From assembly GCA_037833965.1 (NCBI GenBank), contig AP031354.1, positions 9,588,001-9,652,000 of the forward strand: a stretch of 64,000 nt of DNA. The letters run 5' to 3'. Source of the stretch: Marchantia polymorpha subsp. ruderalis. Its lineage: Eukaryota; Streptophyta; Marchantiopsida; Marchantiales; Marchantiaceae. Every line of letters starts with the position of its first letter. The stretch's first letter is position 1. The position numbers and the translations under genes are program-made. The notes beneath the pieces were generated by a model. The model was not told where the DNA came from and searched no databases. It was given only the letters and a program-made list of their open reading frames with translations. Shown here piece by piece: positions 1-64,000 of the stretch.

Positions 1-9
1 TCTCATGAG

Positions 10-21
10 GCTCTGATACCA
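10..21 (-). other. Primer-binding site for initiator tRNA-Met (copia-like)
   Basis: Read on the minus strand this is TGGTATCAGAGC, the exact complement of the 3' end (with CCA) of plant initiator tRNA-Met; the same tRNA is encoded at 35847-35918. Such sites lie just inside the 5' LTR of Ty1/copia elements. The adjoining sequence from position 22 upward should therefore be LTR end, and the element body would lie left of the window. The right palindrome arm carries a decayed version (about 9499-9511). Confidence 0.6.
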
Positions 22-99
22 ATTGGCGACAAAAGTATTGAGAATAGACAATACTCGACAGTGCCCTTTTTGATGTGCATGACGAGCTAGAGTCTACTG

Positions 100-845
100 C
101 AGGCCTCCTAAATTCTGATATTCAACTACAAAATCCCAGAATTAACCAAAATTAAAACTTGCGGCGTCCATAAATTAAGGATGCCGTCAATATCATAGTC
201 CATAGTCAATCACGGTGCTGAGACACGGGGAATGTACGCTATAAGACGTCTGGAAGGAAAAGCTGAGTTTTTACGAAGAAGAATCTGAAAGAGATTTCTG
301 TTTTGCAAATATTGCTTACTTTGCATGAAGCTTTATGATCTAATTCCCATGAACTTCTTACCGGATATCATTGTCTATACATCTTGCATCTAACATCTGG
401 TTATTATCTTTTACATTTTTTGCCTGTTGAAGATTTCTCATCAATCACCAACCATTGTTGTTGTAATCCATATGTACTCAAAAGTGTGTAGCATATACCA
501 CTTGCATCTAGAAGTTTGCTCCTTTCTTGCAGTATTGATTTTGCGTACTCTTGAACGTGTGCAGTCACATTGGCTCGATAATACAATCTCATTTGAAGAA
601 TTCCAAGTGTACTTCACAATTGTTTCATGGCAGTGAGGGCTCGTGGTGTATACATATTCAGCTTCTAACACTCAAACTTTGTCACATATCTCAGAGACAA
701 GTTATCGAAGTCACATTTAGACCATCATCGAGTAATAAAGTGCGTTTCTGAGAAAATCCCAGAATTAACAAAATTAAGAAGAATAGAATCCATAATTTAA
801 GTTAATTTTGGTAATTATGGGAATTCCCAAGCCTTACGAGGCCTG
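100..845. mobile_element. Non-autonomous hAT-like DNA transposon
   Basis: This segment interrupts the left palindrome arm and is missing from the right arm. Its ends form short terminal inverted repeats (CAGGCCTCCTAA on the left, CAGGCCTCGTAA as reverse complement of the right). It is flanked by an 8-bp direct repeat with one mismatch, GTCTACTG at 92-99 and GTCTACCG at 846-853. The empty site in the right arm reads GTCGACCG. An 8-bp duplication and a CAG start are typical of hAT elements. No transposase frame is present, so it is a MITE-like derivative. Short frames inside it at 404-751 show no recognisable product. Confidence 0.75.
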
Positions 846-1134
846 GTCTACCGTGTCATCTCCAGCTCGAGTGAATGGAACTGAGGGTTTATCTTATGTA
901 ACAACTCTGTTATACTCCTCACCTATATATCCTCACCTCACCTATACACTTTATTGATCTTCGTCATGACCATGTACGAGGCAGAAGCTTCGAGTGGTGT
1001 ACGAATCTCTACCACCGTGAATGTAACCTACTCACTTCGACCCGATTAGACGCCGAGTGCATGCCAGTTTGCGCATGAGGCGTAAATGATATCTGATTCC
1101 AGGCTGAAAGCGAAGAGAACTCCCCAAAGTATTA

Positions 1135-3490
1135 TCAGCTATCGATAATCTTGCGCTTTCCTTTAGCCACAATTTTACGAGTGGCCTCCAGTGACTCTTT
1201 AGACCAGGGCTCTTCCAGGTCCTTCTCACGGCAAGACCACATAAGGTACTTCCTAAGTGAGGACATGACAATTTGCTTTCCCATTGCCTTAATATCATCT
1301 CCGGGCAAGCTCCCATAAACACGTTCATAATCTAGGTCCAGCCGTTCCATGATCTGGAACATTCGCAGAACAGTTCCAGGATTGGCCGGAATAAAGTTTC
1401 TATAGGATTTCATGACACTAACAGACATGCGGTCAGCTCCAACCTGCAACGAGACCAGCAAGTATTGCAACCGACGGGAACATTAATACTCTGCTCGATC
1501 TGACTTTTTGAAACTTGACCACAATCAGCCGAGGATGGTAAGTTAAGTTGAGACATGGATTTGTTCTGGACCTACCTTCAGGGTATTGCTTGACAGGATG
1601 AAACCACCATACCCTTTCCTGTGTAGGATGCAGCTTCCGTCGTAATGACCGCCCAGATTGATCACGCTTATGTCATCCCATAATTCATAAGTTTCGCCCC
1701 TCCAAAATATTATGTGCGAGTCTATGTAGCCTAAGGGCAAGGTCATATATGCGCTGTCGCTATAATTCCAAACAGGTAAAAACTGCACATATTAGGATAA
1801 GATGCATCGAATGCTACAGGACGCTAGAACCTGAAATTGAACCGCTAAAACATTTATAAAGCCGGGAAACTTTTGAAAAGAATATATTTTCCAGTGTGAA
1901 TAAATCATTGGGAAGTAAAGGCAAACTTCAATGTGAAGAAGGCCCCCATGATAAATCACAACTCGTACAGGATTCTGGATGATTCTGAATCTGTCATCCA
2001 CCTTTTCTACTGTGTGACTACTCTCTATTCGAATGATTCTCCGACCGAGTGATTCGGGAACTAATTTACTTTAAATGGTGATGCTCAGAGCCCATAGGAA
2101 ATTTTTTTTTTAAAAAATCTATTCTATTTTTCTATTACATCCGTTTTCACGTTAGACATTAATTGCTTCCTTCACCTCAAAAGAAAGTGCAATATCAAAA
2201 TTATACAACGAGACAAGGTCCAGAGACCAGAAACTGCATACACAGCAACTCAGTACCTTGAATGAATGTAGACTGGACAGTTGTTGAATGCAGAGCTCCA
2301 AATAGTAAACGTGGCCATGTGTTCAGGATTCGAGATTACAATCGCTTTTACGCCTCCGATTTTGTTGATATAATTCACCGTGTCCATGTCCACGGGACAT
2401 ATGCAGTCCCACAACACGTTTCCACCTGCGCAATTCATGAGTCAAACAAGTGCCTACGAGTGAATTGAAAATCCACCACGAGGCTGCAGTCAAGATCCCT
2501 CTAGAAACCTGGTCTGGACTATCTACAGAACCGAAAGACTCCATTAACAACTAATTGTCGATTGTCGATTGATCGATTGGAAGGACCTGGAAGGAGGTGC
2601 ATACTCTTTGATTTAATTAGAAACGACCGCTGGCCTAGAAAGATAGTCGGCGATGTTTGTATTTCTAAAAGATTGGGCTCCAGGAAGTTCCACCGATTCA
2701 CAGGGTTCAGATTCTCCAGCACGTCTTGATGCGAGATCCACAGCTGGTCGCCTCTGGAAGCAGCTCCAAATGCATCAAACAACGAAATCATGTCAGTTTG
2801 TTGGACCTGCGGAGCCCATCTTCTCAATCTACGGGGAAAAGCTCGTGAGTGCATGCAACCGACTGCTTCACAGCGTGGTCGGCAACACCCGTCGAGCATG
2901 AGCAGCATGAGCGGGAATTGTCATCAGTCTTGCAAGCAGACATGAAGGTAGCTAGACATGAGGACTAAATATCATGGCTGTAGAAGAGAGAATCGGGTGC
3001 TTGTGCACGCAGTGAAGAGAGCTTACTTCCGGAAGGCGTTTCGAGTGACATCGTAACAGATGCAGCAGAGAGAGTCGTGTCGATTTGCAGTCTGTTGAAC
3101 ACCGCAGGTGGAGCATATCGTGGCTTTCGAGAGCAGGAGATCCAGCAACTTCTTGAGCTCGTCTCGCTGCTCGTGCTGAGTTCTGGGTTTCGAGCTCGAA
3201 GGTCTGTCTTCGGCGAGGCAAGGCGGCTCAAAGACATCCACAGCGCTCGGTTCGATCATGGTGGGTTCAAATTGCTCAATTGCTGGGAACTCCTCGGCTG
3301 CGGGAATCTCAAATCTGCTCAGGATACTGTCTACCAGCACAGCATCGGCCGCTTCGGCGGACGCAGCAGTCGCTGCTGCCAGAAACGCATCGCTGTTCAG
3401 AAACACATTGGACATGAAAACGTCGAGCAGAGGAGGCTCTCGGATGTCGCGCGATTTGCTTTCACGATGATCTTCCTCACTCGCCATCAT
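1135..3490 (-). CDS. Zinc-ribbon + metallo-beta-lactamase-fold protein gene, left palindrome copy
   Basis: Gene inferred from exons on the minus strand: exon 1 3490-3027, exon 2 2753-2605, exon 3 2425-2257, an unresolved linking exon near 2000-1950, exon 5 about 1700-1576, exon 6 1443-1135. Junctions 1-2, 2-3 and 5-6 have GT/AG ends and keep frame (for example CGGAA|GTAAGC). Exon 1 encodes an acidic, Ala-rich N-terminus ending in a four-cysteine cluster (ICSTCG ... CCICYD). Exons 2-6 match plant and bacterial metallo-beta-lactamase proteins that start with such a zinc ribbon: GQRSFLIKSK, GNVLWDC, GGVKAIVISNP, FWRGETYELWDD, GGHYDG, DRMSVSVMKSYRNFIP. The metal-binding HxH region has become SNPEHMAT, so hydrolase activity is doubtful. 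The start is the ATGATG in a good context (GCGACCATGATGG), about 260 bp below a TATA box. All recognised exons are open. Confidence 0.7.
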
Positions 3491-3749
3491 GGTCGCCTTC
3501 CCTCGCTTGCCTGGCCCGCAGTCCGAAGAATCTCGACCGAAGAAGAGGCCCACGAGAAAATTCTGTTCGAAAATTCACGGTGAAAATTCTGGCGTCTCGT
3601 GCACCCGATGAAAATCTCCTGCGCGCTCGCGATCGACAGTAGCAGCTCTCGTCATAAGGCTTGCAATTCCGGGCTATCGATCGGAGAGCGGTGCGCGGCT
3701 CCCACACGTCGGCCTGAAATCATGCCGAGGCGATGGCGAGTCGGTCTTT

Positions 3750-3758
3750 CTTTTTATA
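3750..3758 (-). promoter_or_regulatory. TATA box of left-arm gene
   Basis: Minus-strand TATAAAAAG preceded by GGGGCC, about 260 bp upstream of the chosen ATG at 3490. The same motif at almost the same distance lies in the other arm (6490-6498), which supports a core promoter. Confidence 0.55.
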
Positions 3759-4088
3759 GGCCCCTCGAACGAAGGATTTGCGAGTCTCGGCCATGAAGCT
3801 CTCACGGTCGGCGGCGGGTGCTGGTTGCAATAGCACTCTCGAAGCTGATTGCACCGCACTGAGTCTCTAATCTGGCCTTCGAAACCGATTCCTCGCATCA
3901 CACGTTACTATTTCTGGCTGATTCAGGACGCTCGGCCCCTCCACTGTCCTGTCCATCTGATTCAAACGAGCCGGCTTTAAGCATTTGCTCGTTCTGTCTC
4001 TCTGCATTCGAAGACTGTCAACGGAGCTCCGAAGCACAACTGCAGTCGAATTTCGAATTCAGTACCTCGGAACCGTTTTCGTGCCGAA

Positions 4089-4286
4089 GTGCGAGCTAGC
4101 GAGCCAGCGATGAAGGTCGGACGGGAAGAAATTGCATTCGGAGAAATTGAGCTGGAGGACGAGCTCGGACGGGAAAAATTGGGAATGGGGGAAATTGAAG
4201 AGGCGGAGGAGTTAGGACGGGAAGAAATTGCATTTGGAGATATAGAGGAGGAGGAGGAGCCATTTGTGGAAAGGGAAACAAGTTAG
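4089..4286 (+). other. Short frame of imperfect acidic repeats, divergent to the left-arm gene
   Basis: A 65-codon frame made of about three imperfect copies of a unit like LGREEIAFGEIE, followed by an acidic run. The DNA is a purine-rich tandem repeat of roughly 50 bp. The mirror region in the right arm (minus strand, about 6022-5900) keeps only a shorter version (FGREEMAFRDIEEE). It lies about 600 bp upstream of the metallo-beta-lactamase gene on the other strand. I recognise no family; it may be a repeat that happens to be open rather than a gene. Confidence 0.25.
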
Positions 4287-4975
4287 TTTAAGATGGTCAC
4301 GGCAGTAACTTTGAGAATCGCGCACGAGTGGAAGGGCTGCTCGATCAGCTGCCTGATGATTCCTGGATCCCGAAATCAAATGGTGTTCTGCTGCAGTTTC
4401 ATTGCACCAGAACATTCAGATCAGCAGTTTCATTCATTCGTCTTTTGTGAGTTTGTGTGCTGACCAGGAGGAGATGGACAAGATTGATTGCGTTACCCGA
4501 TGGGCACTCCAAGGTCAAATTCGTCTCCAAGCAACGAGGTATCATCCGACAGTGTCGTACAGACGAAGATGAATGACTGAGGTCACTGTTCCCTGCTGCT
4601 GTGGAGTTTCTCAGACTGCTGCTCATGGCTAGGACACCATGTCCAGGTCTGATTATGTGAAGGGGGAGAGACATGATAATGCTTTGACACGGAAACCTCG
4701 TCCCAACCTGAACCCTAGAGAACAAATCCGTATCGGTACTGTCTTCGATAACGTCGCGCTCATGACCGCCGCGAGCTATGGTGGCGAAATTAGGATCTCC
4801 TGATGTTTTGATTTTTGTTTTCAGTAATATAATTTCGTCTTTGTTTTATGGAATTTCGTGAGTGTCTAGTTAGACTTGTTGAAGACTCTAAAGTTTTAGA
4901 GTATGAAAGCAGTACTCTTATTCTAGATGGATATGCCTCAGGCTATGACTATATGTGTATATTTACCGTGTATTG

Positions 4976-5144
4976 TGCATCCACTGAAGATAATTCTTAC
5001 AAAAATATATTATTTTGTTTGTAAGTGACATTTTATTTGTAACAAGAGATTTATCAAATTGTATGTTATCCAATACTCTGGTTAGTGCACTTTGCTTTGA
5101 GAGTACCATATTACTATCATGTATGTTAAGTATGTAATCTAAAT
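4976..5144. other. Palindrome centre (unique spacer)
   Basis: AT-rich sequence without partner in the other arm. It is bordered by a shared inverted block (TATGACTATATGTGTAT at about 4943 and its complement ending near 5175). The right side has an extra stretch of about 30 bp around 5176-5205. No reading frame of note. Confidence 0.6.
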
Positions 5145-6489
5145 ACAATACAGGGTAAATATACACATATAGTCATATGTGTATATGACTATATGAGGCA
5201 CGGGCCTGAGGCATATTGATCAATAACAAGAGAACTGTTCTCATGATCAAAAATTTTAGAGGTTTCAACAAGTCGAACATGACACTCACTCGCCACCAGA
5301 AATTACAGATGACAAAGACAAAATCATATTACACAAAACGAAAATCAAAACATCACGAGATCTGAATTCTGCCAGGATGGTCATGAGCAGGACGTAATCG
5401 AAGACAGGATCAGTAACGATTTGTTCTCTAGGGTTCAGGATGGGACGAGTTTCCCGTGTCAAAGCACTCTCATGTCTCTCCCCCTGCACATAATCAGACC
5501 TGGTGTCAGATGGAAGCCATGAGCAGGAAGGAGCATGTGGCACGTGTGATCTGAGAAACTCCACAGCAGCTGGGACCAGCGAGCTCAAACATCCATATTA
5601 GTATGTACGACACTGTAGGATGATTTTGTGAGGCGTGGAGACGAATTCGACCTTCGAGTGCCCATCGGGTTATGCAAGCAATCCTCTCAGCACACAAACT
5701 CACAGAAGACAAATGAATGAATGAAACTGCTGTTTTGAATGTTCTGCTGCAATGAAACTGCAGCATAACACGGTTGATATAAGGAGCCAACTGGTCAGCA
5801 CAAAAACTCGCAGAAGAAGAACTGCCAGGCAAGGAAACTGCAGAAGAACACAGTTGATTTAAGGAGCCAGGCAGCTGATCGAGCAGCCCTTCCACTCGGT
5901 CCAGCCGTGACCATCTTAAACCAACTTCCTTCACTTCCCATAAATGGCTTCTCCTCCTCAATATCTCGGAATGCCATTTCTTCCCGTCCGAACTCTTCTT
6001 CTTCAATTTCCCCAATTCTCAAATTTCCCCGTCCGACCTCGTCCTCCAGCTCAATTTATCCGAATGCCATTTATTCCCGTCCGAACTTCGCTCGCACGCA
6101 TTTTGGCACGACAACGGTTCGAGGTCCTGAATTCGAAATTCAACTTTGGCACGACAACGGTTCCGAGGTCCTGAATTCGAAATTCGAATGCAGTTGTGCT
6201 TCGGAGCTCCGTTGACAGTCTTCGAATGCAGAGAGACAGAACGAGCAAATGCTTAAATGCTCGAAGCCGGCTCGTTTGAATCAGATGGAATGGACAGTGG
6301 AGGGGCCGAGCGTCCGAAATCAGCCAGAAATAGGAACGTGTGATGCGAGGAATCGGTTTAGAAGGCCAGATTAAAGACTCAGTGAGGTGCAATAATCAGC
6401 TTCGAGATTGCTATTGCAAGCAGCACCCGCCGCCGACCGTGAGAGCTTCATGGCCGAGCCTCGCAAATCCTTCCTTCGTTCGAGGGGCC

Positions 6490-6498
6490 TATAAAAAG
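6490..6498 (+). promoter_or_regulatory. TATA box of right-arm gene copy
   Basis: TATAAAAAG after GGGGCC, 268 bp upstream of the ATG at 6758. It corresponds to 3750-3758 in the left arm. Confidence 0.5.
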
Positions 6499-6757
6499 AA
6501 GGACCGACTCGCCATCGCCTCGGCATGATTTCAGGCCGACGTGTGGGAGCCGCGCACCGCTCTCCGATCGATAGCCCGCAATTGCAAGCCTTATGACGAG
6601 AGCTGCTACTGTCGATCGCGAGCGCGCAGGAGATTTTCATCGGGTGCACGAGACGCCAGAATTTTCACCGTGAATTTTCGAACAGAATTTTCTCGTGGGC
6701 CTCTTCTTCGGTCGAGATTCTTCGGACTGCGGGCCAGGCAAGCGAGGGAAGGCGACC

Positions 6758-9144
6758 ATGATGGCGAGTGAGGAGGATCATCGTGAAAGCAAATCGCGCG
6801 ACATCCGAGAGCCTCCTCTGCTCGACGTTTTCATGTCCAATGTGTTTCTGAACAGCGATGCGTTTCTGGCAGCAGCGACTGCTGCTGCGGCGGACGCAGC
6901 GACTGCTGCGTCCGCTGAAGCGGCCGATGTTTGTAGACAGTATCCTGAGCAGATTTGAGATTCCCGCAGCCGAGGAGTTCCCAGCAATTGAGCAATTTGA
7001 ACCCACCATGATCGAGATCGAGCCGAGCGCTGTGGATGTCTTTGAGCCGCCTGGCCTCGCCGAAGACAGACCTTCGAGCTCGAAACCCAGAAATCAGCAC
7101 GAGCAGCGAGACGAGCTCAAGAAGTTGCTGGATCTCCTGCTCTCGAAAGCCACGATATGCTCCACCTGCGGTGTTCAACATACTGCAAATCGACACGACT
7201 CTCTCTGCTGCATCTGTTACGATGTCACTCGAAACGCCTTCCGGAAGTAAGTTCTCTTCACTGCGTGCACAAGCACCCGATTCTCTATTCTCCAGCCATG
7301 AAATTTAGTCCTCATGTCTAGCTACCTTCATGTCTGCGTGCAAGACTGATGACAATTCCCGCTCATGCTGCTCATGCTCGACGGGTGTTGCCGACCACGC
7401 TGTGAAGCAGTCGGTTGCATGCACTCACGAGCTTTTCTCTGGAGATGGAGAAGATGGGCTCCGCAGGTCCAACAAACTGACTTGATTTCGTTGTTTGGAG
7501 CTGCATCCAGAGTCGACCAGATGTGGATCTCGCATCAAGACGTGCTGGAGAATCTGAACCCTGTGCATCGGTGGGACTTCCTGGAGCCCAATCTTTTAGA
7601 AATACAAACATCTCCGACTATCTTTCTAGGCCAGCGGTCGTTTCTAATTAAATCAAAGAGTATGCATCTCCTTCCAGGTCCTTCCAATCGATCAATCGAC
7701 AATCGACAATTAATTGTCGATGGAGTCTTTAGGTTCTGTAGATAGTCCAGACCAGGTTTCTAGAGGGACCTCGACTGCAGCCTCGTGGTGGATTTTCAAT
7801 TCACTCGTAGGCACTTGTTTGAATCATGAATTGCGCAGGTGGAAATGTGTTGTGGGACTGCATATGTCCCGTGGACATGGTCACGGTGAATTATATCAAC
7901 AAAATCGGAGGCGTAAAAGCGATTGTAATCTCGAATCCTGAACACATGGCCACGTTTACTATTTGGAGCTCTGCATTCAACAACTGTCCAGTCTACATTC
8001 ATTCACGGTACTGAGTTGCTGTGTATGTAGTTTCTGGTCTCTGGACCTTGTCTCGTTGTATAATTTTGATATTGCGATTTCTTTTGAGGTGAAGGAAGCA
8101 ATTGATGTCTATCGTGAAAACGGTTGTAATAGAAAAATAGAAAATGATAGAAAAATGTAATAGATTTTTTTAATTTTTTTTTTTCTGTGGGCTCTGAGCA
8201 TCACCATTTAAAGTAAATTAGTTTCCGAATCACTCGGTCGGAGAATCATTCGAATAGAGAGTAGTCACACAGTACGAAAGGTGGATGACAGATTCAGAAT
8301 CTGTACGAGTTGTGCGTTATCCTGGGGGCCTTCTTCAGAGTGAAGTTTGCCTATACTTCCCAATGATTTATTCACACTGGAAAATATATTATTTTGAAAA
8401 GGTTTCCGGCTTTATAAATGTTTTAGCGGTTCAATTTCAGGTTCTAGCGTCCTGTAGCATTCGATGCATCTTATCCTAATATGTGCAGTTTCTACCTGTT
8501 TGGAATCATAGCGACAGCGCATATATGACCTTGCCCTTAAGCTACATAGACTCTCACATAATATTTTGGAGGGGCGAAACTTATGAATTATGGGATGACA
8601 TAAGCGTGATCAATCTGGGTGGTCATTACGACGGAAGCTGCATACTACACAGGAAAGGGTATGGTGGTTTCATCCTGTCAAGCAATACCCTGAAGGTAGG
8701 TCAAGAACAAATCCATGTCTCAACTCAACTTACCATCTTCGGATGATTGTGGTCAAGTTTCAAAGCGTCAGATCGAGCAGAGCATTAATGTTCCCGTCGG
8801 TTGCAATACTTGCTGGTCTCGTTGCAGGTTGGAGCTGACCGCATGTCTGTTAGTGTCATGAAATCCTATAGAAACTTTATTCCGGCCAATCCTGCAACTG
8901 TTCTGCGAATGTTCCAGATCATGTTACGGCTGGACCTAGATTATGAACGTGTTTATGGGAGCTTGCCGGGAGATGATATTAAGGCAATGGGAAAGCAAAT
9001 TGTCATGTCCTCACTTAGAGAGTACCTTATGTGGTCTTGCCGTGAGAAGGAACTGGAAGAGCCCTGGTCTACTTCAAAATCTGTGTAGGAGACCACTCGT
9101 AAAATTGTGGCGAAAGGAAAGCGCAAGATTATCGATAGCTGATA
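6758..9144 (+). pseudogene. Zinc-ribbon + metallo-beta-lactamase-fold gene, right palindrome copy (broken)
   Basis: Plus-strand mirror copy of the left-arm gene, with the same exon layout: exon 1 6758-7246, exon 2 7511-7659, exon 3 7839-8007, exon 5 about 8550-8695, exon 6 from 8828. Splice sites are conserved (GGAA|GTAAGT, AAAGA|GTATGC, AAG|GTAGGT, TTGCAG|GTTGG). Two lesions are visible. After GCGGCCGATG in exon 1 it has three bases where the left copy has eight, which shifts the frame and gives a stop near 6958. In exon 6 the sequence after GAGCCCTGGTCT differs and ends in TAG at 9086-9088, removing about 20 C-terminal residues. It also has an eight-residue Ala/Asp expansion in exon 1. The later exons stay open, so the damage looks recent or an alternative start is used. 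Confidence 0.7.
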
Positions 9145-9504
9145 ATACTTTTGGGAGTTCTCTTCGCTTTCCGCCTAGAATCAGATATCATTTACGCCTC
9201 ATGCGCAGACTGGCATGGACTCGGCGTCTAATCGGGTCGAAGTGAGGAGATTACATTCACGGTGGTAGAGATTCGTACACCACTCGAAGCTTCTGCCTCG
9301 TACATGGTCATGACGAAGATCAATAAAGTGTATAGGTGAGATGAGGATATATAGGTGAGGAGTATAACAGAGTTGTTACATAAGATAAACCCTCAGTTCC
9401 ATTCACAGCTAGAGATGACACGGTCGACTCTAGCTCGTCATGCACATGAAAAAAAGTCAATGTCGAGTATTGTCTATTCTCAATGCTTTTGTCGCCAACT
9501 GGTA

Positions 9505-9758
9505 TTTGAGCGTCATCTTTGGACACCACAGCCAGCCGTGAAGATCAGGCGATGACTCCTACGGTTCAATATGAGAAGGTATGGTAACGAAGTCCACAAG
9601 TCATGAAAGAATGAGGTAGCATCATCGTCTATCTCACACTAATGTGCACAAATTACATCGAGTGAACGCTTGTGATGAAAATCAACCAGCTAAGGTATTT
9701 GAGATGACATCAAAGTGGATGGCTATGTGAGCGAACGTGACATTATCGCGCCCTCCGC
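9505..9758 (+). other. Possible copia-like internal fragment
   Basis: The stretch just outside the palindrome, after the decayed primer-binding site, would correspond to the start of a copia internal region. A frame beginning ATGACTCCTACGG at about 9551 encodes MTPTVQYEKV before breaking, loosely like a copia gag start. Otherwise I see no gene here. Confidence 0.25.
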
Positions 9759-9802
9759 ACTCGTTCGGCTCCTTGAAGATATCTTCAAGGAGCCGAACGA
9801 GT
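9759..9802. repeat. Perfect 44-bp palindrome
   Basis: Twenty-two bases ending ...CTTGAAGAT at 9780 are followed immediately by their exact reverse complement ATCTTCAAG... to 9802, with no loop. It lies at the edge of the degenerate gypsy copy. The arm sequence is not found elsewhere in the gypsy elements. Confidence 0.95.
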
Positions 9803-9848
9803 CGAACAGAACAAGCACAATCTCAAGGAGACGGCCAAAGAGGCATCA

Positions 9849-11573
9849 CATCCCCAACTTTGACAACAATATTTCAAACATTACATTTATCGCAGATTCA
9901 CAATCTACTAACATGTATAATACATCGTGTTTATCGATACTCACTACGAGCTTTGAAGCATGTGTACATAATTCCTAGGCAGTAACATCCATAACACAAA
10001 CTCCCACATTAATCATGTGAGAATTTTATCTCGATCTTCGGTTCTTGGTCCTTGTGGAGCTAAGGTATATTCTCAACTTCTTATGTATGGCTGGATTTAA
10101 AGCAATGAGTTAGCCAATTGTTATATTGGCCTTCTGACTTCTTACATCTTCCATCACGTCATATTTAGCTTGAGAAGATGAAATCGAAAAGTCATTCATG
10201 CCCAACTTCAACCTTCATACTTTTGGTTGATTCATCTCACTTGACCGTGTACTTCGACTTGACATGTTTTTCATGAAAATTGACTCATCTGCAAATCTAG
10301 CATGTTTTTTTTTCATGTGCAAGGATCCACTTTGAGTTATCTATTTTCTCAAAAGTGCATTGATGAGTGAATATATCAATGTATGTTACTACTTTCTCTT
10401 TGGCTTATTGTGTGGCCAATGCATTGTTGTTGTTCTGAACTCCATCATGTTGTCGGGGTTTGAACAATTTTTATGAAAATGAGTATTGCCAGAAGTAAAA
10501 CAAGAAACCTCAAAGTTCCATGGAGATGTATTTTCTCTTGAAGTATAATTTCCATATCCTCTAGAGTTTACTCCTACATTATGATTATTCTTCATCCACA
10601 ACTGTACTACATTGATATTTGAGTTCTGCTAGAAGCTCCGTGATAGATTTCAACTCATTTTGCAAATCTATATCAAGATTCGCTATCGTGTATAAACTAG
10701 CAAATTTGAACCAATGTATCTTACTACAACCGGTGGAGTTATTTCTCTAGTCACCAAGCTAGAATCATCATTTTCTAAGCTTTACTCCAATTTAATAACA
10801 ATTCGAATGGCTTAGCTTTAGAAGAAATCTTTTCATATCTCATCTTACTTCGAATCTCAGGTCTAAAAACTACAACGAACTTCTTCATAAGCATTGTCCT
10901 TATCCTCATCATTGTAGTATCCACTTTATCTCCACCTTTCCTCAACACCACGTGGAATCTAGACTTCAATTTCTCAGTTCTCTCCACATAGGTCATCACC
11001 TTCTCATTCTCTCTTTGTTTCAAAAAATTGATTTCACACATCAACTTTTCATATCTTTTATTGGGAAGGAAATTTAAGATCAGGTTTTCCATTAACTTCT
11101 TCCAAGTGTCATTCTCCAAATGCTTACTCTTGTACTATTTGTACCACTTGAGAACAGAATACTCCAAAAAAATCAACAAAAGCATAGCACACTTGCTCTT
11201 CTTACTCTCATTGTTTCCTATGCAAGCACGCTTGAAGTCTAACAAAAACTTCTAAATCCTCATTTTTACTTCTATACAACATCACAAGTTTCTACATTTT
11301 GAACTATTTGTTTTTTCTATTGGAAATTTATCTGGTACTTCCTAATACAACACACATAACATTAACTTAGTTCTTGAGTATTTCATCAAAGGAAACACAA
11401 AAGTAATTTACTCATCCAATATAGCCATAGCTCTTTCCTCCCCTAAACACACAATGAGTTTTACTCTCATCATCATTTCTCCATCATCCGAATAATGATC
11501 TCCATCTTTCAGTTATAGCTTGAATCAGTCGAGATCAACTTCTCCGTCTCCGCACTGTACTTGCCATCAAGAC
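9849..11573 (-). mobile_element. Degenerate Ty3/gypsy copy, part 1 (protease start and gag)
   Basis: Homologous, in the same orientation, to about 56305-58050 of the intact gypsy element. Recognisable blocks include the protease start region (compare 9850-10010 with 56305-56478), the gag zinc-knuckle area near 10430-10500 and the gag core at 10775-11119 (minus-strand frame with NFLPNKRYEKLMCEINFLKQ). Many stops and indels make it non-coding. It is cut at 11573 by the element at 11574-15483 and resumes at 15484. Confidence 0.85.
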
Positions 11574-12204
11574 TGTGGTGGCGCAGTTTTTTGTTTTCTT
11601 CTGAAATAAAGCATTTTTGAATAGTAAGTACCGCGGTAGTAACTGTAGATAAGAATCGGTACGTAAAAAGAAAGTAAAGAAAGTAACAACGATGAAAGGG
11701 AGGAAGGTCTTCCTCCGAAGGCAGTCAGGTGCCTTGGGCGGAGCGGGTGGTGGCGGGACCCTAAACCCTATGATGCCGGGCCTGTTTCACAAGCGCCTTC
11801 CGCTGAAGACTAGTACCTTCGTCGCTAGGATTTGCCTTCGGCGGAAGCACCTTCGGCGGAAGAAGGGAAGGAAAGGAAAACGGCGGAAGAGAGTGTCTTC
11901 GCCACTAGCGCCTTCGGCGGTACGCGGAAGAAGATTTACTCCGGCGGAAATCGGCGTGATTATGTCAAATGTACAAGTGTGAGAGTCCGCGCCAAGACAA
12001 AGCGTGAATTCGCGCGTGTGAAGCGGACCGTTACACCTCATCGCCAGAACAGCATTCAAGTGGCCCGTTGCTAAGTCAAAATGGCAAGCTTGACAATTCT
12101 TGATGGGCAGAGAGGGAGCTCATTCATGCATTATCGATTTCGCGCTTACCCGAACTCTTGACGCGTAGTAGAAGCAAGAGCGCGCATCAATTGTCAAGAA
12201 TTCG

Positions 12205-14516
12205 ATGGCCAAGTCCGTGCCATTGAGGATGGTACCACTGCGGGTGCCGCAAATCGGATTGCGAGCATTCCAAGATGAATTGACAGCGGTGAAGTTCGAT
12301 TTCCTTTTGTGGGGATGGAATTGGGTGTGCTCGGCGATGGTTCGGAAGTGGCTGCGCGAGAAGTACCAGCGTAAGAGAGTTTATTGCCCGCACCTGGAGA
12401 GATGGCGAGTGAGTGACTAGGAGCAGGTCTTGGGCAGATGTGCGGGAGAGGAAGGTGACCTCCTGTTTCACAACGAGAGTGTGCATCTCTCGAAAAAAGA
12501 GGAGGTTACCTTCGGCGTTCTTTTCAAGAATCGCAAATCGGGCAAGAACAGGTACAAGACCCGTGACTATGTTGATCGGAAGCGGAGGAATGTCGCGGTA
12601 GCAATCCTCCAGATTTTGCAGCCGCACAGGGTTTCCTACATGTCATCTTGGCAAGTGGGATTTGTGGAGCTGGCGCTGGCGGGTACCCCAATTCATTGGT
12701 TTCGCATTTTGTAGAAGGCCACGCGCTAGCATGCAAGAGAGGAGAGGGGAGTGTCGATTAATCACCTTTCCACGTTCTTGATAAATTTTTATCAGTCGAT
12801 GGGGTGTCTAACAACGGAAGAGAAGATACAATTTCCCTTGCTGTCGCTGACGAATCCGGGGAGGCTTGTGAAGGATGTCGAGGTTGATACGGAGCCTGAC
12901 GAAGTGCCCGCCATCACACCACCAGCCCAACTGAGAGCAGAGGAAGAACCACGGGGAGCGCGGGCACTCCGGAAGCGAAAATTTGATGGAGAGTAAGAAC
13001 TGAGTCGGCGAGAATTGCTCGCTGTTCTAGTAAGGCATCGGGCAATCAACGAGCAAGCCCGACCAAAGCAGAAGGCTCGCAAGCTGATTTTGACAGCGGG
13101 CAACAGCGCGGACACGTGGCGAGCTGCAATTGCGAGGGACTCACCTTCCTCCGAGGAGGAGGATGTGAGTACAGAGGTTCTTGGGAGGTCAACTGAACTC
13201 TTCGCGCCGAAGGCACAGATGCCTTTGGAGGAAGCACTTAGGCCTTCGGGCCACAGAGGAAGGCGTGCGGCAACGGTAAGAATGCCTGCGCATGAGAGTT
13301 GCTTGCCTTCAGAGCAAGTACCGTTTGACGACATGCCTTCGGAGCAAGGGCCTTCGGCGCAAGAGCAGTTCAGGGTGGTGCCTTCGGCGTTGAGACCCCT
13401 AGAGAGCATTCCTACGGGCGAAGGCAGGGATGCAAAGACACGTGTGCCTTCGGCGGAAGCGCCTTCGGCGGAACCAGATTGGGAAGATGTAGTAGGTCTG
13501 CCTGGGGCAGGTTCTCCCACCCCGTTGGAAGTACTAGCAGGGCATGGAGTGGAGGCCGCAGCAGAGTAGTCTGCGAGGCCCAGTGCTAGAGAATCGCCAA
13601 GGATTTCAGCAACAACAGAAATCCTAGAGACAAAGGACGACACACCTTCGGAGGAGGAGGAAGTGCAGTCGGTGCAAGGCACACCGACCGGAGTGCTTTG
13701 CGAGCAAGTGGTACCGCTACTTTGGTACCTTGATCGCAAAGTGGCCAAGTATGGGGATCCCCACCAGTGTGGATCCTATGTTGAGCTGGTCAGAAATCGA
13801 ACGCGGATCAAGGTGGCGACGAATCCCGAATCGATTGTCTTGGATCAGAAGTATCGGCAGTTGGAGGAGCGCTACAACTTTGTGCACAATCAATGGGCCT
13901 TAGCCTGGAAACTGTAGAAGGCGGCGCTTAAGCTGCGAGATGATATGGTAACCAATGCGCGACGCAAAATTAATGAGTCCAGACGGACTCTAGTGTGGAG
14001 CAGATTCAAATTCGCAATCTGGCGGATGAGCTCGTGCGGAAGACGCAGGCGTTAGAGCAAAGCGAGGCCGCGAAAAGGGCAGACGAGGAGTTGCTACGTC
14101 GACTACAGTCGCAGTTTGACGAATTGAGGGCGCAGCGGGCGGCGGCGGAAGAACAGTTGGCCGAGATGGAAGATCACAACCGGCGCACGACTGATCGCAC
14201 GCGGGAGGAATTAGTTTTGCGGGTTGACCGTTGTTTGAGGGGTTATGCTCGCTGGGAGATCGCGGCGCAGGAGAGGATGACGTTGTGTGAACTCGAGATG
14301 CGTGCAACAGCTTTGATGGCTGGCAACGGGCGAAGTCGGCGGCGAGTGGCGAAGCGGTTGGAATCGATTCTGTCCAGGTCGAGGGACGCTGTTGCGAACC
14401 TTGAGGCAGAGGTCACCGAGGTGTTGAGGCGGCTCGGACTGCGTAGGCGAGCAGACGAGTGGACGGGTAGGGAATTAGTGGGTCGTCGGCTGGCTCATAG
14501 GAGTCATAGTCGATGA
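12205..14516 (+). pseudogene. Coiled-coil protein of the LTR-like element, copy A (broken)
   Basis: One ancestral reading frame, now split into open pieces (12205-12420, 12430-12714, 12751-12996, 13015-13569, 13663-13917, 13995-14516) by in-frame stops and shifts. The order is: an N-terminal globular part (MAKSVPLRMVPLRVPQIGLR; later FVELALAGTPIHW and INHLSTFLINFYQSMGCL), a low-complexity middle with PSAE/PSEQ units made by the CCTTCGGCG motif, a conserved block LCEQVVPL..YLDRKV, then a long Arg/Glu/Leu-rich coiled coil ending with RRRVAKRLESILSRSRDAVANLE. The start matches that of copy B at 47094 (MSKPIQLRMIPLKIPQIGLR). I recall many liverwort predicted proteins like this, but no function. 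It could be a gag-like structural protein. Confidence 0.65.
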
Positions 14517-14589
14517 GGTAGAGAGTTAGGTAGTTAGGATTTTAGATTGTATAAAGTAGTCCAAGGCGTTGCCCTTGGGGGATTTTTCT

Positions 14590-15420
14590 AGTTTCGTAAG
14601 TGCAGTTCATGAAGTCGTTTTCCTCTGCATGTTTGTGTATTTTGTTCTGTCACCATGCAAGAGGAGCTATAGCTTGTCAAAGTTACCGCATTTTATAGTA
14701 GAAGACCTTCGTCCGAATGTTCTGTACTAGCTGTTGGCTAGTCATGATTTAAGCAAGTTCGGACGTATACCTTCGGACGTTTTTTTCCTGATTGTACTCC
14801 TTCAAGATTTTCCCCCCTAAATACCACAGTGAAGTTTTGTTAACTTCGGAGTAGGAGTTGATTGAATTCAGGTTGAGTGTGTTACGCTGCTTAAGGCGCC
14901 TTCGGGGGTAGCCTTCGCAGTATTTGGGAATGACATTTGCCTGAGAATTCAAACTCGTCAATAGACTTTTAAGTCGTAACACTGGGACTTTTCTCAATTT
15001 AGTTTCTCAGTTCGGACTTCTGTATTCTCTGTGCGTTTTGTGAGCCAAGTGTATGGTTCACCGCGTAAGAGTGACTTCGGTTTGACGAAGTTACCGCATC
15101 CGAAGTAGGAATTCCAAGCCAAAGGCTCTACGCTAGCAGTGGCTAGTAACAGGGTTTAAGCAAATTCGGAATTGGTAGCTACCTGCAGATACTCTGAGTG
15201 TACTCTTGGGAAACTTCCCCCCTTGAATCTTGAGTGGAGGTCTTGATTGAATTCTAAGTTGTGCATTACAGTTTCAGGTGTGTGTGTGGGGTGTACTACG
15301 CTGCATTGTGTGACCTCCGAGTTGAGCACTTGCAGTATTTCTGGGAGTCACAATAGCCTGAGAATTCAAACTCCTCAATAGACTATTAAAACGTGACACT
15401 TTGTACTCAGTGTGTTGTTT
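14590..15420 (+). repeat. Tandem ~415-bp duplication in element tail, copy A
   Basis: Two diverged units lie side by side. Each contains a GTTTTGTG/TTCTGTCACC-like segment, a GTTACCGCAT stretch and then GAGAATTCAAACTC.TCAATAGAC (about 14939 and 15358). The spacing is about 415 bp. The same duplication is present in copy B, so it predates both insertions. Confidence 0.65.
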
Positions 15421-15483
15421 CTGTCCCTGTGGGTTCGATTCTTTGCTGTTATACTGCAATTTAGCATTGGTTGGGTTATCACA

Positions 15484-16165
15484 AAGACCTTTAACAAGTG
15501 ATTCAAGAAGCGTCTTCACTCCATTGCATTTGTGTCTCGTCGGTAATCCAATCACTCTACAATTATCACATTAGGTCGCACTTTGGGATTCATGTGACGG
15601 TAATGGATTCAAGTGAAATTTCAAGTCTCCCAAATTCCACTTGCTACTCAATCTTTTATCCCAACAACTGACAACCTTATGTCACTTCTCTCCACAATAA
15701 AAGCAAGTCTCACGTTTGACTCTTGGGGATTGACTTACTACTATTTCTTCAAACTTCACCTTCAATTCTCTTGTATTGGAATCTAAAAAGACTATAACAT
15801 CCAAGCCTTGAGGCACTTTGGAGAACCTAACGTTCCAATCCTCTTGTTTAGTCATTTTCCCATCATATGGAAATCACTCAAAAGAACTCTCACAGAACGC
15901 TATTTACTTGGCAAAAACTATGAATTAGGAAATTCAAAACTTTTGCTCTCTTATCGTGATTCTGTATCACCTGAACTTTAAAATAACTCAACTTTATCTC
16001 TAGACGTAATCTTTTAGTGAAATTTTAGCTCGCATATAGGTTATCTTTCAATACACATTTGTACAAATTTTCAAAGTCTAACTTGAAAGACACCAAAAAG
16101 TAATTTACTTTGTACAAACTTTTGCGAGAACAAACATTTGGCACTCGTGAAAACTCCATCAACTT
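15484..16165 (-). mobile_element. Degenerate Ty3/gypsy copy, part 2 (upstream ORF and leader)
   Basis: Continuation of 9849-11573 after the inserted element, homologous to about 58060-58755 of the intact gypsy. It covers the upstream zinc-knuckle ORF (minus strand, pieces such as GVKTLLESLVKGL at 15555-15480 and the CFYCGE-like segment near 15700) and part of the untranslated leader. It ends near 16165, where homology switches to the methyltransferase element. No LTR follows, so the 5' end was lost. Confidence 0.8.
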
Positions 16166-17039
16166 TCACCAATTACTGCATACGAGTATCCCATTCAAGC
16201 CCGGGACCACAATCCTAAAAGCATGTGATGCGGAGAAAATCATAAACGTGGATAACATCATCCAAGTCTGTCCCACACGGTTCATCACTGCCATAGGTGA
16301 TGAGCAATCCTCAACAATTGTGAACGTCGTCCAACATCTAAAATGCTATCTACTGCAAGAGTATGGTCGCGTTGCACAAAGTCATATGCACATCGCAAGA
16401 CTTCCCTCGGCAACAAGTTTGTCCATCACAAACGTGATCGATGTGCAATTGAGCCAACTCTTACTTCATTGAGCAAAAAAGCTGGTCCAATTCACGACCA
16501 CACCTCATGTACACTTGCCACACTCGAGTGTCACATAATAATGACACATACTCTAAAATGTACGGCGGGAGACTTGTTTGATATACTTGGAGATAACGTA
16601 ACATACGTAACATCACCCAAAACATATGAGATATAGGATCTTGCAGCCTTGCTCCAAAACCAGCACGTGTGTGATCCTAGCATGGCCACCTTGCAATCAC
16701 CAGATCAATGTGACCAACTCGATCAAGGTCTGGCGCCCCCAACAATAAAATATCTAAAGGCAACGTCTTCTGGTATTCTTGGACAGCAAATCGCGGCAAC
16801 ATGGATGTATAACGCTGCATCAACTTTGTAACATGTTGTGTGAAGACTCGAAATGTAGTCTCATCCTTCTCTACATATAAGTATAGGCATATGAGAATAC
16901 CTGACTGCAACACTGCAGCCAAACTTGTGCCTATTCCACCAAATAGATCCAACACACACACTCTCTCGGGAATACTCCCATGCAATGAATGCAGTGACCA
17001 ATGGCAATAGCGCACTAGTATTACAAAAATGTTGACCAT
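16166..17039 (-). pseudogene. Retroelement C5 cytosine DNA methyltransferase (degenerate)
   Basis: The minus-strand frame 17039-16677 opens with motif I (VCVLDLFGGIGTSLAAVLQSG), continues through LYVEKDETTFRVFTQHV and reaches motif IV as DLVIARWPC. The next codon is TAG in place of the usual Gln of the PCQ motif. Beyond it the same frame reads DHTRAGFGARLQDP and MLRMLRYLQ, then PPYILEYVSLL where motif VI (ENV) is expected. Further on, after a frame change, SPMAVMNRVGQ and SASHAFR mark the C-terminal part. The nucleophile Cys of motif IV is kept, but stops, frame changes and EYV in place of ENV show a pseudogene. The expected role is to methylate cytosine in DNA, perhaps the element's own copies. 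Confidence 0.75.
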
Positions 17040-17599
17040 CCTAAGATGTTTCTATCTCCTCAGGTTCAGAAGCGTCACTCCAATCCAAGCCTTCTTCACC
17101 AACCTGTCAACCTCTAACTACAACTCATGGCAAGAACGCCAGAGTGGAATGTCTAAGGAAGATGACACTGCCGCTGCAAAACTCACAACCTATTTCACTT
17201 CCTCATAGACTGGGATATCGTCGGCCATCATGTTGCCCTCCAGGAAGTCGTCGAGTCACACAAGCTTTCCGCTAAATCCGGCAACAGATGCCAACACCGT
17301 AGAAGAAGATCCAAGCGATCTAGCTCCAGAAATGAATCTCATAGGTAGGACGCTCATATGTCTATCCCTTGACTGCCAATCAATGCATTAGGATGTTGTT
17401 TGAATTCAATAATCTGTCTGAAAACCCATCGGATACAAGACTGCTCCTTCAACAAGCACATCATACGATTCTGTTGACGTAACCACCGCGCAAACTTCAA
17501 GCTATGAGCTATCACACTCGTCATCATGCCTCAACTGCACTTATACGCTTTCCTTGGTCATGAAGTATGATCTATCACTTGCATTGCCAAATGATGTAC

Positions 17600-17960
17600 G
17601 GATCTTGAATGAACAAGGCTCCAACTTGGATCTATGAACTTCCAAACTAATGCAGGTTGTCTTGCCCAACATCATGAACTGTGCATCAAAGTCAAGCAAA
17701 ACTCTGGCTGGGACATACACATGTCAGGTAAAACTCATCAAACAAAACAAACCACTCCGGTTGTCCACCATATACACATCAAGAACAATACTCTCACAAT
17801 CAATGGTTGACCAGGCTGGTAATAACTCCATCCTTGCTGCTTTCGTCTGCCAAGTCGCCTCATTCCTTATTGTTGAGGAGCAACCCTCAACAATACCCTC
17901 ACATATCTTGGCATTTGTAGTAGTGACATTTTCACGTTCACACAACATGGCTGCTACACG
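17600..17960 (-). pseudogene. Retroelement aspartic protease remnant
   Basis: On the minus strand, 17719-17660 encodes VYVPARVLLDFDAQFMMLGK. This aligns with the active-site loop LLD(S/T)GA of retroviral-type proteases; here the S/T-G positions are F-D, so the site is dead. It lies between gag and the methyltransferase, as expected for gag-pol order. Confidence 0.5.
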
Positions 17961-18359
17961 AGAAATACACGAGCCATATCAATCTTGGAGATCATTAGCT
18001 CCGTCACTGAAAACAATGAGGATCTCATCATCAAAGAACCCATCGGCGTCACTGCACTAGATGATGTCTCTGTGCCCGCAACATGTGATGTAGATGTCTC
18101 AATTCTCACTACATGATCACTAGGTGGTGTAGAAATCATGGATGAAGTCATGCCCACCTCTGACAACAAGAATGATTGGGAAAGTTTAGCTTGACTTCCA
18201 CCCTCATCCCTATGAGGGTCCCACTCCATGGTCGTACCATGTGGCTCTAAAGCACAAGTAGCGCCTCTCGTCACTGCAACCAACGCCTCAACCTGGGCTA
18301 CACTTGCCAAATAGGAGAAATCCTTTTCTTCATAAGAAGTGGAAGCTTTTGCTCCAGAA

Positions 18360-19160
18360 CTACCCATTGCAGCAAGCCTCTACTCCAACTGCTCAATCTG
18401 AACAATCATAGCGGTCTCTGCGGTATGATTAGCATCCATTATGGCCCGTCCGGTGGCACTTGCACCAGCACCTCTGCCACCACCTCTACCCCCAAATCTC
18501 AACTATGGATGAAGGTTAAAACATCGCTCTGGAGGATGATCCGCCTGACCACAATGGCCACACACAACCAGTGTCAGCTAAGGTATAACATATGAACCTC
18601 GTTCACTTGAGGACAATTCTTCCTCATATGACTACCTCCACATGTCCAACATGTTGGCTGCTGCTGTTGACCAGAAAATGAGGGCAATGGTGTCCGTGCA
18701 CTTGTCTCTCTGTGACTTGACGGATGTCGTGTCGAAACTCCACAACTCACACTACTACCACAACTAGTGGGACGAGACTGTGCGCGGATCTACTAGACAC
18801 AAGAAGTAGTGGTTGTGTTCTTACTAAACGAAGACGTCACCACCCTCTCCTCCATTATATTAAGCTCAATCTTCTCAGACAAAGCAAATACATGGACCAA
18901 TGTGGGTCACACATCGTTTATGAGGGTGACATCACATACACTCCTCCGCAAATCTCTGTCCAGAATCTGGTACCAATACTAGACAGCCTAGGCCTCAATC
19001 ACACCATGAGTAATTGAGATCAAATGGCGCATACGACTGTATGCTTCTTGAAGACTCACACAAGTCTTCTATTCAAACTCTTGAAGACTACTCAACTTCT
19101 CAATCTTCACCCCCTTGTAGTTCTTGCTCGATCTCTTGAAGAACTCTGCAATTGGGCTAA
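18360..19160 (-). pseudogene. Retroelement gag with zinc knuckles (degenerate)
   Basis: Minus-strand pieces include an N-terminal gag core (AEFFKRSSKNYKGVKIEKLS, then YSRMRHLISITHGVIEA and LSEKIELNIMEERVV) and two CCHC zinc knuckles (CWTCGGSHMRKNC near 18650 and CGHCGQADHPPERCF near 18545), followed by a Ser/Thr-rich frame 18367-17954. Upstream, 19440-19190 is a Pro/Val/Thr low-complexity run made of ACTAGTACC-like repeats. Stops separate the pieces. Gag packages the element's RNA. Confidence 0.6.
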
Positions 19161-20470
19161 AGGTAGACACGCCACTAGCAACTCCAGCTAAGCTGCCAAC
19201 GGCGGTGTTACTAATACCACTGCTAGTGTCTCCATTAGCCGCACCACCGATACGTTCGCTAGTACCGCTCTTGGTACATCCACTAGTTGCTCCGTTAGGA
19301 CCGCTCCTAGTACCCTCACCATCAGCTTTACCGGTACTCCCAATAGTACCGCTCTTGTATCTTCACTGGTACCTCCACTAGTGCTGCTACTCGCAGCTTC
19401 ACTAGTAACAACACCACTTACACCTCAACTAGTACCAACACCATCTTGGATAATGTACATGTAGTTTGAAGACCAATGACGCCTTCATGCGTCAATCTCC
19501 ACAACATAGTCCCTTCCAAACTCATGGTGGTCATCCATAAGAGGCTACTCTAAATTCCAAAACAATCTCTTCCAGACAAAGAAGTGTGTAAACAACGTAG
19601 AAATTACATATCACATCACGTGTCAAACTCCTCGATGAAGTCCTCCAGCTCAATGGTGCTCATCGCACCAGAGTACAGTCATGAGCCCTTTATGACCCTG
19701 TACATTCCGTCCAAGTCCCAAACCAACGGGGTTGTGACAAAGGACGGTATCAACTTCAAAGATTCAAGATCTGCAACATCTTGATCTTCCACACCAATTG
19801 CTAAGATTAGTAAAGGTGTCCGATCACTCAATCCACTTCGTGTAAATCCACCCTGGTCCTTGATATGACCATCAAACTCCTTCGTGATGATCAAATTTTC
19901 AACTAGCACGACTACCAAATCTCCATCAAGTAGCCAAATCCGCACCTGACATTGTGCCAGTACTAAGCAACTCTAACCCTACTAGCTATGAGGTATGGGC
20001 AACCTTACATGCCATCACCGCAAGAAGATTCTCACAATCTACTGGTCAACACTCCAGTCTCAACGTGAGAGAAACAAAGATAGGCCGGGCGGTGATCAAG
20101 TCCATCCGCATTATCGACGGCACACTGGAGTAAAACTACTCCAGAAACCATCGTCACTCTTACATAGACGAACACTAGGAAACATGACTGGAGAGTATCC
20201 AAACACAAGCAAATAGCTAGCAATGACTGTCCAGTCTAAAAGAAACATAGTAGAAAACAATACAACACACACGAGACATCGCATTGCATCGCGATCTCGA
20301 TTCGATCTCCATCGCCCCTTATCACATTCCGCCTGCAACTTAACCCGTACAAGTGGTAGCTCGTCTGCTAACCTTTTCCTTGCTCCCATGTCTCCAGCAG
20401 TAGGTCGGTCACAAATCTATCAACAATTGGATCTTGGAAAAACATCTCCACCTCGAGCAGTCAATATACT

Positions 20471-23400
20471 CTACTATTCAAAATGTAAAAAGTAATGAGT
20501 ATAGAAGTTATGCTCATCCTAGGAGGCTATCAGGCTATGATTTCATCAAGAAATCATCAATAGAGATTTGAAGTATGCTAACAGGTTAATCACTGGAAAT
20601 TATAATATTTCCTTGATCACGTCATATACAAAAATAGTAATTGTAGTACAGTACTTACAAGACCTTCAAACCTTCTTTCAAACTATAGTGAGTGAAACAA
20701 GATTCAAACTCTTAGTCTCTACAGATTAGGCTCTCAGAATTCTGAACCCTAAATCTATTTTCTTTGTTATCTCTTTGTTATCTTTTTTTTTTCTCACTTG
20801 TTTTTTCAAGAGAGAAAATTATTTTTATACAAGTTGAAAGAGTACATCAGTTGAACAAAATTATATTGCTCTCAAGGCCTTTCTTCCTATAAAGTACTAA
20901 GAAAGAAATTTTACTCGTCCTATTCACAATCTAGAGCTACTGACACAGTAGCTCTACACAGTTGATTCTTCCAGCAAAGTTGATTGCAACTTTGTTAGCA
21001 AAGTCAAGTGAAATATACACCACTTAACTCCCATCAGGAAACTCATGTTAGGTAGCTAACTTGTCTGAGTACCAAACCCCTGTACTCTACCTCTTTCAGA
21101 ATTCTAACAAGTGAAGAAGCGAAAAAGGCCCCTATGGTTTTAGGTAGGTATCTCCAACTCATGGCTCTCTTTATATTAGAAGGTTTAGAAACAAGTCTAT
21201 GGAGCGTACAGACTGGACATAGGAGATTGAAGCGTTTAAACCACCTTTGCAAAGAGTTAGTACAGAGAGGATCCGGCAGCAGAATTTATTACAATTGCCT
21301 ATAGTTAAACGCAATGGATGTATCTCGAGCTCATCTGAGCTGCCACTTCCTTGATGAGCTATTCGAAGTTACCTCTAAATGTAGTCTACATCCTATAAAC
21401 ATCTACTATGCAACATAATAGATAATTTATGCTCCTCACAATCATAAGGTACTCCCAAATTTGACAAGTTTGGTTTATAACTTCATGTGGATTTTGCTCT
21501 AGTATACACTCCATATCTGAAGTCAAGTATTTATGTTTCAACTTGATAGTACAGTCTGCTGTACAATGCTCAGAACAAGCTTAGCAATTGGGTGTAATCT
21601 GCTCAATTCCTGATCATTCCCAGGTAAATAATGATGTACTACATTGGTGATGAACAATTTACTGTGCTCAATATGCCTCAAGTCTTGTCTTGACGTTGTC
21701 CAGATCTATCATCAACCTCTAAATACCTCAATACATGACTTGTATGTGATAGCTGGTGCTAATCACAATCTGAGATTCGTAACAAATTAAGTTTAACTCA
21801 AACCTGATGTTGCAGCTTCCCACGATTATCCAATTATCCTATTCAGCTGTCCAGAGAGTTTTTAAAATCGATTCATTATAGTGTGACTATCCGCTCCTTG
21901 ATACCATTGCCTTCTCTTCCTTGATCAGAACTAATTCTCAAAGTCCCTTTCAATCTGCTCAAACCCACCTTCTTCAAATTGAACAACAGACCTCAAAGCT
22001 GAGGAGGCCTGACTTTTACTCTCCTCCAAGGCCTGAAGCTATGCAAGTTCTACGCACCAGCTCTGTGTATAATTCACAATCAAATTGGCTCTCTCTAGCT
22101 CTCACGATCCTCGTCCGTCTTCTTCGTGATCCAAAACTCCACTTCCAATGCTCCACAAAATCTCCCCTTTCGGATGGATTCTTCACTTTTCAGAAGAAGG
22201 AAATAATCCTCTCATATGTGCACAGCATTAGAGTGATATCATGTCAATGGCAAATATGGCAAATATGGTCGGCCGATTCATTCATCAATCAAAATGCAGT
22301 TTGTTTATCACTACGAAAGTCTTTGGGAACGACCCAAGATGTGCATCATGGACATCTGATTGGAGAGGCATGTGAGACCTCAACATCCAATTCTCTCGCA
22401 ACTGCAAGAGAATTTACACTGGACCTTCTCACTACTAGCCTTCTTCGCTCACGAGTGAAAGTATATGTACTCAGTCATCAGTTTGAAAGTCAACCGACTC
22501 ACATACCTCTTGGCGGCAGTCTCCTCCTGATTTCCGCCCCTTTATAAACAAAATTCCGAAACTATGAGCAATTGCACCTCATTCTCATGTTCAGCGCCGC
22601 TTCTCTCCGCGAAATAGAAAACAAATTGAAACAAATCACGACCACTATTCTTTACTCAAACTCGCAGTTTCAATCAAACTCATTTGCATTAGAATTTAAA
22701 TCCGGATAGCATCTCTTCATAAAGCTAATTGTATTCGGCCTTCACAATGATGGATTCTTTGATCTCATGATCTTTTTCTTCGGTGACACATCCTCAGGCA
22801 CTATTCTAGTTTGTTCAGCTGATGAAACACTCTCCGTCACCCACTTTCTAGACGCTAGAAAAGACTACACTACTACGACACGCACAATTAACTTTACACT
22901 CCTAAAGTGAACTCAAAATGTCTTTCTTCACGAATGGCTTGTCTCAATTTGAGCACTGTCTAATGGTCGAGAGATGTTAGGACCCAAGAAGAACTCAAAA
23001 ACTTCTGAATTCGTCCATCCAAGCAAATTATTACTCAATCATTAAAGCATATTTTGTAACACTAGAAATTCAAAACCTGCTGCAGACCTCAAATTTTTGA
23101 AATCACAAAGCATGATTAGATCATTTTGAGATTCTTATATTCTAGCAAACAAAGTGTACAGAATGCAATTTCTCAAAGTATTCAATCTGTCCACTACACC
23201 GCATAGCAGTCCAATTCCTCCTGCAAATTGAACAAACTGAACTAGTTCAAGCTTCGTACTATTTCTTCCCTCTTTACTTGGAAAATTACCGACCAAAATT
23301 TGACAATTCTTTCAATATTCCTATTATTGATGGCCCTAGATTGTCACCCATGCATCAATATCCTCAATCAATTAGCTGTTGAGATCAACGCTCCTAATCT

Positions 23401-23754
23401 ATCAATATACTTCAAATGTCTAGTCGAGACTATAAGAATCCACAAACAAATTCAAAATAACTAATTCCAAGATTAGAGGCCAAGTCAAAATTTTGGAATA
23501 AAATGAGCAACAATTCTTTTTTCCGTTTTACACTGAGTTCTTCAAATGAATAAAACATGATTATCCCAAAGACAAACACAACAATTCACCTGCAGTCAAG
23601 CCCAACCCACTCAACAGAGAATCTAGGTCGACGCTTGAGGGCATTCACTAATCCCAACGCTACAGACTCGACTTGAAAAAATGAACGTTCTTTGAGTCTC
23701 GTCGACTCTATACCTTCTGCGAACGATAATCCTAGGCCGACGACTAAATATAGC
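20471..23754. other. Unassigned, AT-rich; no gene recognised
   Basis: No conserved protein is visible. The 208-codon plus-strand frame at 21921-22547 has no recognisable motif and lies in probable LTR-type sequence: 21893-21907 read on the minus strand resembles an initiator-tRNA primer-binding site (TGGTATCA..GAGC with two extra bases), and a minus-strand TATA-like TTTATAAAGG lies at about 22543-22552. The region may be the remains of a copia-like LTR in minus orientation. Boundaries and partner LTR were not found. Confidence 0.35.
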
Positions 23755-25620
23755 AAACGCAAAAAGACATGATACCTTTATCAAAAGTGCATTGGTGAGG
23801 AAATACATCAATGGATGTTATTTCCTTACTATTGGTTTGTTATGTGGCCGGTGCATTGTTGTTGTGCCAAACTCCATCATGTTGTCAAGAGTTAGAACAA
23901 TTTTGCTGAAAATGAGATTCGTTACAGTTAAAACAAGAAACTCTAAAGTTTACTTGAGGTGTATTTCTTCTTGGAGCATAATTTCCATATTCCATAGAAA
24001 CTTTTCCTACATTTTGATTACTTTTCTCCCACAACTGTACTACATTGATCTTGAGGTCAGCTAGAGTCTTTGTGATAGTTTAAACTCATGTTGCAAATCT
24101 ACGTTGGAAGTAATCATTGTGGAGTAACTAGCAAGATTTGGAATAGTGGGTCTTACTACAACATAGGAAGCTACTTCTCTAGCCACTAAGCTAGACTCAA
24201 TATCTTCTAAGTTTTCTTTCATTCTAAGAGCAATTCAAATGGCTTGAGTCTTAGAAGAGGGCTTCTCATATCTAAGCTTACTTTGAATCTCTGGCTTCAA
24301 ACCTCCAGCAAAATTCTTCGTGAGCATTGCTCTTATCTCCATTATTGTGAAATCCGCTTCGTTATTACTTTTTCTCAACACCACATGAAATCTTGACTCC
24401 AAATTCTCGGTACTCTCAACATAAGACCTTGTCTTCTCGTTGTCTCTTGTTTCAAGAAGGTGACATCACTTATCAACTTTTTGTAAATCAGGTACTCGAT
24501 CAACGTTTTCCAGGTTTACTCCTCCAAGTGCTCTCTCTTGTACTCTTTATACCACTTGAGAACTAAATACTCCCAAAAAAATTGGCAAAAACATAGCCCA
24601 CTCATACTTCTTACTCTCATTATTTCCTATGCAAGCCCTCTTACAGTTTCTAATAAACAAAAGTTTCAAAAGTTTCTACATCCTCATTCTTCTTCCCATA
24701 AAACACCAAAAGTTTTTCCATTTTCAACTAGTTTTTATTTCCATTGGAAATTTATTTGAAACTTCATAATACAACACAAATAACATTTAACTCTATCCTT
24801 CTGTAATTCATCAAAACAAACACAAAAGGATTTGGCTTGTTTCGTATAGCCATAGCTCTCTCCTCCCCCAAACACACAATGAGTCTTACCCTCATCATCA
24901 TCTTTTTCATCATCCGAATGATGATCTCCATCTTTAGTTGGAGCTTGATCCAATAGAGATCAACTTCTCCGCCTTCGCACTATATTTGCCATCAAGACCT
25001 TTCGCAAGTGATTCGAGGAGTGTCTTCACTCCGCTTCATTCGTGTTATGCCGGTAGTTCAATCACTTCACATTTTTCACATAAGGTTGTGCTTTGAGATT
25101 CATGTGACGATGATGGTCCTAAATGAAATTTCAAATATCCCAAGTTTTTCCGACTCCTCAATCTCATATCCTTGTTCCGTAAGGAGCAACTTCTCACTTT
25201 ATGTCCCTATTCTTCACAATAAAGCAAGTTTTGTGTTTCACTTTTGAATATTGATTTACTACTCTCTCTTCAAATTTCACTTTGAATTTTCTTGCGTTTG
25301 AGTTAGGAGACTATAATATCCAACCTTTGAGGTATTTTGGATTAGCTAACATTCTAACTCCCTTGTTCACTCATTTTTTAAGAGGTGTAAACACTCAAAA
25401 GGTATCTCCCAAAAAAACGCTCTCTACATGATGAAAATCATAATTAAGGTATTTTGGATTAGCTAACATTCTAACTCCCTTGTTCACTCATTTTTTAAGA
25501 GGTGTAAACACTCAAAAGGTATCTCCCAAAAAAACGCTCTCTACATGATGAAAATCATAATTAAGTAAATTCAAAACTTTTGCAGCGTTCAGAACTCAAC
25601 ATTCAAAAATGATGAAGTTC
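23755..25620 (-). mobile_element. Degenerate Ty3/gypsy copy (gag and upstream ORF region)
   Basis: Homologous to about 56805-58540 of the intact gypsy, same orientation. It keeps the gag zinc-knuckle area near 23870-23960, the gag core near 24200-24560 and the region upstream of gag, including an open minus-strand frame 24953-24735 with the acidic run DGDHHSDDEKDDDEGKTHC. The upstream ORF is decayed (25000-25320). Numerous stops and indels are present. Confidence 0.82.
25331..25564. repeat. Perfect 117-bp tandem duplication
   Basis: 25331-25447 and 25448-25564 are the same 117-bp sequence, beginning GGTATTTTGGATTAGC, in direct tandem within the degenerate gypsy leader. I see no difference between the copies, so the duplication is much younger than the surrounding decay. 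Confidence 0.9.
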
Positions 25621-26380
25621 ATGCGGGCGCGTAAGTGACTGCATGAGGTCGCATGAAAGCATGCGGATGGAAAGACGGTGGTGCGTGTACACTTGCCGAT
25701 GGCCTAGTGCAAACACATAGACGCGCATTGGCAAAGATTTACCAAGCAATGACACGTGTAGATTCTCGCTGGCGGCACGTAACCATCACGAGTGCTGCCA
25801 CATCATTTTCATTTGGACATACTTCTTCACCGACGCTTTATTACTCCTATCACATCACGTCAATGCTCTAAGCATCAAGTCAACCTCGAAACGCGCAAAG
25901 TGCTAACATGTGACAACATAACATCTACGCAGACATGCCACGTAGACAGCATAAGACAAGAAGCGTGGCGGGCACAAGACGAGCAATGCGGGCGGTCAAA
26001 TTCCAAAATGACATGTGTGTGACATCACGTAGGTGCAGACGACACGCGTGGCATGCCGCAAAGGCACATGCAGATATGAGGCGCGGCAAACTGTCACGTG
26101 GCAATATACATGGCTTGGGCAAGTCGCATGTGTGGACACGTAGGTCAACACGCGGCGGGCAACAAGACTATGACAAGTGGTGGGTATGTGAGGCACGTTT
26201 GGACAAATCGGACAGCTTGTAGAAAAATTTTGTGCAAGTTTTGGGAATTTTTGTCCAAATACTTTGTCCATTAGGAATATTTTGTCTATCACAAAGACTT
26301 TGTTTGGAAAAATATTTCATACATATAATATTTTGTGCGACAAAATATTTGTCAAAATATGTACAAATTGAAATAACGTT
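25621..26380. other. Non-coding segment rich in ACGT (G-box-like) cores
   Basis: Seven ACGT cores lie between 25751 and 26143 (ACACGTGT, GCACGTAA, TCACGTCA, CCACGTAG, TCACGTAG, TCACGTGG, ACACGTAG), followed by AAAATATTTTGTC-type inverted words at 26220-26360. No credible protein is encoded. It may be an LTR or promoter remnant, possibly of the copia element just downstream. Confidence 0.4.
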
Positions 26381-26689
26381 AAAGAACTCTTGAGGAAACT
26401 AATGCATCTGGATACTTTTGAAAAACGCACATATGACAAGAAAAAAAATTGCTGCAAAAACTACCATGATCTCTAGTTTTTGTCAGACAAAGATGACGCG
26501 CTAGACAGTGACCGCGATTTTCAATCTTGTTATGAACTAGATTGATGTGATTACAACTTTTCTTTATTAATTTATAGAGAAGGAGATCAATATAAGAGTT
26601 TGGTTTATAGATTCTGAAATCATTGTATGAAATGAAGCAAGTACCTAAGTAGTGAAACACGCAATTTGATGAGTTCATGAAGACACAAG

Positions 26690-26945
26690 AATTTTTAATG
26701 AATGTGTATGATCTGTGTGTCTATATGAAGAAGTTGAATGATGAGACTAAGTATGTTGCGATAGTACAATCGACAAAAAAAACTATTTGGTCGGATAGGT
26801 TTATCATGGAGATGAGATTAACACATGGCGTGGTCAATCTTCATTGTGATAACTAGAGTGCCGTAAATTTGGCTATAAATTAGTTTATGAATAGAAAAGT
26901 GAAGCACATTGACATCAAGTATCATTTTATCAAACAATCAATGTA
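26690..26945 (+). pseudogene. Ty1/copia RT-RNase H relic
   Basis: Plus-strand pieces MNVYDLCVYMKKL (about 26698-26740) and LHCDN.SAVNLAIN followed by KVKHIDIKYHFIKQ (about 26838-26943) match the end of copia reverse transcriptase and the RNase H region. Stop codons replace the usual Gln after CDN and the residue after LAIN. Neither integrase nor the rest of the element is visible. Confidence 0.75.
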
Positions 26946-28770
26946 TAATAAACGATTGAGCTAGTCAAGATAAACGATAAATTCAATACTGTTTATGTGT
27001 TGATCAAATTTAGTATTTTAGAGATTTCAAGCAATATTGTGCTACTGCATATGTGGAAGATATTATGCTATTGTTAGCCTAGTATCTACATTTTTCTCCT
27101 TATATAATTATTCTATCATGTGATGGCAACCTTCTACTTCTAGTTAGCTCTTTGTATAAAGAGCTATCTTGTGTTAGAATTTCTTACGAAGCTATTATAT
27201 AGATTAAAAAGTATACTGTTCCCTCTATAATAGCAATTTTATTAGTTAACTCTTTATATTATTACTCTATCATGTTATGGCTACAGATTATATCTAGTTC
27301 AGTATGGTTGACAAGAATGAACTTGTGTTAGGTATCTATTTAGAACTTCCCGCGGAGTAAAAACATAGATTAAGGAGTTTACTCTTCCCTTAACATGAGT
27401 TAAGAGTAGATTCTTGAGGTTAACTCCAGTTAAGAAGCAACCTCAATTCTAGCTATGTTTAGCTAAAAAGTATTGTCAAGAGTGGGAATACTTAACCCTA
27501 GTGACTTCAAAATGTATCTTGATCTTTTTTCAATGATCAATATACTCTCTCCCATGTTTCAATTGTGGACGTAGTCCTACATCTAGATGAATCACGTTAT
27601 ATTGTGACTTCTTGTGTTTGACATTTAGGCTTTACTATTTGGCTGACTGTAAACTGGATGTGGTTATTTTGCGTGTTTTGAACTAACAAATATACTCAAC
27701 TTTGAAAAACTTTTCATGGCATGAAAGACTTCAAACCTAGTTTATATGTTGCATTACAAGACTAATGTATTTTTTTATCAAATGTGATCAAATAATTTTT
27801 ACCAATATTGTGATATGAATCATAAAAATTTGATAATCATTTATCTAGTCAAAGTGGATTGAACTACATGACATTTTAAGTATTGCAAAGTTTGCATATT
27901 TGTGATTATTGCATCAATCATGCCTAAGGACCTTTGAAAACTATTGTTTTTTCTTGTTTCATCTTGACTTGGTGCACGGTTTACAAGTTCATATTTCTAT
28001 CATTCAATTTGCAACAAATGTTGATAGAACTTGTTATGCATTTGTGATATCATATTTAGTAGTTAGTTAGAGATAATTGAGCAATATGTGTCTTCAATGT
28101 TAAGCCTACAACAATATCAGAATATATATATAGGGGCTCCAAGAATAGATTTCTAATTAGGCTCCTAAATGTTGAAATAGAGAAGTATTTAGGTTTGGCA
28201 AATTACTGAAGATTTTGAAGCACTTGGTTAATTTGGTTGGACATAAATTTACTATAAAAAAAGTATGTATTAATTATTATTTAAAAAAAGTATGTTGCGT
28301 TACATGAGTACAATACATACAAAATTATAAATACAATAACCAATTATGTGAATCAGTATATGATGTTCGCCTTTGAAACAAACATGTTGAAAACTCAAAT
28401 GGAAAAACCACTAGGACCAACTTAAATCATACTCGTAAATACAATGGAAAGAATAATGTCAAAACCACATGAGGATAATATCAAATCACACATTATCAAT
28501 GAGGATGTGGACATTCAACCACCGATACACATAAATTAAAGGTTTTCGTTATTTCTTTCCTCTTTGGAATTATACCCTGCTAATTACACCAACTTGTACA
28601 TGTCCGTCATATCGTACTAAAAAGTAAGGATGCTACGCAAAATATTTTCACTACTGCACTTAAACACTGGCGAGGTGTATAGACAAGAGAGCAATTAGTT
28701 TAGTTAATGTGTTAGGGGATTCCCGCGTTGCATGTAATTAATCATTCGGACAACCTTTGCCTCGTCCAGG
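26946..28770. other. AT-rich, no gene seen
   Basis: Low-GC sequence with many stops in all frames. The part directly after the copia relic (27040-28150) may be its LTR, because related words recur (TATAATTATTCTATCATGTGATGG and TATATTATTACTCTATCATGTTATGG share their core), but no ends could be fixed. Confidence 0.35.
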
Positions 28771-28973
28771 TTACCGATTTGGCTTCATCCGAGGCTCCAC
28801 CGCATGTTCCTTCCTTGTGGTTACTTCGCTTTGTACGCCTGATCGGATTCGACGCGTGGCGCATGGGCTCGATATCAGGGCCCATATGAAGCAGACGGCA
28901 GCCCGAGCCCCCCAAGCGTAAAGAGGTGCTGGGTCGAATAAAAACGCGGTGAGAGTGAGAGTGAGAAGCCCTC

Positions 28974-29177
28974 TCACCAAACTTTGATTCGACTCAGCAC
29001 CGGAGCTGGAATTATCGAAAGAATACGCAGGCCCAAAGCGACAATCTGTAATCGATGACGATACATTTTTGGATCGACGGACTTGGCCGGGGGCGGTACA
29101 TTCGCCTCCGCAGTGATGACATCCATGACGACGAGTGACTTGTTCTCTATGGCTTGGCCCAGATGCACTTCCCTCAC
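28974..29177 (-). CDS. Hypothetical small protein or first exon
   Basis: A 67-codon minus-strand frame beginning MREVHLGQAIENKSL and ending RLQIVALGLRILSIIPAPVLSRIKVW. The stretch LGLRILSIIPA resembles the start of the first membrane segment in plant CASP-like proteins, and a GT donor within CCG|GTGCTGAGT could splice it onward. No second exon was found. A longer overlapping frame (29304-28771) has no recognisable features. Weak call. Confidence 0.25.
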   Translation of the reverse strand: MREVHLGQAIENKSLVVMDVITAEANVPPPAKSVDPKMYRHRLQIVALGLRILSIIPAPVLSRIKVW

Positions 29178-29614
29178 CTAACGAGCAGCTGATTTGGAGT
29201 CGGCTAGCGATCTCTTTCCCGAAGCTTTTATATTGGTGGTTGGCTGGAGACAAATTCGCCCAGTACACAGTAACGTGGTATTCTACTCTACCTCGCGAAA
29301 GCAAGCAAGTCTCGGACTGGTCTATCGAGCAGTCATGAAAGGCGATCTGGGTCTACAACTAATCACGAGCTACGAGAAGCAAATAGAGGATCTGATCACA
29401 CTTCAATTTGTGTCGAGAACTTTTTGTCGTTTCACAGACCTCTGAGTTCAGGGAGCTGGCAAACCGTGCTCGGTAACAAAATTGGGATTTAAATGTACAG
29501 GGAGATGGTGTGTCTGATCCGAAGGAAGACCTGAGTAATGGGCGAGTCGTCTGTTTAGGGAGCACGTGGCGCCGAAATTCATGAATGCTGCGAGTCTGAA
29601 CGAGGAAAAAATTC

Positions 29615-30796
29615 TCACGAGTCGTCGAAGAGGCGATCCGTCAGTGCTAGCAAAGCGCCCAAAGCGGCAGGGCGAAACTTGCGGGCGAAAAGAAACCGTC
29701 TCTTCTGCTGCGCCTGCACGGCTTCGATCAGATGCGCCGTGCTCTCGTCGGGGTCGAAGCTTTGTGGGTGTCCTCCTCTGGACCCGTTCCAGCTGACGAA
29801 CGTCGCGGTCCCCAAGCAGGCCGTCGCGTCGAGGTTGCCGACTACCGTCTGAACGTAATGCTCGTCCGGCGCACAAGCTCCATGCCGGAGGCAGGGCAGC
29901 CGGAATTTCGGCCAGTACTTGGTGTCGCGAATCACCATCACGGCGTGCCGCCGGCGGATGCTGAACCACTGCGACCCGAGTCGGAAGTCCTCGAACGGGA
30001 CCTCGGGCAGCATCGCGTACTCCCCTCGCGCCGTGTACCTGCTCCGCATCATCGTTCCCGGCGCGCCGTAGCCGCAGTCGATTCGGCTGCCGGCGGTGGA
30101 ATTCAGCGCCCGGTAAATGTGACGGAAACTGCGAACGGGAATGCAGGACTCGGAGACGAGGGCGAACCATTCGTTCATGGGGTCGTCGTAGAGCGCGTTG
30201 GCCAGAAGCCGGCGCTCCGCTTGCACGATGTCGGGCTCGGCTCGGTGCGTCGTTCCGCTCGGCACGACGCGACCCCAAAATACCCCCGCGCTGTTACCCT
30301 CGCCCAGCCCCCTGTCCCGGAGCCAGTCCGGGTTGCCGTGCACGTACACGTTGTAAAGCTCGCGGTTCCCGTCGAAGAATTTCTCCCACACCGGCGCAAG
30401 CGGTAACCCGGCGGCCGTAAGGAAGAGGAAGGCGATCTTGCGCTCCTCGACGACCGCCGGCCGGCAGCGCAAGCTGGCCTCCTCCTCCTCCGTCGCGTTG
30501 CGCGACGCGTTGGCGTCCTCGGCTCGGAGGGCGCGAACGATGAGCTCGTCGTCGGACCAGCCGTGGAGCGTAAGCGCGCCTCGCTGCTGGAACGTTCGCT
30601 GCGCCGCCAAGTGGCACTGCCACGGCGTCGCGCGCTCCTGCCCTTGCCCGCGCAGTGCGCGCGTCGACGCGCTGAGCCAGGCCTGGACTTGGAACGTCGG
30701 CCCTCTCCAGTCCACCAGCAGCCAGCAGGCGAACAAGGCCACCGTCGTCACGGCCAGCACCACGCGCCACCCCGAGACGGTCCACCCGGCGCTCAT
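29615..30796 (-). CDS. GT14/DUF266 (BC10-like) glycosyltransferase
   Basis: Intact single-exon frame of 393 codons on the minus strand. Residues 1-10 are cytosolic, residues 11-28 form one hydrophobic anchor (VVLAVTTVALFACWLLV), and the rest is lumenal, the layout of a Golgi type II membrane enzyme. Family blocks occur in order: IAFLFLTAAGLPLAPVWEKF, LYNVYVHGNPDW, IVQAERRLLANAL, FALVSESCIPV, MLPEVPFEDFRLGSQWFSIRR, DTKYWPKF, DEHYVQTVV and FVSWNGSRGGHPQSF. These match the plant branch of the core-2/I-branching GlcNAc-transferase family, whose members act on cell-wall glycans or arabinogalactan proteins; the substrate here is unknown. GC content is much higher than in the flanks. The other strand shows long shadow frames only. 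Confidence 0.92.
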   Translation of the reverse strand: MSAGWTVSGWRVVLAVTTVALFACWLLVDWRGPTFQVQAWLSASTRALRGQGQERATPWQCHLAAQRTFQQRGALTLHGWSDDELIVRALRAEDANASRNATEEEEASLRCRPAVVEERKIAFLFLTAAGLPLAPVWEKFFDGNRELYNVYVHGNPDWLRDRGLGEGNSAGVFWGRVVPSGTTHRAEPDIVQAERRLLANALYDDPMNEWFALVSESCIPVRSFRHIYRALNSTAGSRIDCGYGAPGTMMRSRYTARGEYAMLPEVPFEDFRLGSQWFSIRRRHAVMVIRDTKYWPKFRLPCLRHGACAPDEHYVQTVVGNLDATACLGTATFVSWNGSRGGHPQSFDPDESTAHLIEAVQAQQKRRFLFARKFRPAALGALLALTDRLFDDS

Positions 30797-33700
30797 TGTC
30801 CCTCCGTTCGGGCGAGTGCGCGTCTCTGCGTCGGTCAGTCCTGGCTCCAGTCTAGGCGCGTGTCGACTCCATCGGCCCCCGCGACGATCGTCGGTTCCGA
30901 ACCGGATCTGACAGTCCGCTGCGCTCTTCCGCGATTCGAATTCGAATTCGAATTGCGCTCCCCGAGTTCCAAACCGACGCTCGTCCGGATCCTATCGAAC
31001 TTCCTCTCGAGCCCCTACGTGGTCGCCGCGTGCTCCTCACTCTGTCCGGATCCGTAGCGACTTGGCGCCTGGAACCGTCGAAACGCAGTCGGAGGCGGAA
31101 ACGCGGTTGCAGGAAAGGATCGAAGCACAGGGCCTGAAGATATGCGTCAAAGTCTCGAGGGTTTGTGGGGGGACCTACTGCTGTCAGCGAGCCAAGTGCA
31201 GTCGTACTCTCGAGCTCTTCAGTGTGGCAGCAGCTCTTGTGACATCCTCGATCAGAGCTGCAGCAGGCATGGTCTGCTACACGGAGCTCGCGCCTGCGTT
31301 ATCAAATGTGTTCGAGAATTGGACCTTCGGCGGACGAGTGCGATACCGAGGAGTGATTCTTCGTTTCTTCGTCCCGCCGGTGAAGTGAAGTCATCCTTGA
31401 GATTCTAATACTACAGCTTCGTGCAGCGTCACCCGTGGGCTGAAAGTGGGATTCTTGACGTGCGCAGCAGGAGGGGTCAGCGTGAGAACCGATCCCGGAA
31501 TCAGTTCCAGTGTCAGCAGGTGGCAAGCTGGAATAGTGCCTGTCCATATACTCCGTGTGCCGTGGTCAGCCGAGAAAGAATTCCAGGGTCCTTGCAGCGT
31601 CGTCGGAGGAGCAATGGAACTTCTTCCTAAAACAGACATCCGGTCCCGATGGGATCTCTGTGAGCTGTACAGATGCCTGTCGTTCCTCGCACGTGGCCTT
31701 GTGAGAATGATTCGATCGAGAGCTTGAACCTTCGTCGTCCAGACAGAGAATCAATCTCTAATCGGAGGAATCAGTTTTCATAGCCCGAAAAGACCTGCAG
31801 CCGGAGGTTTGCAGATTCACACCTTTCCTTTGACTTCACAGCAAGAGAAGAACCCCAAGTACGAAAGAAGGTGCACATGTTCCGGTGTTACCTTCATTGA
31901 AGTAATTAATCCGCCCTTCTATGCAACAATTATGCACAGAGCGATCGAACTGTTCCCAAAAGGCCACTCCATTGTGACTTCGGCAAGCCATGGGAAGCAG
32001 GCTGATTCGGACGAACTGGTTCAGACTCTTGAAGCTGTGCTTCTGGGTACTTACTATCTCCATTGATTCCCGCCTTGCAACCCAATTAAGAAAAAGCCTC
32101 CACTCCCCGGATCTCGGGTGCTCACACGTCAGTCAGGTGAACCCGGCACACCAACACCGAACTTTCATCTCTTTGCCATCTGAGCACGCTTCAAAGAGAA
32201 ATCCTTCCGACACGGAGCTGCGTGGAATATTCTCCGGAGTCCCAGGTCCGACCTCGAGGCCGTCCGATGTTCGTGCCACTGAGCAGACAGCTCTCGGCTA
32301 CGTGTTCTCATGGTTGGGATCTTTTGAGAGTCAGATCTGAGGGTACTGCCTGCGGCTAAGACCCACCGGGTTGTCTCAGCTCATCTGGACTGGAACCTAG
32401 CTCAATACCTGTCTCGTCGGCGATATACGAAGATTCCTGTGTGAGACTGTGTTCAATTATTGGCTGAGAACGCTGTAGCTCACGTCCACATTCATCGGCA
32501 CGGGCAGCAGCCTTAAAATGCTGCAACTTTCCCCTTCCGAGTCCAACTTCCAGATCGACATCCTCGGACCTGAAGCTAGAGAGAAGAGAGCTGGGAAGCT
32601 CTGCTCAGTCAGACGAGATGTAGAACATGCAAATCTATGGACGAACTGAAATTCTCAGATAATTCCTCGGAGATTTCTCCAGGCATGTTTCACTCTTCAG
32701 CGCGCCCGTCATTGTATTGGGGAACTGCGTACCTTTACACTGTGCTCCAATTTTTTGCGCCAGCTTAAACTGGAGTGAAACGTGGAGGGCAGTGTGCATA
32801 TGCCAAAAGGTAGATTTCATTTCATGATTGCCAGCAACATGAAGTCAGGCATCAACAGTCCCGATGGGACTGTCTGGTTTGGACTTCAGTCGCCTCTGGA
32901 TCTTCCATCGGATGGCTCTCGCCCGTCCGTCTACGTCAACAATTCAGAAACGTGCTCAGTATGGTCGCGCACAAGTCTTAAGAGAATCATTTCATTTCGC
33001 TTGACATTCTTCCAAGCTCCAGTCAAAAGCGTTCTTGTCGGCATTTGCATGTCGACAACATGCAACTACGCTGCGCCCTACATGCGAGGTAGTCGGTCTT
33101 GCACATCTTGATAAAGTATGCTATGGAGACTTATGAGTATGCGGCTGATGACTGCCAATCTCTCTACAAAAATACTGGAGCTCCGACGTCGTGTTGCAGT
33201 TTTATAGATTTTCCACTTTCTGAAACGCTCAACTAAATATTCGTATCAAGGATATTCATAATGATATAAACTCGATAAGTCCATGGACTCCGATTGCTTG
33301 CAAAATTCCCAGAGAATTTATAGCAGGACAGGGTTGAAAACATAGTGTTACGACTTCAGGTTCCATCGCAGGCACCTGCCATGGTTACTAGTTATATATA
33401 ATACTGACTAAAATAGGGGAATTACATTTGGAGGGACTATTACAACAAGTGTCAGAAATAGCTTACCAGCTAGTACACCATGGTACCTCATTGCAAAAGT
33501 CCAGTTCGGGAATATTTCCAAAAGGTATGCTACGTTGGTAAGATATAATCAAGGTTCCATTAGTGTCAAAGGATCACCAAAGCCTTCTTCTCACACTACG
33601 AGCTCGGACCTGAACTATTTGGATCACTGTTTGAATGCTTCATGCAATTCCAGGCCCAGACAGGCTTGCCAAGCAGCTATGGAATCCTGCTGAAGGTGAA

Positions 33701-35846
33701 GCAGTAAAGCTGAAGGTTGAAATAGCGGCCAAAATCCTCATGACATTTCATCTCGAGTTTGTATGCTTACTAGTGTTACAAGTCATTTTTGGAACTGAAA
33801 CTGACAATTGCGATATGACAATTGTTGACATTTTTCACATTTGTTATGGCAGCTCGAAAAGTCATGAGTGGCTTTCTCCGGAATCCGAGCCGGTATTTGC
33901 GACTGACACACGCAACGCTGGTCACAGTATCAGAGAATGAGAAACAGCTCTCTCCTGTTCGAAACTGCAACCCGAAGTGGCCCAGTCCAGTTTAAGATGC
34001 CAGCATATATGCCCTTCTTATAGACCGAGATGCTGCAGTTAGACTCGCTGTCTAGTCGGTGGAGCTTGGGTCAAATGAAACTTTCAATGCCATCAGGTAC
34101 ATACGGCCTTAAGTATCTTACCAGCAGTGCTCACGGTGATGACTGCTTGAGCACCAATCGCTGAAGTCCAGCCAGACGCACCAGTAAGTACCCTGCCTAT
34201 TGTATTTACAGGTCTACTGGGATCTGCAGCCTGCAAAGTCGATGGAAGGTTTGGATCCGTGAGGTTTATCTGGACGGCGTGTGCTGCAAAGATGCGTGCT
34301 AATCATTCTCTTCCATCATGCACGGACCCTGGAATTCCATTCCGATGACACATGCTCGAGAGAATCATTGTAACATCTGTGCGACGTGTGGCCTCGGAAG
34401 ACAAGCTCCCGCTTTTCTGATCATCGAGGCTGAAATCGTGCATCCTGCCACTCTCAAGGGCGATGCGATGCCTGTAAATGTGATGGCTCCAAGAGAGTCC
34501 CGGGCGTTCGAGCCGCCATAAGAGACGCTTGGGGACAATTGGCTTGCACTGCTGCCTCAGTGATTGACTGCAGACAGTAACCTCTAGATCTAGAATTTCG
34601 AACTCAGACTCATCTTTTCATTTTGTTCTCAGCTAGGTTGGTGGTCTTCACCAAAATTATGGCCGAATTCTGCCCCAAACGAGATTCGTAACAGCAGGAT
34701 CAGATACGGGCTATGAAAGTGTACATCCTTTGCGGCGAGAAACAAAGAGCAGCCAGAAGTACGGAGATGTCCATTTTGACTTTAGGATGATATGAACTAA
34801 ATCGAGTTTTTCTTCACAAGTTCTGCTTCTGAGCGGTATGATAGATTCTGCTGCGGGATCCTTATCAGCACGGGCAAGGACATCATCACATCCGCTCCAG
34901 TATAATTTTGTAACTAGCATAATTTACTTTTATGCTATAGAACCTTACGAGCGAAATTCTTGGCTGACACATGCCATACCAATGAGAATTTAAAACTTCA
35001 GATTCGAGCTCCAGCGCGTTGGAGTCATACTTTACTGAAAAGATTCAGGTGTCTTTACAGGTATGGCAGTATCTATGTATTCTGCGTAAAGGAAGGAACT
35101 GCAGGGGGGAGCAATTTGGGGTGCTTTGCTAGTTGTAAATGAACTTGAACAAAGACTTCTAGTTTGCATCCTGGTCAGCTGTCCTCGGATCAGTTGCCAT
35201 CAATATTCTTCAGCGTTCCCGAATGACCTCACCTCAAGGTCAGTTCGAAACAATGTTTTCTTATTACCATGAAGGCAGGAGAAGCTCCATTGAAGAAGGG
35301 TCCAGTGGATGCAGAGAATGCTCCAGGTGCATTGCAATGTCATCGCCTCAGTGTATTGAGCCCAAACTTCTTTTATGGCACAGAATAAGGGTCTGTACAT
35401 ACAAAGGGACTCCTTTCATGGATCCGGGGAAGACAAATGCTGCAATCTAAGTTGAACTGCAGGACCAAAATTTCAATAGACCAAAATCTAGAGGCGGGTC
35501 GGATGAATTGGTTGTTCCAAACTTGGGTTTATTAATTGACACTTACATGAACATGACTTTATAGACTACTAACACCAATGACGGCCCAGAGGTTCTGCGA
35601 TGCACTGAAGTTCGAAAGTCGTGGGGAGCTCAATGGATTTATCACTCCCCACTTACTATACAACAAATATGACCCTGTGGTCTTCGCACTACAGTACATG
35701 GCGAATATGAGCATTAATGTCAAGAATGCGCCTATCACTCCACACTACCTCATTGCGATCAGACTCTTGCTCGCGATGAGTAGCGAAGTCCAATATCGGC
35801 CGACGCAGTAAACAGGGCAAAATATTTGGAAGCTTGATCTCTGGTA
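30797..35846. other. Long intergenic region, no gene recognised
   Basis: The part next to the GT14 gene (30797-31060) is GC-rich and should hold its promoter; it contains a short GAATTC repeat at 30935-30955. Farther on there are only short frames (for example 31062-31388, 31990-32340, 33635-33940) without recognisable motifs, start contexts or partners. I see no transposon protein here. Confidence 0.4.
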
Positions 35847-35918
35847 TATCAGAGCGAGGTTTCGATCCTCGGACCTGTGGGTTATGGGCCCACCACGCTT
35901 CCGCTGCGCCACTCTGAT
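35847..35918 (-). tRNA. Initiator tRNA-Met (CAT), copy 1
   Basis: The minus-strand 72-nt sequence starts ATCAGAGTGGCGCAGCGGAA and ends GCTCTGATA. It forms a seven-pair acceptor stem (ATCAGAG/CTCTGAT), a D-loop, an anticodon arm GGGCCCATAACCC with anticodon CAT, and a T arm CGAGGATCGAAACCTCG. The A-U first pair and the ATCGAAA T-loop are features of eukaryotic initiator tRNA. A TTTT run about 20 bp downstream (35821-35824 as AAAA) can stop Pol III. It is identical to the copy at 38714-38785. Confidence 0.93.
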
Positions 35919-36065
35919 TGATGCCCACCACCCCGCAGATTAGATATAAGTATATTCTAAGAGACTCCTATTCTCGATTTATGTGTGTTTAATCCAGCCA
36001 TGAGCTAGATTCCCCATGATTAATTAGGCATATTGTCCTCCTCATCATCGTCAGCGACAGCTGAA

Positions 36066-36230
36066 ATTGGGACATACCTCAAAGGCGAGACTCCACGATT
36101 GCATATGCACCCAGATGTCCGGATTTGGTATCACAATACATTTCACTCCTCCGATAGAATCGATCCATGTCGATGTCGATGGTGCCCATCATTGACATGA
36201 GTAACGCAGTCCCATGAAGTAATTCCACCT
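36066..36230 (-). pseudogene. Relic of the metallo-beta-lactamase-fold gene, third copy
   Basis: The minus strand reads EGGITSWDC, then after a frame change IDSIGGVKCIVIPNP and WSLAFEVCP. These align with exon 3 of the palindrome genes (GGNVLWDC ... NKIGGVKAIVISNP ... WSSAFNNCP). The frame change and the lack of neighbouring exons make this a decayed fragment. It shows that the family occurs outside the palindrome, in more diverged form. Confidence 0.6.
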
Positions 36231-36723
36231 TCCGAATGTACTGTGTTCAGGTCAGTCCCTTCTTCGTAACCTTCAACTTTGAAATGATTTGTATCAAATT
36301 CTACGTTTACATCGTTGAACAGCGTGGAATGTAAAAGTAACCAAACATCTCGTTCATCTGTTTACGATCAAACAAATCTACCTCAAATATCCATTGAAGG
36401 AAAATATAGGAAGAAATATGGGATTCTCTGTATCCATCATGGCCTCTCACCAACTTCCGAATCTGACAGTCCCGAGTCCAGAGCAAGTGTATTTTTTGAG
36501 TCGACTTTTGACAAACGACCACGTCTGTCATGATCAGTATTTTCTTCACCCACCAATGATTGTAGTTTAATAGCCAAAAAATTCCCTCTTTCCTTGTACA
36601 CCTTCTGAAAATACTGAGTTTCTTATCTGGAGCTCACAGAGTCATTGTCGTGTATCGCCTTGATTTGGTTAAGATGAGAACAGAAATCTCTCGATTGTCA
36701 GGGTGAGGATTGGCACACTGACG

Positions 36724-37077
36724 ATGGATCTGAAACTTATGAACACCACTTTCGGGTTCTTCGTCGTAATACTCTTGGTTGCCTTTGCTCTAGACAAAAG
36801 GTCTTATGTAAAAGCTTATGCTGATGAATCGCCTGGTGTCTCAGTACTTGAAAAGGAGACAAGATCAACAAACAGGGGCTTGTTTGATCAGCAAACTTTA
36901 AGTATATCGCTCGACAGAAGAATGCCCACGAGAGAAGTTCATTGCTGTACGTTCCAGACTGATCGACGGCAACGAGTTGAAGACATGCATATTTTATTCT
37001 GTAAGGAAATCGGTCAAATTTCATTTCAGCTGCTGAGGACAGTTACTCAGTCACTAGACAATGAACATGCGATATGA
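36724..37077 (+). CDS. Possible small secreted protein
   Basis: A 117-codon frame starting MDLKLMNTTFGFFVVILLVA, with a hydrophobic run at residues 10-22 and then a small polar stretch, which looks like a signal peptide. The mature part is charged and contains few cysteines (HCC, FCK). An in-frame upstream ATG at 36703 would add seven residues. No family recognised. The exon could be spliced, since the 3' part has no conserved look. Confidence 0.3.
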   Translation: MDLKLMNTTFGFFVVILLVAFALDKRSYVKAYADESPGVSVLEKETRSTNRGLFDQQTLSISLDRRMPTREVHCCTFQTDRRQRVEDMHILFCKEIGQISFQLLRTVTQSLDNEHAI

Positions 37078-38713
37078 AGGTTCTCGTGACGTGACTTTTC
37101 TGTTAAAACATACTGACACCTGCATGAGGACTTTGGCCTTTAAGGTTCCGTCTGCTTGTGGTCGAAGGGGAAAACGACAACGCTGACCTTTGCAGCCTTG
37201 TTTCATTGCTTGGGCTGACTTCGTCTTATGAGAACCATTGAGGTGAATCGATCTACTCTCAAGGCATCCTTCCCGTCTTAAATAGCAATCAGAGTTGTTT
37301 CATGAGTCTATTTAACATGCGCGTGAAGAGTGATATTTCTTGATTTCATAGACCGGAGAACAACTTGTTGGAGCCCTGAATTCTGATCTCTGCAATATAC
37401 AGAAACAGTCATCGTGCAAAAGCAAAACCGAAAGCTTGCAGGTACAGAATAGCTCGGGCCCACTCGCCAGCTTCGGCTTAACATGGTGGAGTGGAATGGA
37501 ATCCATTAATCAAAACAGAAGTAGCTAGGTGCTGCTTTCTCCCATGAGCCTTATAATTCTGGATGACGGAGTTGGAATTGATGATCGAAGAGGTTTTCTT
37601 TCACGGTCTCCAAGCTTGAAAAGTAGACAGTGTCATTTCAATACATGTACTATCGATTAGAATATTATGATTATTTTTAATCGAAATCATATCTCAATCA
37701 TAGGTCTGTAAAATAATCTACCTACTTGTAAAAGTGACACCTGATTTTGACCATTGTGGTATGATAAAGTGCACTTTATAACCAACGTGTCGAGTTTCCA
37801 CACTTCGGCTTGTTCCTCTCGGCTCGCTGTCCATCAAGGAGTATGGTCTATACTCCTTGATGGACAATTATAATCTGTACTGTATAGATGATAACCCCAA
37901 ACTGCACCATGGTAAATGGTACTATTGAAACAAGTATAGGAATGCCATGCCCCAAACAAACCAATGTTCCCAGTATGATTTATCTATCTTATTTCAGTGG
38001 AACAACAAACACAATACCTATAATTTCACCATGTTAAGTTATTCTTTACCATGAATAAGTAGACACTTATATATAATTGGTGTAATCAATTTGATTTTAA
38101 TTTTATATATGAATAATCAAGATGCACATGGGTATAGAGAGTGAAAGTATGTTTCTACTAAACACTTGATGGAGCAAACATCCATGAACATGCACTAAGG
38201 GAAGAATAGGTAATATCATAACATTGATAAAATTTTATTAAGATTCGAGAAGTTTCCAACTGGGTTCAATAAAACCAATGCATGAAAATGAAGAGACTGC
38301 AAATAGAAGATATTGAACATTCTACCTTGATAAAGAAAAATCTCTTTAGAATACCAGTGAATGGAGAAGTTGAGATACCAACATGAAAGCCTTCCTTGAG
38401 GTTCTAGCGGTGCAAGAACTCTCTCTGATATTTCAGAGAAGTACATCCATCATTTTTGGTCGCCAGAAGTCTGCTCCATTCCTGTGACCAGGCAGCTTGG
38501 TTTCATCACCTTGTAATCATAAGGTACGAATGTGCGAAATACGCACAACCTGAAGAATCGCAACAACTGTTGACTGAATAACTTTCGAGAGGCTTGTAGA
38601 ATGAAGACTTGGCACCCGCTCCTTAAGAAATATATCTAGTCTTGAGTCCCAGAGATTTTTCCAAAATGACCAAACGGTAACCCAAAAGGTCTGCGGGAGC
38701 GCCATCTCTGGAT
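37078..38713. other. Intergenic, AT-rich; no gene recognised
   Basis: Only short frames without motifs. The segment contains the hairpin at 37829-37865. Confidence 0.4.
37829..37865. repeat. Perfect 16-bp inverted repeat with 5-nt loop
   Basis: GTCCATCAAGGAGTAT is followed by the loop GGTCT and the exact reverse complement ATACTCCTTGATGGAC. The region around is AT-rich and non-coding. No U-run suggests a terminator. Confidence 0.95.
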
Positions 38714-38785
38714 TATCAGAGCGAGGTTTCGATCCTCGGACCTGTGGGTTATGGGCCCACCACGCTTCCGCTGCGCCACTCTGAT
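38714..38785 (-). tRNA. Initiator tRNA-Met (CAT), copy 2
   Basis: Same 72-nt sequence, base for base, as 35847-35918, on the same strand. Short flanks are also shared (TCTCTGG before the 3' end and TTGATG beyond the 5' end), so this is a dispersed duplication of a small segment. A TTTT run for Pol III termination lies about 30 bp downstream (38683-38686 as AAAA). Confidence 0.92.
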
Positions 38786-40542
38786 TGATGTCTACGAAGG
38801 GCAACAGACCTTATAAGTATTGTTAAGATCTTGGTTTGAATGATTTTTTGGGCATTTCGTCGCCGAGGACGTTGAAAGCAGGGCCCATGCACCACTCTGA
38901 GTTTCCTGTCTGCCATCGGAGCTTTGTCTGGGACGACAAGCCCACAATCGATCGATGGTCGAATAGATCGCACGAATCTCACCAAGCCTCTTAGAAGACT
39001 CTTAGAAGGAACGTTCGGCAACATTTATGACCCAAGACAAGGATTCGTAGTGCATACAGCCCTGAGAAGGTTTTGATATCTATATTGATTTCAAACGGTA
39101 GTAGAGAGCTGTAACATTTACAGAAAATCTCTCGTTTCTTTCATGTTACTAAAAGAAAAGCTTTGCCATTGATCAGAGAACCCTGTCCATCTGGTCTATA
39201 CGGGGCCTGAACTCACCCAGTACAGTGCGATGGAACACCCGTTCCAACTGTTCTGCTCCAAGAGTGTCAAGAATCCAGAATACCTCTAGGCTGAATTTTA
39301 GATGCGATTTTTGCTAGAGGTCGAGGATTCAGGAAAGCCAATTTCCGCCAAAGCTCCCAAGAGACGCTCTCATACGTCAACCATTTTCATGGTCATCCCG
39401 AGAGAGATAGAAACCAGGCACGCAGGCTTAAGCTCCTGCTTCTGAGAGGAGGGTGGAAAATGGCTCCCTTCACCTTCCACTCGGGACCGGCGGCCGTTCT
39501 ATGTCGACAACAGCAGGAGAAAGAGAGGCAAGTTCGAAGTCTGAGTTCTATCCTGTGGACTGGGAGACAGCCGATGTCGTTTGATGGTTGATTTCATCGT
39601 TTAGGTCGAAGATTATTAAAGAGCGTCTGAGAAGGGCTAAAAGTGCACTACAAATCTGTAGACACAAAAAGCGCAAATTTCAACTTCAGCATGCACCGTG
39701 GCCGTCGCGAGACAAAATGTGATTTGGCACTCGACCTCAGGATCAGCTCCAGCGAGAGCTCTGTAACTGGTGATTCGAAATCTAGCGAGGAAGGAGTTGG
39801 AAAGTAAACGCTTTTCCAGATGACATAGCACAGTCTTGTAAACACTCCACATTTGAAGCTTCTCTCGCAGATATCTCGGATATATCTTTATGATGTTCTG
39901 GACGCAGTTCCGCGAAGAGGATCGAAAGATTATACGTCGTCTGACAGAGCTCCGGTAGATGATAGCCATGCCGACGTGCCCTGGCTTCTGAGTTCGCGAG
40001 GTCACGTGTATGTTTCATGTCTTTGGCATGCAAGACCTCACGGCGCAAGATCGAATTCGGATTCCGTTTCTTGCATTTTCTCCAACCGCTCTTTTTCCTG
40101 TCTGGAGCAGGATGATGGACTGTCTTGACGATCCTTCGAACCACTCGAACGTCGTAGATCCATGTGCAATCAAAGATCTCCGAACCTGCGGTCTGAAGGT
40201 GAAGCAAATTGAATTTTGTGATTGTTCTGTTTACGGGCGTGCCTCAGATCGCGAAGAAGAAGGGTTCATGAGCATTCCATCGGGCAAACACGATACGAGA
40301 GTGGTCCTCTTGACCACTCTCGTATCAATGTCAGTCTGGCAAGCACATGGACATGTACAAAGCGTTTTTATTGCTGTAAAGGTGGTAGGCTTGGTAAACA
40401 CCGTGAGTGCCCATCGGCACGTCGACTTGGACCTCGACTCGTTTCGCATTTTCTAGGTACGGTCGTGCCATAGTCTGATCGAGCGCACGAGTGGAAGCCT
40501 ACGACAAGATCTCAGTCCGAAACAGCTTCGGAGTGAGTCAAC
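38786..40542. other. Intergenic, no gene recognised
   Basis: Overlapping short frames on both strands (for example 39637-40207 minus, 39853-40473 plus) show no motif and no shared structure with known families. Contains the hairpin at 40292-40326. The part nearest 40543 is the 3' flank of the peroxidase gene. Confidence 0.4.
40292..40326. repeat. Perfect 15-bp inverted repeat with 5-nt loop
   Basis: GATACGAGAGTGGTC, loop CTCTT, then GACCACTCTCGTATC. Exact complementarity; context otherwise unremarkable. Confidence 0.95.
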
Positions 40543-42277
<1,735 letters not shown>

Positions 42278-42382
42278 CTCAGAGCTTCAGTCTTCTTCGA
42301 TCGAATTCGGAGGAGATCCAACGACCTCGGTGCTACATCAGACTACCTCACAGCTCGACATTGTGCTCTGCTGCCGTCACGC

Positions 42383-42391
42383 CTTATATGT
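42383..42391 (-). promoter_or_regulatory. Candidate TATA box of the peroxidase gene
   Basis: Minus-strand ACATATAAGG lies about 110 bp upstream of the start codon at 42277. A second candidate, AATATATAAG, lies near 42556-42566. No other evidence separates the two. Confidence 0.35.
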
Positions 42392-42566
42392 TGCTCGCAC
42401 CACTGTTAGCACTTTCTCAGATCAGACTTCACACTGCGACCCCCTCCAGTTGCATCTTCATCCTCTCACACTTGAAACATGATCAAGAGGCCTTCTTCAG
42501 GATGATATTAAATGGCGGGATGAGTCGCGATTGCACTGCATTGTAACATCCTGATCTTATATATTC

Positions 42567-43533
42567 TAAAAGAGAAACTAAAGTTCGAGATTCTGATTTT
42601 TCTTCACAGAATGAAGAAGATTAAATCAATTTGTAGCTATAGATCAGAAGAAAAAAAGGGGAAAAAATAAAGGCTGCGCGGCGGGAATTCAAAATTTTCG
42701 CTGACTCGAACGGAATCAGAAGACCGAGACCCAAAACCGCCATTCTGAAATTAAAGTGCGTAAGTCTGAATTCGAGGAGGGAGGCAACAATGTGATCGAC
42801 GCTGTGGATCTTACGCGAAGTCGAGGGAAAAAGGCGCCGAGTGCATGAGTAACGCATACGAGCGCAAGTAGTCGTCAGGCCGGATTCATGGCGCGGCAAC
42901 TAGGCGCCGTTGCGCAGCCTCTGCTATTTGGACTGTCTATTTGGCCTTCATACTCTTCTCGCTATCAGCCAGACGAGTTTACGGCCTTGGCTTTTACTTT
43001 TACTTTTACTTTTATCTTTTGTCTTTGACTGCTCGGTAACTCCTCCGATTACCTTCTCAAGAGTTTTGTGAAGAGAATTGAGGTCTGGAGTTTCCTCCCC
43101 AACGGCCGATATTGTCGCTTGAGCATTTTTGCTAGCGGAAGTTTCGTTCCCTCGGTTTCAGCTCCTCAATAATCAACATTTTGCCAGCGCTCTTCTACAT
43201 AATGCCTGGATAACTTTCTTTTCCAAAATGGAAAGCAATTGCATTTTTCTTGGATTTAATCTCAGCTACAGTGTATTTTGCCAACGTTTTCTCCGTGGTA
43301 GTCTTTATTTTACAGTAACTTGATCTGTATAATCCGGAAAAGCTTTGCCATCCAGATTATAAGTAAATAAACTTCATATGCATTTAAATTTTCTGAACTT
43401 AAGGGCAACAAGACTTGACGCTCAGTTTTGAATGAAGTACACCAAGTATATTTCAACATTTTTAAGTATATTTGAATATCGAACACCAAGCATATTTCGA
43501 TCATTTCAAGGAGATAAAACATATTGATTAAAC
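42567..43533. other. Intergenic, no gene recognised
   Basis: Contains a short CTTTTA microsatellite at about 42985-43014 and otherwise no conserved frame. Confidence 0.4.
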
Positions 43534-43582
43534 GGATTCCGTCTTGACAGGGCGTTACTCTAACCAATTGAACTACAGCTCC
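43534..43582 (-). pseudogene. Plastid-like tRNA-Asp (GTC) fragment
   Basis: Minus-strand GTAGTTCAATTGGTTAGAGT followed by AACGCCCTGTCAAGACGG matches the D arm and anticodon arm of organellar (plastid-type) trnD-GUC, with anticodon GTC. The T arm and the 3' acceptor strand are absent and the 5' acceptor strand is altered. This is a nuclear relic of organelle DNA, not a working tRNA. Confidence 0.7.
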
Positions 43583-45749
43583 AGTAGATAATCCCATTTT
43601 TCTTCAACTGTAAAAAATGTTTGACATAATAAACGGCAAATATTTTTTTTTATCCATGTGTTCAACCTTACTTATCTTCAAGATGTTTTGAATGTAAGAC
43701 AAAGTGCTAGCATTTCAATGTCATGGTAATGTGCTTGCTAAATAGGTATGCAATATGAATTTTCCACATGCTACTCTAGTTTCATCTCTAGCACATATGT
43801 TCATCTAAGAATCACATTTATGTGTATCAAAACGTTGTAAGTTAACAAAGTATGGCGTGTCATGCTCATTACATAAGCAATGAGTATTTTCAGTTTTAAA
43901 TTGTTTCCTGTCTTCAGATTACTCCAACACTTTAGCACGTATTATTCAACCTTTTTTCCCCATTTCAGATGATCTCATTCTTCATAATTCAAGCTGATTG
44001 TTGTGATTCATACATATCTTGCTTTCTTGACACGGAGGATCAATAATATTTGAATTTTGTAAAGCTTGCCTGATGGTTTTGGTTTAGTTTGTGATAGTTT
44101 CAGAAAAATTGTTATTCCTTTTAATCTATTTGTTGTTTTATGAATACACTCCCATGGATTGTCTTCATCTCCTTTTACTTTGACAAAGTGTACTTAATCA
44201 CTTTAACATTAGGTTTGTACATAGTCTTGACTGTCAAATCCATTAATTAGTCTAACGCAGCAATCTAACTTCTTGAAGGTCATGTTAGCTGTTTTTCCAC
44301 TAAACGCATTTTGGTTTCAGGAGTACTTTAATACACTCTAGGCTCATCAGTTACCTACCACCTCATTTTCCATCTAAGTGTAACATAGTTTCTAATCTTA
44401 AAGTTTTACCCTGGTTTGTTTGAAGTTATCCTCTCCATATTTTGATGCAAAAAAAACCAGTAAAATAAAATCACATCACATATACTTTTTACTTTTGCAA
44501 GATTTGTTTTTCATCACTTACACATGAGTTGGAAATCATCAATCAATTTTGAATCAATTTTCTCCACTGATTTTGTGACAATTCATCCACTAATCTTAAT
44601 GTACTCATGTTAACATTTCTGTGGTATAACGAGATAAATTTACTCGTTAAAGTTACATGTCATATACATGTCATGACTATTTGCCTCTTTCGACCCCCTT
44701 TGAGTTTCACATTTCATCTTCTCATAAATCTTAGAAAATATGAATTAAAATATTGCTGCATGCATTTCTTCTTACTTCAGACGTTTTTCATTATCAATGT
44801 GAAAAGTTGGTTTGCAATTTATTGTTATATTAACTCCAACACATATCATCACTTTAATATAATGTGTATAAACACATATTAAGGTCAAAACAGCATATTT
44901 AACTTTAATTTAATTTTTTAATGCTAACATGAATCTTAACATTTTGCCTTAGATTCGCTTAAAATATTACACTAAATTGATATATTTCTTATATATCTTT
45001 TTTAGTTATTTTTAAAATCTGTAATAAATTCCTAGCATATTATAATGCATAAAAATTTAATAATAGAGTAAAACAGAAATTGGTAAGTCATTTAATTCAC
45101 AATAATAATCACACAAAGTTAAAAGGTTCACGTTTTTCATGCACTCATTATGAAATATTAATTAATAAAATCAACAATTGTATCATTGAATATATTTTTC
45201 CATAAAAATTTTGAATCTATATTAATAATGTTATCAAGAATTTATTTTATCTCAACTAATAAAGAATATTATGATAGTCAGTTCAAATTTTCTAGAGAAA
45301 TATCGTATTTATTACAATTTTATTCCACACTCAACAAAAAATTAGACATCATATGCATAAGTCTAATGAAATAAATCCACATTGAAAAAGAATCAAAAAC
45401 AATATTTTGAATTATTTCCAATTTTTTCAATAAATAAGAAAAACAATGTATAGTCTCACACATGTATAGATGATCATAAAAAACATTTGTTGGTTTTAAA
45501 CAAGAGATATATAAAAAAGGCTTAATTCATTATGTAGAATATAATAATCATTTATAATAGATTTTATGCAATCATTAATGGGTAAAAATCTTGTGACTTT
45601 TATTAAACTCAATAGAGTTTCTCATTAAAGTCATATATTTTAAACCTTGTAGATTTCATGTAGGATTGTATTCAATGTAATGAAAGCAAGGATAGTTTTA
45701 ACATTTTATCATCTACACCTTTTCAGCACTTTTATGATCATTTTGTTAT
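43583..45749. other. Very AT-rich, no gene seen
   Basis: Poly-A/T runs and frequent stops. The frames at 44607-44882 and 45186-45374 are compositional. The 3' edge ends in GTGAT, the left target duplication of the next element. Confidence 0.5.
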
Positions 45750-45959
45750 GTGATTGTGGTAACCCACTTTTTGTTTTTGAGCTGAATTTAAAACAATTTT
45801 GGAAAACAGTACCGCAGCGGCCTTGTAAATGGTGATCGGTACATTTAAATAGAGTGAAGATGGATAATCGCGGGTCTCGTGTGATCTCGTAGTATCCAGG
45901 AGTTGGGCGCAATGTCCGGAGCAGGTGCTCCGACCTGAACGATCAAATCCTAAGGAGAT

Positions 45960-46680
45960 CTCCTTCGGCGCAAGGCGCAAAATCCGCCTTCGGCAGTACG
46001 CCTTCGGCGCTAGGGAAATTCCTCAGAGCTTATTCAATTCACAACCCCTCAACTTTATTAGGGTCTCGTTAGAAAGAGCTCGACACGCTTGTTCTAACGA
46101 GACCAAAAACGCTAGCAACGAATGAGGACTCAGGGAGTTGTGACTATCGGAAGATAGGAAGACATCCGCCTTCGGCTGAAGGAGTTCGCCTTCGGCGGGA
46201 AGTCCGCCGGAAAATCCGCCTTCGGCCCTAGATTTCCGCCTTTGGGGGTGAAGTTCTTCGTACGGCGCCTTTGGCGCCAGCGCATCAAGATTAGGCAAGT
46301 GACTTTGGAGGCATCAGCTCCGTACGGTCCGCCTTCGGCTTAACGCCTCCGGCGGGACGGACATGTGCGCCTTCGGCGGGCAGAACTCCGGCGGCAAGAG
46401 CGCCTTCGGAGGGACAAGAGGGATCGACAGTCAAGACAAGATCCGTTGACCACGGTCAACGCCTTCAGCACAGCCGCCTTCGGCGCTGCGCCTTTGGCGA
46501 TGCACATACGCCGACGGACATCTTCAAGAAGTTCGCCTTCGGCGCTGCGGGTCAACGCCTTCGGCGGAAACGCTTTCGGCGGTGCGGGATGGATACAAGT
46601 AGCGAGTCGGCCAAGGGCGAAAGCCTTTGCCGCCGCGCCTTCGGCGGAACGCCTTCGGCGCTGCGCGACCATGGCCGCGG
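45960..46680. repeat. Dispersed CGCCTTCGGCG short palindromes, cluster 1
   Basis: About fourteen copies of CCTTCGG-centred words, most as GCCTTCGGCG, occur at irregular spacing. The core CGCC-TTC-GGCG is a perfect inverted repeat with a three-base loop. The copies fall in different frames, so they are not maintained as a protein repeat here. Confidence 0.8.
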
Positions 46681-47093
46681 CGAAGTACGATGGCGGAACT
46701 CAAATTGAAATTTCGAGCGTGTGAGTGCGCGCGACAGCGGAGCGTGAAGCCGCGCGTGCGAGAGGAGGGCCGTTACGCCTCCAAGCCGGCGCAGCCATCA
46801 AGTGAGTCGACACTCACGACCAAGTGTCAACAATGACAACCTGCGAGCCAAGGGCGGAAACTTCATTCTTGAATTTGCGATTCCAATTTCTTGTGCGAGC
46901 TGCGCGCGTCCACCTTCAAGCAGAGAGAAATTCGAGACACCGACGCGCAGAAACTCGCTAGGTGGCAGAGAGAGAATTGAGTGCGCGATAGTCGGAATTG
47001 AGAGAGATTAGAGTTTGCAGAGGAATCGTAGCCGCGGGCAAGAAGCGTGGACATAGCGGAGGAGAGTTTACGAAATCCAATTCCAAGAACGCG

Positions 47094-49820
47094 ATGTCGA
47101 AGCCCATTCAGCTGCGAATGATTCCGTTGAAGATCCCGCAGATTGGGTTGCGCGCTTTCCAGGACCGGCTGTTTGCGGTGAAGCTCGATTTCCTCCTGTG
47201 AGGATGAAATTACGTGTGCCATGACATGGTGCGCGAATGGCAAAGGGAGAGACACCAACCTACGCGTGGATTTTGACCGCACGTAGAGCGTTGGACTGTT
47301 CAAGATTGGGGACAAGTGCTGGGAAGATGTGCAGGCGAGTACAGGTTCCTCCTATTTGATAGTGAGAGCATCAAGGTGACGAAGGACGAAGAGATCTCCT
47401 TCGCGGCCTTGTTCAAGAGTGAGAATTCCAGCAAGAACGGGTACAGGACTCGTGACTACAAGGATTGCTACCGCAGAAATGTAGCGGTGGCACTTCTGCA
47501 ACTCTTGTAGCCGCACCGAACAACATACATCACTTATTGGCAAGTGTCTTTCGTGGAGCTGGCTTTGGCCGGAGCTCCGATTCACAGGTCGCGTATCTTG
47601 CATAAGATAACGCGACAGCATGCGTTTGAGGAGAAGGGGGGATCGATCAATCATCTCTCCCCCTTCTTGATCAACTTTTATCGATCGATGGGTTGTTTAA
47701 CCGCGACCGAACGTGTTCAGTATCCGCTGCTGTCACTCAGCAATCCCGGGAGGTATGTGAGGGATAACGAGGTCAACACCGACGCGGACGAAACTCCGGC
47801 CTCCACGCCACTAGCCCAACAGGGTGCGGGGAGGGAAAAATTTGCAGCACGAGTGCCGCGGAAGCGGAGATGGAAGGAGAACCAGAGAAGGGTGCACATC
47901 GAGACTCGATGGCTCTCAAACAAACGCGGCCACTGGAGGAAATTTGCAGTCGGCCGAAGCAAAAAGCACGCAGGCTCGTATTGCCTACAAGTAGCGCAGA
48001 GACAGTGCGTGCCGCCGGAGAGAAGGAGACGCCATCCTCGGAGGAGGATGGGAACGTGCGGACGGCAGAGGGGTCAGCGGACCTCCCTACGCCGAAGGCA
48101 CGGACGCCTTCGGCGGAAGCAAGACGGCCTTCGGGTCAAGAGAGACAACACGCGGCACGGATGAGTGTGCCGGCAGCGGATAGGAGAGCCGCTCGAGCAC
48201 CGTACGCGGACTTGCCTTCGGGGCTGGGCCTTTGGTTCGAGCGCCTTCGGCGCAGTCGCCTCCGGTGCAGCGAAGGAAGGGAAAGGAGCCGGCGGAAGAT
48301 CCGCCTTCGGCTCAAGGGCCTTCGGGGCAAGGTCCTACGGCGGTGAGACCGCCGGAAAGTGCGCCTTCGGCGCAAGGGCCTTCGGGCCGAGGAGTTGCAA
48401 GTAGGGAGCCGGCGGGGAACGCGCCCTTAGAAGGAAGTCTGCCGGAAGGTGCGCCTTTGGCGGAAGTGCCTTCGGGCCAAGGGATATCAGGCGAGCCGCC
48501 TTCGGCGGAAGCGCCGCCGACAAATGTGCCTTCGGCGGAGGCACCTCTAGCGCAGGACCTAACGGAGGAGCGGATTGACAGTCGGAAGGAGGAAACACGT
48601 GTGCGCGATGCACAATTGCAAACCGCGCACACACCTTCCACACGAACGCCTTCGGCGATGCGGAGTTAGCAGGAACCGGGCGGGCGAGCGGTGCGAGTTT
48701 GACACATCCCAACTCTCCCACCGCCTTAGACATTCTGGCAGGAAGCAGCGAGGCTGCAGCGGCGACAGTGGTGGCAGACGACGCAGACACTACGAAGCCA
48801 CACTCACGACAGTCACCGGAGAATTCAGTGGCGACCGAAATCCTCAGTTCGGAGGATGACGAAGGAGGATAGACGGAATCGGCATCGGGATCGGGATCAA
48901 GTGAGGAGGAGAAACAATCAATGGCAGGCACGCCGACGGTGGCACTCTGCGAGCAGGTGGTACCTCTGTTGAGGTACCTTGATCGCAAGGTAGAGAAGTA
49001 TGCAGACCCCCGCCAGCCTGGGTACTACGTCGAATTAGTGCGTATGCGGACTCGCACTAAAGTCCACACCAGCAAGTTGTTGGCCCGTCTGGATGGGGAT
49101 CTTAAAGATCTGCGGGAGAAGTATGAGTGTCTTTGGGGTCACCTTAATCTCACTCGGAAGATGCACAAGGCCATCAACAAGTCGAAGGACGAGAAGCTTG
49201 AAGAGGCGGCAAAGGAGTTCGCCAAGGAGAAGGCGAAGCTCGTAGAGGAGCTGGATTCTGAGCAGGCTCAGAATCGAATTTTGTCAGAGGAGCTCGTGCG
49301 ACAAACACGGTTGTTGAAGCAGTGTTAGCTCGCACGTCAGGCGGATGAAGAATTAATCCGCAAACTGCAATCCGAGTGCGGGGAATTGAGAGCGCAGTGT
49401 GCGGAGGCCGAATTGCAATTGGTTGTAGTTGAAGACGATCGCCGGCGGGAGGCAGATCGCACAAAGGAAGAGTTGGCAAGGCGAGTCAGCCACTGTCTCA
49501 GAGGTTACACCCACTGAGAAGTGGCGGCGCAGGAGAAACTCACACTGCGCGAGTTAGAGCTTCGTGCCGCGGGTTTGGTGTCAGGTGACAATCGTAGCCG
49601 GCGGCGAGTGGCGAAGAAGATGGATTCGTTTCTGTCGAAGTCGCGGGACGCCATGGCCACCCTCGAGACAGAGGTTACTACGGTGTTGCGGCGGCTGGAA
49701 CTGTGCAGTCGAGCTGAAGACTGGCAGGGTAGGGAGTTAGTGGGCGGCAGTCCGTCGCGCAGGAGGCGAAGCACGGGTTCTGCGGAGTGTAGCGTAGCGT
49801 GGTTCCGTGCAGGCACATAG
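47094..49820 (+). pseudogene. Coiled-coil protein of the LTR-like element, copy B (broken)
   Basis: Same protein as in copy A, starting MSKPIQLRMIPLKIPQIGLR at 47094 and interrupted by a few stops and shifts. The largest open pieces are 47544-48164 (FVELALAGAPIHRSRIL, INHLSPFLINFYRSMGCL), 48232-48669 (PSGQGPSAQ-type low complexity made by CCTTCGG motifs), 48921-49328 (LCEQVVPLLRYLDRKVEKY, then a Glu/Lys/Leu coiled coil) and 49521-49820 (RRRVAKKMDSFLSKSRDAMATLE). Conservation with copy A is spread over the whole length, which suggests that protein function was selected before both copies decayed. Function unknown; a gag-like role is one possibility. Confidence 0.65.
48100..48660. repeat. CGCCTTCGGCG short palindromes, cluster 2 (within coding region)
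   Basis: About twelve CCTTCGG words, here mostly in one frame and read as PSA/PSG units. The same motif also forms part of the low-complexity middle of copy A (13200-13470). Confidence 0.75.
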
Positions 49821-49909
49821 TACATGGTAGTGTAGTGTTAGTTAGGACTTACAAGGTATAAAGTAGTTCAAGGCGTCTTGCCTTGGGATTCTTCCAGTTT
49901 CGGAAGTGC

Positions 49910-50760
49910 AGATCAAGAACTCATTTTCTCTGCGTGTTTGTGTCCTTACGTCTGTCACCACGCAAGAGGAGCTACAACTTGGCGATCTGCATTTTGTAGT
50001 TGACGGCCTTCGGCCGAATGTTCAGAGCTAGTATACAGGTTAGAGACTTGAGTAGTTCGGATCTACACCTGCGGGTGATTGCCGATGCTCAGATCTAGTT
50101 ATTAGTTAGATACTTGAACAGTTTCCCCTTTACACTTTCGAGTGATTGTTCCTGATTGTACTCTTTCGGGATTTTTCCCCTGAATGCCAAAGTGAAGTTT
50201 TGCTACTTCGAGTAAGCCTTGGTTGTAAATTCAGGTCACGCTGCAGCAGGTGCCTTCAGGGCAACTCCTGTAGTATTTCTGGGAATGACAAGTGCCTAAG
50301 AATTCAAACTCTTCAATAGACTGTTATGGTGCTACTAGATCGTTTCTCAGTTGAGTCTCGCAGTTCAGACCTGTGTTCTCTGCGCGTTTTGTGAGTTGAG
50401 TGCGTTGTTCACCGCGTGTGAGTGACTTTGATCCGAAGTAGGAAGTCCAATCCGGGTTCCCTGTGCTAGCAGAAACTAGTGGAAGGGTTGTAAAAGCCGG
50501 AGTTGGGAGTCACTACCCGCAGATCCGCTGAGTGTATTTGCGAGAGACTTTCCCCCTGAAATCTTAAGTAGAGGTCCTCACCGACCTCTGAGTTGTGTTT
50601 TTGTAGTTTCAGGTGTGTGTGTGTGTGTTGAGTGAACTACGCTGCACTGTGCGACCTCCGAGTGAGCTCCGAGTGAACACTTGCAGTATTTCTGGGAGTG
50701 ACAGTCGCTTGAGAATTCAAACTCTTCAATAGTCTGGTAAATGTGACACTTTGTACTCTG
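49910..50760 (+). repeat. Tandem ~415-bp duplication in element tail, copy B
   Basis: Two diverged units; the word GAATTCAAACTCTTCAATAG occurs at about 50299 and 50712, preceded in both by GTAGTATTTCTGGG or GCAGTATTTCTGGG. Same arrangement as 14590-15420. Confidence 0.65.
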
Positions 50761-50840
50761 TGTGTTGCCTCTGTCCCTGTGGGTTCGACCTTTCTACCAC
50801 TATATTGCAGTTTTAGCCTTTGGTGGGTTATTACAGTGAT

Positions 50841-51419
50841 TAATGCTAATACATGATTAAGTTTCTTACAAATACTTTTATATCATATGAGTGAAACTTT
50901 AATTTTGAATTACAACATGAATCATTTTCATCTATTTATATATTTTCATTAAAGAAGAGGTTTACAATCTAAGTTGATTGATATACATATTCATCAAACT
51001 CTATTTCAATCTTATTAGATTTGATCATTTTATGAATATGAATTTTGGTTTACGCTCTGAAAAGATGTAGGCCTCAATTTTGATCTTATAATTCTTAATG
51101 AATTGTTGATTTGCAGCACTAATTTAATATATTATGATAATTTAACATATAATAATAAAATACAATATAATAATAAGCTTTCACATCGATAAGAATTTGC
51201 ACTAGCTTGGGTTACTACTCTCCTCACATGGAAGTGTTGAACTATACTAGATGCATGTAATGTTAACATAATGCATATATTCACAGAGTGTTTAAATACT
51301 ATATCAATTATTTTTATAAATGGTAAATAGATCAAGACCGTGGGACTCAAAGGGTCAAAAGGTTGAAAAACACAATACAAACAATCTAACTCCAACCTAG
51401 GAGAGAATCAAAAGAACCT
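50841..51419. other. AT-rich, no gene seen
   Basis: Between the right target duplication of copy B and the LINE 3' end. Only short, compositional frames. Confidence 0.45.
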
Positions 51420-51422
51420 CTA

Positions 51423-52206
51423 GCATTAGCCAAGAGCACTAGAACGGTAAGTAATAACATCCCTAATATAGCAATCTAAATCATAAGGCTCAAGTTGAAG
51501 CAAAGAATAGAATTTCTCAATAACAACTTTAAAAGCCACTCTAATATCTATATATCTAGCACAAGTAAAAAACACATGCTTTTCATCCTCAACATTTCTT
51601 CCATCACATAGCCTACAAATCCGTTCACTCCTATCAATATTCAACCAATGTACTTCCTCAATTCTAAGCCTATGAGATCTTGTTCTATGCCTGGCAATAA
51701 TATGACATAAAGATGTAAAGATTTCTGCAGCAAGGTATCCTTGCTCACAATAAATAAGCATAAGATTCACATGAAGTTGATAAAACTGCATTTTGGTGCC
51801 TTGTCTGCTCCAAATGATGTTGTGAAATTCTTCCTTAATATGCTCACGAAGTGTCACAGGTTGTAAATTCCAATCTAGTTCCGTCACATTCCACCTCAAA
51901 TACCAAGTCATCACATCTGCAAACTATACCTTAGAACGTGTGGCACGCAAAGCATGAAGAGTAAGTCGAAAAGCATCAAGAAATCTCACCCTTCTATTAT
52001 AAGTGATGGTCAAGTAGAAAGCTTCAACCTCAAGAGGTAGACAACCTGTTTCAGCAAGAAGAATAGCATAAGGAGTTTGGTTCCTTACACCTAATTCTTC
52101 TTGTAAGAAGATATTTTGCACCCTCTCCACACGCTCCCAATTTGTCTTCTTACTGCTAAGATTCCACACTTGTGTCTCATATAAAACCACTAGCAACACT
52201 AAGCTC
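51423..52206 (-). mobile_element. LINE, 3' part of ORF2 (interrupted by gypsy)
   Basis: Minus-strand frames 52211-51924 and 51914-51426 encode the region after the reverse transcriptase of a non-LTR element: VLLVVLYETQVW (compare LPVLLYGCEVW), FLQEELGVRNQTPYAILLAE, then a zinc-binding motif RICRLCDGRNVEDEKHVFF with C-x2-C and H. One stop separates the two frames. The reading continues from the 5' part at 59900, across the inserted gypsy element, whose GCTC target duplication (52203-52206 and 59896-59899) lies between them. Confidence 0.82.
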
Positions 52207-52977
52207 TGCAACCTCCGGGCTGACTCTCACTCAGGTTTACCTCAGATGGCTTTTCGGTAGCTCATCATGATTCTAGAAGACTAGGATTCCGCATCATACT
52301 CATAAGCTAAACACCCTCTCGCACAATCTCTCAAGGTATCACTCCAATTCATACACTCATCGACACTCCAAGATATTGAAAATTCGTCACTCTTTCATAT
52401 ATGAAACAAGTCTCTCCATATGAACTCTCCAAACTTGCTTGAGAGGCTCTTCCCTACCTCTCTATATATACTACTTGAGAATTTACCATAGTAACAAATG
52501 GTAATTTCTATCTAACTTACTTTTACGAAGATAAACCATAGTAAGGTTGACTAGTTATCAATATGTGGCAACATGCCATTGGCTCCCTAAACCTTCTAGA
52601 TGTTTACTAATCCCTAGATTGAGGTGGCGACATGCCATTTGTGCCTTTCCAACTTCTAGAACTTCCACTTTCCACTAAGTCAACATTAGACTTAGTCTCA
52701 CCAATGGAATACTCCTTACTTTAGTCAAACCAATCAAAACCAAACATGAAGTTCAAAAGTCTTTTCTCTTGGAATCTAGACTTTTGTACAAGACAAAATA
52801 GAAGTGCTCACTCAACTCTTCTAGAACTTCTCTAGTTATTCCGCCAAGTATAGACATTATAGCTAAACTAGCTAGACTTAGTCATAACTAGCTAGATTTA
52901 GTCATAACTATCCTAACCATGATTAACTCATTGGCTAATTCTAGTTTTATTTCACACATGCAATATCTGGTCTTACA
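52207..52977 (-). repeat. 3' LTR of the gypsy element (771 bp)
   Basis: Begins TGCAACC and ends CTTACA on the plus strand. It differs from the other LTR (59125-59895) at six positions by direct comparison. In element orientation (minus strand) this is the downstream LTR. It carries a TATA-like TATATATAG (about 52463-52471). Confidence 0.95.
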
Positions 52978-52990
52978 TTTACCCCCGGAC
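52978..52990 (-). other. Polypurine tract of the gypsy element
   Basis: Minus-strand GGTCCGGGGGTAAA directly precedes the 3' LTR (TGTAAG...). This is where plus-strand priming would occur. It is short and interrupted by CC. Confidence 0.5.
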
Positions 52991-53000
52991 CAAGACTTCA

Positions 53001-56000
53001 CTACGCCCTCGGAGTGAAAGAATCTGATCTTCGATGGAATGATTTCAACTTGTCGTGGTTGACTCGATCGAAGTGACGTCCTCCTAACTCCTTGATATCA
53101 TAAGTAAAGTTTCCCCACACCTTCTCAACTATGAAAGGTCCAAAATACTTAGGAAGAAACTTTTTCCTAGCTCTCTTGTATCTAATTGCATCAAAGAGCA
53201 TCACCCAATCACCTTCCTTGAATGGCTTGAAGTTCTGGTTTCCACTTCGTTTGTCGTGATACTTCTTCTGCAACTGTTGAGCCCGCTCCACTCTTACCAT
53301 GGCTAGTGCTCGAGCTTCCTCCAACTCCATCAATTGTTGTTGGCGAGACTTGATGGCTTCTGCTCCATTTGATTTCTTCAACCTTTGTTGGATTGTCATG
53401 AAAGTAGTCAAGTCAAATTATATTGGGAGCTTTGACTCAACTCCATACACCATCCGAAAAGGTGAATATCCGGTAGATGTTTTCCAAGTCGTTCGATACT
53501 CCCACAAGATAGCATGCAACCTCTTGTCCCAGTTTTGCTTGCTCCCGTCCATGTCTGCATCCTTGGCCAACATCATACAAAGAGTGTAGTTGGTCCGCTC
53601 CGCCAACCCATTAGCATTGGGTTTGTAGGAAGTAGTCACTCTAGACTTGATGGAAAAATGATCTAACATTGCTTGGATCATACTTCCCACAAACTCTCCT
53701 CCTCTATCCGACACTAACTCCAAAGGACAACCAAATCTGGTTATGATTCTCTCAGACAAAAACCTACCAACCTCCTTCTCATTAGTAGATTTTAGTGGCC
53801 TTGCCTCTACCCACTTGGTAAGATAATCTGTAGCTATCACAATGAACTTATTTCCCCGAGGAGTAAGATTCAAAGGACCTACAAAATCTATCCCCCATTT
53901 TTCAAAAGGACCTAACATTGGAACTGAAATCAAAGGAGAGGTTTTCATGGACTTTTTAGCAAAAGCTTGACACACATCACAACTCTTGCAAAATTCCACA
54001 AAATCTTTGAAAATACCCTTCCAATGATATCCAGCATCAAGGATCTTGAAGGCTGTTACCTTCCCCGCAAAATGTCCTCCACACACGGCACCTTCGTGAA
54101 ACTCCTTCATGAGTTGCAATGCTTCGCCTCTTCCAACAGCTCGTCGTAGTAGACCGTCAGCTCCTTGATGAAATAACACCTTCTCAATGATCATATAGGG
54201 TTGACATCTTTTTACCAATGCATTCCTTTCTCTTGAATGCATACCTTGAGGAAATTCTCTATTGGAAATGAACTCCCAAATCTCCTTGTACTCCTCTGGT
54301 ACCAATGTCACCGTGTCCATGACCAACAAATCTTCGTCCGGGAAAGTGTCATCCACAGATTGATCTCCTCCCTCATCATAAGCTCTTGACAACAAATCCG
54401 CATTAGCATGCTTCTTTCCCGGTCGATCCTCAATGGTATAATCAAATTCCGCTAGTAGTAGTTTCCATCTAGCTATCCTCCCCTCAGCATTAGGCTTGTT
54501 GAAAATATATTTCAAAGCCTTATGATCAGTCACTATAGTGAATTTTCCACTCAAAAGATAGTGTCGAAACTTCTTAAGTGAAAAGATGACAGCTAAAGCT
54601 TCCCTTTCGGTCACTGAATAATTCTTCTCTGCTTGTACCATCTGTCTACTAGCATAGGCAATTGGATGATCATGCTTTTCATCATCAAATTAACTCAAGG
54701 TGCATCCTATAGCAATATTTGATGCATCTGTATACAGAAGAAAAGGTTTACCCCAATCAGGTTTCGCCAAAATTGGAGCCGTCACCAACGCCTTCTTGAG
54801 TGCCTCAAACGCCAACTTCGCCTCTTCATCCTTGAAGATGAGCTCGTATTCGGTCCCCTTCTTCATGTAACTCGTCAAGGCATGAACTTTGTTGGAGAAG
54901 GACAAGATGAACCTCCGATAGTACTCCACCATACCAAGGAATTGTCTCAACTTGGTCAACGTCACCGGAAAAGTTAACTCCATGATCCTCGTCACCTTCT
55001 CTGGATCCACAGCTATACCATTCTTGGAAATGATGTGCCCCAACAATAAGCCTTCCTCACATCCAAAAATGCATTTTTCTGGATTGAGTGAAGCTTTGGC
55101 TTCCTCCAAACGTTGGAGTATTTTGATCAAATGATCAAAATGATCCTCCTTCTTCCCATACACACAAAAGTCATCTATGAAATCTCTCACAAACTTTCCA
55201 ATGAAAGGTTCAAACACCCTATTCATGAACCTTTGGAAAGTGGCTGGAGCATTACATAGACCAAATGGCATTACTCTAAAGGCAAAAGTTCCCCATGGTG
55301 TGGTAAAGGTAGTTTTCAATTGATCCTCTGAAGCAATTTGGATTTGGTTATAGCCACTATAACCATCTCCAAAACTATACCACTCATGGCCTGCTACCTC
55401 CTCTAAAATCTCATCTATAAAAGGTAAAGGATAGTAGTCCTTCTTTGTAACAGCATTCAACTTCTTGTAATCTACACATACACGTAGTTTACCATTCTTT
55501 TTCTTCACTATCACAATAGGAGACACCCATTCCGAATTTTCTACCTCATAGATGAAGCCAGCCTCCCTCAGCTTGTCAATTTCCTCTTTTACCACCACAG
55601 CTGTAGGAGGATTGATTCGTCGTTGCTTCTGCCGAATAGGGCGAGCTTTCTCCTCCAACTCAATGTGATGAGTTTCAAGTGTCACATGCTTCAAATCTTT
55701 GTAACTAAAGGCAAAGACATGGATATATTTGCGAAATATATCCAAAAATCTTGCCTTCTCCTCCATGGTAACATTTGGACCAAACTTGAGGGTGGAAAGT
55801 CTTCGACACACCTCCTCCTCGGTCATCTCCACTTTGTCCGGATCTTTCTTCACCCCCGGTCTAGGAAGCAACTCCATGGCAACAACCACTTGAACTTGTA
55901 CATCATCATCTGAAGAGTCGTCTGACGATGTTTCTTGATCAGAAGTTGACATGTCGGTGTCAACTTCTGAAAAACTGCCACTCTCCTCACTCTCAGATTC

Positions 56001-56474
56001 CCAATATTCGTCGGTTGGTCTATCTGAGTCGGTAAGAGAACTTCCTCCTCCTGTCAAAGGAACCTTCACCCGATGGTTCTTTGGGCCTATCCTCAGATAG
56101 CCCTTGTGCCATTGATCAGTAGTTCTCACCGCCCTCAACCAAGAACGTCCCAACAGCAAATCATAACTAGCTTCCTTGAGTACTTGGAAGGAAAGTAAGG
56201 TTTGCACACCTCTCACACTTATCACAACTTTGTCAACCACACCAAGTGGTTTTACCTTCTGTTTGTTGGCCATACCAACAATTATACTTGAAGGTCTGGA
56301 AAGTCGCATCCCCAACTTCATCAACAATCTTTCAGACATTGCATTTACAGCAGAACCACCATCTACTAGCACGTCTGAAACATCATGCCCATCGATCCTC
56401 ACTTTGATCTTTGAGGCATGTGTACATACCTCTGAGGCAGCAGCATCCACCACACCAACTCCCACATTAGTCAT
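53001..56474 (-). pseudogene. Gypsy pol: protease, RT, RNase H, integrase (two in-frame stops)
   Basis: One reading frame from the ATG at 56474 to 53001, broken only by TAA at 54690-54692 (in RNase H, after DASNIAIGCTLS) and TAA at 53418-53420 (after ESKLPI). Protease active-site loop VDGGSAVN is near residue 40. Reverse transcriptase: VCVDYKKLNAVTKKDYYPLP, FGLCNAPATFQRFMN and catalytic FIDD (usually YIDD). RNase H: LLYTDASN, then EREALAVIFSLKKFRHYL. Integrase: zinc-binding H-H-C-C (HEGAVCGGH ... CKSCDVCQ) and catalytic D-D-E in WGIDFVGP, VSDRGGEF and NGLAER. It ends soon after a GPF-type segment (KYFGPFIVEKV), without a chromodomain. The frame is -1 relative to gag, overlapping it by ATGA and about 45 nt. 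Confidence 0.92.
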
Positions 56475-57772
56475 GTGAGCCTTTCCTTTGGATCTTCGCT
56501 TCTTGATCCTTGTGGAGCTATGCCTCCTCTCAACTCCTTCCGTATGGCTGGATTTAAAGCAATGAGTTGGCCAACTGTGATATTGGCCTTCTGACTTCCT
56601 ACATCTTCCACCACGTCATACTTAGCTTGAGAAGATGAAATGGAAAAGTCATTCATGCCCAACTTCTTTCTTGGTACTCTTGGTTGACTAACTCCACTTG
56701 ATCGTGTACTCCGACTTGGCATGTCCTCCATGGAAATTGACTCATCTGCAAATCGAGCACGTTTCTTCTCATGTGCAAGGATATCCACCTTCGACTTTGA
56801 GCTCTCTCCTTTCTCAAAGGTGCATTGATGAGGAAATACATCAATGGATGCTACTCCCTTATCCTTGGCTTGTTGTGTGGCCGGTGCATTGTTGTTGTGC
56901 CGAACTCCATCATGTTGTCGAGTATTAGGACAATTTCGCTGAAAATGAGGACCGCCACAAGTAAAACAAGAAACTGCAAAGTTTCCTGGAGGTGGATTTT
57001 CTCTTGGAGGATAATTTCCATACCCCCTAGAGCCTCCTCCTACGTTCTGATTCCTCTTCTCCCACAACTGTACTACATTGATCTTGAGATCTGCTAGAGT
57101 CTCCGTGATAGATTTCAACTCATTTTGAAAATCCACACTAGGATTCGCTATCGTGGATGAAGTAGAAGGGTTTGAAACAATGGACCTTCCTACAACCAGT
57201 GGAGCTACTTCTCTAGCCACCAAGCTAGAATCATCATCTTCTAAGCTCTCCTCCATTCTAATAGCAATTCGAATGGCTTCAGCCTTAGAAGAGGGCTTCT
57301 CGTATCTCACCTTACTTCGAATCTCAGGTCTCAAACCTCCAACGAAGTTCTTCATGAGCATCGCCCTTATCCCCACCATTGTAGCATCCACTTCGTCTCC
57401 GCACTTCCTCAACATCACGTGGAATCTAGATCCCAACTTCTCGGTTCTCTCCACATAGGTCCTCACCTTCTCGTTCTCTCCTTGTTTCAAGAAGGTGACC
57501 TCACACATCAACTTTTCATAACTTTCACTGGGAAGAAAGTTTTTGATCAGGTTCTCCGTTAATGTCTCCCACGTGTCGTCCTCCGAATGCTCCCTCTTGT
57601 ACTCCTTGTACCACTTGAGAGCAGAATCCTTCAAGAAATCCAGCAAAAGCATAGCCCACTCGTCTTTCTTCCTCTCATTGTTTCCTATGCAAGCCCTCTT
57701 GAAGTCCCTAACAAAAGCTTCTACATCCTCATTCTCCCTCCCATAAAATACCGGAAGCTTCCCCATTTCCAA
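56471..57772 (-). CDS. Gypsy gag polyprotein
   Basis: Intact frame of 433 codons starting MEMGKLPVFYGRENEDVEAF. It contains the retrotransposon gag core (LLLDFLKDSALKWYKEYKRE; NFLPSESYEKLMCEVTFLKQ) and a CCHC zinc knuckle CFTCGGPHFQRNC near residue 270 for RNA packaging, followed by a basic and Ser-rich tail. It stops at TGA 56473-56471, within the ATGA that also holds the pol ATG. The same protein is recognisable in the two degenerate copies. Confidence 0.93.
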   Translation of the reverse strand: MEMGKLPVFYGRENEDVEAFVRDFKRACIGNNERKKDEWAMLLLDFLKDSALKWYKEYKREHSEDDTWETLTENLIKNFLPSESYEKLMCEVTFLKQGENEKVRTYVERTEKLGSRFHVMLRKCGDEVDATMVGIRAMLMKNFVGGLRPEIRSKVRYEKPSSKAEAIRIAIRMEESLEDDDSSLVAREVAPLVVGRSIVSNPSTSSTIANPSVDFQNELKSITETLADLKINVVQLWEKRNQNVGGGSRGYGNYPPRENPPPGNFAVSCFTCGGPHFQRNCPNTRQHDGVRHNNNAPATQQAKDKGVASIDVFPHQCTFEKGESSKSKVDILAHEKKRARFADESISMEDMPSRSTRSSGVSQPRVPRKKLGMNDFSISSSQAKYDVVEDVGSQKANITVGQLIALNPAIRKELRGGIAPQGSRSEDPKERLT

Positions 57773-58003
57773 CTAATTTTATTTTTTTTATATAATCTTT
57801 TTTTTTTTTTTCTATTGGAAATGTATATGGGACTCCCTAGTACAATACAAACAACACTAACTCCATCCTTGAGTAATTCATCAAAGGAAACACAAAAGGA
57901 ATTGGTTGCTCCGAGATAGCCAAAGCTCTCTCCTCCCCTAGGCATACAATGAGTCTTACCCTCATCATCATCTTCTCCATCATCCGAATGATGATCTCCA
58001 TCT

Positions 58004-58447
58004 TCAGTTCGAGCTTGAACCCGCTGAGGTCACTTTCTCCGTTTCAGCACTTAGCTTGCCGTCAAACCCTTCCACAAGTGATTCTAGAAGCGCCTTCACT
58101 CCGCTGCATTCGTGTCCCGCCGGTAGTCCAATCACTCCACAATTGTCACAGAAGGTTGCACTTTGGGATTCATGTGGCGATGATGGTCCCAAGTGAAGTT
58201 TCAAATCTCCCAAGGTTCTCTTGCTCCTCAATCTTCTATCCTTGTTCCGCAATGAACAATTGACAACCTTATGTCCCTCCTCTCCACAATAAAAGCAAGT
58301 CTCACGCTTCACTCTTGGGGATTGACTAACTACTCTTTCTTCAAACTCCACCTTGAATTCTCTTGTATTGGAGTCTAAAGACACTATAACATACAAGCCT
58401 TGAGGTACTTTGGATAACCTAACCTTCCAGCCCTCTTGATCACTCAT
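58004..58447 (-). CDS. Extra zinc-knuckle ORF upstream of gypsy gag
   Basis: Intact 147-codon frame between the leader and gag, starting MSDQEGWKVRLSKVPQGLYV. It carries a CCHC knuckle (CFYCGEEGHKVVNC, about residues 50-63), a basic stretch (RNKDRRLRSKR) and a second Cys/His cluster (FCDNCGVIGLPAGHEC). It ends GSSSN. The same region with the same terminal stop is recognisable in the two degenerate copies (15480-15860; 24940-25320). Directly after it another frame continues (about 58020-57721) with the acidic run DGDHHSDDGEDDDEGKTHC, also conserved in the copy at 24953-24735, so the two may be joined by frameshifting or splicing. Standard gypsy elements lack such an ORF. A nucleic-acid-binding accessory role is an inference. 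Confidence 0.65.
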   Translation of the reverse strand: MSDQEGWKVRLSKVPQGLYVIVSLDSNTREFKVEFEERVVSQSPRVKRETCFYCGEEGHKVVNCSLRNKDRRLRSKRTLGDLKLHLGPSSPHESQSATFCDNCGVIGLPAGHECSGVKALLESLVEGFDGKLSAETEKVTSAGSSSN

Positions 58448-59104
58448 TTTTCCATAAGGTGGAGACCACTCAAAAGGTCTCTCCCAAAAACGTTATCTAC
58501 TAGGCCAAAATTGCGAATAAAGAAACCCAAAACTTCTGCTCTCTAATCCTGATTTTGTACCCCTTGAACTTCAAATCATCATAACTTTCTCTCTAGCCGT
58601 GATCTCTCAGTGAAATTTTGACTTTCACGTAGGTAATCTTCCAATACACACGCGTAAGAAGTTTCAAAGCCTAATTTGAAATACAAAAAAGTAATTTACT
58701 CTGTACAAACTTTCCAGAGAGCAAACTTTTGGTACCCGTGAAAACCCACTCAACTTCTAACTTTCATATCTTTCTGTTAACACATGATCTGGACCTGAAA
58801 CAAAAGTGTAAATGTTCTCTATCTTCCACTCTAAAATCAATAAAAACTTTGAAAAATACCTTCAAAAATATTTTTTTGGTGTCTAAGATCACTTTTCTCT
58901 CAAAAAGACATATTTACGTGTACAAAACGTACAAAATCACTTCTAGGCTATCATATGAAACTATTGGATAAACAAAGGGATTTTCGCTCTCAAGCACACT
59001 CTCCGCTCTTTCATTCCCCAATGTTAACACCAAGTGATCCCCCATGGATACTTTCTCTCTAGATAGAAATCGAATCCTAAACATTCCGCCTTCTAGATTG
59101 AGGT

Positions 59105-59121
59105 CCCGGCAACGGAACCAA
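59105..59121 (-). other. Primer-binding site of the gypsy element
   Basis: A few bases inside the 5' LTR, the minus strand reads TTTTTGGTTCCGTTGCCGGGA. TGG..CCGTTGCCGGG resembles the complement of the 3' end of tRNA-Asp (usual plant site TGGCGCCGTTGCCGGGG) with two or three differences. The primer identity is therefore uncertain. Confidence 0.5.
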
Positions 59122-59124
59122 AAA

Positions 59125-59895
59125 TGCAACCTCCGGGCTGACTCTCACTCAGGTTTACCTCAGATGGCTTTTCGGTAGCTCATCATGATTCTAGAAGACT
59201 AGGATTCCGCATCATACTCATAAGCTAAACACCCTCTCGCACAATCTCTCAAGGTATCACTCCAATTCATACACTCATCGACACTGCAAAATATTGAAAA
59301 TTCGTCACTCTTTCATATATGAAACAAGTCTCTCCATATGAACTCTCCAAACTTGCTTGAGAGTCTCTTCCCTACCTCTCTATATATACTACTTGAGAAT
59401 TTACCATAGTAACAAATGGTAATTTCTATCTAACTTACTTTTACGAAGATAAACCATAGTAAGGTTGACTAGTTATCAATATGTGGCAACATGCCATTGG
59501 CCCCCTAAACCTTCTAGATGTTTACTAATCCCTAGATTGAGGTGGCGACATGCCATTTGTGCCTTTCCAACTTCTAGAATTTCCACTTTCCACTAAGTCA
59601 ACATTAGAATTAGTCTCACCAATGGAATACTCCTTACTTTAGTCAAACCAATCAAAACCAAACATGAAGTTCAAAAGTCTTTTCTCTTGGAATCTAGACT
59701 TTTGTACAAGACAAAATAGAAGTGCTCACTCAACTCTTCTAGAACTTCTCTAGTTATTCCGCCAAGTATAGACATTATAGCTAAACTAGCTAGACTTAGT
59801 CATAACTAGCTAGATTTAGTCATAACTATCCTAACCATGATTAACTCATTGGCTAATTCTAGTTTTATTTCACACATGCAATATCTGGTCTTACA
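59125..59895 (-). repeat. 5' LTR of the gypsy element (771 bp)
   Basis: Upstream LTR in element orientation, TG...CA ends, followed by target duplication GCTC (59896-59899). A minus-strand TATA box TATATATAG at about 59380-59388 can serve as promoter. Nearly identical to 52207-52977. Confidence 0.95.
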
Positions 59896-59899
59896 GCTC

Positions 59900-62640
59900 C
59901 TAAATAAAAATTGCCTAAGACACTAGATGAGCTCTTCTACATCGGTTTAAAAATAAATATAGATCTTTGTAACCAGCTTATACTCTCTTTTGCACACAAA
60001 ATGCCCAACTATAATTGTGAGAAAAATCAATGTCTAAATATTTGTAACTTTTTACTTGTTTCAATTCTAGTCTTTTATAAAAGAGAGAGAACTTGGATCT
60101 AATGCCCTTAAGAATAACCTTTGATTTTTACAAATAGATATCCATTTGATTTTGAGTACAAAAGCTAGCCAGAGTATCAAGGTGTTTATGTAACTAATTG
60201 CATCATGTGCTAGTAATATGATATCATATAATACCCTAAAGCTCTTCTACATGGCACATGTAGAAGAGCTTTGATGACAAAGTCTTCAAGTTTGACCCCT
60301 TCACTCTTACAATCATCTAGCCACCTTTCTATATCATCTATAAAAATTCCAAATAGACTTGGAAAGAGAGAACAACCTTGAATAACTCCACTAATGCTCA
60401 AGATCTCTTGAGGCTTTGAGCCATCAGTCTTAGCCCGAACTGAACTTTATAAAGTGGCCACATCTCCAAGAAGATTGGCCGGTACTCCAATGTCTTGTAG
60501 TCTTTCCCATAAAAGTTTACGAGAAACAGTATCAAAAGCTTTCTTCAGATCCATGAAGGCACAAAATAAAGCTTTACCATTGCCCTTGGATTTCTCTCAT
60601 AAAACACGTAAGGCCAAAATATGGTCAATAGAGTTGTATGTAGGACAAAAACCAGCTTGGACCTTTGCTCTCTTTTGAAAACCCTATGTCCATGTGATGA
60701 ACTTTGATTCTACCAACTTTTCAAACAACTTGGCCAGAACATTACCAACCATGATAGTGCAATAGTTTGTCATTATGTACTTTCTTTGTGATTTATGAAT
60801 AGTAGCAATCTTCTGCATGGTCCAAGTTGATGGAAAACCATGAACCGAAGCATCTTCCAAAACCTTAATGAGAATACGTCCAATACAATCCTCTCCCCAC
60901 TTGTAAGTTCAATGTATAAACCATCTAAATCCTCACATTTGCCATTTGCTAATTTTCGGAGTATAGTCATCACCTCTTCTTCCGAAAATAATCCAGATGT
61001 TGCTTCGGAATATGACATAGATGTAGCTTCAGGAAAGAAATAGAGCTTTTGGCAGAAGGAAAACCAAAGATTTGGAATCAAGAGAAGGTTTTTACGATGG
61101 TGTAGCTAATCGTCTCCAAAAGGACTTAGGATCTTTCATCAGATCCTTTGTCAAAGATTCTTGCTTTCGTCTTAAGAAAGCTTGTTTCTTAGACTTCACC
61201 AAGTCTTTGTATATCCTTGTCAAAAGAAAACGACTTTGAAAATTCAACTACTTATCAACCGATCTTGCCCTTAGTAGCTTGCATTCAGAGTCAAACTATC
61301 CATTACAAGGTAGCTTCTTAGCAATCCTAGAACTATGCCTCAAAAAGAACTTTGATGCAGAATTTTTCAGCAATTCTATGAGTTGTGTGAATCTAGACTT
61401 CATATGGTGTGAGTCAAAAGATCTTGTAGATGTTCAACATAGAGGTCTTTTTTACGTCTTTTTCAAAGGATTTAAGTAAAACTTGGGAGTAGCTAAAAGA
61501 GATCGGCAAGGTGAGGGAGGGATTGATTTTGACATTGAAAGTGTAAACAAAAGAGTTGCATGGTCTAATTCATGTTGAGGATCAAGAACATCAAAACTAA
61601 AGATAATAGAGGTACTAATCAAGGAAGACAAATGAAAATCTATTGTGCTAGCGCCGTTAGAGATAAAACAAGTATTGGACTGAGAGTTAGAGAAGCAAGA
61701 GGTTCCATTAAGAACCTTCAAGTTATAAGTGGCTCCAAATGTCAAAAAGTGCATTGTCAAAGAATTTGTGGTTGGATCCAAAGAGAGTCTAATTCACCAA
61801 CTATCGTAAATTTCTTCAAACATTGAAGAAGCCAAGGAATCACTAGATTGAGTAAATTGAGCACAACGTATACGAGCATTGAAATCTCCAGCTAGAAAAA
61901 CATACCCTTTACTTTGAAATCTAAAATTGTCATTGATAAGACGACGAAATGGTTCACTTTGGTTGCAAAAGCGTGTTGAGTAAATACCCATGGACAATGG
62001 TGCAAAATAACAGATTGCCAAATAGCAATAAGATACTCCAACCATACCGAGACGTAGCCAATGATATTGTTCACTGACATCTTGAGCTTCTAGATGTATG
62101 AGAGTTAGAAGATGAGACCTGATGAAAGAAGCAATACCTCCTTGACCCCTTCCCATATTTTGTCTTCTCTGGTTCCATGTCGATCCCACCAAAGTAAATC
62201 CTTCCAACTCAACAATAGTATTGCTTTCATGTTCCCAAGTCTCCACAATGTTGATGATGTCAGCCATCTTCCAAATCAAAGCAGCACTCACATACTTTGT
62301 TGTTGAAAGTCCTCGGATATTCCACACCAACATCCTTAGCTTCTCGGATTGCTATGTCGACGACACTCTACTCTTTTGATTAACAATTGCTCTCTCATCG
62401 TGCAAATAAGCAACAAAACCTAACTGTTGAGCCTATTATATCTTTGCAAGGTCCTTTCTCCTAACTTTCTCTTGTAGTGGAGTCAGATCAGGATCCAACC
62501 ATATTCTACGTCCCTTGAGAATAGTTTTGTTAGCTAAAGCAACATCACGTTGAGTTTGATTGACAAACTTCACTATAATACCACGAGATTGAGCTCCCTT
62601 GTTTCCAATACAAAAAGCTTGAGCCAATTTTGGATTGAAA
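59900..62640 (-). mobile_element. LINE, 5' part: RNA-binding ORF tail, endonuclease, reverse transcriptase
   Basis: Minus-strand pieces in order. 62627-62436 (RGIIVKFVNQTQRDVALANK ... LDPDLTP) is the end of an ORF1-type nucleic-acid-binding protein. 62333-61452 is an apurinic endonuclease (MLVWNIRGL, ETWEHES, VFLAGDFNAR, then FISNGASTIDFHLSS after a frame change). 61081-60773 (EATSGLFSEEEVMTILRKLANGKCEDLDG) and about 60690-60210 are reverse transcriptase (SKAFFRSMK region in reverse, GVIQGCSLFPSLFGIFIDD). The YADD box after FVIKALL is replaced by a hairpin at 60238-60272. Several stops are present. The 3' part lies at 51423-52206 beyond the gypsy insertion. Confidence 0.82.
60238..60272. repeat. 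Perfect 16-bp inverted repeat (3-nt loop) in LINE RT active site
   Basis: AAAGCTCTTCTACATG, loop GCA, then CATGTAGAAGAGCTTT. It falls where the LINE frame should run from FVIKALL into YADD, so sequence was replaced or lost. The word GAGCTCTTCTACAT also occurs at about 59930. Confidence 0.92.
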
Positions 62641-62828
62641 ACATGTGAGTTTAAAAGTTATACTCACAAGACGGGTTATGATAAAAAGGATTTAATGTTA
62701 GTAATAGAGAGAAAAGTGAAGTTAAAAATTTAAAAAAATAAAATAAATAGTTGTAATTTAAGATTTATTAGATAGATAGCCTTCCGAAGTGGAGTTTGAG
62801 GTTGCCGAAGGAAATGGTGCTTTGATGG

Positions 62829-63098
62829 ATGAGGGCTAAAAAAGGAAGTCATGGCAAGCAGGAACAGAGACAAAGGAAGACATTGGCCACTGCTCATCGC
62901 TCGTTTCTCTCTGTGATCTTTGTCTGGTGCCTCTGCTTTGCGTGCGTATGTGTCAATCGAATGTGCCTGCTTAGCGCTTGTGCTTCATCGCTGCTACCCT
63001 TTGCGGAGCCGATCGAGGAGCGCATTGGCACCAACCAAATAGCAGGTGCAGAAATTGTCCGCTGTTGTCTCGAGCGTTTGTTTGGTCAATTTGCGTGA
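62829..63098 (+). CDS. Hypothetical protein with hydrophobic segment
   Basis: An 89-codon frame, with a basic start (MRAKKGSHGKQEQRQRK) and one hydrophobic, Cys-rich stretch (SFLSVIFVWCLCFACVCV). No family recognised. Could be a chance frame. Confidence 0.2.
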   Translation: MRAKKGSHGKQEQRQRKTLATAHRSFLSVIFVWCLCFACVCVNRMCLLSACASSLLPFAEPIEERIGTNQIAGAEIVRCCLERLFGQFA

Positions 63099-63418
63099 AG
63101 TGGCGTGCTTGCGGTACGACTGGATGTTGATCGGGTAGCTTCGAGGAATTCGAATACGTTTGGAAGGGCGGAGTTGCACACGTCTTAGTTAGGATCCAGA
63201 GCAAGCGGAGGTGCGAGAGCGAGACGCTGAGGACCAAGGCGGGTCACACTGAAGATGTGAGAGGAGATGAGAGGAAAAGGAAGAAGAATCAAAAGGGTGT
63301 GTAAGTCAGGTGCAAGTCAGAGCTTTTTGTTAAACACAAAAGCAGCGACAACGATGATGACAAGCACTTCAGGGACGACTACAAAAGGAACTGTAGAGAG
63401 GATGAAACCATTCAAAAA

Positions 63419-63787
63419 GTGGACATTAGAGGAAGAAATGGTTACTCAGAAGGTAAGAAGTGTATAAAAGAAGAACTCGAAGCTAAGTACCACAATGAGA
63501 AGAGAAGAATGGTCTCTAAGGATCTTGAAGCAACACGGGAGTATGAAACTAGATCATCTCCTAAATCGCAGCCGGAGGATATGTATGATGGGCGGAGGCT
63601 AGACAGAGATTTCAGAGGCAAGAGGTTGTTTGATGAAGTATCAGGGATTGCACGAACCTATGTGCAAGGATCTGATGGAGAGAGGGCCGATGATAGCCCG
63701 CATGGCCAGAGCTCTACTCCTGTTGTTGATCTTTATCCACCTCAAGATGACAAAAGAGGTCAAGTTTCTAGCTCCCCTCACCACTGA
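63419..63787 (+). CDS. Hypothetical charged protein or exon
   Basis: A 122-codon frame rich in Arg, Glu, Asp and Ser, without hydrophobic segments or known motifs. It overlaps another frame (63267-63467) out of phase. Higher GC than the neighbouring LINE hints at a gene whose other exons lie beyond the window. Weak call. Confidence 0.25.
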   Translation: MDIRGRNGYSEGKKCIKEELEAKYHNEKRRMVSKDLEATREYETRSSPKSQPEDMYDGRRLDRDFRGKRLFDEVSGIARTYVQGSDGERADDSPHGQSSTPVVDLYPPQDDKRGQVSSSPHH

Positions 63788-64000
63788 CCGCTAGCTCGTC
63801 GAAGCGTTCCTTTTCTGCCGCGTCTTCGGCGAGTGGATCCAAGGAACCTTCTCCAATCGAATCAACAGTTTCTTTGTCGCCCGTAAGGTCTCAAAAGGTG
63901 GAGGTCGGGGTTGGAAGGAGGAGAGCTGCTAACTGCGCACAAGGCCATGAGCACAATACTACCCCTTATGGCCTGCCGACAAGTAAGGAACGAAGTCCAC

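Follow-up and report, generated by a model that had tools for sequence, protein, structure and literature searches.

Does this locus hold the remains of a retroelement that carried its own cytosine methyltransferase, and do living relatives of it exist? The window (the whole stretch analysed, 64,000 nucleotides of Marchantia polymorpha subsp. ruderalis) contains a dead gag-protease-C5 methyltransferase (MT) frame at 20317-16170 of the minus strand. A preliminary description had announced a gag with two zinc knuckles, a protease remnant and a C5 MT; all are present, collinear and on the minus strand. It had delimited them at 16166..19160: the lower limit holds, the upper one does not, since the leader, with gag behind it, begins at 20317 and part of the 5' terminal repeat (A1) persists at 23756-23587. 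Judged from its sequence, the window copy is dead; it preserves two thirds, from the 5' side, of a retroelement of Ty3/gypsy type.

All features given here lie on the minus strand. The A1 remnant (23587..23756) was located by local alignment to repeat A of copy L019, with a score of 134.5 against a maximum of 34.0 in 200 shuffles, and a blastn match covers 23714-23594. The old segment from A1 to the leader (20318..23586), placed by comparison with 8 copies, has besides itself only diverged matches (66-88%) in the genome. Its site is that of captured host sequence in the open copies; here it is a candidate by position. The leader, 5' of gag (19898..20317), belongs to a blastn match of 76.8% to copy L012 (20317-19361). 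The gag (17963..19897, by tblastn) is decayed and includes a Ser/Thr/Gly-rich stretch; residues 1-633 of the first reading frame (ORF1) of L012 are matched successively in frames -1, -3, -2 and -1. Its two CCHC zinc knuckles were read at 18610..18651 (CWTCGGSHMRKNCP, the same in ORF1 of L009) and 18521..18562 (CGHCGQADHPPERC, located identically in the ORF1 of L009 and of L017). The protease active site survives as LLDFDAQ (17679..17699), which is LLDSGAQ in open copies; in the protease part of relatives Pfam Asp_protease_2 scores above cut-off for P0036 and just below it for P0032.

The MT domain, of DNMT3 type (16170..17051, by tblastn), contains stops and two frameshifts and ends before motif IX. 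ORF1 is matched up to residue 1219 in frames -3, -2 and -1 (tblastn), so that residues 1 to 1219 of the 1358 of L012 ORF1 are covered by the relic. The blocks reported earlier could all be read: motif I, DLFGGIGT (16926..16949), and motif VI, EYV instead of ENV (16545..16553), both by reading and alignment columns; the motif IV Pro-Cys (16680..16685), with the catalytic Cys kept and the next codon a stop; and the later block AHRSR..WTN of motif VIII (16417..16446), in a different frame after a frameshift, by reading and tblastn. The motif VI Asn, Tyr in the relic, is present in all 57 aligned element sequences. The relic is collinear, frame by frame, with ORF1 of two subfamilies (72-77% DNA identity). 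Motifs IX-X are absent because the relic is cut at about 16166-16170, where it abuts the remains of a different Ty3/gypsy element (15488..16165; 80.8% to 58068-58756). The latter interval is the 5' part of a Ty3/gypsy copy at 52207-59895. A second relic of that element (23775..25427) is 76.9% identical to 56808-58500; its homology stops where A1 should begin. The search of the window for the missing reverse transcriptase (RT) frame, ORF2, gave no match except the neighbouring gypsy element, at 31%.

Taken alone, the relic MT is poorly recognised: E is 0.14 against Pfam PF00145 (below cut-off), 0.03 against TIGR00675 (NCBIfam, sub-threshold) and 0.62 against DNMT3A (2qrv) in the PDB, behind an unrelated receptor at 0.25. 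Its best relative is a Marchantia polymorpha protein (E 3.9e-142, 61% identity over 401 residues); the genome from which the window comes contains an open frame for exactly this protein. The preliminary description had spoken of a bryophyte-like genome, and the M. polymorpha protein P0003 is indeed identical over 1278/1278 residues to one ORF1. The profile search that it proposed gives C5 methyltransferases for the relatives: of 23 relatives from the databases that were scanned, 18 exceed the cut-off of PF00145 (9/9, 5/6 and 4/8 in three sets). A profile of 8 open relatives matches DNMT3A structures with an E of 1.2e-18, and in these relatives the C5-MTase motifs follow the order I, IV, VI, VIII, IX-X, with no rearrangement of the DRM type. 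Viral contigs searched for relatives of the MT element yielded none.

The predicted live relatives take the form of long open copies in the same genome. We fetched 12, and in each of them ORF1 (gag, CCHC knuckles, protease, DNMT3-type MT) is followed by one in-frame TAG-CAA; ORF2 is open in 8. The ORF2s of L012 and L017, both scanned with Pfam, read RT-RNaseH-DDE integrase-PHD; in the ORFs of these two copies Pfam finds the rve integrase and no tyrosine recombinase. The MT thus lies between protease and RT, as had been surmised. A single frame was also expected: it holds for gag, protease and MT, but not for RT, from which the MT is separated by the in-frame TAG. Since Pfam Retrotrans_gag stays under its threshold in P0003, P0005 and L012 and finds nothing in L017, the label “gag” rests on position and knuckles.

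That the element is a retroelement with its own MT stands, and its terminal structure is refined: the ends are DIRS-like split repeats, not LTRs. Among the 8 copies with both ends located (these exclude L011, L014, L016 and L018), 6 have A1, then B1-A2-B2, while L009 and L012 have A1 and one B only; L020 carries one extra partial A and B. The 5' end is A only, and A followed by B occurs at the 3' end only. An ordinary LTR structure was looked for in the copies and not found. L014 has a long direct repeat. All 8 copies examined show 4-bp target duplications, which indicates insertion of the integrase type. In 5 copies 0 to 6 substitutions separate A1 from A2 and none separates B1 from B2, which points to recent movement.

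Behind the 5' repeat the open copies carry host sequence. Each of the seven segments searched has matches elsewhere in the genome, and five are spliced. From one fetched copy to another the segments vary, L012 and L020 excepted, and some are common to further sibling copies. In them the uptake of host mRNAs by individual copies is naturally recorded.

The ORF1/ORF2 junction was found by pattern search at 157 places genome-wide, against 0 for the reversed pattern. The TAG is kept in 98 of 100 junctions listed (the others have one CAG and one TAT), a conservation that concerns one, recently amplified subfamily. The context UAG-CAR-YYA, called essential for TMV readthrough in plant work (PMC2754532), fits 11 of the 12 fetched copies; L017, with CAA CAA after TAG, does not fit CAR-YYA. 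The TAG between the two ORFs may therefore be a stop of the leaky type.

The MT is under purifying selection. Its dN/dS is 0.138 between subfamilies (20 non-independent pairs) and 0.269 within subfamily A (45 pairs), where it exceeds either of the other two parts of ORF1; gag gives 0.188 and 0.248 respectively, and RT-RNaseH 0.082 between subfamilies, below MT. The catalytic Cys of motif IV and Glu of motif VI are kept in all 57 aligned element MTs, and on sequence grounds the element MT appears functional.

We consider it probable that, in this gag-protease-MT element, the MT is made at the level of Gag by means of a leaky TAG and methylates the element's own cDNA. Most ribosomes would stop at the TAG and produce Gag-PR-MT, while a minority would read through to Gag-PR-MT-Pol; output of the MT would thus match that of Gag, and the enzyme would enter the particle in which the cDNA arises. 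There it would most likely methylate CG of the new cDNA before integration. The methylated cDNA could then resemble host DNA or be shielded from deamination or degradation, as de Mendoza et al. proposed for other such elements. A possible role of the PHD finger is to direct integration towards a histone mark. The spliced host mRNAs behind the 5' repeat would be explained by template switching inside the particle.

The MT could instead act on the host genome, methylating host genes or rival transposons, or slowing the spread of the element to the benefit of the host. The copies are many (157 junctions; 123 PF00145 matches scored among 290 candidates in the genome, host genes included), an MT made apart from Pol could act away from the particle, and PMC5890265 mentions roles of this sort as conceivable. 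We nevertheless judge this unlikely, as the MT sits in a Gag-protease precursor that would be expected to enter particles.

Somewhat less credible is that the MT of the bryophyte elements derives from a new capture of a bryophyte host DNMT3, separate from that of the algal elements. In an unconstrained tree the 57 element MTs and the relic stand on one side (SH-aLRT 99), and host DNMT3, two DRM and one fish DNMT3 on the other. Placing the Marchantia host DNMT3 beside the bryophyte-type or the type I MTs was not rejected by the AU test (p 0.102 and 0.113), the tree program warned of long branches where hosts and elements join, and a Klebsormidium capture was published as independent of the Symbiodinium ones (PMC5890265). 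But the unconstrained tree is better than these two constrained ones by log-likelihoods of 38 and 34, and a PHD finger follows the integrase in elements of both MT orders. A single origin of the MT capture is thus favoured by the tree, though not proven. RT identity with L012 does not separate MT elements from the one non-MT gypsy RT compared: it is 38.8% for that RT and 36.6-50% for database elements outside Marchantia (among 20 of 105 listed).

It is more doubtful still that the domain is kept for a role other than on DNA, such as binding or methylating RNA or serving the precursor as a structural part. The dN/dS of MT is nearer that of gag than that of RT-RNaseH, and the Klebsormidium enzyme has no demonstrated activity (PMC5890265); a purely structural part, however, would not need the catalytic Cys and Glu found in 57/57 sequences. 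Chance similarity, or host sequence beside an independent gag relic, finds some room in single-sequence scores under curated cut-offs but has practically no chance of being true, being refuted by relatives at E 3.9e-142 and by copies holding gag and MT in the same order in one open frame (12/12).

Methylation of its own cDNA thus remains our preferred reading of the MT. Beyond it, and only tentatively, a split-repeat Ty3/gypsy lineage may carry its own enzyme of DNMT3 type in green algae as well as bryophytes; in the liverwort, the MT would have joined the Gag-level precursor ahead of a leaky stop and be present in every particle, the DNA would be delivered pre-methylated, and spliced host mRNAs would be routinely packaged and several of them combined in new copies, giving cDNA mosaics between 5' repeat and leader. 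If so, this family is a continuing generator of host cDNA mosaics. The genome has many copies, several of them open, with near-identical repeats. Marchantia polymorpha is a transformable laboratory plant, so that one could test there why an element should bear the sort of enzyme by which it is normally silenced.

Among known systems, the Ty3/gypsy copy at 52207-59895 shares the RT-RNaseH-integrase order and a DDE integrase (pol about 31% identical), but it has 771-bp LTRs where the MT element shows either split repeats (A1...B1-A2-B2) or none, and it matches ORF1 over the zinc-knuckle stretch only. With Ty3/gypsy LTR retrotransposons generally, the MT element shares a short target-site duplication, not identical complete end LTRs. 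It differs from DIRS elements by its rve integrase, its 4-bp duplications and the lack of a tyrosine recombinase in L012 and L017, whose ORFs were scanned. Elements of RT-RH-MT-INT-PHD order, green-algal and other (P0046, P0054, P0164 of Haematococcus, P0171 of Chromochloris), have a homologous MT and a PHD finger after the integrase; unlike in Marchantia, their MT lies between RNaseH and integrase, and Glu replaces the motif IV Pro in 14 of 35 aligned.

Earlier work described retroelements that bring a cytosine methyltransferase of their own in dinoflagellates and in one charophyte alga (PMC5890265); streptophytes and dinoflagellates are once more the groups named in a survey of 2025 (PMC12344493). 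SymbioDIRS-Dnmt3 and SymbioLINE-Dnmt of Symbiodinium likewise join a retroelement to a DNMT, but the former is a DIRS with tyrosine recombinase and the latter a LINE (PMC5890265). The kind of element described here is already known, since KnitGypsy-Dnmt3 of Klebsormidium nitens has Gypsy domains (RT-RNaseH-DDE integrase), a DNMT3-type MT under purifying selection and DIRS-like split repeats (PMC5890265). Compared by description only, it differs in its host, an alga instead of a liverwort, and in the reported place of its MT, inside the Pol polyprotein ORF, whereas in Marchantia the MT ends ORF1, upstream of the TAG (12/12). Its domain gave no methylation in yeast, a test that the authors judged inconclusive (PMC5890265). 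No K. nitens protein is named among the relatives listed for the MT element. Maize Bs1 also holds fragments of host genes, three in number (review PMC13317346); the segments of the MT element instead vary among the fetched copies other than L012 and L020, and the seven searched match other genome loci. In the open-licence literature we found no report of DNMT elements in bryophytes. What is new here is the bryophyte host, an MT before a putatively leaky stop, the copy number and the host sequence behind the 5' repeat.

The minus strand of the window at 16166-19160 was read in the preliminary description as a dead retroelement with gag, a protease remnant and a C5 cytosine methyltransferase domain (MT). 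These motifs were confirmed on reading, interrupted by stops and frameshifts. The relic MT alone scores weakly against profiles (PF00145, E 0.14; TIGR00675, E 0.03), and in PDB an unrelated receptor (E 0.25) comes before DNMT3A (E 0.62). A protein search with one reading frame of the relic (residues 480-880, stops written X; threshold E <= 0.001) returned 27 proteins. The best is P0003 (Mp_4g09160, Marchantia polymorpha; E 3.9e-142, 61% identity along the entire query stretch), and the others include Calypogeia fissa, Sphagnum, jgi and ena records. PF00145 exceeds its cut-off in 18 of the 23 relatives scanned, and a profile built from eight relatives finds DNMT3A structures at E 1.2e-18, ranked over bacterial HaeIII and HhaI and over DRM2.

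P0003 is identical (1278/1278 residues) to the first frame (ORF1) of L017, an open copy of the element in the window's own genome, which is therefore very probably that of Marchantia polymorpha. In this genome (241,466,482 bases, 9 contigs) PF00145 gave 123 scored places among 290 candidates, many of them in open frames of 1351-1365 aa. Host genes are separate: one DNMT3 (L001) and two DRM (L002, L041), assigned by motif order. We sampled 12 copies, a biased set since they were picked for long frames. All 12 have an ORF1 of 1351-1365 codons stop-to-stop, aligned to all 1278 residues of P0003 with 81-100% identity. In the two printed in full (L009 and L017) it encodes a gag that has two CCHC knuckles, followed by protease and MT; Pfam scores for gag stay under cut-off in the sequences scanned. 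Of the 12 copies, 8 keep the second frame, ORF2, open over its full length (1042-1045 codons); in L009, L011, L016 and L018 it is interrupted or shortened. In the two scanned with Pfam (L012 and L017), it holds RT, RNaseH, integrase (H2C2 and rve) and a PHD finger.

ORF1 is followed in 12/12 copies by a single in-frame TAG, then CAA. A genome-wide search with the junction pattern of subfamily A, the larger of the two open-copy subfamilies (stop left free, <=3 mismatches), found 157 places, and the reversed-pattern control none. In the 100 places listed of these 157 the stop codon is TAG 98 times, CAG once and TAT once. Work in plants (PMC2754532) describes a UAG-CAR-YYA context as essential for TMV readthrough, at 32% by reporter. 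The junction TAG-CAA-CCA conforms to it, and from its sequence we infer that the TAG would be read through.

Between subfamilies (10 vs 2 copies; 20 non-independent pairs, 7 for RT-RH) dN/dS is 0.188 for gag, 0.145 for protease, 0.138 for MT and 0.082 for RT-RH; the 45 pairs within subfamily A give 0.248 for gag, 0.087 for protease and 0.269 for MT. All 57 element MTs chosen for alignment retain the catalytic Cys of motif IV, the motif VI Glu and, in motif VIII, the second Arg.

Instead of ordinary LTRs the element has split repeats. Its 5' end carries one copy (A1) of a repeat, A, of ~293 bp; its 3' end carries B1 and A2, separated by GC or by a single C, and then B2, B being 113-119 bp. The termini are TGTC...GACA. 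Six of the eight copies with both ends located have this layout, to which L020 adds a partial A and B. L009 and L012 have A on the left and a single B on the right (right ends in L022 and L024), without terminal repeat. A 4-bp target duplication flanks all eight (L010, L013, L015, L017, L019, L009, L012, L020), and L015 is inserted within another family copy. We read A-body-B as a putative integrating unit and B1-A2 as a putative circle-type junction for replication. Five copies show 0, 1, 1, 2 and 6 substitutions between A1 and A2 (~293 bases; the copy with 2 also has two gap positions) and none between B1 and B2. Thus these five insertions are recent.

In each of the eight copies compared the first 0.9-2.9 kb behind A1 and CTCGAAGAACT differs from the other seven, except for 917 bp common to L012 and L020 (99.8%); the following 0.4-1.2 kb, up to gag, is shared. 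We searched the genome with these segments from seven copies: L015 (partly; 5' end L031), L009 (L021), L012 (L023), L017 (L029), L013 (L034), L010 (L038) and L019 (L035). The first five each match one locus in four to six collinear blocks (96-100%), contiguous in the element and separated in the donor, so that donor introns are absent. The donor DNA has exact GT-AG introns at 5/5 joins on the element strand for L013, and at 3/4 joins on the opposite strand for L015, whose captured piece is CDC48/VCP-like. Spliced host RNA was thus captured, in either orientation. L010 and L019 match several loci, clear splice joins being absent, and 6/7 segments match two or more unlinked loci. Some matches are other element copies, i.e. 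C5:1845340 for L010 and C5:3610346 for L019, at 98% each and spanning the whole or nearly the whole query.

Compared with open copies, the relic comprises, all on the minus strand, an A1 remnant (23756-23587), an old segment between A1 and the leader (down to 20318), and the leader and ORF1 (to about 16170). Its own post-A1 segment has only diverged matches in the genome search. In the alignment columns its MT has the catalytic Cys, then a stop, and a Tyr in place of the motif VI Asn. Its ORF1 lies ~0.34 substitutions per site from each of the two subfamilies, with both of which its MT groups in the tree (SH-aLRT 99). A relic of another Ty3/gypsy family ends upstream at 23775, and a second relic of that family begins downstream at 16165. 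The MT element presumably inserted into the upstream gypsy relic, and its 3' part would later have been lost by a deletion joining it to the downstream one.

Elsewhere in the window, a Ty3/gypsy element of that same other family (52207-59895; LTRs 52207-52977 and 59125-59895, 99.2% identical) has long gag and pol frames plus an additional 5' frame bearing a CCHC knuckle. Two tandem copies of a 122-bp unit (25327-25565, 99% identity) adjoin a gypsy relic. A large inverted repeat occupies 846-9428 (arms 846-4405 and 5829-9428, 91% identity), and a pair of tRNA-Met genes (35847-35918 and 38714-38785) lies within an 87-bp direct repeat.

Protein searches with the MT parts of P0003 and of another relative, P0054, gave 71 and 141 proteins (120 of the latter listed). 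Home-made profiles sorted 196 sequences (191 database proteins, four ORFs, one gypsy pol), most of which show one of two domain orders. The first, gag-PR-MT and then RT where the record continues, occurs in bryophytes and an unnamed group; the second, RT-RH-MT-INT-PHD, in Haematococcus, Chromochloris and unnamed records (87 with the complete order). A PHD finger follows the integrase in 125 of the 140 proteins having both MT and integrase. The motif IV Pro column is Glu, with the Cys retained, in 14/35 aligned MTs of the second order, to which P0046 belongs, and in 1/22 of the first.

The MT tree has a branch (SH-aLRT 99) that sets the elements apart, all on one side. Each domain order makes up its own group (support 89 for both), except that P0079, a long branch, is misplaced. 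The tree program warned of long branches at the host/element join. The AU test left standing a closer tie of the host DNMT3 to type I: constrained trees with the Marchantia gene beside the bryophyte-type MTs (p 0.10) or beside the type I MTs (p 0.11) were not rejected. Because of this warning and this test, the tree favours a single MT capture without proving it.

We found no report of DNMT elements in bryophytes in the open-licence literature. PMC5890265 already describes a Gypsy element that carries both DNMT3 and split repeats. Four things are new here: the host group, an MT placed ahead of the TAG, the number of copies and the capture of cDNA. The published Klebsormidium element combines DIRS-like repeats with Gypsy domains, as does the Marchantia MT element.
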